Notes under the pieces: model-generated
Told to the model about the DNA's origin: nothing
The model's database searches: none
The model's input: only the letters and a program-made list of their open reading frames with translations
NCBI RefSeq assembly: GCF_019175385.1
Contig: NC_083340.1
Coordinates: forward strand, 11,668,336 to 11,732,335
DNA: 64,000 nt
Direction of reading: 5' to 3'
From: Lycium barbarum
Lineage: Eukaryota > Streptophyta > Magnoliopsida > Solanales > Solanaceae
Part shown: piece by piece, positions 1-64,000 of the stretch
Position numbering within the stretch: position 1 is the stretch's first letter
Layout: every line of letters begins with the position of its first letter
Program-made: the position numbers and the translations under genes

Positions 1-540
1 CTTCCATGGCTTTCAAAACTTCTTCTCTCCACGTATATCTTGTATGTCATTGTATATCATTGTATGTCATACGTATGCTAATATATCCACTTGACTACAC
101 TGATATACACACACACAATATATAGTGATATGCACACTTTATATGTCATTATTTGCATGTGTATGTCATTGTATGAACAGTGTGATATATAGGCCGTACA
201 ATAACATACATCAGACATACACTAGATGTACACCAGACATACATTCGTTCCACTTCTAAAGCACCACCACTTGTTCCACCGTAACAACACAGAAATCGCT
301 TTTATACACAATGAAGATATAAAGAAGAAGAGTGCTTCCTCGGAGATAGGCCTATCCAGATCTGTTTTGGCGGAGCTATTTTGTTGGATAAAGATTGTTC
401 GACTGAACTTTCAATGAAGTTTGAAGGCGAGCTATTTTCAAGTGCTTTAGAAGACAAAATACTGATAATTATTTTCTACACTACGAAAGGAGAAAGAAAT
501 TGAGAAAAGGATGAACTCGTTGTCGTTACGGTGATAGCTG
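1..540. other. AT-rich spacer, no gene recognised
   Basis: Contains repeated 'gtatgtcattgtat'-type words and short CA/TA runs in the first 240 bases. A 63-codon open frame near 226-417 has no family resemblance that I can see. No promoter, RNA gene or transposon end was identified. Confidence 0.5.
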
Positions 541-880
541 GAGTTTCGGTGGCGGCCATATGCCATACATTCCCTTACATACTCTTCCGTGCTTATGTTA
601 CCTACTTTTGTTACTTGAAGATATAAAATGAGAGAAAGAGAAAGAAAAGTACTGATTTTTTTCTTCTTAAATTGGGTCATCGATCTTTTAATTCCTTAAA
701 AATAAAAGTTATGTCAGTAGTGCATAATAAGTACCACAAAAAAATAAAAAATAAAAAAAGGAAATGTCAGAAAAATAAGAAGAAGAACACGAGCGAGAAT
801 AAGAGGAAGAATAGGTGCGTGCCAAATATACGTAGACAGTTCCTTTATTCGGTGACGAAGTCAACAATTCTGCAAAAGAT
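541..880 (+). other. Possible 3' flank of a second SAP gene copy
   Basis: Words such as 'cttccgtgcttatgttac' (588-605), 'tgcataataagtac' and 'gaaaaataagaagaa' appear in the same order in the DNA following the SAP pseudogene (from about 21556, 21698 and 21751). This suggests the 3' flank of another copy of that locus. The match is interrupted and diverged, and no SAP coding sequence is visible to its left, so it is only suggestive. Confidence 0.35.
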
Positions 881-984
881 TTTAAAAATTGCCCAAGATT
901 AGAATAATAGGATTCAAAATTCCAAAATTTAATACATGTATAAAAATTAGTTTTTAAAGACCCTGTAATATGATTTATTTATTG

Positions 985-1667
985 GGATTAATTTCAACAT
1001 ACGGTCACTTAACTATCATTTTTTCCCACAAAAGTCACTTAATTATCGTTTCTAACACAAAAGTCACTTAACTGTGAGTATACTAGCACAAAAGTCACTA
1101 AACCACTTTTCAGTGTCACTCAATCACTTTATGGTGAATAACTCATTTTTTTTTAAAAAATATCTAATAAATAAAAAATTAACTTAAAAGGTTCAACCTG
1201 ACCCGAAAAATCTACTCCCTCCATCCCAATTTATGTGGTACCTTTTGGATTTTGAGATTCAAACAAGTATTTCTTTGACCTTAATCTTTCATGTATCTTT
1301 TAATTTTTTTGAATTGTCTATTATCGCGACTTATAATATTTTTTAGTAATTTTTCAAATATGTAAGTTTTATTTCAAAAAATTTAAAGATTACATGCCCA
1401 AATTTAAGGTCAAAATTAAAATGTTTTGACTCTCAAAATTCGAACCGTGCCACATAAATTGGTATAGATGGAGTAATAATTAATTTTGAATTGGGTCGGG
1501 TTGAACCTTTTTAATTATTTTTTTATGTATTAGATTTTTTTTTATTTTTTAAAAAGAGATTAAAAGATGATTTATTCACCGTAAAGTGATTTAGTGACAC
1601 CGGATAGTCGTTTGGTTACTTTGTGGAAAAAAATTAATAGTTAAGTGACCATATGCGAAATTTATCC
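985..1667. mobile_element. Non-autonomous MULE-type MITE with long inverted termini
   Basis: The ends are inverted copies: 'ggattaatttcaacatac' at the left and the complement of 'gcgaaatttatcc' at the right, continuing through 'ggtcacttaacta' and 'ggtgaataa'. The termini run about 200 bases and enclose no coding sequence. It is flanked by ttatttattg (975-984) and ttaattattg (1668-1677), a 10-bp duplication with one mismatch, in the size range of Mutator-like elements. A Stowaway MITE sits in its centre. Confidence 0.75.
1215..1473. mobile_element. Stowaway (Tc1/mariner) MITE nested in the larger MITE
   Basis: The ends are 'ctccctccatcccaattta' and the inverted 'aattggtatagatggag', flanked by TA on both sides (1213-1214 and 1474-1475). 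The CTCCCTCC terminus with TA duplication is the Stowaway signature. About 259 bp, non-coding. It must be younger than the element it sits in. Confidence 0.8.
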
Positions 1668-1689
1668 TTAATTATTGATTATTCATTTT

Positions 1690-1777
1690 GTGTATATACA
1701 TTGCATTCTCCAGATCGGCCCAGTAACTATTGGATTCCTTTTCCATCCAAATATGGGCCTTATCCGTATTAGCCTAA
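1690..1777. repeat. Duplicated locus copy A, left segment
   Basis: Matches 18105-18186: 'ttgcattctccagatcggcc', then 'tatgggccttat', then 'gtattagcctaa'. It ends exactly at the left border of the 10.5-kb MULE. With 12308-12404 it forms one copy of a duplicated locus. Confidence 0.8.
1769..1777. repeat. Target-site duplication ttagcctaa (left), MULE
   Basis: This 9-bp word is repeated at 12308-12316 and occurs once at the unoccupied site 18178-18186. A 9-bp duplication is the Mutator hallmark. Confidence 0.85.
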
Positions 1778-2239
1778 GGAAAATTTACTGGACATAACTA
1801 CCTCTAAGACTTATTTATTAATAATAGCTACCTTTTATTTTATTTATTTTTAATAGCTTAAATTAATTTCAAAATTACCAGTTGTAACTGCTCTACAAGC
1901 GTCTCTGTATTTCCCTAAACTTACGGCCCATGTTCCCCAATAACTCCCAATCTCTTCTCTTTTCAAATTAATTTCTCTCCCATCTTCAATATCTTCAACT
2001 GTATTATACGCCCATTATCTATCATCATTATTATCACGATTCCATCTTCCTTAATCGTTACCCACACAGTGTAGGTAACGAATTTTGATAATTTATTAGA
2101 ATTTTTTTACTTTCTTTGTTGTATTTCTCTATATTTATTCTTATATTTCATCGTTTTCTTTGTTTCTTTTTCATTCCTTTTTTTTTCTGTTTTCAGCCAT
2201 TGTTAGAGTTTTTAAAACAAGATCTAATTCTCCATTTTA

Positions 2240-5200
2240 ATGGCGGAAAGAGATACTCCAAGTAGAAATACTCGAGGTAGTCCTCATGCTTATGATGGTC
2301 CTAGTTTCTCTTTGGGATTTTCACAACAACAACTTCCAATTGCAGGAGGATCTGCTAAAATTGCTGCTGAGAGAAGAAGCAAGAAGATTCATGACCCATC
2401 AAGGATGCGTCAACTTCCTCCAACTGAAGTTCCAAAACGGAGCAAGCCAAAAGATGATGTACCAATAAAAAGAGGCTCTAAAGTTGCTCAACAAAATAAG
2501 AGAAAAGTAACCAAGCCTTCTTCAGACGTTAAGGGTAAAAATGTTGTTAAAGATGTAGATCTGGAAGAGGATGAACAGGTATTGATGTAATTTTTCGATT
2601 TTGTTGTTTTGTATTTCACTATATTTTTGTATATTTCGACATAATTGGATATGCAATTCAGTATATTTCTGTATATTTAATAAAAAATATATGTGCATCA
2701 ACTGTAGTTTATATCATATACAACATAACTGTGGAAGTTGTTTTTCGTGGTTAACTGAATTTCATTATATTTCTATATTTTTTCACAAGTACATATGTTT
2801 ACTATTCTGTACTTATTGATTTTAAAAGCTGTGTTAGTTGTGTTATGCAATTTTTTTTTTGTGTGTATATTTTTCTTGGATATGCAATTCAGTATATTTC
2901 TTGTGTGTGTCTATGTTTTATACAATTGTTTCAGCCTTAACTTAGTGTTGCATTTTTATTTTAGGAAAATAAATTCTATGTTAGGAGTCATCCTGAAGAG
3001 GCTCCATCGATGCAACGGTACACTAATATCGAGGTGTTCAAAGATATCAAGAGTAAGCTAACTGTTCCACAGTGAGAGATCTTTTCCAAGACAATATTTG
3101 AGAAATTCCTCGGAATGCAGCACCTGGAGGTTCAAGCACAAATTTGTAGGTGCTTCATGGTAAGAGAGCTCAAGGAGAGCACTTCTGATTGCTTTACAAT
3201 TGATATAAATGGTACCGTATTGAAATTTACCATGAGAGAATTTGCCCTTATGAGCGGGCTAAATTGTGTAGCCGATGAAAGTGAATTTACATACGATGAG
3301 GAAGAATCGAATAGGATTATGAATGTATATTTTGGTGGAACTAGGAGTAAAGTAAAAAGATTGGAGTTCATTGATTGCTTTAAGAATAAGTGTTGGGGAG
3401 ATAATGATGAGGACGCTGTTAAGTTTGCAATTTTATTTTTTATAAATACATACATCTTTTGCGGTGAGCCTAGGAAAACGAGTATACCAAGGGTTCATTT
3501 TGAGGATGGAAGGTATGTAGATTATCCATGGGGCAAAGAAGCTTTTAACGAGTTGATTAGAAGCATCAGCAAGAAGTATTCTGCCACAACACAGTATTAT
3601 AGGATCCATGGGATGCCACTGGCTATGCAAGTTTGGCTTTATGAGTGTTGTTCAAGAGTTCCGTCGTATCTCGCTATTAAATCCGGAAATTCCATTCCAA
3701 GAATGTTGAATTGGAGGTCCATCGACAGTCAGCCAAAATATAATATTTTGATGGAAGGCATTTTTAGAGACGGCAAACAGTCGGTAATATTCGAACACTC
3801 TAACTTATTTTTATGTTTTTTTCATAGCATTTTATTTTGCAATTATGCCTTACTGATTTTAGTTTGTACTCCACTGTTCTACTGTCATATTATTGCTTTT
3901 CTGCTGGTTTTTTTTTCCTGATTTTTTGTATTTCACTATATTTCGGTGTATTTCCTGATTTTTTGTATTTCACTATTTTTTGTATTTCATTATATTTCAC
4001 TATATTTCGGTGTATTTCATAGCATTTTATTTCTTTCATCTTCAGAGTTGTACATTTGCAAATACAATCCCCACTAGCAGTGAGTTGGAGAGCCTCCAAT
4101 TGCCTGATGTTGTTGTCTGTCGAGATACAGTAGACAAAAATGTCTTAGTTGATGCCAATGAAGGTACCCAAGTCACAGATATGCCAGTGGATGACTTTGA
4201 TGATTTCAGTACTACTCCCCCCCACCTTTCGAAGGGCAAACAACAACAACGGACGAATCAGACAGATTCTCCACCTTCAAAGAGACGCAGACAACTTCCT
4301 ACAACAGCTTCCACATCTAAGAAACAACAAATCCACATCGAACCACAGACAACTGTGAAGAAGAGTCACAAGGATCAAAAGGTTGCTCAAAAGCCTATTT
4401 TACAGAAGTCTGCTTCACCAAAGTTGAATGAACAAATGAATAGACCCCAAAACACCACAGTCCTACGTGATGTCCCTACTATATCCATGAAAGAGGAAAT
4501 GCAATTGCTAAGGAAAGATTTTCAAGTTTTCAAGGAATCAGTAAGTGATTTTAGTTACGAAACAAAAAAAAAATATTGGTGTATTTACTTTACTGTTTCT
4601 AAACAAATTGAAATACTATTTTTGTTTAAATATTAGGTCATTGGTGAGTTCACAAGTGAGTTGTCAAAGCTTCGAACTTTCATGGATGACAACTTCAAGA
4701 AGCTATTTGAAGCAATCAAGGTGAACAATTCTGCGGACAAGGTAAATGTGTGAAATAGCAATTGAACTAACATTTTTAGACTCTTATTGAGAAATACAAT
4801 TTATATTAATTCATTTTTTTATGTGAAGGCTGCCGATAGTGAGGCGCCGGAGCATCAAACTGATGCTGGGCTACAGTTAACGCCTGAAGAAAACTTACGT
4901 CATGATTCTAACATTCAAACATCTCCTCCCAAACATGATGATGAGTCAATTAAGGTAAAATGAGTTTGTGACGTCAAATCCATCTTTTAAAGTTATGTTG
5001 TTGTGCATTGTATGCACAAAAAAGTATATGGTTGCCGTGTTCTAGTCTTAAATTTTAAAGTTATGTTTTCCTCGGTATTTTCTATTTTACAAACTTTCGT
5101 ATTTTATGGCGTTTCGTTTGTATTTCACTGATACAATTGTCTATTTTACAAACTTTTTTTTTTTTTGTATTTCTATGTATTTCCACCCCCACAGAATCAA

Positions 5201-7442
5201 TCTAATCCTGGCCCTATTTCTGTGTATTTAGTAATTCTCCAACCTTATATTTTTATGTTATGATTTTGTTTTAAATTTTGATTTTTTCTTATTCAAAAGG
5301 GTGTTGGACCAAAGTTACATGAGGAAGTTCCGGAAATTGTACTGACAGCCGGAAATTTAAGAGCAGATACATGTAAAGCTTCATCTGAAGAGATTAATCG
5401 GGCGGATGAAGGATCTTTCAACTCAACAGAGGTAAATTTTACATTCAATCTTATAGATCTTTTCAAGATACTGCTATACTTAACATTTATTAAATCTTTT
5501 TTTTTTTTTTAGGGAATGGTTGCAGAGATGCTCATTGAGTTGCCTCTAGAAACTCGTGTACCAGAAGCAGGTGCGGGAATACAACCCGGGGACATCACTG
5601 ATCATTCAACTTTAGAGACGCCACACAGGTTCGATGAGAACATTACTAAGTCACAATGGTTGATCCCTGACAAAATGTTACCAAGCCAAATAGGTTCGTC
5701 AGGATTATCTGTGTTTCATCAAACGGGTCACAAAGGATTTGTTATGCCAGTAATGTCTGTTGATAAAAGAATACAACAGCCAGTGATTAATGCGGAAGTT
5801 GTAATTGCTCAACCAGATGTTATTCCAACTAGGATAGTCAAACCTAGTAAGTACTTCAGTTCACCTTACATGACCAATTACGGCTCTGCAAAAGCTTCTG
5901 TTCAAGACCCCACACCTTCCATATTTGAAAAGAAGCATCCATTTGTTGAAGATCCAATTAATCCCGCGAAATACTTCGCTTATTCAACAATACCGGAATT
6001 GACTTGAACAGGATCTACTTCTAAGGCATGATAAAAAGTAAGTTTGAACGTATTTACCTTTTTAATTTATATATTCATTATTTCAGCAAAGTAAACTGTT
6101 CAAAATGAAAATAACTGATTGTTGTTATTTAGAAAGGGTAAGGAAAACCGTTACAAAAAGAATAAGCAAGCTTTGGATCCAGATGACATCAATTTTGGCT
6201 TCAACTTTGGTGTGTTACATGTTGATGACAAAAACTGGTTCTATCTCTTATCGATGAATGGCCAGTCTTGGAATGATGAGGTGCTATATTTCCCATTTCC
6301 TCTTTTCCCATATTTCTCTATATTTCTATATATTTCCCATATTTCTCGATATTCATTCTATGTATTTCTCTATATTTCCTGCATCTTGACTGCATATTTC
6401 TCTGCAGAAGCTTATTTCATTTTTTTTACCAGTATCCATTAGACTAATCTCATTTTTTTTTACAGCATATTGCTGTCATTTTTTACTACTTGCGGAAGAA
6501 AGGCAAGTATGACAAGGATAACATATTCAAATTCACAACTGTTGACTGTATGTTCTTCTCCAAAATTGATGAAATTCATCGTGCATATGCTAATCCGGAG
6601 GGGACCAGTAGTGTTGCCAGTTCGGAGAACGAAATATGCGAGTACATTAACGGGCATAGGATGTTGGCTAATGTGCCATGGCATACAATTGATTGTGTTC
6701 TCATCCCTGTCAACATCAAAGAGGAAAATCACTGGATCTTGATTATAGTGCCATTCACTGACAGGTATTCCTACTTTTAAAAAAAAAAAATCATTAAATC
6801 TGCATATCTCCCTGTATGTTCCTCGTATTTCTATCCTACAAGGTCCGTATGAAATTTAATTTACCAACCTGTTAACCGAGCTGATGTAATATGCTTTTAC
6901 GTGCAAGCGTATGTACATCTACAACTCATACCGAGCTGTTGGTCATGATGTTGTTGTTAGAAGAGAAATACACAAGATAGCTACCCTATTGTCACATCAT
7001 TTACGTTTGTCTGGATTTTATGAGAAACAAAAAGGCATCGATTGGATTAATCACCCATCATACAAGGGCAAACAACACACTGATGACTTTCATGTCATGT
7101 ATGTGAACGACTTGCCACAACAAGCCTCTGGCAGCATGTATGTCTTTCAACATCAGAGTTCCATTTGTTTTTCAAAATTCTCAACCAATAATCATTTTTA
7201 TTTTTAATTTTTTCAGGGATTGTGGTGTATATATTGCCACATTTGCTGAATACTTTTGTTCTGGACGAGGCGTTCCATCTGAAATTGATGCAGAAACACT
7301 ACGTAATAGATACGGGGCATTACTATGGGAATACGGATGGCAAAAGGCTGATTTGAATGCCTTCAGTGACAATGAACTGCCGCCAAGACCAGTTAGATCT
7401 GTCATAGATTACAATGCGGTCGCCACAGTAGTTGTTAATTAG
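2240..7442 (+). pseudogene. DUF1985 / Ulp1-like C48 cysteine protease gene of the MULE, disabled
   Basis: Eleven probable exons: 2240-2578, 2965-3783, 4046-4540, 4637-4741, 4829-4954, 5300-5431, 5513-about 6037, 6133-6280, 6466-6764, about 6908-7137 and 7217-7442, with GT/AG borders. Exon 2 encodes a DUF1985 domain (start about 3160, 'FTMREFALMSGLNC'). The central exons are Ser/Gln/Lys-rich linker. The last exons form a Ulp1-type protease with His in ENHW (6730-6732) and Cys in DCGVY (7221-7223). The position normally held by the catalytic Asp reads Asn (IYNSY, about 6920). Defects: an in-frame TGA at 3073-3075; a one-base frameshift near 6005 that exposes stops before the protease domain; and the 6764/6908 junction is out of phase by one base. 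Such proteases are thought to act on SUMO-like conjugates; the role inside the transposon is unknown. Confidence 0.85.
3918..4022 (+). repeat. Cluster of the 'tatttcactatatttc' motif in an intron
   Basis: Within the second intron of the protease gene, 'gtatttcactatatttc' and close variants occur about five times in 100 bases, often followed by 'ggtgtatttc'. Related clusters lie at about 2608-2690, 6288-6380, 7733-7831, 8590-8680, 9400-9500, 10150-10240, 10940-11090 and 12175-12215, and inside the small relative at 18300-18380 and 18720-19030. All are in introns, intergenic DNA or near the termini, not in exons. Confidence 0.7.
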
Positions 7443-8825
7443 TCCACTAGGTTTTAATGTTGAATCGATTTTCACAGTACTATTTTGTTGACCATTTTTC
7501 TACATTTTGTTGTGTTGTTTTGTAAAGAATTGACAAATGACAGTGTTTTTTCATCAATGACTTAACTAATTTCTTTCACTACTATTTTTTGTTTAAGTCT
7601 CCCATATTTTTATTTATCGTTTAATGAAAACAACCTCTGGTGTATTTTCAATATATTCCAATGTTATATACCCACTCTTCAATTCGACAAATTATTCCAG
7701 GTGAACTGGAATACTCTTACATTTTGAACACTGAAATACAGAGAAATACACCGAAATATAGTGAAATGTAAAAACAAAATATAGTGAAAATGCAAAACGA
7801 AATACACCGAAATATAGTGAAATATAAAAATCAGGGTTGTAATTCCAGCACCTGCTTCTGGTTATTCCATTCCTAATGCAACTTAATATTTCTTAAACAT
7901 TTCACTTATTTTTCATTTTAATGTCCGTTAACACTGAATTGTATGCATTATTATTATGAAAATGAAGGACAAAAATTACAGAATACAAAAATGAACAAGC
8001 CTCTGGCAGCATGTATGTCTTTCAACATCAAAGTTCCATTTTTTTTTTCAAAATTCTCAACCAATAATCATTTTTATTTTTTATTTTTTCAGGGATTGTG
8101 GTGTGTATGTTGCCGCATTTTGCTGAATACTTTTTTTCTGGACGAGGCGTTCCATCTAAAATTGATGCAGAAACACTACGTAATAGATACGGGGCATTAC
8201 TATGGGAATACGGATGACAAAAGGCTGATTTGAATGCCTTCAGTGACAATGAACTGCCGCCAAGACCAGTTAGGCCTGCCATAGATTACAACGCGATCCA
8301 CACAGTAGTTGTTAATTAGTCCACTAGGTTGTAATGTTGAATCGTTTTTCACAGTACTGTTTTGCTGACCATTTTTCTACATTTTGTTGTGTTGTTTTGT
8401 AAAGAATTGACAAATGGCAATGTTTTTTCATCAATGACTTAACTATTTTTTGTTTAAGTCTCCCATATTTTTATTTATCGTTTAATGAAAACAGCCTCTG
8501 GTGCATTTTCAATATATTCCAATGTTATATACCCACTCTTCAATTCGACAAATTATTCCAGGTGAACTGGAATACTCTTACATTTTGAACACTGAAATAC
8601 ACAGAAATATAGTGAAATGTAAAAAAAAATATAGTGAAAATGCAAAAGGAAATACACCGAAATATAGTGAACTACAAAAAATCAGGGTTGTATTCCAACC
8701 CTAATGCAACTTAATATTTCTTAAACATTTCACTTATTTTTCATTTTAATGTACGGTAACACCGAATTGTATGCAATATTATTTATGAAAATGAAGGACA
8801 AAAATTACAGAATACAACAATGAAC
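7119..8825 (+). repeat. Direct duplication of the protease gene 3' end (two units of about 0.85 kb)
   Basis: Unit 1 is about 7119-7993 and unit 2 about 7994-8825. Both start at 'aacaagcctctggcagcatg', include the last intron, the final exon and the 3' flank, and end near 'gaatacaa(a/c)aatga'. Unit 2's exon copy is broken: an extra T near 8118 shifts the frame, and the Trp codon in 'tacggatgacaa' has become TGA near 8215. Unit 2 lacks the catalytic His segment and cannot be functional alone. Confidence 0.9.
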
Positions 8826-8894
8826 TAAAAATTTCTTTATTTAATATTTTTGGGGATAAGGTATTTAAAAAAAAAACAATTACAATCTAAACAT

Positions 8895-11886
8895 CTACTT
8901 CTTACGTGGCTCATTGGAACAAGAACGTCTATTGTGACCAGGACGTCCACAAGTACTACAAGCATTCCTACGTTTACCAATCATCGTCTCCATTAATGGT
9001 TTATCTCGCTTTTTCTTTGGCCTTCCCGGGGGTCTCTTGTATCTTGGTGGCAAAACAACTTCATCTCTTATGTGTTTGGGAATATTTCACTCACTCTCGT
9101 CAGGCAGAGGATCCACAGGCACATCATACGTCTTAATCACTGTCTTTGGTTTGAATAGGTCTGAACAATATTCATCAGACATAAGACTTTTACTCTTCAA
9201 TACAGCCCATGCATGTGGACATGGTATCTCGTCCATTTGGAACATCCGACAACTGCATGTTTTCTTTTTAAGATCAATTATGAATCGCCTTGCCTCATCA
9301 TTTATGGTATATACATATTCAGTTGATGGTTCAACCTAATCAAGACGAAATGTGTCAGACCAGAATACATTGAATATTAACAACGATAAGTAATATGAAA
9401 TACATGGAAATATACAATCCAAACAGAATTACTTAATATGAAATACATGGAAATATACAATCCAAACAGAATTACTTAAGTACCTTCTAAAATATGCTGA
9501 AATATATGTAGGCAGACTTCAACAAAATAAACAGTAACATACCGTCATATGTAGAGATTTACATTCATTTATTGATAATAATTGTTGGAATGCTTTCCCA
9601 AGTGTTGTGAATGTGTATGTACCGTTCCTCCTATTAGTGCAATTCCATCTCCCAAACATCTTCCTCACTTCTTCAAGAAAATCGAAAACAGGCAACTCTC
9701 TTGCTGCTACCAATTTTCCATTAATACATTCGGCTATATTTGACGTCATTGTCCATCCTCTGTTAACGGGTGAATACAGTCGAGCCCACTTTTCCCTTCC
9801 AGCATCCTCCAAGTACTCTTTTACCCGAAAATCAACCTTCTCAATCTTCTCCATCAGCTTATCAAACTCAGCCTGTGTGTATGCTTTTGCAAGTGCATAG
9901 AATACAGGACTCAATACTTCACCATTCGACTTGTATTTCGTGGTCACATTTTTCCATAAATGCCATATGCACGCCAAATGTGGCACAGTTGGATACACTC
10001 TACTCACCGCCTTAATGATGCTCTCATGTCTGTCTGATACAACACACATGTTATCCCTATTCCCATAAGCTTGTTTGAACTGCTCAAGACTTATCGTTCT
10101 CTGAATCTATCACACCATATGCCAATGGTAGAATATTACCTGCACATACATGTTTTTGTGTATTACTACAGTGAAATATAGCATAAAGCATATTGGAAAT
10201 ACATTAGAAATATAATCAAATACAACGAAATATACCAAAAACAGAAAAAATGTATTTAAACATTTTGGCATCTACCTACACCATCCAACGTGCTGGCTGA
10301 TACAAAAGTACCGTTATATGTAGTTTTAAGGTGGGAACCATCTACTACAACTATTGGTCTACAACACTCGAAGCCTTTTATGAACGCTTTAAGTGCTATA
10401 AACAAATACAAGAACTCGTTTTGTTGTGATTTGTGCATTCTCACATGTGATCCAGGGTATGTTTTATCCAATATGTAGACATATCCCAGTAACTTCTTGT
10501 ATGATTCTGTTGGTTCCCCTCTTAATTCATTCATTGCCTTTTCTCTAGCCCTCCAGGCCGTCATATAAGAAACATCAATGCCATACTCATTTTTTACGTC
10601 GTCTACTATATCACCAGGTGTATATTTCCTCTTGTGATTTGATATTTTTGGCTTAACAACTGACGCACCAATCAACCAACTGGTTTCTTGCCTTTGGGAA
10701 TACACTTTGTCCTTCAATGGACACGTATGTTCGTCATGAAAAAATCTCACTCTGAACATTTCAGAGTTCGCAATACTTGAAGCTCTGAATTTCCAATGAC
10801 AATCAGTTGAACAACATACCAGAGTGTAACTACATAAACCAATACAAGAAAAGAACAGTCAGATTGAAGTTTCAAACACATACAACATCATAAATACATT
10901 GTCTATATATACTGAAATGGTTAGATAATGGAATTAAATAATTCAAACAGTTCGTATTTCACTATATTTAATTAAATCCAACTGAAATGTAATGGTAATA
11001 CAACAGTTTACGTCACTGTATATCAATGCATTTCTTAGTATATTTCAATATATTTCATAGTATATTTTAATGTATTTCATATTTTTAGGTGACTAACATA
11101 CCTTACGGCATTCGACCTCTCTGTCCTGAAATTGAATCTTTTGCGAATTGCATAATTTGCCATAACATTCTTCAGAGTGTCCTTATCTTTGTAGATTTGA
11201 TCAACAAAAACATCCTTATGTTCCTTGTTTGAAATTATCAAGTCACCGTTGTTTTGAAATAAAACAACAGCCTTAGCACAATCTGACGCATCCAAATCAT
11301 TTGAATCAACTACGTCCATAGCATACATATAATCATTAAATTCAAGTTGAAACATATCGTCTCCAACTGCAGATTCGCCAGACACAAAATTCTCAAGATC
11401 ATTATCAGTTATGCTAACGCACAACGGATATGCTTCAAATCCCCTGTTTTCTCTCTTAAGCTCAACATACACCCTTACTCCCATATTGTTGCGTATTTCA
11501 ATTGGCATGTTGTCTCCTTCAACAGCATATTTTATTGATATCGTTTTCCTGCTAATATCAACACCTAACTGATTTGCTATAGTTTCAACCAAATCACCGT
11601 ATGAACAATAATCTTTGAAGACAACTGCGTCTAGTTTGTAATCAACAAAGCAATTCTGTTCATTCCAAAAATCGGAGTGTCTGATCACTGTTGTTATGCT
11701 TGACATGTTTCGTTTTGATAATTCAACAAAACTAGAAGAACATTGACTGCATTGGAAAAAAAATTCATCGTTCCAATAACAGAAAATTGAATTAAAAAAA
11801 TCACACAAATCATTGAAAATTTGAAACATACCTTTTGTAGAATCTGAAATACAAATCTGATCTTCACTAAAATTCCATATATACAC
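8895..11886 (-). pseudogene. MULE transposase (MuDR N-domain, DDE core, SWIM, zinc knuckle), disabled
   Basis: Read on the minus strand as four exons: 11886-11102, 10829-10276, 10139-9543 and 9335-8895, all with GT/AG borders and consistent phases at the first two joins. Exon 1 is the MULE-specific N-terminal region. Exon 2 has the MuDR zinc-binding segment (DCHWKF...HTCPL) and the first catalytic Asp in VVVDGSH. Exon 3 has the second Asp in VVSDRHESI and Glu in NIAECING. Exon 4 has a SWIM zinc finger (CSCRMFQMDEIPCPHAW) and a C-terminal knuckle (CSTCGRPGHNRRSC). Defects: a frameshift near 10095-10100 between VIDSENDKS and LEQFKQAYG, and a TGA at 9087-9089 where family members have Trp. It convergently faces the protease gene. 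It would bind the element's ends and catalyse excision and insertion if intact. Confidence 0.88.
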
Positions 11887-12307
11887 TCGTTCGTATCTTA
11901 TTGAGTGTATTTCGAATTGATTTTTGAAGAATTTGAATGTAGAAAATAGAGCTCAGAGAGATACTTCTGTAGTTGGATCTTTTTAGATCTTCAGTATTTT
12001 TTTGAATTCAAAAAGTTTTGATTGTGATAGAAGTGGAGAGAGATACGTAATCTGTTATGGAAGAACATTCATTATGCGTGATTAATGGGTAGATTTAAAC
12101 TGAATCCCCGAATTTTAAAAAAAAAAATCTTTTCCATAAATACGGCCTAATTTTACTCAGCAGTGTCGGACGTTCCGTGTATTTCAGTATATTTCAAACA
12201 AATGAAATACACGCGTTTCAACTAAAAAACCAGCTACGCTTAGTAAATAACAATTTTATAGCTATTTCTTGTTACAAGCTACTAAAAGGTAGCTATTTAT
12301 GTAAGTT

Positions 12308-12404
12308 TTAGCCTAAACTGTGTTGGAAAAGGATTTCCAGTACAATTAGAATTATTAGGAAAGTCCTAATTTGATATTTATTTGGATTACAAGCTTCTAG
12401 GCGG
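12308..12404. repeat. Duplicated locus copy A, right segment
   Basis: Begins with the second ttagcctaa. Matches 18178-18210 ('actgtgttggaaaaggattt') and then 19672-19726 ('taggaaagtcctaatttgat', 'ggattacaagct'). Homology stops after 'acaagct', so the SAP gene body expected downstream is missing from this copy. Confidence 0.8.
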
Positions 12405-12713
12405 CTATCGGCGGATGGGACGGATAATTATACTTAATAGTTTGGTTTATCGATTATCTGCTTTTAATGTATTAATCTGTTAACCAACCAATAATATCAG
12501 TTGGTTCGGTATCGGGTTAGCAATTATTGGGCGGTTATTGGACGGTGTATCATCTAAATCTAAGTGACGATGAAAATTAAAATCACAATGTATAGTCACA
12601 TTAAAATCACAGCTTCCAATTCTTTATGACAACTGCTTTTGCAAATATAAAACAACGAAACCTTTCAAGTTAAAAGTCATGGTGATGACAAGATAGAGGA
12701 GGGAGAGGGATAG
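12405..12713. other. Non-coding segment rich in 'atcgg/ttatcg' words
   Basis: Contains words such as 'ggtttatcgattatc', 'ccaataatatc' and 'ggttcggtatcgggtta'. Similar words occur inverted at 17960-18090, on the other side of the retrotransposon. This could be one small transposon split by the LTR element, but I cannot define its ends. Confidence 0.35.
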
Positions 12714-13350
12714 TGATACAAGACTAACTCCATCGAGCTTCATGAAGATGGAGTCTTTGAAGATCATGGGAGGTCCACATAGGATGGCCTTCAAGATATG
12801 GGAGATAGCTTGGATGGAAGGCTTCATGAACGTCACATTCAAGATATGGAAGATAGCTTGGGAGGATATTTGGAGAAGGAGGCTATGCATGCAAAAGGGG
12901 CTAGTACTTAAATGCAAGCCTTTTCAAGTTTCACTTCCATGGAAGACACCCAAACAAAACCCTTACTTCATTAAGGGTATAATTGTAATAATGTAGTGTC
13001 TTCTATTACTTAGTTAGTATTAATAGCTAGTCTTTTATTTCATTAGGGGACTTTTGACTTTTGATTAATTGATAAATTGATGAGTGATTTTGAGAGTTGT
13101 CTCTAGAGAGAGAAACTTGTGAGAGAGGCCATGGATGACTCTTGTTGATTTGATTGTTGAGAGGTTGGTTGCTTGGGAATTCAATTCCCTTGAGGTCAAC
13201 TTAAGAGTTAGATGCTAATTAGTTGTGTAATTAGGAGGTCAAGACTTTAATATAGTTTTGGTTGCTTAATTCTCTCTAATCTTGTGTCTATCTTTCTATC
13301 CTTTACTTTCCTTGTTATTTTATTGCTTTCGCGTATCCGTTATTGTATGA
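12714..13350 (+). repeat. Left LTR of the permuted-ORF retrotransposon
   Basis: Nearly identical to 17120-17748 from 'tacaagactaactccatcga' to 'gcgtatccgttattgtatga'. The main difference visible is a short insertion 'ttaattga' near 13062-13070. The exact first bases are uncertain because the two copies share only 'TG' before 'tacaag'. Confidence 0.85.
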
Positions 13351-13352
13351 AT

Positions 13353-13364
13353 TGGTATCAGAGC
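13353..13364 (+). promoter_or_regulatory. Primer-binding site, initiator-Met tRNA
   Basis: TGGTATCAGAGC lies two bases after the left LTR. It is the standard complement of the 3' end of plant initiator-Met tRNA used by many plant LTR elements. Confidence 0.85.
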
Positions 13365-14025
13365 TTAGCTTAGGTTTGTTCCATCAAATCTAGTCTTGGG
13401 TTTTGATTCTACAAAAAAAAAAAAATCGAAATTCCAAAAAAAAAAAAAAAAAAACTGAAATTCGAAAATTCAAATTCGTGTTTGATCTGTCCTTTTTTGT
13501 TGTTTTTGACACTAGATTTGAGTTTCCTAGTGTTTTTTGAGTCTAGATCTTGAGTTTCAAGTTATTTGGAGTCATATTAAGTCATTCACCATTGTTGGAG
13601 CTTGAAGGTTTTAGAACTTGAAGGTGGGTTTTGAAGAAGAAGTAGAAATTAGAGCTTGAAAGTCATTGGGTTGTGTTCTCCTAGTGAAGAAGGTTAAGAA
13701 TCCAAAATTTGAAGTAATTTGGAGTCTTTTTGAAGGATCTACCATTGTTGAAGTTTAAAGCTTTAAAGAACTCAAGAACTTGAAAAGTGGGTCTCGTGAT
13801 TCGGTTGAAATTGAAGGTTGAAACCTATTGGGTTTTGTTCTCTACATCAAAGAGAATTTAAATCCGAAATTTGAGCTAATTTGAAGTTGGTTTGAGGGTA
13901 GTTGAATTTTTGAATTGTTCTTGTGTTCTTGAAGAACTTAAATCTTCATAAGGAAGAAGACTCTCCAAAAGGTCATTTGATCCAAAAGTTGTCAAATAAA
14001 GTTGTGAAAAAGTGTTTTTGAAAAA

Positions 14026-14062
14026 AAAAATCAGAAATACTTAGTCTAAGTTTCTGATTTTT
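14026..14062 (+). other. Stem-loop in the retrotransposon leader
   Basis: 'aatcagaaatacttag' pairs with 'ctaagtttctgatt', leaving a two-base bulge and almost no loop; A and T runs extend the stem. It lies in the untranslated leader between the primer-binding site and the ORF, a region that in retroelements often carries packaging or dimerisation signals. That role here is inference. Confidence 0.5.
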
Positions 14063-14852
14063 CAAAAAAAAAAAATCCACATCATCTGCCACGTCAGCCG
14101 CCACATCAGCGATGACATCAGCGGTCTGACGCGCCTCTGACGCGCGCGTGGGGTCCAAATTCAGAGAGTAGGATTTTCCAACACTTAGAAAAAATTCCTA
14201 AGTGTTGACAGATTTTGGTCCAAATTTGAGGGGGCATATCTTTGTATGTATAAGGAGTTACGGAACCCATAATATATGTAAATTCAAGTTCAGAGAGTCT
14301 ACTTTCCGAATAAACAAGCCGTTCATCAATCAGAGGTCTGAAGAAAAAGTTATGGGCGTTATAAAAACGTGATGCAAGCAGTTCCGAATTTTCTAAGTGT
14401 TGGCTAAAAACTTCCCAAATTTGTCTAAGTGTTTGGCCAAGGTTTGTTCACTTCTTCTTCTCATTTCTTTGATTCTTACAACTAGTTAACAACTAGTAAT
14501 CGATCTTATTAGTTGCTAACTAGTTCTTGAGTCCTATTTTCATTCGTACCAATTCTTTCAATCTTTTCTTCGTTTTACCTCGTTGTTAATTTCTTGGCTC
14601 AAGTGCGTTTGTTTAATTGAGTCGTCCTCGTTCTTCTTGAGTCTACAAGAATCCATTCCGATCTCGAGTAGTAATTGTGCACCTTGCAACTAACCGAATC
14701 CAATCGAGAATCAACATCGGCTAATCCAATTGAGTGGTAAAAGGCAAGAGTGTGTAAGTTCATTCGGGTGGTGCTAGCCAATCACAAAAGAGTGTAAACA
14801 TGAGTGTGGTGAGTTTTCTTTACTACTAACGTGTTTTATAAGTATTCTTTAC

Positions 14853-17119
14853 ATGTACTACTCCATGGATAGAAGATGTCACTCAATGCTAATGAGGGTG
14901 TTGAAAGAGGAGAGGATTCGTCTTGAAATTGATGACTCTTTTAGTGAATGCTATGTTACTCCTAGTCTTGTGGTTGGGTTGGGGTTATCTATAGTGAAAA
15001 ACGCAAAACAAAAGGGAAGGTTAACTAATGTGGCATATGTGCCTTTCTCTTATGGGGAATACCATGAGGAAGTGTGTTGTGAAATACTCCCTATGGACAA
15101 TTGTGACGTGTGCTTTGGGTTTGCTTGGTTTGAAGACCATGGGATTGCGGATGAACAAAATTGGCATAAGTATGTTGTGAATGAACGGGGGACACCTCTA
15201 TTTCCAAACATACTTCATAGAACGAATCCAAGGATAAAGGTGCAAGAGCCCAATGTGAGTTGGCCTACCTTATGTATGAGCGCTAGTGGTGAAGAGTTTT
15301 ATGAATGGGAACTCATGATGGACGAAATCTTTGCTAGCTACAACTACTCACGACTAAGGAAGATGGACTTAGCCGTTCAAACTTTTGACTCAAAACTTGT
15401 CAAATATTGGGAGTATGTGAAATGTTGTGGGAGACAAGTGAGGAGTCCCATCAAAACTTGGGAGGACATGAAAAGGATATTGAGAAGCCAATATCCCAAG
15501 CCACATGTGAGAAGAAATGAATCTTTGAGGGGTACCTCTTTCGAGAGAACCTCATGCTTGAAGGCAAAGACGGCGGCCACAACCATTCCTTCCATTAGTC
15601 AAAGGAGCTTGCATGAACACCAAGGTAAGATCACTTATCCTTATACTCCTACATCTTTGTGTGATTTTAACGTCAAGACAAGCATGAAAGTTAGTTTACC
15701 TTGCGTTAAGCCTAATGCTTCTTTGCCTTGTATTAATAATGCCATTGTTGAAAGTGTCCCCACACTAGTTGATCCTATTGATGACCGAATTGTTCCTTCT
15801 TGTAAGGTCGATTTGTGTCCACCTAGTGTTGACACTTGTGCTTTGAATGATAGTTCATTATCGAATAAAGGTGCTCAAACACTAGTTGATCCTTTAGATG
15901 ACAAAATTGATTCTTCTTGCAAGATCAATTTGTGTCCACCTAGTGTTGACATTTGTGAATTGATTGGTAGTACAATGTCATGTGGTCATCATGTTAGTAA
16001 TCCTTGCGAGTTTGACATACTACCAACTAGTGTTGATCAACTTGCTTGTAATGATAATTCACTACTTGAGGATCCTTGTGATGTGTTTAATGTACCTCTA
16101 GTTAGTGATAATGTTGATATAGTTGGTCAATTGAAAGAATGTGACATCTCACCCTTATTTGTTTCATGTCAAAATGGGTCTCTTGATCGTACTCTAGTGT
16201 CATGTGATAAGACTCCAAGTTGTAGTGGTGCTGTGTGTCATGTAGATAGTCATGTGAGCAAAAATACATTGAAAGATAACATTGGTTCTTTTCAGAGTGA
16301 AATGACATGCTTTGACTCCTCATTGTTCATGGATTACTCTCTTGTAAAGGATAATGTTTTATTGGAGGATGACATGACTAGTGAGAGTGATGAACCTAGT
16401 GGGGTGTTTGGTAATGTTGAACGTTTAGTTTCCTTTGGAGGCTATAATGTGATATGTAACCCACTATAGGATGAAGACACTCTTTCCCATGATGGAGATC
16501 TTCCTTTGAGGAATTGTGATCCATTTGTGGGGAAGGAAAGTGTTACAAAAGAAGGTAATTCTTGTTTAGAAATTGCAAATTCTTCCTTTCATCTTCAACT
16601 TCATAGTAACCACTTGGATAATCTTGTCCTTGAACCGTATGGTGAGGTTACATTGGGGAGTGATATTGATGAGGAAGTTATTTTACGTGATACCTTTCTT
16701 TATTACTTGTTTGCATATGATGACATTCTTGAGCATATAGGGTGGGCATCTTATGGGGGAGAAGGCTCTTATGATCTAGCCGATTATGTTCTTGACCACA
16801 CTAGATGGATGTTCGTTCCCTTTGATCCGGGTGACACCTTGTGTGATTTGAGAGCACTATCTTGGGGTAGTCCTTGTTTGAAAAATGAGAGTGTTCTTGT
16901 TTGGACCTTATGCTACACGTCAAATAGAACCAATGTCGAGTTGCATACTTCGTATTTTGAATCCATTGGTTTTATTACTCTATCCTTATGTCATGAACCT
17001 TGGAGGAATCAACTTTTTGATACCTCATGTGTGCAAATGTTAGTCATGATTGTCATAGATGTGTGGTTGCACCACAAGTTTGTTCATCCTTGGCACGAAT
17101 ATGTGATTATTGCGTTGTG
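14853..17119 (+). pseudogene. Retroelement ORF: protease-like segment followed by gag-like segment
   Basis: An open frame from ATG 14853 runs to TAG 16467-16469 and continues in the same frame into the right LTR. Residues about 20-130 resemble the Ty3/gypsy retropepsin-like region (SLVVGLGL, VPFSYGEYHEEVCCEILPM, then CDVCFGFAWF), but the catalytic DSG/DTG motif reads DDS. Residues about 147-220 resemble the gag core (YEWE, then KTWEDMKRILRSQYPKPH). The rest is Asp/Ser/Cys-rich with two imperfect repeats containing 'CPPSVD'. The usual order in these elements is gag then protease; here it is reversed. No CCHC knuckle or polymerase is present. A structural rather than enzymatic role seems more likely, if it has any. 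Confidence 0.6.
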
Positions 17120-17748
17120 TGCTACAAGACTAACTCCATCGAGCTTCATGAAGATGGAGTCTTTGAAGATCATGGGAGGTCCACATAGGATGGCCTTCAA
17201 GATATGGGAGATAGCTTGGATGGAAGGCTTCATGAACGTCACATTCAAGATATGGAAGATAGCTTGGGAGGCTATTTGGAGAAGGAGGCTATGCATGCAA
17301 AAGGGGCTAGTACTTAAATGCAAGCCTTTTCAAGTTTCACTTCCATGGAAGACACCTAAACAAGGCCCTTACTTCATTAAGGGTATAATTGTAATAATGT
17401 AATGTCTTTTATTACTTAGTTAGTATAAATAGCTAGTCTTTTATTTCATTAGGGGACTTTTGACTTTTGATAAATTGATGAGTGATTTTGAGAGTTGTCT
17501 CTAGAGAGAGAAACTTGTGAGAGAGGCCATGGATGTCTCTTGTTGATTTGATTGTTGAGAGGTTGGTTGCTTGGGAATTCAATTCCCTTGAGGTCAACTT
17601 AAGAGTTAGGTGGTAATTAGTTGTGTAATTAGGAGGTCAAGACTTTAATATAGTTTTGGTTGCTTAATTCTCTCTAATCTTGTGTCTATCTTTCTATCCT
17701 TTACTTTCCTTGTTATTTTATTGCTTTCGCGTATCCGTTATTGTATGA
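17120..17748 (+). repeat. Right LTR of the permuted-ORF retrotransposon
   Basis: Direct repeat of 12714-13350. The upstream ORF reads straight into it, and no purine-rich tract precedes it. By contrast, a purine-rich stretch 'agaggagggagaggga' lies before the left LTR, which is unusual. Confidence 0.85.
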
Positions 17749-17752
17749 ATAG

Positions 17753-18104
17753 AGAGTGCAAAACGAATAAATAAATAAATAACTTTCTGAGTTTCACACT
17801 GTCAAGTGAGAATATGTCTATGTTGCAAAAAGTAGTAAGATAAATGCAGGGGAAGAGGTTTTGGGGAAATTTCTTATTTACGACTACCATTTTGAGACCA
17901 TTCTGTCGCATGAAGTAAATGAAGTGTGCAACAACCCTATTCTTGTACTTAAAATTCACTTAAAATCATTCATATAATTCTTATCAGGTTAATGATTTAT
18001 CCAATAAGGAAATTAAGTAATCCACCCCGCACCGATAAATCGTTAATTATAAAATTCTAATTCATTCACTAACCATTAATCCGATAACCAATAAGACAAT
18101 TTGT
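17753..18104. other. AT-rich non-coding segment
   Basis: No gene recognised. The final 140 bases carry 'ccgataaatcgttaattata' and 'taatccgataaccaataag', echoing in inverse the DNA at 12405-12560. Confidence 0.35.
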
Positions 18105-18219
18105 GGTATATAACTCGCATTGCATTCTCCAGATCGGCCCACTAAGTATTGGACTCATAATATGGGCCTTATCTGTATTAGCCTAAACTGTGTTGGAAAA
18201 GGATTTCCAAATATATTAA
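18105..18219. repeat. Duplicated locus copy B, left segment with the empty MULE site
   Basis: Collinear with 1690-1777 joined directly to 12317 onward. The single ttagcctaa at 18178-18186 reads 'gtattagcctaaactgtg', the sequence expected before the 10.5-kb MULE inserted in copy A. The segment ends at the small MULE's target duplication atatattaa (18211-18219). Confidence 0.85.
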
Positions 18220-19655
18220 GGGAAAATTACACAAATAGCTACCTTTTAATAGCTTCTAACTAGTTATAGCTACAAGTTGAAAATTTACAATTCATAGCTG
18301 CTTTTGGCTGTATTTCAGTTGTATCTCGCATTTTTGAAATACAGTGAAATATAGCGAAATACCGAGAAATACAAAACACGTCAGAGTAAATTTAGGCTCT
18401 CTTTTGGAACATATTTTTTTAAAAAATTCTGAGAGAAAAAATAGGCTATATTTTTTTAACATAATATCCTTTTCCTTTTTAAATAGTAAGTCAAATTAAA
18501 TCAATCATATTTTACACAAATCACTGAAGAATAAAATCAGGCCCTATTTATGGAACATTTTAAAAATAAATTATGGGATTCAATTTAAAATTTCCCATAA
18601 ATCATGCAAAACGGTTGTTCTTCCATAAAAGCTTACGAATCTCTCTCAACTTTTATCACAATCAAAACTTTTTGAATTCAAAAACCACTAAAGATCTAAA
18701 AACTTCCAAATACAGAAAAATATACACTGAAATATAGTGAAATTTGGTTAATTATTTAAGAAATATAAAGTTGCAGTATGCATATATACAATGGAATACA
18801 ATGAAATATATCATAAACTGTTTCATAAATTAGAAATACAAAATGCAGAAATACAGCGAAATACAAAAGTCGTGAAAACAAAGCGTAGTCAAAATAGGCT
18901 CTATATTTGGAACATTCACTATATTTACACCAAAGAAAAAAAAAAGATAAATACATTGAAACGCAACGGAATAATATACTGAAATACATTGAAAATTAAA
19001 TATACTGTTTGTTAATACACTGAAACATACTGAAACATCTTATCAAACACTTGGTGGGCATGAAGCTCCACAACTCTCATCAATGGTGTTCTCATGGGAA
19101 AAAATCGAGTCGTCTCAGATTGCTACAAAAAGGACATTATCCGGAGATAAAGACTTTCAATTGGACAAATTAATAAAGCTTCACTCCATCGTCCTTCACC
19201 GTTGTTAGATCTCTTTTTTTTTCATTCCGTCATCGACCATGGCTTCACTCCGTCGTCGACCATGGCTGCTGCTAATACTGTAGGATTCTTCTGATTTGTA
19301 AGAGAAAATGAGATCTAGGGTAGGTGATGGAACAAAGGGAGAAAGAGGGGTAAGGCAGAAAATAAATTTGGTAGGTGAGAGAAAATCAATTTAAAAGACT
19401 AGGAGATGGAACGGAGAGAGAAATGGGGGTGAGGAAGAAAACAGATTTGATAGGTGAGAGAAAAATATTTGAAAAAAAAAATTGTGGATAAGTAGGAGAG
19501 AGATACCTTATTTTTTTAAGGAAATACACTACAGTTACAAAAACAAGTTATAGATGGTAATTTGATAAATAATTATGCTACCAAATATAATTAAAAAAAA
19601 GGTAGTTATTACTAATAAATAAGTCTTAGATGTAGTTATGGGCTGTAAATTTCCC
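18220..19655. mobile_element. Non-autonomous MULE, 1.4 kb, relative of the 10.5-kb element
   Basis: The terminal inverted repeats are 'gggaaaattac' and the complement of 'gtaaatttccc'. A perfect 9-bp duplication atatattaa lies at 18211-18219 and 19656-19664. Its left 100 bases match the complement of the large MULE's right end, and its right 80 bases ('aaataagtcttagatgtagt') match the complement of the large MULE's left end, so it lies in opposite orientation. Subterminal DNA ('acaatcaaaactttttgaat') also matches the complement of 11995-12030. It carries the 'gaaatatagtgaaat' motif but no coding sequence. It is a candidate substrate for the larger element's transposase. Confidence 0.88.
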
Positions 19656-19726
19656 ATATATTAATGGGTATAAAATTAGGAAAGTCCTAATTTGATGTTT
19701 ATTAGGATTACAAGCTCCCACTATAT
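19656..19726. repeat. Duplicated locus copy B, right segment
   Basis: Begins with the second atatattaa and matches copy A's right segment ('aaattaggaaagtcctaatt', 'ggattacaagct'). In this copy it continues into the SAP promoter and gene. Confidence 0.8.
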
Positions 19727-19730
19727 ATAG
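19719..19730 (+). promoter_or_regulatory. TATA box of the SAP pseudogene
   Basis: 'cactatatatag' lies 114 bases before the ATG at 19844, a normal distance for a plant 5' leader. The small MULE sits only 64 bases upstream, so it separates any distal promoter elements. Confidence 0.55.
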
Positions 19731-19843
19731 CCCTAAATACAACACCACATGCACTCACTAGCTATAGCATAACTATATTACAACCAAAGACTGGAAAGGG
19801 CAAAATATATCATTGAAGAAGTTTTTCATTCGAAGAGCAAAAA

Positions 19844-21477
19844 ATGACTTCTTGTGATAAAGGAGAAAACCCAATTTTTTGCGCAAGCACAAGCACTTAC
19901 AACCTTTGTTCTCAACGCTACAAAAAATTCTTGAAAGAAAAAGCTGCGAAGGATGCATTTGTTTTATCTGAAAAGATATCCTCTTACTATTAAAACTGAA
20001 AAAGATAATTCAACTTTAAAGACGAAGACGCAAAGGTGCATGAATTTGCAAGAAGAAGGTGGGATTAATAGGGTTCAGTTGTAAGTGTGGTGAAATATAT
20101 TGCAGTAATCATACATATCCGGAGGAACATGCACTTTTGATTTCAAGTCTATAGGCCGAGCAATTTTGGCTCAAGAAAACATTTTTTTGCGCGGATTGCC
20201 CTTCTTTTGGGGTGATCTTTAAATTTTGTCCCTCATATTTGTGGTCTTTAAATTATGCCCTCGTATTGCTGGTCTTTAATTTTTGCCCTTCGCATTGCAA
20301 CACTGAGCGTTCACGCAGAAATCATGAGGTTCTGAGTTCGAACCCCAGCTCAAGCATAAATTAAAAAAGAAAACTGCAAGGCAAGGTTTGGGTCGCATGT
20401 ATGCCGGACCCGTCATAAAGTTATGAAGGAATTACCAAAGTTATGCCGGACCCGACATACTCATGCCTTATGGGCAAACTTGGCATAAGTATGCCGGGTC
20501 CAGCATAACTTTGGTAATTCCTTCATAAGTTTATGTCGGGTCCGGCATAACTTTGAGATCTCATGTCAACTTTTTATAGATTTTTAGTAACATCAAAATG
20601 CTCTATTAAAATTCAAGTGGTTTTGTGTCAATGTGGCCTAAAGACTTTCTTTGCTACATTTCCTGTATTTGATATATTATAACTGCTCTTGTTAATATAT
20701 TATGGGGTAGTGTTAGAAAAGAGTAGTTGTCGTGATTTTGTTCCATTATATCTAAGCCTAGTTTTTCATGAGTATTAACACTATGATAATTGTTGACAGC
20801 ATTTGCATGACGATGAGTGGAAGAGGCCACGCACAAAGTTTTTACTATGAAGCCTTTTAGTTCTGTAATAATATTGGAAGGGGGACAATGAAATTCTTCC
20901 TAGGTACCCTTATCCGGTGGGGGCATACTTTTAATGGGCAAACTTTTATGCCGGACCAGACATAAACTTGTGAAGGAATTACCAAAGTTACACCGGACCC
21001 GGCATACTTATGCTAAGTCTGCCCATAAGGCATAAGTATGCCGGGACCGGCATAAGTTTGGTAATTCCTTAACAAGTTTATGCCGTTGGGGGCATACTTT
21101 TAATGGGCAAACTTTTATGCCGGATCCGGCATAAACTTGTGAAGGAATTACCAAAGTTATGCCGGACCCGACATACTTATGCCAAGTCTGTCCATAAGGC
21201 ATAAGTAGCCGGGTCCGGCATAACTTTGGTAATTCCTTCACAAGTGTATGCCGGTGGGGGCATAGCGAATTTAAACTCTGCCTTGCGAATTTTTTTTAAA
21301 ATTTTGACTGTGTGGGGGTTCGAACTTGGAACCCATGGGATTTAGCCGAAGGGCAAAACTTAAAGATTTTAAATATGAGGGGCAAAATTTAAAGACCACC
21401 CCAAAAGAAGGGCATTTCTGCGAATTGCCCGAGAAAATCCTGTCTGCAAGGCTGATAAACTTGAGAATAGGATCTAA
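19844..21477 (+). pseudogene. A20/AN1 zinc-finger stress-associated protein (SAP), broken
   Basis: The ATG at 19844 opens a 49-codon frame ending in TAA at 19991. 'NLCSQRYKKFLKE' is a recognisable A20 finger, but the early Cys residues are missing and one late Cys is Arg. Downstream, after frameshifts, come the AN1 finger start (RCMNLQEEGGINR, with Cys and other residues changed), then FSCKCGEIYC..HTYPEEH, then FDFKSIGRAILAQEN. The final residues PVCKADKLENRI and the stop TAA (21475-21477) are separated from it by a 1.25-kb insertion. Intact SAPs are about 150-200-residue zinc-finger proteins linked to ubiquitin binding and stress tolerance. This copy has several independent lesions and is certainly non-functional. 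Confidence 0.85.
20181..21429. mobile_element. Fold-back element with long inverted termini, inserted in the SAP pseudogene
   Basis: About 150 bases at each end are inverted copies: 'tgcccttcttttggggtg' at 20198 and the complement of 'caccccaaaagaagggca' at 21397-21414. Both termini contain 'gttcgaac'. The middle is a series of inverted modules built on 'atgccggacccggcat' and 'ttggtaattccttca'. It interrupts the codons for AQEN|PVC; flanking caagaaaac and cgagaaaat look like a 9-bp duplication with two mismatches. No ORF of note. Confidence 0.8.
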
Positions 21478-21973
21478 AAATTGCTGTTAATATGTACCAA
21501 GTTTTTGATTTTTTTTTCTCTCAAGTTTATCAAAAAAGCATTTAGGTATTGATCTTCCTTGCTTATGTTACGTACGTTTGTTTCCTCCTCGAAGATATTA
21601 AAAAAGAGTACGAGGAATAAAACTACTGTTTATTTTTCCTTAAATCGGACATTCATTATATAGTTCTCTAAAAAATAAAATCCATGCACGTAGAAGATGC
21701 ATAAGAAGTACTATATTGCAAACTGTTATAATTAAATATTATAAACGTATGAAAAATAGGAAGAACAAGATCAAGACACGGAGAGGTAAAAGCTAACCTG
21801 ACAAGAAATGTAAAAGAAAAAATCAACATTGATCCAAGAATTAAACTTGTAATTCTCTTACGCTAAGAGAGGATTTAAAATTTTATATATATAAAAATAG
21901 TTTTTATATACGCTATTTAGACAGCATAACTTTTCGAGGACATGAATTCAATATCGTGGTCTTTATCCCGAAG
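21478..21973. other. 3' flank of the SAP pseudogene
   Basis: AT-rich. From about 21547 it resembles 580-860, suggesting it is part of the duplicated locus. No gene or transposon end seen before the copia LTR. Confidence 0.45.
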
Positions 21974-22485
21974 TGTCGGGGAAATCACAATATATAACCA
22001 GTATAATAGTAAAAATATTATTTACTTAGCAGACTAATAGTACTGAAAATATAATATTGCTATAATAGTATTTTAAATAACAGTATTGAAAAACATAAAT
22101 ATTAATACGATAATATATTTAGTAAATACACAAATTAACTTGAGTCGTGCTAGGCACTATCCTAAAAAATTATTTCAGCAATGTGAATGTTTTTTCAGAA
22201 TTAAACAAGCCCTTCTTTAATTTAAAATTAGAGAATACAGGAATTAGCAAAATTTAATTAATATTACCGGCAAGTCTTTTAGAAGAAAAATAAGAGACCA
22301 AGAAAAGACAAAAAGAGAACCAATTTAGAAGAGAGGGAGAGAACGTGTAGAATTGAAAATGGATAAGAAAACTTTCTAATGTTAAAAGATGCTCTTGAAT
22401 AACTTTTCTGCAGGATCAATACTTATTTATAGGCATAAAGTTGATTTTGCTCAAGCCATTAAATGCCACCAATGATATGTTCAAC

Positions 22486-23561
22486 TGTAACGACCCATTT
22501 GGTCCTCTAGCAATTTTTGACCTAATATTCTTAAAACATATTTCCCACAGCCTTATTTTGGTGTTTATAGCTTGCGGTGATGGGTGAGTCGGTCATTTAA
22601 TTGACGGGTAAATTTTTGTATATATCCTTACTTAATGTGTGTGAATAGTTTATTCATAGGAATATTATTTGCACCCATATAAGGTATAAGTTGGTAAATA
22701 TATTATTTGATGGAGTGGGTAAATTTTAAAGTAGACAAAGTGGTTAAGGGAATAAATGAATTAAGGAAGCTATTGTGATAAATAATCAGATTAGGCCCAC
22801 ACAACTTCTCCTTAGTGGCCCATCCGTAGAAGACCTACTACATAGAGTCTAAATTCATTTAACTGCTTAGAAAAGAAGAAGCCTAGGAGCAGTTGAAAGA
22901 TAAAAGACTGCGCACAAACTCTGCACAACAAGGAAAACCATAACCAATTACTGGCAAATTATTCAACCCAATTCCCGTGACCATGGAATTAAATTGCTGT
23001 ACTAGTAGCGGAATGTTGCAATTATTATGGGTAGTACGTGTATGCAGGGTACTATTGTGGAAAGATTCTATTTTAATATTATTTAGGGGATTAAATTCAT
23101 GTAGTAAGTATATACAATGTACTGTTGTGGAGAAATATTATTTTAATACTATTTAGGGGATTGAATTCATTATCTACTTGGGTTCTACTGGTTTCAAAAT
23201 ATAATTTACGGAAGGAGTAATAATTTTGGATAAATAATGGATAGTAATTATGAGGTAATAATGACTAATGATTATGGTTTCATGCATAATGGCTTAAGGG
23301 TCGATAAATAATGTTCTTAAAAATTGTCTCTGGTTTCGCGAACACTGCTCTCAAAATTGCTTATGGTTTCGTCTTCGGTCATAGTTATTAGGTTAGCAAG
23401 TTTCATTTTTTTAATATATTTTGGATATAAGTAATTGAACATTCGGGGATTGGATTCTATGTACACCTTTAAACTCGTGGTATTTGCGTCATGGAAAGTG
23501 AGATGTTAATCCTATATTCAAATTTTAGGGTAATTGAAGGTTTCGAGTCCTAGTCCTAAAA

Positions 23562-23609
<48 letters not shown>

Positions 23610-24732
23610 GGATGGAATTGTAATTTATTAACATAGAATATTTAATCGTTAGATTTCGATCGTTTGGAAGCATTCCGGAAGGGTAAAGCTCAAGTTTGAT
23701 TGTTCGTAGCTCTTGTTCGGCTTCGAGGTAGGTTATGACTTACCTTTTTGGTTAGACTTCGATTAGCGAAACATATGTATAGTTACATACTGTCGGAGAA
23801 AGCATGTATGCTTTCGGGTACGAAGTTGAGATGGGTTGGTATTGTTGACTGATTTGTTGGCTTGTAGCCTTATATGGTTGTGTTGTGACTTGATTGGAAG
23901 TGATGATAAGAAAGAGAGTACACGAGGCCCGAGGTTCTTACCGGGATCGTGAGAGTAAACGAGGCCCGAGGTCCTTATAGGGATTGTGAGAGTGGTACAT
24001 GGACTTCGCGGGTCCCCCATAGGTCATGGTTGTTGGGCGACTATCTACACCACCATAGCATGTGTGTACGAGCATTGCATTGCATTGTATTGTATTGTAT
24101 TGCCTTGCGTTGCGTATTCATTCTTCATATCATCCTTTCATGCCTTGGATTATGTAAATGTCTTTCTATATTTGGACTGATATAGTGGATTGTGATTTCT
24201 ACTTGTACTTGATTGCGAGCATGTCTATCCTTCAGTTTCTTCCTGTGTATATATTAGCTAATTTTTGTCGGCCTATGATACCTACCAGTACTTGTGTTTG
24301 TACTGACCCTACCTCGCTGCATTCTTTTTTAGTGCAGACTACGAGATCGGTACCACTTCTGCACCTCGGCATTGATCCCGAGGCTATCTGCGGAGTTTGC
24401 TAGGGTGAGCTTATTAGACGAGTCCGCCACCCCTGGGACTCCTTCTTTACTAATTGTCTTACTTTGATCCTTAGACAGTATTTCTAGTTTTGAGACTCAT
24501 GTATTATTCAGACACGTTGATCGGTAGCTCTTGTACTATTTCTGACCATTTTCCTTGGGTGGTATTTAGAATTGGGAATTCCAAACTTGGTATTTATAAT
24601 ATATGTTAGACTCTTCATTAAGTTCGCTTTATTTAGTAATTGTTGTTGTATAACTGATTAAGGGAAGGGTTCTCCTACCGAGGTGGGATATGGTAGGTGG
24701 CCGCACGACTTAGCGGCATTTAGGTCGTGACA
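22486..24732 (+). mobile_element. Solo LTR (gypsy-type, 2.25 kb), call it C1
   Basis: Begins TGTAACGACCCATTTGG and ends TTTAGGTCGTGACA. Flanks are tcaac (22481-22485) and tcaag (24733-24737), a 5-bp duplication with one mismatch. No internal retroelement sequence. The same family as the inverted solo LTR starting at 25226: both share 'aggtataagttggtaaata' (with one base changed) and 'aggtaggtta'. Confidence 0.8.
23566..23606. repeat. (TA)n microsatellite
   Basis: About 20 TA units inside solo LTR C1. Confidence 0.95.
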
Positions 24733-24806
24733 TCAAGACACTTGGCCAATTTTCCATGTGTCAACAATTAACTAGAATATCATTAATTTTTTAAAATATC
24801 ACTACA

Positions 24807-25220
24807 ATCCCCCACTATTTTAAAAAAATTAGAAAGAATAGTAAAAACTTGCTGGATTTGCATGTCTAAAATGTAGTAGGTTTAGTGCCTTTTATGCTAT
24901 GAACTAAACTTAGACCGATAAAATTTAACTTACAGAACTACTAGTGAAATAAAAAATTTCTATAAACCAATAATTCTTATTGTAAGTCAGAGATTTTATC
25001 AATCACATTTCGACTCCATAATTTTATTGTTCAATGCAGTTTTGCGTCCTAAACCATGCGTGTGCCTGGTTATTCATGAGAGCTCTAGAGACTAGGCCAA
25101 CATCTCATAGGAGCGGCCCCACTCCACTCTTATATAGGTGAATTCATCAAGTTTATACTGCTTTAAATACACCGTGCATAAGGACTATGAATTCATTAAG
25201 AGTTAATTATCATCCTCACA
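24807..25220 (-). mobile_element. Copia 3' untranslated segment with polypurine tract
   Basis: Lies between the copia 3' LTR (24806) and the solo LTR at 25226. On the minus strand its last bases are 'agtgggggat', a typical copia polypurine tract. With 48257-48361 it links the LTR to the RNase H end at 50674 once the inserted solo LTRs are removed. Confidence 0.6.
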
Positions 25221-26699
25221 ATTAGGGTCACGACCCAATTCGCGAGTCGTGGTGGCACCTACACTATCCCTCCGAGTAGGCGAACCACATTACTAATAAC
25301 AAGTTAAATAAGCGGAAAATTAAATAAGAATAAGTTATCAAGTCTTAAATACTTATCATAACTAGAAATGTCACGACTACCCTAAAATCTGGTCAAAGGG
25401 TACAAGAGCGCTAACATAGTGCGGAATATAAGTCTGAAAATACCCGAAGGCTACATATTGTCTGTCGAATATAAAAACAGAACTAAATAAAGGAGGTCCT
25501 TCAGGGGCCACGGATGACCAAGTAGCTCACCCTGAATGACTGAAAGATGTCACCTTTGCGTATCAACCACGGAGTGTAGAACTGGAGCCTGGATCGTACT
25601 CTGCACTCAACAAAAAGTGCAGCAAGAGTAGTATTAGTACAACACTAGTACCAGTAAGCATCATAGGCCGACAATGATTAGATAACACATGAAGAAGTGG
25701 AAACTAACAAGTAGCACATAGAGCAAATAGGTGTAGTCACGTATCATATATAAGTAAAGTGTAAAGGAATCATGAAATCAACCAAGACAAATATAGTTCA
25801 CCAGATGATCAGTCAAATATATGATTGAATGAATGCAATGCAACAGTCACCTCTCTCACTCCACTCTCGTACACACATGCTAAGGGCAGTGCCTCGAAGC
25901 CATGACCCATGGGGGACCTGCGAAGTCTATGTACCACTGTTGCTCTCCGGAAAAACCCTCAGAGGCTATCAATCACTCTCAATCTCTGGCAAAGACCTCG
26001 GAGTCTCTCTATCACTCTCAATCTCCGGCAAAGACCTCGGAGTCTCTCAATCACTCACCTCACCAATCATCACAACAATAATATGGAAAGCATGTCATGC
26101 ATGATATCAGTCTCAACAATATCACCAATATGAAATCAACAAGTACAAGTCATATTACTGTCCACTGTTCAATTATCAATATTACCATTCCTTTTTATGT
26201 GATGAGTGAGCTAGTATGTGACGGAAATACAAACAGATGATAATCACAGAAAATAACATATACGGAGACAAGCCCACATAACAGCTGACAGAACCAACTT
26301 AATTGGAAATTACCTCCACTTCATGCCCGAAGGCCTATCATGCTATCCCCGTCATTTTCTACAACTACATACGATTCTCTAATCAGAGTCTAACTAAAGT
26401 AGACCGTAACCTACCTCAAGGCCGAGCGGGTGCCACGAACACTCAAACTTGACCTTTTCCCTTCCTGAGCGCTTCCGAATGAACAATGTCTATCAAATAT
26501 ATAACTTACGTTAATTATGAGTCTAAATATTAACTTAGGATTAAAATCCCACTTCCTACTGTTGACACCCAATTTTGTCCCACCTCTCCTCCGAAATACC
26601 TATTTACGCTTCTAACATCTTTGGAAAATTAAAAAAATATATTTTATATTTTTTACTATAATCAATATCGGCGTTTCATTATTCTATTACAATTACTAG

Positions 26700-26815
26700 C
26701 CATTATTATTATTATTATTATTTATTATTATTATTATTATTATATTATTATTATTATTATTATTTATTATTATTATTATTATATTATTATTATTATTATT
26801 TATTATTATTATTAT
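26700..26815. repeat. (ATT)n microsatellite in the left LTR
   Basis: Runs of ATT interrupted by short T/A slips. The matching tract in the right LTR (about 36810-36865) is roughly 60 bases shorter. Confidence 0.95.
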
Positions 26816-27651
26816 AGTTCACAACTTTTATCATTTCAGTATTTTACCAGCTTACGCACACGCATTGCATTTATCTTTGCATAATTGAATAATAGTATTT
26901 ATTTCACTGAGGATTTTCGGAATATATTATTGCACGGCTATTATAACACCATATAATTTTATTACCCGAGTCCTAATAATCACACATTTTTGTAGTAAGC
27001 AATATTCTGTCACCCTTGGTATATCATTAATTAAAATGGGTCTTTTATTCAAGTTCAGAAGCCAAACTATTTCTTGCACTCAGTCCGTATTTTTGATTTA
27101 TCGGATTCCAAATCAAAGTCCAATCAACTAATAAATATTTTCTGACCAGCCTATGTTTTTTTACCCTAATTTGTAGACCAGCCCATGTTTTAATTCGCTA
27201 GCTATTCTTTTAATACCCGATCTAAAAATTGACCCAGTCCACAAATGGACCGGGTCTGACTCGTTTTACTCAAAATAAGGGGAACCCTTTTAGGGTTTCC
27301 CCTCATTTTTTTTCCGCCGCTCCCTCAACTCCCCTTCGTCTCTCCCCTTTCCCTCTTTCCCTCCTCCATCTCCGCCGCACACCACCCCATCCCATGTCTC
27401 CCCCCTGTTCTCCTTCACTTTCCTCTCCCTTTCCTCACTTCCCTCCACGTTACCCCTGACACCCCTCTTTCATCGTCAACCTCCACCACACCCACGTTTC
27501 TCCTCTGACACCACCCCACACCACGGTATCACCCACTTCATCTCTGACATCTCCCATACCACTGCCAACTCCCACGTTTCCACTACCCTCTGTTCCCCAC
27601 GCCTTTGTCCCCTCTCCTCTCAAACTCAAACCCTAAATCAGTCTATAAATA

Positions 27652-27661
27652 TTCATTTTTT
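27652..27661 (+). promoter_or_regulatory. Probable LTR TATA box
   Basis: TCTATAAATA lies after the pyrimidine-rich block and about 20 bases before the first LTR ATG (27673). The right LTR has TCTATAAGTA here, one base weaker. Confidence 0.5.
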
Positions 27662-30600
27662 ATCATCTAGTAATGGAGGGGATTTTTTTTGGATGCAGCA
27701 AATTCCCAAATAGCCGATTTTCTTTCAGTTCAAGAAATCCCCTGCGAAATATTTTGTTTAGTTGTCACAATATCGCAAAAATATTGAATCAAAATACTCA
27801 AACGATTTTTCATCTGTTCTGTGTTTGTTGCGAATCCGAGTTTCGCAACCTCGAATTTGAAGTGTTTCGAGTGTGAATCGAAGACCCGCACCCACTTCGC
27901 TGCACCCGAAGAAGGTAATCCTATTCTCTTTAAGTTATTTTTAGTATTGCTTGCTTATTTTCTGCCTATACATTAAATTGTTAGTATAGTCATGTTAATC
28001 ATTAAGTTAAGATTTTTTTTTTTTTTGATAATTGATATTCGTGGTTTAGTTACGCCATCTGTTAGTTAAGCACGTTTACATGAGTTCGATTCCTGTCTAA
28101 ACATCTTCATATGAATTAGTTCTTAATTTGGTCCCGATTAGTTAGGTTCAGGGATCAGTATGCAAGAGTTAGATAAGTATATGCCTATTTTAAATCATGC
28201 CCAGTTTGTATGGGTTAATTACTGATCCTGAAATCCCGCTTAGTTACTTTTACTGGTAATCCAGTCCCTGTTGTGTTTGTTGTGACTAGCTGAAGATATT
28301 CTTGGTATTCGAAAATGTTGAAGGAGGTTTAAAATGCAATCTATACTTTCGATATTGGCTTAATGCTGTTTGGTAAAATGGAACAAAATATATAACTATG
28401 TTTCAGTTAGCCTTAATCTTGATATTTGTTCATGTTTGTATTATCTGAAGATTACCTTAGTATAAATCTACATCTGTATATTGGCTTATTTAATCAAATA
28501 GTATGATTGATAATCCTTAATTAACATACAGTAATCTCTGCCTTAAAACTTTAACAAATATGTCCTCTGTTTGGTTCAATTTCTTTTTTAGTAGTTACTT
28601 TCATGATTTGGTTCAGTTTAATATCTTTGGTTTGGTTGCATTTTGTTGTTCAGCAGATTTAAGACATTTAGTCTGTTTAGCATGACTAGTTGTTAGCCTG
28701 GTCCATTTCAAGTATGTCTTTGGGAATTATATGAATATGATTTGTCTAGTTTAATGCGTGTCCTGTGTTAAGCCAGGGTAGAAGTAGTTAGTCGATTGTT
28801 ACGTAATAGGGCCTAAGCATGATTGGATTCAGGTTGGCTATGCATAATAGCGTAATCAGCCTGCCTTTATTTCGCTGCTTATTTGAATAAATGGACTGAA
28901 GGACATAAAAAATAAATCTTTTCCAGCTTGGATGTGGAGTCTGCTAATGTGAGAATTTGGTGTATGTGTATGAGTTATCCTAAATATAGTAAAATGAGTT
29001 GGTCCTCTGTATTTGAACTTCTGTGGGAGAAATGTTGTTTTCATTTTTTTGTTTGAGTTTTAGTAGAATAAAGAAGCAGAATTGGTGGATGCATCTTCTC
29101 CATTCAAAGGTTGTTATTACTGTTGATAAGCCATGCATGAAACTAGACATTGTGAATGTACAATAGTTGAAAATCACTGCTAGTAGTGTAAATTAACCCA
29201 ACCTTGTATTCATTTTCATTTTTTTTTGCATACTCGGATGTGTTAATGACTCAGGAAGATTCATTCAGTCTTGGTATTCGAAAATGTGACAACTGCTTCC
29301 CTTCGTCAGTTCAGTTTCATTTCAATTTAATTATGTTCATCTCCGAATTCATATGGATTAGTTCTGTTGCAAGGTTATTTCTGCTCCCGCGTATGATCCT
29401 TTTATCCTTGCTATTTATTTTCTTCATTCTCTTCACCCCTGAGTCAAACAAAGTTCAATGGGTTGAGGACGTATTGGTCTGGTTGAGTGGTCTGTTCCTT
29501 CAGGTTTAGATAGGAAATAGGAGTATAATCAGTATGTTTGTTATATGCAGTAGTTGTTTCTTATATTAGAAGTATACACATGAGATATGCTCAAATATAC
29601 CTATTATATACATTTTTTTTACTAGTTCGTTTATTTACATTTCATGTATTTAGCCTTATTTATCGATTATGCACTAACTCCTTTCTTCCGTTTTATGCAT
29701 GAACACCGCATACGAATCCGAGGGACTCGTTCTTCTTCCATATTCGGTGTTGGACTAAAAGCCCAACGTAATCTCTCTCCCGCGTCAATCCATCCATAGC
29801 AAAAAATAAAAAGGGAATTTCTGGGCTAAGCCCAATAGCAACAGCAACAACAGTCCGATTGCAGTAGCTCTCTTTAAAATGGGCTGAGCCCATTTAAATT
29901 ATCTACTCCTCTATTTATTTTGTGCATTTAATTTGTATTATGTAACTAACTCTTTGTTTGTTTTGTTTTTGTTAGTTTCGATAAATCATAATTAATCAGT
30001 AGGTTTAGTTCTAGTAATGGGTAGTTAGTTTAAGGAAGACTAACATTTAATCACATAAGATAAGATTATTCTCCTCTTTTCTGATTTCATTTCTTTGATT
30101 TGCAAAAATGGCATGATTTTATATTTCGAGTTAAGAGAAGCGTATTTTATTCTTACTATTCGAGAAATTTCAAAACATCATTAATATGCAAACATAAATT
30201 CAAACACATTTTTATAACTCTTCAAGTTTTTGAGTCAATCACGCATATTCTTCATTAAGCATAGTTGATAAAGATAATATAAAAATGGATAAAGGAAATC
30301 TATTAGCTATTTCATATTTTTATTCACACTTCTAAAGCTCAAAGTCAATTAATATCTCATTGCTTAATTTTGTTAAATATTTATTGAAACATTGCATAAA
30401 TTTTCATCTTCTTCTATTTATATGTAAGTTATCATACTTTGCAAACTTCATTTTTATTATGCTACTTCCTTTAAATCTATTAGCAACTATTATAAATTTT
30501 ATTCAAATAGTATTTTAAAGTTTTTCTTTTATACAAAGTATTAGTCTTATTTTAATAACCTTCTTATTTAAAGCCTTAGCAATATGTATAAGTCTTATTT

Positions 30601-30941
30601 TAAGCAGTTCATTAGCAGCATTACAAGCCCACTTCTTGAAATTTAAATGCTACATCTTTAATTTCAATTAATTAACCTAAGTTTGGTTGGATAACCGTGA
30701 GTTAACGGATTCTAAAGGATGCCTAACCCCTTCCCTTTAGGATAATATAGAGCCCTTACCTAGAATCATACTGGTTAAGCAGATTATTAATTGAGGTTTA
30801 GTTTTAACTTTACCTTAGTTAACATTTAGGTGTCCTAATTCACCGTTAAATTAATTAGGTGGCGACTCCTTAAATAAAATAAATAGGAATCACCAATACG
30901 TCATACTCCTAACATCCGGGTTGAAATGGGGTGTGACAGCT

Positions 30942-30959
30942 TGACGACTCCGTTGGTGA
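30942..30959 (+). promoter_or_regulatory. Primer-binding site of the Tat/Ogre-like element
   Basis: 'tgacgactccgttggtga' starts three bases after the left LTR. It resembles the 'tggcgactcc...' site, read as tRNA-Arg complement, used by Tat/Ogre elements. Confidence 0.6.
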
Positions 30960-31963
30960 TTTTAGGCTCTTAACCATAACAACTTAGGTTAATAAATAAT
31001 TTGTTGGATGCTTTGTTTGTTCTGCTTTATTTTGCCCATACTGTTGCTTTCTATGCTTTTAAGTATTTTTATTGTTCCATTCCTTATGTGCATTTTCTAT
31101 GTAATATGTATTTTATTGCTTTCCTTAAATTGGCATTCCGCTCATACTTCTTCCACTCCTGGAAAACTCATACATATTCACACACTTAAAGCGGCTTCGC
31201 AGTTTGCGCCCGTGCACTACTAAATTACCCTTTTAGTTGGATCGATCTTGTGGATTTAGTCGATCGGCGGTGCAGTCGACGGCCACGGACTTTCCACTCC
31301 CAAGTTGTCCGCTTGGGGGAGCCTTGTGTCATAGGAAAACCACTCTTAGTCCACCTAAGTAGAGCGAAACCAAAACCTTGTAAGGACATGCATCATTTTA
31401 AACCTAGGAGGCTTAATACCCTTGGTGTATTAAGTTCATTAGTCAACCTCACCAAATGTCCAAAAGAGTCTATGACTCTAAGTGACACTACTCATTATCT
31501 ATATGCATTATTTGGAGGACAAATATGTGGAATATGTGGACCTAGTACTCTATAGATAAATATTTCAAGGAAACTGACCTTTTGTTGCAGGTTGTCGTGG
31601 AGCATCCAAAATTAATGCCGGAGGTTGAAGACAACCAAAAGAAATTAGTGGAGTTGAAGTACTAGATATCTTAGTTTAACTTTGAGATGTATTATTGATT
31701 GACATGTAATAATTTTTATTATTCTTGCAAATTAGTTTTAGGAAGAGTTATGGAATGATACATAAAAAAACATGTTTGTCCTTCAAATGTTCGTTAGGCC
31801 TACCTCTGGCATAAAGAGGTCCCTTGCATTATAAAACGCGATGTATTATGTGCAATAATGTGTTTTATGTAAAATAATATGTCATTATCGTATACTGACT
31901 CATTTTATTTTTCTTTCTTTCTTTTATCTTTTTATTTTTAAACTCAATTTTCAAAACAAAAGG
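30960..31963 (+). other. Leader of the Tat/Ogre-like element
   Basis: Untranslated region between primer-binding site and gag. A 101-codon frame at 31250-31555 has no known domain. A possible acceptor 'aaaacaaaag' precedes gag near 31960. Confidence 0.5.
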
Positions 31964-33727
31964 TTGACTTGTGCTAAAAGGGAACTGGCGGAGCATCCTA
32001 GAGCCAAGAAATCAGATTCTGATCCATCACTAATCACCTGGTTAACCAAAAGGACTCGTTCTAAAATGGAGCAAAGTTTGATCAATGCAACCACTTCATC
32101 TGAGCCATCTCTTAATTTACCAATCACAAGTGATCCCACATCCTCCAAAGAATCAGAAACACATTTGGAGACCATTGCTCGTCTGGAGCGACGAGTTGCC
32201 GAACTAAGTCATATGGTACTTCACAACCGGTCATTTTCTCAAACACCGCCACATATGACTCCGTCCCAGGGAGTTCGTCAGACTTTGCCTGTGCCACCTC
32301 CATTCCCAAATTTGGACGAATTTAACCAAGAAAATTATTTTACCACTTCTCAGCCAGTTCGTTCCGAACCCCTCACTCAAAATGCTCCCTTTTTGTTCAC
32401 AGCCACCTCTTCAAAAGCTCAATTCATACCGCCAGCACATGACACACATCAAGTTCCGCCAGTGTATACTTATACCATAGCTCCACCCATGACACAAATC
32501 CAGGGACAATGTCGCGCAGATGTTGATCATTATGTCGAAGTTGAAAATGAGGCACGGTCAGTTAATGATGAAATGATAAATAGAAAGCTCAAAAGTTTGG
32601 AGGATGCCATGAGAAGTTTGCGTGGACTTGGTAGCAACCAAAGCGTGAGATATGAAGAATTATGTGCATTTCCTGAGGTAGAATTGCCACCAGGTTACAA
32701 GATTCCAAAATTTGAGAAGTTTGATAGGTCGGGGAACCCTTTCTTCCATTTGAAGGTATATTGTGAAAAGTTGATTGGTGTGGGGAAGAATGAAGGGATA
32801 AGAGTCAAACTGTTCAATCAAAGTTTGAGTGTAAAAGCCTTGGAGTGGTATTCCAAGCAAGATACAACCAAATGGCGTACCTGGGATGATTTGGCAAATG
32901 CTTTTGTGGATCATTATAAGTTTCATGTTGAGATCGCTCCTGACAGAATCTCGATTACCAAGTTAAAGAAGAAGTCAATCGAATCATTTCGAGAATATGC
33001 TATACGGTGGAGGGAAGAAGCATCTAGGGTACACCCGCCCATAGAGGAGACGGAAATGGTTACTTTCTTCATTCAAGCACTAGAACCGGAATACTATGAA
33101 CGTTTGGTGACAATGAGCGGAAAAACTTTTGCAGAGGTGATCAAAGCCGGAGACATGATCGAAGATGGCATTAAGACAGGGAGAATAACAAGTCTTGCGG
33201 TTTTACAGTCTACTAGTAGGGCCATACAAACTGGTACTCTCGGAAACGGAAAGAAAAAAGAAAAGGAAGCAGCATCGGTAATGGCTTTGGGAAACACATC
33301 ATACCACCATCAACAACCCCCGCGATATCAGTCTAACGCTCACCACTCACAATATTTCCAATATTCTCCACATCCATACAACCAAGCTTTATCATCTTAC
33401 CAACCTCAATCACCACAAATTTCCTACCCCATTTACAACACACAACCAGCATATCGAGCTCCACGACCACCAACATACCCATCTCTACCATCACAATCTC
33501 ATCATCCAAACAATTCATCCGCACCTCATAATGCGGGTATTTTTAAAATTTCAATTCATGCAACCCGAGGCGGATTCGGCTCTTCTATTTTAAAATTTTT
33601 AATATTCTCGGTTTGTCCAAACATTTTGGTTCCTATAAAATACATAAGGATTTTTATACAAGACTTGGTCTTCCCACCGTTTAAATTCATGTGTCTTAGT
33701 ATCTTGAAACTGGGACAAATTTTTTGA
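31964..33727 (+). CDS. Gag polyprotein, C-terminally truncated
   Basis: The frame is open from 31964; the first in-frame ATG is 32066, so the start is uncertain. N-terminal residues include a short coiled-coil-like segment (ETIARLERRVAELSHMV) and Pro-rich DNA. The retrotransposon gag core spans about residues 235-400, with PPGYKIPKFEKFDRSG, SLSVKALEWYSKQD, TWDDLANAFVDHYKF and ESFREYAIRWREEA. After a Gln/Pro/Tyr-rich tail the frame runs from about 33530 into repeat DNA ('NAGIFKI') and ends at 33727. The normal continuation (end of gag, then protease) is missing. Gag forms the particle that packages element RNA, and here it could act for a defective genome. Confidence 0.85.
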   Translation: MTCAKRELAEHPRAKKSDSDPSLITWLTKRTRSKMEQSLINATTSSEPSLNLPITSDPTSSKESETHLETIARLERRVAELSHMVLHNRSFSQTPPHMTPSQGVRQTLPVPPPFPNLDEFNQENYFTTSQPVRSEPLTQNAPFLFTATSSKAQFIPPAHDTHQVPPVYTYTIAPPMTQIQGQCRADVDHYVEVENEARSVNDEMINRKLKSLEDAMRSLRGLGSNQSVRYEELCAFPEVELPPGYKIPKFEKFDRSGNPFFHLKVYCEKLIGVGKNEGIRVKLFNQSLSVKALEWYSKQDTTKWRTWDDLANAFVDHYKFHVEIAPDRISITKLKKKSIESFREYAIRWREEASRVHPPIEETEMVTFFIQALEPEYYERLVTMSGKTFAEVIKAGDMIEDGIKTGRITSLAVLQSTSRAIQTGTLGNGKKKEKEAASVMALGNTSYHHQQPPRYQSNAHHSQYFQYSPHPYNQALSSYQPQSPQISYPIYNTQPAYRAPRPPTYPSLPSQSHHPNNSSAPHNAGIFKISIHATRGGFGSSILKFLIFSVCPNILVPIKYIRIFIQDLVFPPFKFMCLSILKLGQIF

Positions 33728-33930
33728 AATCATTCAAATCACTTTCAAAGAAATTTTCATTACAACTTTCTCACTTTTCCAAGTGTCTCCAGGGCTTGAA
33801 ATTGGGACAAAATTTTGAAGTCGATCAAATCACTTTCAAAAAACTTTCATTATAAGTTCTTACTTTTCAATTGTCCGGAATCAAGCGTCTCTAGGACTGA
33901 AACTGGGACAAATTTTCTAGAAGTAGCATA
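33715..33930. repeat. Imperfect tandem repeat, about 105-bp unit
   Basis: The block 'ctgggacaaattttttgaaa ... caaatcactttcaaa ... cttttc' recurs at about 33712, 33800 and 33908 with 'gtctc(c/t)aggg/act'. Two and a partial copies, diverged. Confidence 0.6.
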
Positions 33931-34789
33931 AAAATGGTCTTAAATGTTTAACAATTTTTAAAATAAAAAAAATCCATCCATATATTTCTAAAATGCGGAT
34001 AAATTAAAAAATCGAGTCCTCCTAATCATTTTATCGATTAGAGCCACTAAGTATTTCCTTTCGAAGTCATTCAAATCTCATTGCTTTTACTTTCAAAATA
34101 CACTTTTTATAACTGAAACTCCCCGGCAAAGTAAAATATGTATTGAAACATCGAAGAACGAGGGACGCGACCGAGGCAAAAAATCAATTCAAGGGCCAAG
34201 TTCCCCGACATGCACAAGTCAATCAATTTTCTTTTAAACTCACAATTTTTCTTTGATGAGACAGGTTTAATCAACATGAATGTGGTTCATATTTTGCTCC
34301 TCTTAAAATTTTTAATTATGGACATAATCAAAGAGTTGGCTTTCTTCAAAAGGCAAATATTCTTCAAATGTGGATGCAAGGGGTAGCTTGCGCTAAACGG
34401 TGGACGTTATTCCACTCGTCATGAAATTTCGATTGCCACAGTGGACACAAATTCATTTTCTCAACCAAGGGCTGTAAGTATAATTCTTTCAGACCCAGCT
34501 ATTTATTCTTATCACTAACAGTTTTTTAGCTCGTGACATTCCTCGATGGATCGAATACATATAATCATGGACACTGACCTTGATCACCTGTTGTTGGTTA
34601 GAATTCCTCAATTTCGTCATCACTTCATACATGTTCAAATCATCATCAAATTCTTTTAGAATGAGGTATTTTAATAGGATAACAAGATCGAATTATTGCA
34701 TCGTATATCAAATTGTGGGGTTAATTATAGATTTAACTTCCGTCACAACGGGACATGAATTAAGATGCGGATATCTTTCCACAATACTA

Positions 34790-35145
34790 TTTCTAAAGTG
34801 GACGTGGATTTACATTTACATTGTGGATGCGAGCATGGAAATGGGAGTAGAATTATATTACAAAAAATATACATATAATTGTAGAAAGTGGATACAGATT
34901 TATATTTTCGAAAGTAAAAGTGGATTTATTTTTTTGCGCCGTATAATACGGACGTGAAAGTAGATGTAGATTTATTTTTTACCGTATAATACGGACATGA
35001 AAGTCGACGTGGATTTACATTTTGTACCGTGAAATGCGGACGTGGATTTATATTTTGAACTGTGAAAGTGGACTTAAATTTATTTTTCTGCACTTTGGAA
35101 ATGGATATGGATTTACATTTTTTGCACCGTGGGAAGTGGACGTGA
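34790..35145. repeat. Degenerate tandem repeat, about 55-60-bp unit
   Basis: About six copies of a unit built from 'gcaccgtg(a)aa.gcggacgtg' and 'gatttatattttt'. Lies just before the 41-bp array. Confidence 0.65.
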
Positions 35146-35148
35146 TTT

Positions 35149-36114
35149 AGGCACCCACCTTAGAATGCGGGTATTTCAATTTCAAATTCAGGCACCCACC
35201 TTAAAATGCGGATATTTTAAAATTTAATTTAGGCACCCACCTTAGAATGCGGGTATTTCAATTTCAAATTCAGGCACCCACCTTAAAATGCGGGTATTTC
35301 AAAATTTAATTTAGGCACCCACCTTAGAATGCGGGTATTTCAATTTCAAATTTAGGCACCCACCTTAAAATGCGGGTATTTCAAAATTTAATTTAGGCAC
35401 CCACCTCCGAATGCGGGTATTTTATATTCAAGTCCAGGCACCCACCTCCGAATCCGGGTATGTTATATTTTATCTCAGGCACCCACCTCCGAATGCGGGT
35501 ATCTTATATTTCATATCAGGCACCCACCTCCGAATGCGGGTATCTTATATTTATTTCAGGCACCCACCTCCGAATGCGGGTATTTTATATTCAAGTCCAG
35601 GCATCCACCTCCGAATGCGGGTATCTTATATTTTATTTCAGGCACCCACCTTCGAATGCGGGTATTTTATATTCAAGTTCAGGCACCCACCTCCGAATGC
35701 GGGTATTTTATATTTATTTCAGGCACCCACCTCCGAACGCGGGTATCTTATATTTCATTTCAGGCACCCACCTCCGAATGCGGGTATTTTATATTTCAGT
35801 TCAGGCACCCACCTCCGAATGCGGGTATTTTATATTTCAGTTCAGGCACCCACCTCCGAATGCGGGTATCATATATTTCAGTTCAGGCACCCACCTCCGA
35901 ATGCGGGTATCTTATATTTCAAGTTCAGGCACTCACCTCCGAATGCGGGTATCTTATATTTCAAGTTCAGGCACCCACCTCCGAATGCGGGTATTTTATA
36001 TTTCAGCTCAGGCGCCCACCTCCGAATGCGGGTATCTCATATTTCAGTTGAGGCACCCACCTCCGAATGCGGGTATTTTATATTTCAGTTCAGGCGCCCA
36101 CCTCCGAATGTGGA
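35149..36114. repeat. 41-bp tandem array, 24 units
   Basis: Units start with 'aggcacccacct' at 35149 and follow at 41-bp spacing (four units at 40 or 42) to 36092. Units 1-6 alternate two types ('ttagaatgcgggtatttcaa' and 'ttaaaatgcgggtatttcaa'), giving an 82-bp dimer; from unit 7 a single type ('tccgaatgcgggtat') takes over. ORFs of up to 268 codons here are by-products of the repeat. Confidence 0.95.
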
Positions 36115-36648
36115 TTCAACTTTCGAAGCAGGGGTTGCAAGTGTAACTTCTCCAACCCTGTATTATTTACATATATATTTCTTTATTGCTAACATTTGTT
36201 TTAGCTGGTGGCTTTGAACAATATCGAAGTTGGCATCACACGTCAAATCGTGAAACTTTTTCTTCGGCAGCGAACTGGGGCAATTTGTCGGGAAGGATGA
36301 TCAGACTTCCCGACACGGGTCAAAGATCTACCTCGAACACTCGTCTCTAATCACTAGTATTCTTTTGCGTTCCAGCAATTCAATTTTCAGAATTCTCAAG
36401 TTTCTATCACAATACCCAGTGTTATCATAATTCAACACTGGGACAATATTTTGCAAGTTTCGCGCCAATTGGGGTTCAAGTGTCGTAATTGTCCCAGAAC
36501 TACACTCCACCTGATTCTCGTACAGCCCGAGATATGTAGGCAACTCAGAGGCCGGAGTTCGGTCATAATCCTCTCAAGTTTCCTTTAGCCGGGACAAAAT
36601 AGGCTATTGAGTCAACGTCTTTGCCCGACAACTCTTTTCATCATTACC
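36115..36648. other. 3' untranslated region of the Tat/Ogre-like element
   Basis: Non-coding stretch after the array; includes 'gaactggggcaatttgtcgg' and 'caacactgggacaatatttt', echoing the repeats at 33715-33930. No protein domain seen. Confidence 0.5.
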
Positions 36649-36665
36649 GGGCAAAGAGGGACAAG
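36649..36665 (+). promoter_or_regulatory. Polypurine tract before the right LTR
   Basis: 'gggcaaagagggacaag' directly precedes the right LTR at 36667 and would prime plus-strand synthesis. Confidence 0.7.
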
Positions 36666-36666
36666 T

Positions 36667-39600
36667 TGTTGACACCCAATTTTGTCCCACCTCTCCTCCG
36701 AAATACCTATTTACGCTTCTAACATCTTTGGAAAATTAAAAAAATATATTTTATATTTTTTACTATAATCAATACCGGCGTTTCATTATTCTATTACAAT
36801 TACTAGCCATTATTATTATTATTATTTTTATTATTATTATTATTATTATTTATTATTATTATTATAGTTCACAACTTTTATCATTTCAGTATTTTACCAG
36901 CTTACGCACACGCATTGCATTTATCTTTGCATAATTGAATAATAGTATTTATTTCACTGAGGATTTTCGGAATATATTATTGCACGGCTATTATAACACC
37001 ATATAATTTTATTACCCGAGTCCTAATAATCACACATTTTTGTAGTAAGCAATATTCTGTCACCCTTGGTATATCATTAATTAAAATGGGTCTTTTATTC
37101 AAGTTCAGAAGCCAAACTATTTCTTGCACTCAGTCCGTATTTTTGATTTATCGGATTCCAAATCAAAGTCCAATCAACTCATAAATATTTTCTGACCAGC
37201 CTATGTTTTTTTACCCTAATTTGTAGACCAGTCCGTGTTTTAATTCGCTAGCTATTCTTTTAATACCCGGTCTAAAAATAGACCCAGTCCACAAATGGAC
37301 CGGGTCTGACTCGTTTTACTCAAAATAAGGGGAACCCTTTTAGGGTTTCCCCTCTTTTTTTTTTCCGCCGCTCCCTCAACTCCCCTTCGTCTCTCCCCTT
37401 TCCCTCTTTCCCTCCTCCATCTCCGCCGCACACCACCCCATCCCATGTCTTCCCCCTGTTCTCCTTCACTTTCCTCTCCCTTTCCTCACTTCCCTCCACG
37501 TTACCCCTGACACCCTTCTTTCATCGTCAACCTCCACCACACCCATGTTTCTCCTCTGACACCACCCCACACCACGGTATCACCCACTTCATCTCTGACA
37601 TCTCCCATACCACTGCCAACTCCCACGTTTCCACTACCCTCTGTTCCCCACGCCTTTGTCCCCTCTCCTCTCAAACTCAAACCCTAAATCAGTCTATAAG
37701 TATTCATTTTTTATCATATAGTAATGGAGGGGATTTTTTTTGGATTCAGCAAATTCCCAAATAGCCGATTTTCTTTCAGTTCAAGAAATCCCCTGCGAAA
37801 TATTTTGTTTAGTTTTCATAATATCGCAAAAATATCGAATCAAAATACTCAAACGATTTTTCGTCTGTTCTGTGTTTGTTGCGAATCCGAGTTTCGCAAC
37901 CTCGAATTTGAAGTGGTTCGAGTGTGAATCGAAGACCCGCACCCACTTCGCTGCACCCGAAGAAGGTAATCCTATTCTCTTTAAGTTATTTTTAGTATTG
38001 CTTGCTTATTTTCTGCCTATACATTAAATTGTTAGTATAGTCATGTTAATCATTAAGTTAAGATTGTTTTTTTTTATAATTGATATTCGTGGTTTAGTTA
38101 CGCCATTTGTTAGTTAAGCACGTTTACATGAGTTCGATTCCTGTCTAAACATCTTCATATGAATTAGTTCTTAATTTGGTCCCGATTAGTTAGGTTCAGG
38201 GATCAGTATGCAAGAGTTAGATAAGTATATGCCTATTTTAAATCATGCCCAGTTTGTATGGGTTAATTACTGATCCTGAAATCCCGCTTAGTTACTTTTA
38301 CTGGTAATCCAGTCCCTGTTGTGTTTGTTGTGACTAGCTGAAGATATTCTTGGTATTCGAAAATGTTGAAGGAGGTTTAAAATGCAATCTATACTTTCGA
38401 TATTGGCTTAATGCTGTTTGGTAAAATGGAACAAAATATATGAATATGTTTCAGTTAGCCTTAATCTTGATATTTGTTCATGTTTGTATTATCTGAAGAT
38501 TACCTTAGTATAAATCTACATCTGTATATTGGCTTGTTTAATCAAATAGTATGATTGATAATCCTTAATTAACATACAGTAATCTCTGCCTTAAAACTTT
38601 AACAAATATGTCCTCTGTTTGGTTCAATTTCTTTTTTAGTAGTTACTTTCATGATTTGGTTCAGTTTAATATCTTTGGTTTGGTTGCATTTTGTTGTTCA
38701 GCAGATTTAAGACATTTAGTCTGTTTAGCATGACTAGTTGTTAGCCTGGTCCATTTCAAGTATGTCTTTGGGAATTATATGAATATGATTTGTCTAGTTT
38801 AATGTGTGTCCTGTGTTAAGCCAGGGTAGAAGTAGTTAGTCGATTGTTACGTAATAGGGCCTAAGCATGATTGGATTCAGGTTGGCTATGCATAATAGCG
38901 TAATCAGCCTGCCTTTATTTCACTGCTTATTTGAATAAATGGACTGAAGGACATAAAAAATAAATCTTTTCCAGCTTGGATGTGGAGTCTGCTAATGTGA
39001 GAATTTGGTGTATGTGTATGAGTTATCCTAAATATAGTAAAATGAGTTGGTCCTCTGTATTTGAGCTTCTGTGGGAGAAATGTTGTTTTCATTTTTTTGT
39101 TTGAGTTTTAGTAGAATAAAGAAGCAGAATTGGTGGATGCATCTTCTCCATTCAAAGGTTGTTATTACTGTTGATAAGCCATGCATGAAACTAGACATTG
39201 TGAATGTACAATAGTTGAAAATCACTGCTAGTAGTGTAAATTAACCCAACCTTGTATTCATTTTCATTTTTTTTGCATACTCGGATGTGTTAATGAATCA
39301 GGAAGATTCATTCAGTCTTGGTATTCGAAAATGTGACAACTGCTTCCCTTCCTCAGTTCAGTTTCATTTCAATTTAATTATGTTCATCTCCGAATTCATA
39401 TGGATTAGTTCTGTTGCAAGGTTATTTCTGCTCCCGCGTATGATCCTTTTATCCTTGCTATTTATTTTCTTCATTCTCTTCACCCCTGAGTCAAACAAAG
39501 TTCAATGGGTTGAGGATGTATTGGTCTGGTTGAGTGGTCTGTTCCTTCAGGTTTAGATAGGAAATAGAAAGCAAGACAAGCCAGGAATAGAATATCATCT

Positions 39601-41281
39601 ATATGCAATGCACAAGGTGTTCTCATTACTGAGCCTACATTGATACAGAATGAGTTTGTGCAATTTTTCAAGGGGTTAATGGGATCAGCAGCGGAGGAAC
39701 TTCCTTGTTTAAATATGCAAATTGCAAGAGATGGTCCCTGCCTCACCAATGACCAACAACTCCAACTTCTAACTCCAGTTACTACTGATGAGATTTAGGC
39801 AGCTCTCAAAGGAATGCCAACAGATAAAGTTCCAGGAATAGATGGCTTCCCAGCTGAATTCTTCAGTATAATCAGTATGTTTGTTATATGCAGTAGTTGT
39901 TTCTTATATAAGAAGTATACACATGCGATATGCTTAAATATACCTATTATATACATTTTTTTTACTAGTTCGTTTATTTACATTTCATGTATTTAGCCTT
40001 ATTTATCGATTATGCACTAACTCCTTTCTTCCGTTTTATGCATGAACACCGCATACGAATCCGAGGGACTCGTTCTTCTTCCATATTCGGTGTTGGACTA
40101 AAAGCCCAACGTAATCTCTCTCCCGCGTCAATCCATCCATAGCAAACAATAAAAAGGGAATTTCTGGGCTAAGCCCAATAGCAACAGCAACAACAGTCTG
40201 ATTGCAGTAGCTCTCTTTAAAATGGGCTGAGCCCATTTAAATTATCTACTCCTCTATTTATTTTGTGCATTTAATTTGTATTATGTAACTAACTCTTTGT
40301 TTGTTTTGTTTTTGTTAGTTTCGATAAATCATAATTAATCAGTAGGTTTAGTTCTAGTAATGGGTAGTTAGTTTAAGGAAGACTAACATTTAATCACATA
40401 AGATAAGATTATTCTCCTCTTTTCTGATTTCATTTCTTTGATTTGCAAAAATGGCATGATTTTATATTTCGAGTTAAGAGAAGCGTATTTTATTCTTACT
40501 ATTCGAGAAATTTCGAAACATTATTAATATGCAAACATAAATTCAAACACATTTTTATAACTCTTCAAGTTTTTGAGTCAATCACGCATATTCTTCATTA
40601 AGCATAGTTGATAAAGATAATATAAAAATGGATAAAGGAAATCTATTAGCTATTTCATATTTTTATTCACACTTCTAAAGCTCAAAGTCAATTAATATCT
40701 CATTGCTTAATTTTGTTAAATATTTATTGAAACATTGCATAAATTCGCATCTTCTTCTATTTATATGTAAGTTATCATACTTTGCAAACTTCATTTTTAT
40801 TATGCTACTTCCTTTAAATCTATTAGTAACTATTATAAATTTTATTCAAATAGTATTTTAAAGTTTTTCTTTTATACAAAGTATTAGTCTTATTTTAATA
40901 ACCTTCTTATTTAAAGCCTTAGCAATATGTATAAGTCTTATTTTAAGCAGTTCATTAGCAGCATTACAAGCCCACTTCTTGAAATTTAAATGCTACATCT
41001 TTAATTTCAATTAATTAACCTAAGTTTGGTTGGATAACCGTGAGTTAACGGATTCTAAAGGATGCCTAACCCCTTCCCTTTAGGATAATATAGAGCCCTT
41101 ACCTAGAATCATACTGGTTAAGCAGATTATTCATTGAGGTTTAGTTTTAACTTTGCCTTAGTTAACATTTAGGTGTCCTAATTCACCGTTAAATTAATTA
41201 GGTGGCGACTCCTTAAATAAAATAAATAGGAATCACCAATACGTCATACTCCTAACATCCGAGTTAAAATGGGGTGTGACA
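36667..41281 (+). repeat. Right LTR of the Tat/Ogre-like element
   Basis: 4,615 bp. Nearly identical to the left LTR but with a shorter (ATT)n tract and a 297-bp insertion at 39568-39864. Confidence 0.95.
39568..39864 (+). mobile_element. LINE ORF2 fragment embedded in the right LTR only
   Basis: Absent from the left LTR, which reads 'ggaaataggagtataatc' at the same place. One frame reads IQNEFVQFFKGLMGSAAEE, then LTPVTTDEI, a stop, then ALKGMPTDKVPGIDGFPAEF, the region before the reverse-transcriptase core of plant LINEs. There is no poly-A tail and no target duplication at the joins. Confidence 0.85.
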
Positions 41282-41634
41282 CCTACAACTCAAATACCAT
41301 GGATTTGAAGGTGTTCATATCATTCAATAATATAATATTTATTAGGTAGACCCAATATATAAAGGTTCAAATTGATACATGCTAAACATAAAAAAAAAAA
41401 AAAAAAAATTGAAACCAAATGCAAAATTCGAAACAGTGACCTTCAACAAAAAAAAAAGTACATGACCCCTCACAATTCTGGGCACATTGCTCTCATTGTT
41501 GCTTTAAAAATAATAACGAAGAAAAGAGAACAAGACAAAACTTATTAATTCTCTACACCCTCATTCTCAATTCTATAAAACCAGAAGCTTTTAATAAGTA
41601 GCAATAATTTTATTTTATTTTTATAATCACTATC

Positions 41635-43807
41635 TGTCACGACCCAACTAGGGGCCGCGACGGGTACCCAGGGCTAGCCACCGAGCACCACTCGTTCTAC
41701 TACTCATCTTACTCACTTGATGCCCTTCTATCAACTTTATACACGAATTATAGGAAAAACATATTTTGTATAGGAACATAATTGCTTTATATACATTTGT
41801 CTCTCAGCCATCAAAATAATATATACATATAATAGCATCTCGTGAGACCATCTAACCCACACTGCGTATCTACGAGCCTCTACTGACATACTAAACATAT
41901 AGACGGAACAAGACCCCGTCGTGCCCAAAATATACATATGTACAAAAAATATAAACATAAGCACCTCCGAACAATGGAGTGCTCTCGATCAGCTGACAGC
42001 TACTAAGAATCTGGATCGAGCTCTCCTCCCTGTCTACCTGTGGGCATGAACACAGCGTCCAAAGGAAACGGACGTCAGTACGAATATTGTACTGAGTATG
42101 AGAGGCATAAACAATGAAGAAATACAATAATAATATAATGAAAACATCAATACGAAACATCTGGATCTGACTGACAATCATAAGAGAAGTAATGCATGCT
42201 GTCTTACTCATACTCATCATCATATCATATATACATAATATGTAAGCTGCCCGTCCGTATCAGAACGGTGTGATAATCAATAACATTAGCCCGCGTTCAG
42301 GCCTCCCGCGTCTGGGGTACCATCTCATGCCGCCCACTAGTGGTGTCTGCCCATGCCAACTGGTCATAGTGTATCCGTATAGCTGCCCGCCTTAGCGGTG
42401 ACTGCCCGGCCAACTAGGCGCGGTGTGATATTATCATGACATGCTCATATTATTATAGTACATGCATAAGCTCAAGATCAACTATACTTTATCAAGGTGA
42501 CGTAAGATCTTGATCCTCCGATTTCATTATGGAGCAATTATTGACATTCTGCCTCACCTTGAAGGAATTAGTACATAAGGTGAGTGTAAGCAATAAATAA
42601 CATCCCTATCATTATGGCATCATCATATCATATCTCTTATCTTATATAGACATTCGTAGATATAGGTTTTGTAGCTTTTCGGAATACATAAACTCATAAA
42701 GAGGAAGGGAATTTATGCTATGGGGTTCATGCCATTAGAAAGAAAGGACTAGCCTCACATACCTTGAACTCTATCTAATGTCCAACGTCTACTTCTCGAG
42801 CTCGCAGGTCTAAAATTAAGATAACATAGGCCACAGTTAGATTATTCACATCACTTACTAACCAATCCAAATATGAATGAAACTTAACAAAATTCGGGCA
42901 GCATTTCCCCTGTAAACTTAACAATCCTCGAAATTCCAACTTAGCCAAACATCAATAAAAATACCAACAAAAACAATACCGACAATTATTATACATCATA
43001 ACTCAGCTAATTCCATCCATTTAATCCACCTAAAACAACCCCTTAATACATAAATCCCAACAAAATAATAAACGAGTTTATAATGCTATTTTCTCCGTTC
43101 TAATCCGTTAAAACTCTAAATAAACTTGTTAACCATGAAAAATAGACCTTAATCTTACCTTAAGTATGCAGCAACCACTTCCACCCTCTCCTTCTTGGCT
43201 GATTTTTAGCTCAAATTGAAGGTAACGCGACGTACAACACTTTTCTCTTCATGAGCTTCGCGATTCGGGGCTTAAATTGTGGTCAAAATTTGATTTCTCT
43301 CTCTACCTCTCCTCTCTCTCTCTCTATATCTGAAAATTGTGGACATTTTGGTCTGAAAAATGAAGGAGAAAGCTGAAAATTTTCATTAAATATCATGGGT
43401 AATGGGCCTGACCCGAGTTGGAATCGGGTTGGGCCGAATTCACTGTTCAGCTCGACCTTTCTGCCTTAAAATGTTCATATCTCCTTATCCCGATGTCACA
43501 TGCAGACCCACGACCTATAGTTGAAAATATATTTCAATTACCTACAACTTTCATTCTGGGAGTTTTCCCAAATTCCCAAATTCTGATAGGGTTATGATCT
43601 CCCGAAGTCAAATCAACCGAAAACGTATCTTAAAAATATTGTTTTGGAGGGCTTTCACTTTGATTTGGCTCAAGGTTCCTTCTTGGGTTGTGTTTAACTT
43701 CACATATATTATTCATATAACTTGTCATATGTCCTAAAAAAATCCCGACATGTGGACCCCACCTCAGCTTATGAATAATCCAACGTACGAAAATACGGGA
43801 TATAACA
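41635..43807 (-). mobile_element. Solo LTR B (chromovirus-like), minus strand
   Basis: On the minus strand it begins TGTTATATCCCGTATTTTCG at 43807 and ends TAGTTGGGTCGTGACA at 41635. A perfect 5-bp duplication ctatc lies at 41630-41634 and 43808-43812. Its 3' half (including 'gcgcctagttggccgggcag' in complement near 42415) matches LTRs A and A2, but its first part does not. It sits inside solo LTR C2. Confidence 0.88.
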
Positions 43808-45098
43808 CTATCATCATCATACACGTTTATAGCATAGGTGAGGTCATCATTGAAGCCGAATATAGTATTGAGCCCATAGCTTGGCCAAAGCAATTACCCT
43901 TCATCAATTTTATCATTATTTTCCCAAAAAAAAAATTGTTCATCACTAGTTCATTTTAGTCAATCATTAAACATACAAGGAATCAATTATACTACACAAA
44001 CCAATTTTAAATGGAACGTATCTGATGCCTTAAACTTTTGGTCCACCAAAAATCTTTCAGTTATTGCTGTCACTCGTCAAAGTGTTTCTATTTTCTCTAT
44101 TTTTCATGCCCACAATAAATGAATTATTTTTAAACCCTAGGCTTCTAATATATATGGGTCATAAGAAATGGGTTAAGCCCTATAACTTTGCCCAATAATT
44201 TTTACAGTTTACTTATTCACTTGACCATTGTAATAAATATAGTCATTCCATCAAATATTTTATTTACCAACTTAGACCTTATATGTGTGAAACTCATATT
44301 CCTATAAATAAACTATTTACACATATTAAATAAATATATCCTAGAATCCAAAGGAGATAAGATATAAGCTTGTAATATGTCCTAACAAGAAAAGATGATG
44401 TACAAAAGAGTAATGGCAGAATGAGATTAAGCTAGGAGTATCGTTAATGACTACAAGAGTTGAGTTAGATACTATTGAATTGATAGTAATGGCAGTTATA
44501 AGAGTGGCATTGATACGGTAAAGAGAAATGATAGAGTGAACAAAGGAGATTAGTAGCACTAAAACATGACATGAAGGAGAAAGTGTAACTCTAATAGAGT
44601 ACGTTACTGGAGTAGCGATTGGATGTATAAGCACGAGTAAAATATGATAAGTTTATTAGCAAAATAAAATAACAGCATCATGGAGATAGAGATACGAATA
44701 TGAAGGGCTATAAAGAATGTGAATACATTGGTGAAATGACTTATGTGGTAAGTGAAATAGGGATAATCAGAAAGAGTAACAGGTTAAGTATGCTCGCTTC
44801 GCAAGGTTTAATCTATTTTATGAGCAAGATTTGCGAATGAGACCAAGAAGTGTCACTCTATAGAGTTGATTACGATCAGGATATAATGAGGACATAGCGA
44901 GAACTGGGATACAAAGTAAGTAAAGTATAGCAGGAAACGACTAAAGATGTGACATGTTATATATGAATAAGGAGTAAATGCAAGTGTGAAACCAACGAGC
45001 GAGCCATGGGGCAGTAGATGAGAAAGCTTATAAGACCTTGTTAAAGGAAAGTCCAGCATAGAGGTTTTTCAATGACAAGAAATAATAGCAAGCAATGA

Positions 45099-45497
45099 CA
45101 AAAAGGGAAGTTGAGTCCCCGATACATTGGACCCTATAGAATTATCCGCAAGGTGGGTCATGTAGCCTATGAATTAGACTTGCCTTCACAACTTGAATCG
45201 GTCCATCCAGTCTTTCATGTCTCAATGCTCCGTAAATGTGTTGGAGATCCTACGAGGATTGTTCCAATGGATGATGTGCAAGTGATAGAAAAGCTAGCAT
45301 ATGAAGAAGTGTCTATTGCCATCTTAGACAGGCAAGTACGAAGACTTCGAAATAAGGAAGTAGCTTCAGTCAGAGTGTTGTGGCGAAATAACAACCGGGA
45401 AGAAATGACTTGGAAAGCAGAAGAGAAAATGAAATCCACATATCCACACTTATTTCAACCCCCAGAAGAGGTTCATGATGAAACACCAAGGTTATAA
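45099..45497 (+). pseudogene. Integrase C-terminus with chromodomain-like tail (fragment)
   Basis: The frame reads QKGKLSPRYIGPYRI, then VAYELDLPSQLESVHPVFHV, the integrase C-terminal module of Ty3/gypsy chromoviruses. It is followed by about 60 residues resembling a chromodomain (VSIAILDRQVRRLRN ... VLWRNNNREEMTWKAEEKM), stopping at 45497. A TGA at 45096 and unrelated DNA upstream mark the break; the catalytic core, RT and RNase H are missing. Chromodomain tails are thought to steer insertion toward marked chromatin. Confidence 0.85.
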
Positions 45498-45701
45498 GGT
45501 ATGTACACTTTCTTGTTTATGCATATTGGTCGTGTGTGGCCAAATTCTGTTGCTATTATATTGTGGCCCTGTGTGGCTTTGGACAGTTGTTTGGGTTGTT
45601 TGACAGGTTTTGGATAGTCTTAATTACAGAGGAAACTCTGCCGAAATTTTGGAAATCCCGAGAGTTAGAATATCCCTCAACATTCGAGGACGAATGTTCT
45701 T

Positions 45702-45714
45702 AAGGGGGGAAGAA
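45702..45714 (+). promoter_or_regulatory. Polypurine tract of the chromovirus-like element
   Basis: 'aaggggggaagaa' immediately before the LTR A start (TGTTACACCTCAG), placing 45715 as the start of a 3' LTR. Confidence 0.8.
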
Positions 45715-48155
45715 TGTTACACCTCAGAAAAGAAAAAAAATTGCGTCGTTCATATCATAAATTAATGAATGTAAGCTCGGGAATGAGACTATCCGTGAAA
45801 AACAATGGAAAAAAATTGAGTCCATGAAATAATTCTGCGGGTGAACAGTAACACGACGAACAGTAGAAGCGGATGAACAGTACTCGGTGAACAGTAAAAT
45901 CTGGAAAGTAAAAACGGAAAAATCTGAATTTTTTTCATCATTGTTACCTCTCTCTCTCACCCTAAACTCTCTCTAAACCCTCCTAAAAGCTCTCTAAATC
46001 TTTCAAGTTGAAGTCCTCCAAATCAAACCAAGATTTCATCTTAGAAATCGGAAACTAGTTAGGAAAGGATTATAGTATTTGGTGCTTGATGTGTGGCTGA
46101 TTATTGAAGCTTGGATCTAGGATTTTAGTTGAGTTTTCTGGGCAATAAGGTATGTAATATACTCTATTCTTGTTAATTAAGCTATTCATGGGAGAATTCC
46201 CCAGTTTAAAGTGAAGGGAATTATGTTATGAAGTCATAGATTAGTTGGTTGATATGGTTGCCTTGAGGGTTGTTTTTTTATTGGAACTTTGAGAGATTTC
46301 TAGGTGCTTATATTGCTATATGAGGTTGTTGATATTGTTGTTGATGTTGTTGATAAGTTGTTGTTCTTGAATTTGGGAGAATAAAGTGTATAAAGATATT
46401 GTATACAAAGCGTATACCGGGCTGTTTTGTGCCGATATTTGGGGCTGTTTTATGTAATTTTCGTAGCTGTTTTGTGACAATATTTTGGGGCTGCTTTATG
46501 TAATTTTCGTGCCTATTTTGTGACTATATTTTGGAGCTATTTGGTATAATATTTGTGGCTGTTTTGCGATGATAATTTGGGGATTGTTTTATGGTCGCTA
46601 TGGACTGTTTTGTGGGCTGGAATATTGGGGGATTGGCTGTAGTTGTTGTTGTTATATTATGGATATACGGAAATAAAGAAGTGCATACAAGCATTGGCAT
46701 CCGAATATATATTGGGCTGTTTTGGGAGTAATTTAAGAATAGATTTAATCCTAGTTTGATATGAAATTGTTGGTATTGTTGTTGTTGGTATTTTGATTGA
46801 TGTTTGGCTAAGTTGGAATTTCGAGGATTGTTAAGTTTACAGGAGAAATACTGCCCAATTTTCCCTAGAAATAACGATGCGTTCTTATAGTCGATTAACT
46901 AACATTGATACAAATTCTCTCGTGAAGGCAGCGACGTGACATTGAAGGAGAACAAGTGAACGATAGCTTAGCTAAACGACAAAGGTATGTGAGGCTAGTC
47001 CTTTCTTTCTAATGGCTTGAATCCTATAGCATAAGTTCTTTTCCTCTTCATGAGTTCCTATTTTCCGGAAAGCTAGAAGCCTAAGTCCATAAATGTCTAT
47101 ATAAGATAAGAGATAAGAGATATGATATGATGATGCCATATTGATAATGATGCTATTTATTTCTTACACTCACCTTATGTACTAATTCCTTCAAGGTGAG
47201 GCAGAATGTCAATAATTGCTCCATAATGAAATCGGGGGATCACGACCTTATGCCACCCCGACAGAGTATAGTTGATCTTGAGTCTTATGCATGTACTATG
47301 ATAAGAATATTATGATAAGCATATTATTACAAGTAATTTTGATGAGCATGTCATGATCATATTACACCGCGCCTAGTTGGCCGGGCAGTCACCGCTAAGG
47401 CGGGCAGCTATACGGATACACCATGACCTTTTGGCATGGGCAGACACCACTAGTGGGCGGCATGAGATGGTACCCCGGACGCGGGAGGCCTGGATGCGGG
47501 CTAATGTTATTGATTATTACACCGTTCCGATATGGACGGGCAGCTTGCATATTATGTATATATGAAATTATGATGAGTATGAGTAAGACAACATGCATTA
47601 CTTCTTTTATGATTGTCATTCAGATTCAGATGTTTCATATTGATGTTCACATTATATTAACACTGTCTTTCTTTATTATTTATGCCTCTCATACTCAGTA
47701 CAATATTCGTACTAACGTCCGTTTTCTTTGGACGTTGTGTTCATGCCCACAGGTAGACAGGGAGGTGAGCTTGGTCCAGACCCTTAGTAGCTGTCAGCTG
47801 ATTGAGAGCACTCCATTATCCGGAGGTGCTTATGATTCTTCTTTTGGTATATATGCATATTTTGGGCACGACGGAGTCTTGTTCCGTCTATATGTTTAGT
47901 ATGTCAGTAGAGGCTCGTAGATACGCAGTGTGGGTCAGATGGTCTCACAAGATGTTATTATTATGTATATATTATTTTGATGGCCGAGAGGCAAATGTAT
48001 ATAAGTATTTATGTTTCTATATAAAATATGATTTTCCTACAATTCGTGTATAAAATTGGTAAAAGGGCATTAAATGAGTAAGATGAGTATTAGAATGAGT
48101 GGTGCTCGGTGGCTAGCCCCGGGTACCCGTTACGGCCCCTAGCTGGGTCGTGACA
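45715..48155 (+). repeat. 3' LTR A (2.44 kb)
   Basis: Begins TGTTACACCTCAG and ends TAGCTGGGTCGTGACA. 'tctatataagataagag' near 47096 is a probable TATA box. Very similar to solo LTR A2; the additional length includes repeats of 'ggctgttttgtg' words near 46420-46560. Confidence 0.88.
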
Positions 48156-48361
48156 AATTCCCGCAAGTCAAGAATACCATTTAAAACTACGAAAAGGGTA
48201 TTTTAGCGAAAACGAGTTCAAAAGTGCTAAACGACCAAACGGGTCGTTACAATTAGTAGCAGTTCAGGCGCTCTCTTTAAGTCGCACTGTCAATATCGAC
48301 TTGTTATTACCCATATGAACCTATTTCATGGGATCTCCAATCACCTAGGTTGGGTAACCAT

Positions 48362-50666
48362 TGTTACACCTCAAAAAAAAATTGAGTCCATGAAATAATT
48401 CTGCGGGTGAACAGTAGATGCGGATGAACAGTACCCGGTGAACAGCAAAAATCAGAAATTAAAAACCGAAAAAAATCTGATTTTTTTTTCATTTTCTACC
48501 CCTCTCTCTCACTCTAAACTCTCTCTAAACCCTCCCAAACCCTCCTAAAAGCTCTCTAAATCTTTCAAGTTGAATTCCTCCAAATCAAAGCAAGATTTCA
48601 TCTTAGGAAATTGAAAACTAGTTAGGAAAGGATTATAGTATTTGGTGCTTGATGTGTGTCTGATTATTGAAGCTTGGAGCTAGAATTTTAGTTGAGTTTT
48701 CTGGGCAATAAGGTATGTAATATACTCTATTCTTGTTAATTAAGTTATTCATGGGAGAATTCCCTAGTTTAAAGTGAAGGGAATTATGTTATGTAGTCAT
48801 AGATTAGTTGGTTGATATGGTTGCCTTGAGGGTTGTTTTTTTTATTGGAACTTTGAGAGATTTCTAGGTGCTTATATTGCTATATGAGGTTATTGATATT
48901 GTTGTTGATGTTGTTGATAAGTTGTTGTTCTTGAATTTGGGAGAATAAAGTGTACAAAAATATTGTATACAAAGCGTATACCGGGCTGTTTTGTGCCGAT
49001 ATTTGGGGCTGTTTTATGTAATCTTCGTGGTTATTTTGTGACTATATTTTGGAGCTGTTTGGTATAATATTTGTGGCTGTTTTGCGATGATATTTTGGGG
49101 ACTGTTTTATGGTCGTTATGGACTGTTTTGTGGGCTGGAATATCGGGGGATTGGCTGTAGTTGTTGTTGTTATATTATGGATATACGGAAATAAAAAAGT
49201 GTATACAAGCATTGGCATCCGAATGCATATTGGGCTGTTTTGGGAGTAATCTAAGAATGGATTTAATCCTAGCTTGATATGAAATTGTTGGTATTGTTGT
49301 TGTTGGTATTTTGATTGATGTTTGGCTAAGTTGGAATTTCGAGGATTGTTAAGTTTACAGGAGAAATGCTGCCCAATTTTCTCTAGAATTTACGATGCGC
49401 TCTTATAATCGATTAACTAATGTTAATACGAATTCTCCCGTGAAGGTAACGACGTGACATCGGGGGAGAGCAAGTGAATGATAACATAGCTAAACGACAA
49501 AGGTATGTGAGGCTAGTCATTTCTTTCTAATGGCATGAATCCTATAGCATAAGTTATTTTCCTCTTCATGAGTTCCTATTTTCCGGAAAGCTAGAAGCCT
49601 AAGTCCATAAATGTCTATATAAGATAAGAGATATGATATGATGAGGCCATATTGATAATGATGCTATTTATTTCTTGCACTCACCTTATGTACTAATTCC
49701 TTCAAGGTGAGGCAGAATGTCAATAATTGCTCCATAATGAAATCGGGGGATCACGACCTTATGCCACCCCGACAGAGTATAGTTGATCTTGAGTCTTATG
49801 CATGTACTATGATAAGAATATTATGATAAGCATATTATTACAAGTATTTTTGATGAGCATGTCATGATCATATTACACCGCGCCTAGTTGGTCGGGCAGT
49901 CACCGCCAAGGCGGGCAGCTATACGGATACACCATGACCTTTTGGCATGGGCAGACACCACTAGTGGGCGGCATGAGATGGTACCCCAGACGCGGGAGGC
50001 CTGGACGCGGGCTAATGTTATTGATTATTACACCGTTCCGATATGGACGGGCAGCTTGCATATTATGTATATATGAAATTATGATGAGTATGAGTAAGAC
50101 AACATGCATTACTTCTTTTATGATTGTCATTCAGATTCAGATGTTTCATATTGATGTTCACATTATATTAACACTGTCTTTCTTTATTATTTATGCCTCT
50201 CATACTCAGTACAATGTTTGTACTGACGTCCGTTTTCTTTGGACGATGTGTTCATGCCCACAGGTAGACAGGGAGGTGAGCTTGGTCCAGACCCTTAGTA
50301 GCTGTCAGCTGATTGAGAGCACTTCATTGTCCGGAGGTGCTTATGATTCTTCTTTTGGTATATATGCACATTTTGGGCACGACGGAGTCTTGTTCCGTCT
50401 ATATGTTTAGTATGTCAGTAGAGGCTCGTAGATACGCAGTGTGGGTCAGATGGTCTCACAAGATGTTATTATTATGTATATATTATTTTGATGGCCGAGA
50501 GGCAAATGTATATAAGTATTTATGTTTCTATATAAAATATGATTTTCCTACAATTCGTGTATAAAATTGGTAAAAGGGCATTAAATGAGTAAGATGAGTA
50601 TTAGAACGAGTGGTGCTCGGTGGCTAGCCCCGGGTACCCGTCACGGCCCCTAGCTGGGTCGTGACA
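48362..50666 (+). mobile_element. Solo LTR A2 (2.3 kb)
   Basis: Begins TGTTACACCTC and ends GGTCGTGACA, with a perfect 5-bp duplication accat at 48357-48361 and 50667-50671. Sits in the 3' non-coding part of the minus-strand copia element. Same family as LTR A. Confidence 0.92.
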
Positions 50667-50673
50667 ACCATCT

Positions 50674-52658
50674 CTATTGACAATCATATGGCCTTAACCC
50701 CATCTCTCTTGAGGTTTGAAGAATTAATTTTCTTCCCACAGGTTTAGTTAGTGAATCGACCAAATTCATTTTTGACATCACATAATCAATGGAAATTATT
50801 CCATCTCTCAGCAGCTGCTTAACAACAACATGTCTGAATTTCATGTGTCTACTCTTACAATTATAAGATTTATTCTTTGCAATAGCCATTTTCGCTTGAC
50901 AATCACAATGTAAAAATACAGGAGGCAATTCATCCTTTAATAAAGAGATATTCGCCAAGAAATCTTGTAGCCACCCAACCTCAAAACAAGCTAACTCAAG
51001 AGCCACAAACTCTGACTCCATAGTCGATCTAGCAATGATCACCTGCTTAGCTGATTTCCACGATATTACATCCTCACCAAGGGTGAACACATAGCCACTA
51101 GTGGATTTTGTCTCATATGAATTAGAGATCCAGGTTGCATCACAATACTCTTCTGAAGTAGAAGGAAATCCACCATAATTCATGGTTCCTCTCAAATATC
51201 TCATCAGTCCAATTAATGCAGATCAATGCTCTTGATTGGGATTATGAGTATATCTACTCAGTCTATACACAACATAGGCTATATCAGGCCTTGTAAAATT
51301 CATTAAATGCAACGGAATCGCAATAATCTGAGCATATTTAGACTTAACAACTAGGTCACCATTATTCTTTTTCAATTGAGAGTTAACATTATAAGGAGTG
51401 GCCACATGTGTCAGTTCAACACATTCAAACTTCTTAAGAATTCTTTCCACATAATATTCTTGTGACCACAATATACTAGCATCACTCCTTATAACTTTAA
51501 CTCCCAATACCATATTTACTTCACCCATACCTTTCATACCAAAATTAGTAGACAAAAAGTGTTTGGTACTTTCCACAATATTTAAACTTGTATCAAATAT
51601 GCGCATGTCATCGACATATAAGCATATTATCACATAATCATTGTCTACCACTTTAGTATAAACACATTTATCCACTTCGACAGAAGAAGAACCGTCTCTT
51701 ATTAAGACTTGATCAAATTTCTCATGCCACTGTTTAGGAGCTTGCTTAAGGCCATAAAGTGATTTCATTAATTTACAAACTTTATTTTCTTATCCAGGAA
51801 TTGTACATCCCTTGGGTTGAATCATATAAATATCTTTTTCTAAATCACCATTTAAAAAGGTTGTTTTTACATTCATTTGATGGATAAAAATCTTGTGAAG
51901 TGATGCTAAGGCAATTAAAATCGAATAGAGAAAATTCTAGTCACTGGTGCAAATGTATCAAAATAATCAATATTTTGCTTTTGTGAAAATCCTTTTTCGA
52001 CTAAACGAGTTTATATTTATCTATAGAGCCATCAGGATAAAACTTTCTTTTGAAAATCTATTTACAACCAATAGGTTTTGCACCAGGAAGTAAATCAGTT
52101 AAAACCCATATATATTATTTTTCATGATAGAATCAATTTCCATTTTTATCACCTCTTTCCAAAATTTACCATCAGAAGAAGATATAGCTTCAAAATAATT
52201 TGATGATTCATTATTGACAAGAAAAGTTTGAAAATCATTTCCATAAGAAAAATATTCCTTTTTAGGCCTTTTGCTCCTTCTCAGTTCCTTATTAGAGGTA
52301 CTCCCATTATTTCTTTCAACAGGTGCATGAGAAATTTTATAAGGCAATGAAAAGAATATGTTCAAAAGATTTAACTTTCTTTGTCTCAATTATAGTATTG
52401 CAATCAAGCACATTGCTTTTCAAAACAAGAAATATGTATGCAACACTATGTTCACCATATCCAATAAGTATACAGTCAACAGTTTAAGAACCTATTTTTC
52501 TCTTTTTAGGTTCAGGCAAGAGAACTTTAGCAAGTCACCCCACACTTTTAAATATTTCAAATTAGGTTTATAACATTTTCACAATTCATAAAGAGTTTTG
52601 CTCGTTGTTTTATGAGGAACTCTATTTTGCAAGTGACATGCAGATAATATAACCATTC
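50674..52658 (-). pseudogene. Copia polyprotein fragment (integrase C-end, RT, RNase H)
   Basis: Minus-strand reading from 52658: CHLQNRVPHKTT and LKVWGD (integrase C-terminal side), a linker, then RT segments HQMNVKTTFLNGDLEKDIYM, SLYGLKQAPKQWHEKF and the catalytic LYVDDM (near 51605), then RPDIAYVVYRLSRY. RNase H follows with [19 protein letters not shown], then [10 protein letters not shown] and [10 protein letters not shown]. Several in-frame stops are single-base changes: TAA for Gln in 'PG*ENKVCKL' (about 51793), TGA for Trp after NQEH (about 51220), and more in the integrase part. The 5' half and 5' LTR are gone; the copy stops where LINE sequence starts at 52662. Long dead. Confidence 0.9.
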
Positions 52659-52661
52659 ATT

Positions 52662-53078
52662 GTCCGGAACTGGGATCTTGATTTTGAATTTAACCCTGAC
52701 TGTTCAACAAACATACCCCTTTGGGCGACATTCCCAGGACTCCCACTTGGGTACTGGTCTGTTGAGGCTTTGAGCAAGATAGCCAGCACTGTGGGGTGGC
52801 CTATGTATACAGATAAGTACACTGTTGAGATGGAATGAATTTCATGTGCTCGAGTCTTGGTTAATGCTGATGTTTCACAACCCCTAGTTGAATCCATTGA
52901 AATCACTACTTCTAAAGGTGTTTTCAGTCTACCAGTTAATTATGATCGGCGACCTAAATTCTGCACTTGTTGTATGAGATTTGGGCATACCTTGGAAGAC
53001 TACTGGATGGGTAAGAAAGAAGTGACAAGGGTGGATGATTTTCAAGAGGCTCCTAGATGGAGAAGGAGGAGAAATTAA
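52662..53078 (+). pseudogene. LINE ORF1 fragment (DUF4283 + CCHC-type knuckle)
   Basis: Reads VRNWDLDFEFNPDCST, then PLWATFPGLPLGYWS, the DUF4283 region of plant LINE ORF1 or LINE-derived proteins. A TGA near 52836 breaks it (probably an Arg codon originally). The frame then continues as ARVLVNADVSQPLVESIEI to the knuckle CTCCMRFGHTLEDYW, whose last Cys has become Tyr. Stops at 53078, with a possible short continuation in another frame to about 53170. No poly-A tail or RT downstream. Confidence 0.8.
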
Positions 53079-54832
53079 TAGCAGAAGGAACAGACCTCCT
53101 AGGCAAGATTGGAAAGCTAAGGATGACGAGCATTTGGGGGCCGGTGAAGCATGTCATAATTTACCAACCCATGATTTCAGTAGTAAGATTAAAAAGAAAT
53201 TGCTAAAAATATGTGAACTTAAAGAGTTGATTGTAGTGTTTTCAAGAAGAATTTTATCAAGTATATACCTCTATCACCTCTATTTGGTTTCTCTACAGTT
53301 ATGACAAGAGGATCTTTGCAGAAAGGAGTTAACTGATAAACACATGTCCACGGGACTTCTTGTGTATGATGTTGTCTGAGATACCGCCATACTTGATGCA
53401 GAGGAGGTAAGGATCTTTTTAGATTTATCATCCAGAAAAAATTTCTTGATGCCTCTGATATGACGATATATTAAAAATAATTATTCATACTTTATCATTT
53501 ATAGTACATTTTTTATTAGAGTTTGTTTATGTTTACTTGGTGATTATTTTGATTTGTTCAATTTGTTATATTTTTAAGTTTCATCTATTTATACCTTTAG
53601 AATTTGCTAATTAAATCCAATTGAATCATGCTTCGGTGTTAGAGATGAAGGTGTTTTTGCTTTCATTTGATTCAAGTACAAATAGTTTGGAAACTGTATC
53701 TCGTACTTTCTTATCTGTTGGAGAAATTATTTGGCAAAAAATGTAGCGGCTAGATAGAAAATCTCACCAGCAGCCAAGGAAGGTGGGTTTTTAGCCAACG
53801 AAGGTATTCACATGTACAACCCCTCCAAATATGTATTTTGCAGTTTCCCTTAACTTTTAAGTGGCAATTTTCACTTCAGTTCTTACATTTAAACCGTTAA
53901 TTTCAATATTTGCAGAACAGTTCTCACTTCCTATGCCTCTAGGTACATGTTGCATCAAATAATGATACATTAGATTAGCTGAATCACAAATCAAACCAAC
54001 TGAAATGCTATATATGTACCTTCTACTTTATAACTCACTGATATTTATTTTTCGCTTTCCTCTCAATTTCATTTTCTTTTAGTTGAGCGGTGCTTACTTA
54101 CTCCTTGAAGGTACTCCGAAACGTCTCCTTAGGATAACAAGCCCACCAAGTTACCTTTTAAATTTAATGCTTCGCAATATCACAGTTGAACATTATGACT
54201 GGACTCTTTTGCCTAACTGTGGTCAATTATCTCTTAACTTCACATGCAACACATCTTTTCATGAGTAGTGTTATTGAGCTGCTAACAAGTTAACGCAAGA
54301 TATTATTTGGAAGATGGAACTTTATTATTTCTCAATCCTTAGTTCTTGCGTCCTTCCAATTCTTTTATAGCCTGAAATGCCCTTTGCAACGGCAGTCTGC
54401 AGGTTCACTTCCCAGTTTAAAAATGAAATTTAAGTACATCGGGGATCTATCACAGATCTCTCCAGAGACCAGAGCACATACTTTGCACAACAAGTAAGAT
54501 GATTTATTTCTGCTGCTATTTTGGAAATGATTAGCTCAAAATTTTGCGTTGTTTTTTGCTTTTTTTTTTTTTTTTTTTTTTTTTGCAATGTTCATATCTC
54601 GACTTTAGATACTAATATGTTGAAAGAGTTGGCCAAAATCATTGAAGAGCTATTGAGCAATACATAAGACGTCAATTTCGTTTAGCCATTATCCTTTTCA
54701 GGTTGACGTTTGACGCAGTATAAATGAGGCTCCAATGGAGGGAAGACTCACCTGCCTTTGCTCAGTAGATACATCACATTGTTCTGCACGTTTTTTGGTA
54801 TTATCTGGCTTATGTGTCAGTGATATTACAGG
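53079..54832. other. Non-coding stretch, nothing recognised
   Basis: AT-rich. A poly-T run at about 54560-54584. Short frames (for example 54083-54268) show no family resemblance. The last part may be intron of the H+-ATPase remnant, ending in acceptor 'gatattacag'. Confidence 0.5.
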
Positions 54833-55356
54833 ATCACCGTTGATAAGCTGATTGAAAAAGCAGGTGGTTTTGTTGGTGTTTTTTCCGGGTAAGGTTTTAT
54901 TCTCTAGAAAATTCGATGATTACTATTCTTCTTCCTTTTTCTTCAGCTGATATTGGATATTAATTTGGATTAATTTGAAGTGGTAATTAATTCCTAGATG
55001 ATGACGAATGCAATATTTAGGCTAGCAGGATGTTAAAGTATCCTTTCTGCAGTTTTTCGTAGTTTCTTAATATTTTTGTTTAATATGTAATCTTGCATTT
55101 CTTCTCTTGACCCATAAATTAATTGGCATGCAGACCACGATATGAAATTGTGAGAGGTTTACAAGTAGATAGAAAGCACATATATTGCATCACTGGTCAT
55201 ACCGTGAACGATGCACCTGTTTTAAAGAAAGCTAAAGTTGGAATAGTTGTTGCAGATGCAGCAGATGTTGCCCCCATAGTGTTTCTGATACAGTCCTCAC
55301 AGAACGTGGCCCGAGTGTCACTGTGAGTTCAGTTCTCGGAGTAGCCTTGTCTAAGA
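54833..55356 (+). pseudogene. Plasma-membrane H+-ATPase (P3A) fragment with retained intron
   Basis: Exon 54833-54889 reads VDKLIEKAGGFVGVFSG and, after an intron with GT/AG borders (54890-55133), exon 55134-about 55356 reads [20 protein letters not shown], then [23 protein letters not shown] frameshift near 55280-55290 moves to [17 protein letters not shown]. This is the P-domain hinge of plant proton pumps, where GDGVNDAP carries the Mg-binding Asp; here it reads GHTVNDAP, losing a key residue. Only about 90 of roughly 950 residues remain. The intron shows it arose by DNA-level duplication or capture, not by retroposition. Confidence 0.85.
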
Positions 55357-55530
55357 TCTGAGGATTAACTGAGCAACTTTATTAGTCGTTTCAGGTATTA
55401 ATTTATTTTTGATACCTGAAATGCCTATTACGAAGGCGTTTTCCACTGTAGACAACTAAACCGAAGTACTTATTGGACATACTTTTGCATTAATATATCT
55501 GCAAATGCGTATATTTGTGGTAATGTATAC

Positions 55531-55654
55531 ATTTGTACCATGCAAAGCATCAAAAAGTTAATGTCATTTTTAACGTAATATGTTGGGCCCGCATTTATAC
55601 CATGCAAAGCATCAAAAACTTAATGTCATTTTAAACGTAATATGTTGGGGCCGT
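55531..55654 (+). repeat. 62-bp direct duplication
   Basis: Two units (55531-55592 and 55593-55654), each from 'attt(g/a)taccatgcaaagc' to 'taatatgttggg(g)ccg'. It abuts a CTAG (55661-55664) and a short GC hairpin (gggc-cgt-gccc), the form of a Helitron 3' end. Confidence 0.75.
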
Positions 55655-55664
55655 GCCCTTCTAG

Positions 55665-57560
55665 TCTTATACTAAAATGAGAGTGATAAGCATGGACATT
55701 ATGTTAAGTTTCAATCTAAAAAATAATTCATGGAAATATTACAATATTAAGTAATGAATAATGCAAATAAAAACAAGCAAGGAACAAAGATTAAAAAAAA
55801 AATCAACGTTAAAATATTGGATAAATTTTTTCCCAACGACAAAGTAGATAATTTAAAATTATAATTAAAATTAAAACTCAAAATTATTATTGTAAGTAAA
55901 AAAGACGAATGTAATTTCTAATTTACATGTGATACAAAAATAAAAAGGTTTGAACTAGTAAAAAAAAAGTTGTTTTCCGGAAGCTAAAAAATATTTTTTC
56001 TCCAAATACACATTTTTAGAGTATTGAACAAGCACAAATTGCTGCTCTAATATTTGCAATATAGGGTAATGTATAAGGTTGATCATTACAAAATTTGAAA
56101 TTTAAGTTACTTAAGCCAATGTTTTTTTAGGATATATAGTTGGAGAAAACGTGTTAATTCAAATAATGATTCCATTTAATGTCAGAATACCTTTCAAGTT
56201 AATATCAGCAAAGATATTTTGAATAACATTATCGTTTGACATGAACATTAATAAAAGACATAGAGGAACAATCATTACCTTATGTCGAGTTATTTTCTAA
56301 GAAATCTATGTGTAAAAATGAATAACTTTTTTGCTACTTTTTCACAGGTAAGAGAGATGAAAAGAGTTCGTGATTTTAGTTTATGATAATGGTGGATCAA
56401 TAACAATTAAAGTAAAACAGGTAACATATATGTTTTGTAATTTCATTGGAGAAACATATATTACTCATTAATTTATTTTGAATCATGTAACATTTCATGT
56501 TGTTGATTTTATCCAAAAATTATTTGGTTATACGATCGATTTGTTATTAGTAATTAATCAGTATAATTTTTGTTTGGATACATTTGCATAAAGAATAAGA
56601 TGACATTTAAGATATCATATATGTAGCTCTAATGAATGTTCTTAAACAAGCAAAACAATAATTGGCTATGTAAATATTTTAAAATATTATTTGACCATCA
56701 CATGGATGCTAATACCGATAATGATAATGGCCAGGTGTAGGTGATTTTAAGTTTGAATGGGTTTCAAATCAGTTTATAAGATAGTATGTATCTTGCATTA
56801 GCATTCCTATGATAGTATTTGGTGTAATACAATAAATCGTGTAAGTAAACCTTCTCATCCATTTTAATTATTTTGTTTGCACAATCCGTTAAACTTGGAC
56901 TGCGAGAAATTAGGATAAATACTTAAATAAGTGTTAAATTCATTATTTTAAATTCACTTTTATTCTCAAGCATTGTCTTAAATAAATGTTTTCCTCTATC
57001 ACCAATCGATTATTATCAACTAAATGTGAATGAAAATTCTACATTTTAAGCACAAGGAGTAAACGCACAAAAAATGTATTTAAATATATAGTTGTGAAAA
57101 TCATATAATTCGTGTTTCGATTCTTGAGAAACTAATCTGCAGTTGATATGCTAATTAAATGGATAATTTAAACAATGAACTGACCTCCTTTATAATGTCT
57201 TGCATATTATTTAACAATAATCATTCAAGCAAGTCTAGAAATAAACAGGAAAAGATTGATTAAGCTTACCGTAAAATATCAAAGTTATATCGAATCATCA
57301 AAACTGGTCTAAAAGTTCAAATTAATTTTAACAAAAAAATTACAGCAATGCATCTATTTTTTCAAACATAAGTAAATTTATTTTTAAATATAACTTGGAT
57401 AAACAATCATTAAAAATACCAATTAAAGATTATCGCAGGTGAATAGTTTAGTTTAGATCTTCAACAGCCACAATTTTACATAAATTCAACTTTGATATAT
57501 AAAATTTGATATGATTACTTCTTTTACGTCAGCCGCGCATCGCGCGGGTACGAATATTAG
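55665..57560 (+). mobile_element. Helitron-like element, 1.9 kb, non-autonomous
   Basis: The 5' end is TCTTATACTAAAATGAGAG. The 3' end has the perfect hairpin ccgcgc-atc-gcgcgg (57533-57547), followed 13 bases later by TTAG (57557-57560), a one-base variant of the Helitron CTRR end, with T next. No target duplication, as expected. It carries no Rep/helicase coding sequence. Its left edge touches another probable Helitron 3' end (CTAG, 55664) and its right edge touches the tandem array. Confidence 0.65.
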
Positions 57561-58390
57561 TATATATAAAATAAGAGTGGCACAAGTAACGTGGTTAAGC
57601 CAAAGGCCAAGCTAATAACAAGCCACTTGACAAGTTAAGACAAAGTTAATGAGAATTAGGATAAAGTTAATAATAATTGTAATACAAGTTTTGAATTGAT
57701 AATTAAAATATAAAGATTCAAATTTGAATCTAAAGCTAAATATTTAAAAACAGATATTATCAATATTTATATTTATCTATTTTTTTAATTTGAACTGAAA
57801 TATCATTTTTTTAAGGATAAAAGTTTTTGAATTGAAAGATAATGTTTTTCAAACTTAGATTAATTAAACTATGCTAATTAAGTAAAAATTCTCAATGTAG
57901 CTAGCTAGTGTACAGATGTTTAGTAGAAGGAAAACTTGGAAAGTCTTTGAACTGATTAGAGGAATAACTTTGCCACCACATTTACTGTTGCAGGACTTGG
58001 TGTATTTTTTTATCTTCTCATTTTTGTCAAGTCTCTGGGGCTAAGAAAAGTCAAGGTTCCACTTCTTTCATGCTGAGAAAATTATTAGAAATTCTTCTAA
58101 GAATTATTGCCCGGATATCGCATTTGCTTTAGTGATTTTATCTTGAGTCTGTGTAGATTTTATTTTACTCATGAAGTCACATCCTAATTGTACATTTTGG
58201 CACAAACCCTAGGCACAATTCTAGAGATTTTTATATAGTTCAATTTACTTTATATGTTTCTAATAAATCAAACTTTATGAAAACAATAGGCAGCAAATGT
58301 CACTTCAGTGCTTGCAATTAAACTATTAGGAATAGTCTTATACGCAATAAAAGCTATTTATCTATATATATAAAATAAGAGAGCTACAAG

Positions 58391-59315
58391 TAGGCCTGTG
58401 CACCAATCGGGTCGGTTCGGTTTTGGCATCATCGAGTTGAAATTTCGAATTTTGACTTTCTAAAATTCTCAACCAGACTCGATCTATTCTAGGTTCAATT
58501 CAATTCGTTTTTTATTATTTTGGTTCAGTTACACAAATAGATTTGTTCGAAATTTAAACAAGCAACTATTTTCATTTCAGTTTTAGAGCAAACATAACCT
58601 AAAATAATGAGATCCTAAATTTGCAGCCTTATAAACAAGACATTAACCAAGAAAAAACCATAAACTTGCAAGCATAATAGCATAAAAATGGCAAAACAAG
58701 AGCTTGACAACTTGTGCAAATATACAAATCCGCCAACACCACATTACATATACCAAATTAATAATACAGCATCTTGCAACTTGCAAGCAGACAAACATAA
58801 TAACTCAGTTTGCATCCTCAAAAAAATCAAAACAAAAACTCTAATTTGTACAGGCTAAGATCAAAGAACAAACAAAGTCGTGGGTGGAAGCAATGGCCAA
58901 AAGGCAAAGATAGCTCGTGAGAAGAACGCTGAAAAGATGAAAGACAAGAAGGGAAGTTAGCTTGAGGCCAACAAGAAAGCCATGAATATCCAGTGCAAGG
59001 TGTGCATGCAGACATTCATTTGCACCACTTCTGAAGTTAAATAAATATTACTTCACTATTAAGTATGAAGCATATATATAGTTTGACTATTAGGGTATAA
59101 GTCATAGTCATATTAGTCATTAGTGGCATATAAATTCGATTTGTTCGGCTCGGTTCGGTTGATAATTAAAACTAACCGTATCCGAACCGTTAAACTTTAA
59201 TATTTTACCATTGCATTTGTAAATCGAAATCGAATTGTAGTATCCAAATTGAATTATCCGAAATGTTTCGAATCGGTTCGGAAATTCGGGTTGAACCAAT
59301 TTGTGCACAGGCTTA
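58391..59315. mobile_element. hAT-type element carrying a captured gene fragment
   Basis: Terminal inverted repeats 'taggcctgtgcac' and the complement of 'gtgcacaggctta'; flanks gctacaag (58383-58390) and ggtacaag (59316-59323), an 8-bp duplication with one mismatch, diagnostic for hAT. Subterminal DNA on both sides is rich in 'ggttcgg/ccgaacc' words. No transposase. It lies in the second unit of the 0.82-kb array, so it is younger than the array. Confidence 0.88.
58880..59041 (+). pseudogene. Captured At2g23090-like zinc-finger gene fragment
   Basis: Reads GGSNGQKAKIAREKNAEKMK, then DKKGS, a TAG stop, then LEANKKAMNIQCKVCMQTFI and CTTSEVK. This matches the small plant protein of the At2g23090 type (basic N-terminus, then a C2H2-like finger starting CKVCMQTF). 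The start codon is GTG instead of ATG, one Gln codon is TAG, and the C-terminal part with the finger's His residues is missing. About 54 of roughly 78 residues remain. It lies wholly inside the hAT element, so it was mobilised with it. Confidence 0.85.
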
Positions 59316-59570
59316 GGTACAAGCAATGTGGTTAAGCCAAGTGATAAGGTAATAATAAGCCACTTGACAATTTTAAGACAAAGTTAATAAGAATTGTTAT
59401 ACAAGTTTTGAATTGAGAATTGAAATATAAAGATTCAAATTTGAATCTAAAGCTAAATATTTAAAAAAAAAATATTATCAATATTTATATTTATCTATTT
59501 TTTTTGTTTGAATTGAAATACCATTTTTTTAAAGATAAAGTTTTTGAAGTGAAAGATAATTTTTTTCAAA

Positions 59571-59611
<41 letters not shown>
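59571..59611. repeat. (AT)n microsatellite
   Basis: About 20 AT units at the position where other array units have shorter AT tracts. Confidence 0.95.
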
Positions 59612-59613
<2 letters not shown>

Positions 59614-62069
59614 ATTATAAACTATGCTAATCACGTTAAAATTCTCAATGAAGCTATCTAGTGTACATATGTTTAGTTGAAGGAAAACTTGGAAAGTCTT
59701 TGGACTGATTAGAGGAATAACTTTGCCACCACATTTACGGTTGCAGGACTTGGTGTATTTTTTTGTCTTCTCAAATTTTGCCAAGTCTTTTGGGCTAAGA
59801 AAAGTCAAGGTTCCGCTTCTTTCATGTTGAGAAAATTCTTAGAAGCTCTTCTAAGAATTATTGTCCGGATATCACATTTGTTTTGGTGATTTTATCTTGA
59901 GTCTGTGTGGATTTTATTTTACTCATGAAGTCACATCCTAATTGTACATTTTAGCACGAACCCTACGCACAATTCCAGAGTTTTTATATAGTTCAATTTA
60001 CTTTATATATTTCAAATAAATCAAGCTTTATGAAAACAATAGGCAGCAATTGTTACTTCAGTGCTTGCAATTAAATTATTAGGAACAATTTTATAAGCAA
60101 GAAAAGCTATTTATCTATATATTTAAAATAGGAGAGGTACAAGCAACGTGGTTAAGCCAAGTGACAAGGTAATAACAAGCTACTTGACAATTTTAAGACA
60201 AAGTTAATGAGAATTAGGAGAAAGTTAATAAGAATTGTAACACAAGTTTTGAATTGATAATTGAAATATAAAGATTCAAATTTGAATCTAAAGCTAAATA
60301 TTTAAAAACAGATATTATGAATACTTATATTTATCTGTTTTTTTTAATTTGAACTGAAATATCATTTTTTTTAAAGATAAATTTTTTGAATTGAAAGATT
60401 ATATATATATATATAAAAAAAATCATATAAATCAATTATAAACTATGCTAATCACATAAAAATTCTCAATGTAGCTATCTAGTGTACATACGTTTAGTAG
60501 AAGGGAAACTTGGAAAGTCTTTGGATTGATTAGAGGCATAACTTTGCCACCACATTTATGGTTGCAGGACTTGGTGTATTTCTTTGTCTTCTCAAATTTT
60601 GTCAAAGTGTTTGGGGCTAAGAAAAGTCAAGGTTCCACTTATTTCATGTTGAGAAAATTCTTGGAAACTCTTCTAAGAATTATTGTCCGGATATCGCATT
60701 TGCTTTAGTGATTTTATCTTGAGTCTGTGTAGATTTTATTTTACTCATGAAGTCACATCCTAATTGTACATTTTGGCACGAACCCTACGCACAATTCCAG
60801 AGTTTTTTATATAGTTCAATTTATTTTATATATTTCTAATAAATCAGGCTCTATGAAAACAATAGGCAGCAAATGTCACTTCAATGCTTGCAATTAAACT
60901 ATTAGGAACAATCTTATACGCAAGAAAAGCTATTTGTCTATATATATAAAATAGGAGAGGTACAAGCAACATGGTTAAGCCAAGTGACAAGGTAATAACA
61001 AGCCACTTGGCAATTGTAAGACAAAGTTAATGAGAATTAGGACAAAGTTAATATGAATTGTAATATAAGTTTTGAATTGATAATTGAAATATAAAGATTC
61101 AAATTTGAATCTAAAGATAAATATTTAAAAACAGATATTATCAATATTTATATTTATCTATTTTTTTAATTTGAACTGAAATATCATTTTTTTAAAGATA
61201 AAGTTTTTGAATTGAAAGATAATGGTTTTCAAACTTATATACATACATACATATATATATATATATATTATAAACTATGCTAATTACGTAAAAATTCTCA
61301 ATGTAGCTATCTAGTGTACATATGTTTAGCATAAGGAAAACTTGGAAAGTCTTTAGACTAATTAGAGGAATAACTTTGCCACCACATTTACGGTTGCAGG
61401 ACTTGGTGTATTTTTTTGTCTTCTCAAATTTTGTCAAGTCTTTGGGGCTAAGAAAAGTCAAGGTTTCACTTCTTTCACGTTGAGAAAATTCTTAGAAACT
61501 CTTCTAAGAATTATTGTTCAGATATCGCATTTGCTTTAGTGATTTTATCTTGAGACTGTGTAGATTTTATTTTACTCATGAAGTCACATCCTAATTGTAC
61601 ATTTTGGCACGAACCCTACAGACAATTTCAGAGTTTTTTATATAGTTCAATTTGCTTTATATATTTCTAATAAATCAAGCTCTATGAAAACAACAGGCAA
61701 CAAATGTTACTTCAGCTCTTGCAGTTAAACTATCAGGAACAATCTTATACGCAAGAAAAGCTATTTATCTATATATATAAAATAGAAGAGGTACAAGCAA
61801 CGTGGTTAAGCTAAGTGACAAGATAACAAAAAGCCACTTGGCAATTTTAAGACACAGTTAATGAGAATTAGGACAAAGTTAATAAGAGTTGTAATACAAG
61901 TTTTGAATTGATAATTGAAATATAAAGATTCAAATTTGAATCTAAAGCTAAATATTTTAAAAAAACACATTATCAATATTTATATTTATCTATTTTTTTA
62001 ATTTGAACTGAAATATCATTTTTTATTTTTAAGATAAAGTTTTTGAATTGAAAGATAATGTTTTTCAAA

Positions 62070-62070
<1 letters not shown>

Positions 62071-62128
<58 letters not shown>
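62071..62128. repeat. (AT)n microsatellite in array unit 5
   Basis: About 28 AT units at the same relative place as the tract at 59571, so this tract expands independently in each unit. Confidence 0.95.
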
Positions 62129-62130
<2 letters not shown>

Positions 62131-62637
62131 ATTATAAACTATGCTAATCACATAAAAATTCTCAATATAGCTATCTAGTGTACATATGTTTAGCAGAAGG
62201 AAAACTTGAAAAGTCTTTGGATTGATTAGAGGAATAACTTTTGCCACCACATTTATGGTTGCAGGACTTTGTATATTTTTTTGTCTTCTCAACTTTTGTC
62301 AAGTCTTTGTGGCTAAGAAAAGTCAAGGTTCCTCTTCTTTCATGTTGAGAAAATTCTTAGAAACACTTTTAAGAATTATTGTCCGGATATCGCGTTTGCT
62401 TTAGTGATTTTATCTTGAGTCTGTGTAGATTTTATTTTACTCATGAAGTCACATCCTAATTGTACATTTTGGCACGAACCCTACGCACAATTCCAGAGTT
62501 TTTTGTATAGTTCAATTTACTTTATATATTTCTAATAAATCAAGCTTTATGAAAACAATAGGCAGCAAATGTCACTCCAGTGCTTGCAATTAAACTATTA
62601 GGAACAATCTTGTAAGCAATAAAAGCTATTTATATAT

Positions 62638-62638
<1 letters not shown>

Positions 62639-62675
<37 letters not shown>
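62639..62675. repeat. (GATA)n microsatellite
   Basis: About nine GATA units at the start of the partial last array unit. Confidence 0.95.
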
Positions 62676-62676
<1 letters not shown>

Positions 62677-62790
62677 TAATAAGAGAAGTGGAAGCAAAGT
62701 GGTTAAGCCAAGTGGCAAGCTAATAACAAGCCACTTGGCAATTTTAAGACAATGTTAATGAGAATTAGGACAAAACAAATTTAAACGCTA

Positions 62791-63012
62791 TTTTTTTAAA
62801 ATTGAAAGATAAATTTATTTAATTTAATTTAAAAGATAAGCACTAACAACATTAAATTCAAAATCACACTCAGTTCAAATTCAAAAGTTATAAATAACTT
62901 AACAAGTAAAAAGATTAACAAAAAGTGTGATATACACTGCACAGCCATTGATGATGATGATGATGATAACAACAACAACAACAACACAGCCATTGATGAT
63001 GATGATGATGAT

Positions 63013-63045
<33 letters not shown>

Positions 63046-64000
63046 AATAATAATAATAATAATAAAATATGCACAATATTTTTCTTTATAAAGATCAAAC
63101 CGCGTGTGGTGTGGATAAAGTGATAAAAGCATTTTGAATCTTATCTGAAGATACAATTGTGTAGATTTTGTAGGAGATATTATTTTGAATTCTGACAGAA
63201 ATATTGAATTGATAAATGAAAGATAAAGTTTAAAATTTGAATTTAATTTTTGAATTGGAAAAACTAACGAAATTTCCAATTGGAAAATAACCTACGTTAG
63301 TTGCTAATTTACCAAAGATAACATTATCTTGAAATCTAATTTATTGGCTATTCTGTTTTGACTTTTTTTTTTATAAAAATAATTTTAAAAGAATGAGTTG
63401 ATCCTTATCCAACTTGAAAAATTGAGCTTTTTTAATTTTAAATACATGAGAGGTGCATGGCTGATAAGCTTTTATAATATCTCAAGAATCCATTAATTAA
63501 TAAATCTTTCATATTATTCAATAATTACAAATCATACGTACTATCATGCGTTTTGGCACTTTAAAAAAAAAAAAAATAGTCTAGACTCTATATCCACATC
63601 CTACCCAATTGGAGTCTTTGAATTTGAACTAATTACAACTTCTCATTATGATTTTAGTGTTTTATAATTATCATACTAATATGCATTGATTTTAAATTTG
63701 AATTGATCCATATCAAACCCAACCAATCAAGATTTAAGAGGACACTAAGCTTCAAAAGTATAAAAGAGGATAATGAGCTTGAAAATTAAGCCAGGAGCTA
63801 CGGTCATCTATCCTCATTTCCACTTTTACGTTTACATAAGAGAATTTATCAATATCTGCTCATATTGTATTTTATATAATTTCAAAATTCATACTATGTG
63901 TGTTTTCTCTACCGAAAATTGGAAGCATTCCAAGGGAATCAATTTGAAGTATGCATTCTATTCTTTGACGGATTCTTCATTGAATTTTTTTATGCTTTGG
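62791..64000. other. AT-rich spacer with compound microsatellites
   Basis: No gene recognised. At 62941-63063 a compound tract 'cagccattgatgatgatg' plus (AAC)n occurs twice, the second copy extended by (AAC)n and (AAT)n. Apparent Leu/Val/Ile-rich frames on the minus strand here are readings of these triplet repeats. Confidence 0.6.

What the first reader, a model, noticed from the sequence alone, without database searches (positions are those of the whole stretch)
1769..18186. Filled and empty sites of the same MULE within one duplicated locus
The 10.5-kb MULE is flanked by ttagcctaa on both sides in copy A. Copy B, about 6 kb to the right of its end, holds the same flanks joined with a single ttagcctaa. 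This fixes the element's borders and the 9-bp duplication, and shows that the locus was duplicated before the MULE inserted (or that the MULE excised perfectly from copy B, less likely).
Basis: seen in the sequence. Interest (0 to 1): 0.75.

Follow-up and report, generated by a model that had tools for sequence, protein, structure and literature searches.

The report
Jumping gene beside its empty site
In a stretch of plant DNA that looks like goji (Lycium), a 10.5-kb jumping gene sits in one of two copies of a short sequence while the other copy still shows the unoccupied landing site and carries a small relative of the same element; such a pair is ordinary, but both elements share a repeated DNA word that may be the target of their own anti-silencing protein.

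Summary
Confirmed: a 10,530-bp MULE (1778-12307) lies between two TTAGCCTAA (1769, 12308), and its flanks stand joined with a single TTAGCCTAA at 18178. The best-scoring joins are exactly the ten that a 9-bp duplication predicts. Corrections: the shared block is only about 175 bp and stops sharply at both edges, so "duplicated locus" is too large a word; copy B runs into a TATA-like box and an AN1-finger pseudogene; and B is itself occupied, 33 bp further on, by a 1,436-bp gene-less MULE of the same family, inverted, with its own 9-bp duplication (ATATATTAA). The copies are reciprocally filled and empty. The large element is a Kaonashi/KIU-type MULE (transposase plus DUF1985-Ulp1 gene), closest to Lycium proteins; both genes are broken here. 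Beyond the finding: GAAATACA occurs 28 times in the large and 8 times in the small element against 3 in the other 51,998 bp, nearly always outside exons and often in 10-bp steps, as Arabidopsis VANC target motifs do; I propose, unproved, that it is the KIU target. Whether the 175-bp block is a dispersed repeat could not be tested: the genome search did not complete.

The parts
1684..1777 (+). Copy A, left part of the shared block; 1769-1777 is the left TTAGCCTAA
1778..12307 (.). Large KIU-type MULE, 10,530 bp; poor terminal inverted repeats (the two ends align at 54.5% over 325 columns)
   Evidence: borders; ends:
2240..7439 (+). KIU-like gene: DUF1985 exon near 2971-3783, Ulp1/C48 exons near 6418-7439; in-frame stop at 3073 against relative P0001
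7994..8825 (+). Tandem second copy of 7119-7996 (last Ulp1 exon and following sequence), 90% identical
8898..11706 (-). MULE transposase gene (MULE domain, SWIM finger, zinc knuckle seen by eye); frame change near 10087 and in-frame stop near 9089 against relative P0056
12308..12395 (+). Copy A, right part of the shared block; 12308-12316 is the right TTAGCCTAA
12713..17750 (+). LTR retrotransposon between A and B (LTRs 12713-13352 and 17119-17750, 621 of 640 columns identical); no Pfam hit in its two long frames, gag-like by eye only
18097..18219 (+). Copy B, left part; 18178-18186 is the single TTAGCCTAA (empty site), 18211-18219 the left ATATATTAA of the small MULE
18220..19655 (-). Small MULE, 1,436 bp, no gene found; its ends match the large MULE's ends in inverted order
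19656..19716 (+). Right ATATATTAA of the small MULE (19656-19664) and copy B, right part, to 19716
19717..20151 (+). TATA-like box (19722-19730) and frameshifted gene remains with an AN1 zinc finger (20062-20151); A20-like stretch from 19844 seen by eye only, not called by Pfam
3927..4018 (-). Example of a GAAATAYA array in 10-bp steps inside the large MULE; others near 6285-6378, 7733-7826, 8594-8666, 9397-9506, 10173-10234, 11039-11079
18309..18373 (.). GAAATAYA array in the small MULE; a second at 18729-18865

Best explanation
Two copies of a short (about 175 bp) sequence, probably promoter-side DNA of an A20/AN1-type gene (B still attached to the gene's remains, A a detached partial copy), were each hit once by the same MULE family. 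The 10.5-kb KIU-type element entered copy A at TTAGCCTAA by cut-and-paste transposition with a 9-bp staggered cut, and copy B keeps the unoccupied target. In a separate event a 1.4-kb gene-less relative entered copy B 33 bp further on, in the opposite orientation, with a different 9-bp duplication, and copy A lacks it. Both targets lie within 100 bp upstream of B's TATA-like box, the zone that Mu-type elements favour. An LTR retrotransposon also came to lie between the copies. Shown: borders, both 9-bp duplications, reciprocal occupancy, family relation, broken genes. Inferred: promoter nature of the block, order of events, that the small element moves by the transposase of a relative.
For: Exact-join test; single TTAGCCTAA in B; second duplication ATATATTAA at 18211 and 19656; end-to-end similarity of the two elements, 68-79% over about 210 bp at three places, in inverted order; distances of 90 and 57 bp to the TATA-like box; Mu and Pack-MULE insertions peak near or just upstream of transcription starts (PMC7337890, passages); AN1 finger 29.1 bits against cut-off 27.9.
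Against: The shared block is so short that a dispersed repeat is not excluded. A's counterpart of the small element's target is diverged, so that second empty site is less clean than the first. Copy A has no TATA-like box after 12395, so its promoter nature rests on B alone. The A20 part of the pseudogene was not recognised by Pfam.
Confidence: 0.75

Rival explanations
1. The shared block is a small dispersed repeat; A and B are two of many copies and each MULE simply landed in one. The empty-site logic stays, the local-duplication story goes.
For: Homology is only about 175 bp and ends sharply on both sides; flanks unrelated.
Against: No third copy in 64 kb; B's block runs straight into a TATA-like box and gene remains; the two copies have the same orientation and would lie about 0.7 kb apart without the three insertions (coordinates).
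Confidence: 0.2
2. The MULE was in the ancestral block and was excised without a trace from copy B.
For: B's sequence across the site cannot tell perfect excision from never-filled.
Against: Needs a footprint-free excision as well as the earlier insertion; no extra bases at 18178-18186.
Confidence: 0.04
3. Assembly artefact: two haplotypes or a chimera placed side by side.
For: Filled and empty versions a few kb apart are what unpurged haplotypes can look like.
Against: Haplotypes would share kilobases of flank; here about 175 bp with about 6% substitutions and large indels are shared.
Confidence: 0.02

Closest known systems
Kaonashi (KI/KIU) MULEs of Arabidopsis and Ulp1-bearing MULEs of melon, rice and grapevine
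   Same: MULE with poor terminal inverted repeats, 9-bp target duplication, transposase on one strand and a Ulp1/C48 gene in reverse orientation (described in passages of PMC2528002, PMC13317346 and PMC6117577)
   Different: Lycium-type sequence; Asn at the position of the catalytic Asp; tandem-duplicated last Ulp1 exon; both genes broken in this copy
VANDAL elements with VANC anti-silencing proteins (Arabidopsis)
   Same: DUF1985 protein; short motif piled up in non-coding parts as tandem repeats (PMC5735166 passages and section 9; PMC10398659 passages)
   Different: The motif is another one (GAAATAYA against YAGTATTAY or AGTTGTMC); no binding or methylation evidence here
Related-to-empty-site (RESite) analysis of plant DNA transposons
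   Same: A paralogous unoccupied site defines borders and target-site duplication (the term occurs in the papers listed; listing only)
   Different: Here the empty site lies 5.9 kb away and is itself hit by a second family member, so that each copy serves as the other's empty site

Membership tests
MULE (Mutator superfamily) | MULE/MuDR-type transposase | tested here: met
   PF10551 40.9 bits (cut-off 27.6); SWIM 41 bits; closest hit P0056, 89% identity. Reading frame broken in this copy.
MULE (Mutator superfamily) | target-site duplication of about 9 bp | tested here: met
   9 bp for the large and 9 bp for the small element.
Kaonashi/KIU-type MULE | Ulp1/C48 gene in reverse orientation to the transposase | tested here: met
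   C48 60.2 bits on joined exons, + strand; transposase on - strand.
Kaonashi/KIU-type MULE | DUF1985 (VANC-like) part in the same gene as Ulp1 | tested here: met
   PF09331 97.1 bits; P0001 and P0002 carry both domains in one annotated protein and align along 2240-7439.
Kaonashi/KIU-type MULE | absence of clear terminal inverted repeats | tested here: inconclusive
   Ends align at only 54.5% over 325 columns but share a short similar start.
Active Ulp1/C48 cysteine protease | catalytic His-Asp-Cys set | tested here: not met
   His, Gln and Cys present, Asp replaced by Asn (alignments to SENP1; column). Works-like is left open; the gene also has a stop.
[quoted passage not shown]
   GAAATACA 28, 8 and 3 times in large, small and rest; 26 of 28 outside mapped exons; 10-bp spacing.
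VANC anti-silencing system | the protein binds the motif and the element loses DNA methylation | not testable with these tools
   Needs a binding assay and methylation data.

The most novel reading that the evidence does not exclude
GAAATAYA, stacked in 10-bp (about one helical turn) steps in the non-coding parts of both elements, is the binding site of a Lycium KIU (DUF1985-Ulp1) anti-silencing protein, and the gene-less small MULE carries its own arrays so that a KIU made elsewhere in the genome opens it in trans; the Ulp1 part of this Lycium clade works with Asn in place of the catalytic Asp, or serves as a binding module.
Probability: 0.4. Interest if true: 0.6.

Novelty: new member of a known kind. 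Interest (0 to 1): 0.35.

Why it matters
The pair of sites fixes the ends of a KIU-type MULE family of Lycium type to the base, which is hard to do from a single copy in a class with poor terminal repeats. With exact ends its non-autonomous partner is recognised, and the motif that the two share gives a directly testable target for a KIU-type anti-silencing protein outside Arabidopsis.

Tried and rejected
Considered and rejected: (1) one LTR pair explaining A and B: the direct repeat 12713-13352/17119-17750 is a separate LTR retrotransposon; order and identity differ from A/B. (2) A and B as parts of a longer duplication: flanks compared, no extension. (3) The small element as a product of the same insertion event: different duplication, opposite orientation. 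(4) Motif excess as mere base composition: in 300 shuffles each that keep 2-, 3- or 4-mers, neither element's counts of GAAATACA or GAAATA[CT]A were reached.

Controls that weaken the motif reading: other 10.5-kb slices of the window have 8-mers enriched as much or more (for example 22 against 0). On looking up their places, CCGGCATA lies wholly within 20400-21254 and 21 of 22 ATACCCGC within 35167-36069 (local repeats), ACTAGTGG within repeats at 42-51 kb, while AATTTGAA is scattered over the window with an excess at 57-64 kb. GAAATACA by contrast lies in 20 separate places of the two elements. GAAATATA alone is enriched only 5.6-fold (27 in the large, 4 in the small element, 23 in the rest). 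The relaxed GAAATA[CT] occurs 54 times in the rest examined for spacing (12317-18210 and 19665-64000; 1-1768 left out) but with no pair at 10 or 20 bp. Introns of both genes tend to carry the T-rich strand as sense, which accounts for part of the strand pattern. The binomial value for exon avoidance ignores clustering, and the exon map is by eye plus tblastn.

One search for VANC motifs in Solanaceae listed two papers, neither of which I searched for this motif (of one I saw other passages); this is no proof of absence.

Full report
The observation. TTAGCCTAA is found at 1769, 12308 and 18178 and nowhere else on either strand. Joining 1684-1777 to 12317-12395 in a script and aligning with B (18097-18219 plus 19665-19716) gives score 109; 1966 random joins of the same sizes gave at most 24. 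Sliding both edges (26 x 25 joins), the ten equally best joins are 1768/12308 through 1777/12317, exactly the set that a 9-bp duplication allows. The MULE is therefore 1778-12307, 10,530 bp. The finding is confirmed at base resolution.

What the shared sequence is. It is short: 149 of 185 alignment columns identical, 22 gap columns. Beyond it neither side aligns, apart from a separate 70% repeat (583-787/21553-21768) and one weak inverted hit. In B the block runs straight into TATATATAG (19722-19730); 114 bp on, a reading starts at 19844, and at 20062-20151 a piece in another frame has an AN1 zinc finger (29.1 bits, cut-off 27.9). With an A20-like stretch seen by eye only, I take this for an A20/AN1-type (stress-associated protein) pseudogene. 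So the block looks like upstream promoter sequence, of which A is a partial copy. I could not test dispersal: the own-genome search did not complete in 14 tries. In the window there is no third copy.

Copy B is not pristine. 33 bp after the empty TTAGCCTAA it carries a 1,436-bp element (18220-19655) between two copies of ATATATTAA (18211 and 19656). Its ends match the large MULE's ends in inverted order: 18522-18730 with 12165-11953 at 79%, 19443-19655 with 1994-1778 at 71%, 18224-18434 with 12307-12105 at 68%. It is a gene-less relative. Different duplications and orientations mean two insertions. Copy A lacks it, though its target there has diverged. Each copy is thus the other's empty site. 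With the small element left out, the two target sites lie 90 and 57 bp upstream of B's TATA-like box; Mu insertions in maize are enriched near transcription starts and Pack-MULEs just upstream of them (PMC7337890, passages). Between A and B lies an LTR retrotransposon (LTRs 12713-13352/17119-17750, 621 of 640 columns identical). With assumed rates of 6.1e-9 to 1.3e-8 (recalled), K2P distances give about 2.5-5.3 My for A/B and 0.7-1.4 My for the LTRs; A/B rests on 162 sites, so this is no more than a rough order, and it does not date either MULE.

The large element. On the + strand lie DUF1985 (97.1 bits) and Ulp1/C48 (22.5 bits in one exon; 60.2 bits on joined exons); on the - strand the MULE transposase domain (40.9 bits) and a SWIM finger (41 bits). 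The best of 55 KIU hits is Lycium barbarum P0001 (88% in its best local stretch, 57% of the query), and the best of 255 transposase hits (120 listed) is L. barbarum P0056 (89%). Among 39 KIU hits and 46 of the listed transposase hits whose LOC numbers I compared (not every LOC-numbered transposase hit was typed in), four pairs bear consecutive numbers, and both members of each pair are listed on a contig of the same length: three pairs in Lycium, one in tobacco. The two-gene layout thus recurs. That the window is from Lycium is an inference from these hits. Against these relatives the window's transposase has a frame change near 10087 and an in-frame stop near 9089, and the KIU gene an in-frame stop at 3073: this copy is decayed, while relatives with open frames exist. 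The layout agrees with Kaonashi MULEs (PMC2528002, PMC13317346, PMC6117577; passages).

Side result one, the protease. His, Gln and Cys of the catalytic set are present but the Asp position holds Asn (SENP1 alignment). Of 55 KIU hits, 23 gave a protease segment of 90 residues or more and 21 of these a letter at that column: 10 Asn, all Lycium, and 11 Asp, one of them Lycium. P0001-P0003 as annotated pass from the His exon straight to the Cys exon, so for the closest relatives the residue is not seen. Asn at the third catalytic position is normal in papain-like proteases (recalled), so loss of activity does not follow.

Side result two, the motif. GAAATACA occurs 28 times in the large element, 8 times in the small one and 3 times in the remaining 51,998 bp; shuffles that preserve 2-, 3- or 4-mers, 300 each, never reached this in either element. 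26 of 28 lie outside the mapped exons, which make up half of the element (binomial 1.5e-6, ignoring clustering); for GAAATAYA it is 52 of 55, in 19 clusters; leaving out the second copy of the tandem duplication, 26 GAAATACA remain. Same-strand GAAATA[CT] pairs at 10-bp spacing: 19 in the large, 4 in the small, 0 in the rest examined. Tandem Repeats Finder on 1-22000 gave 7 rows of period 10, 6 of them in the two MULEs, 5 of these with this motif. The small element's cluster at 18729-18858 lies at or beyond the end of its best homology with the large one (18730), but weaker matches to other arrays of the large element cover it, so independent build-up and common descent cannot be told apart. 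[quoted passage not shown] PMC10398659, passages); a review says that Ulp1-bearing VANCs do likewise (PMC13317346, passages). By analogy GAAATAYA is the candidate target here. A control that tempers this: other slices of the window show equally enriched 8-mers, most of those looked up lying in local repeats.

Verdict. A clean but ordinary filled/empty pair of a known kind, made more useful by the reciprocal second insertion and by the motif that both elements share.

Noticed in passing
1778-12307 and 18220-19655: GAAATACA/GAAATATA word enriched in both MULEs, mostly outside exons and in 10-bp steps; candidate target of a KIU/VANC-like anti-silencing protein.
   Followed up: partly
6890-7165: Ulp1 exon has Asn where C48 proteases have the catalytic Asp; shared by 10 of 21 related proteins, all of them Lycium.
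   Followed up: partly
7119-8825: Tandem duplication (about 875 bp, 90% identical) of the last Ulp1 exon and following sequence inside the MULE.
   Followed up: partly
20197-21414: Foldback-like element of nested direct and inverted repeats with the word GCCGGCATA/TATGCCGG, downstream of the AN1 pseudogene.
   Followed up: no
1063-1649: A 587-bp stretch that is its own inverted repeat (about 70%), immediately left of copy A.
   Followed up: no
26560-30941 and 36667-41284: Direct repeats of about 4.4 kb, 96-99% identical, on both sides of a gag frame (31859-33724): probably an LTR retrotransposon with very long LTRs.
   Followed up: no
35145-36115: Minisatellite-like array between those repeats, 80-90% identical at offsets of about 82 bp and its multiples, with 8-mers recurring about every 41 bp.
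   Followed up: no
41632-42987, 45809-50667: Direct repeat 45809-48156/48375-50667 (93%) whose parts recur inverted at 41632-42987 (84%).
   Followed up: no
57561-62774: Tandem array with a unit of about 825 bp, copies 84-90% identical.
   Followed up: no
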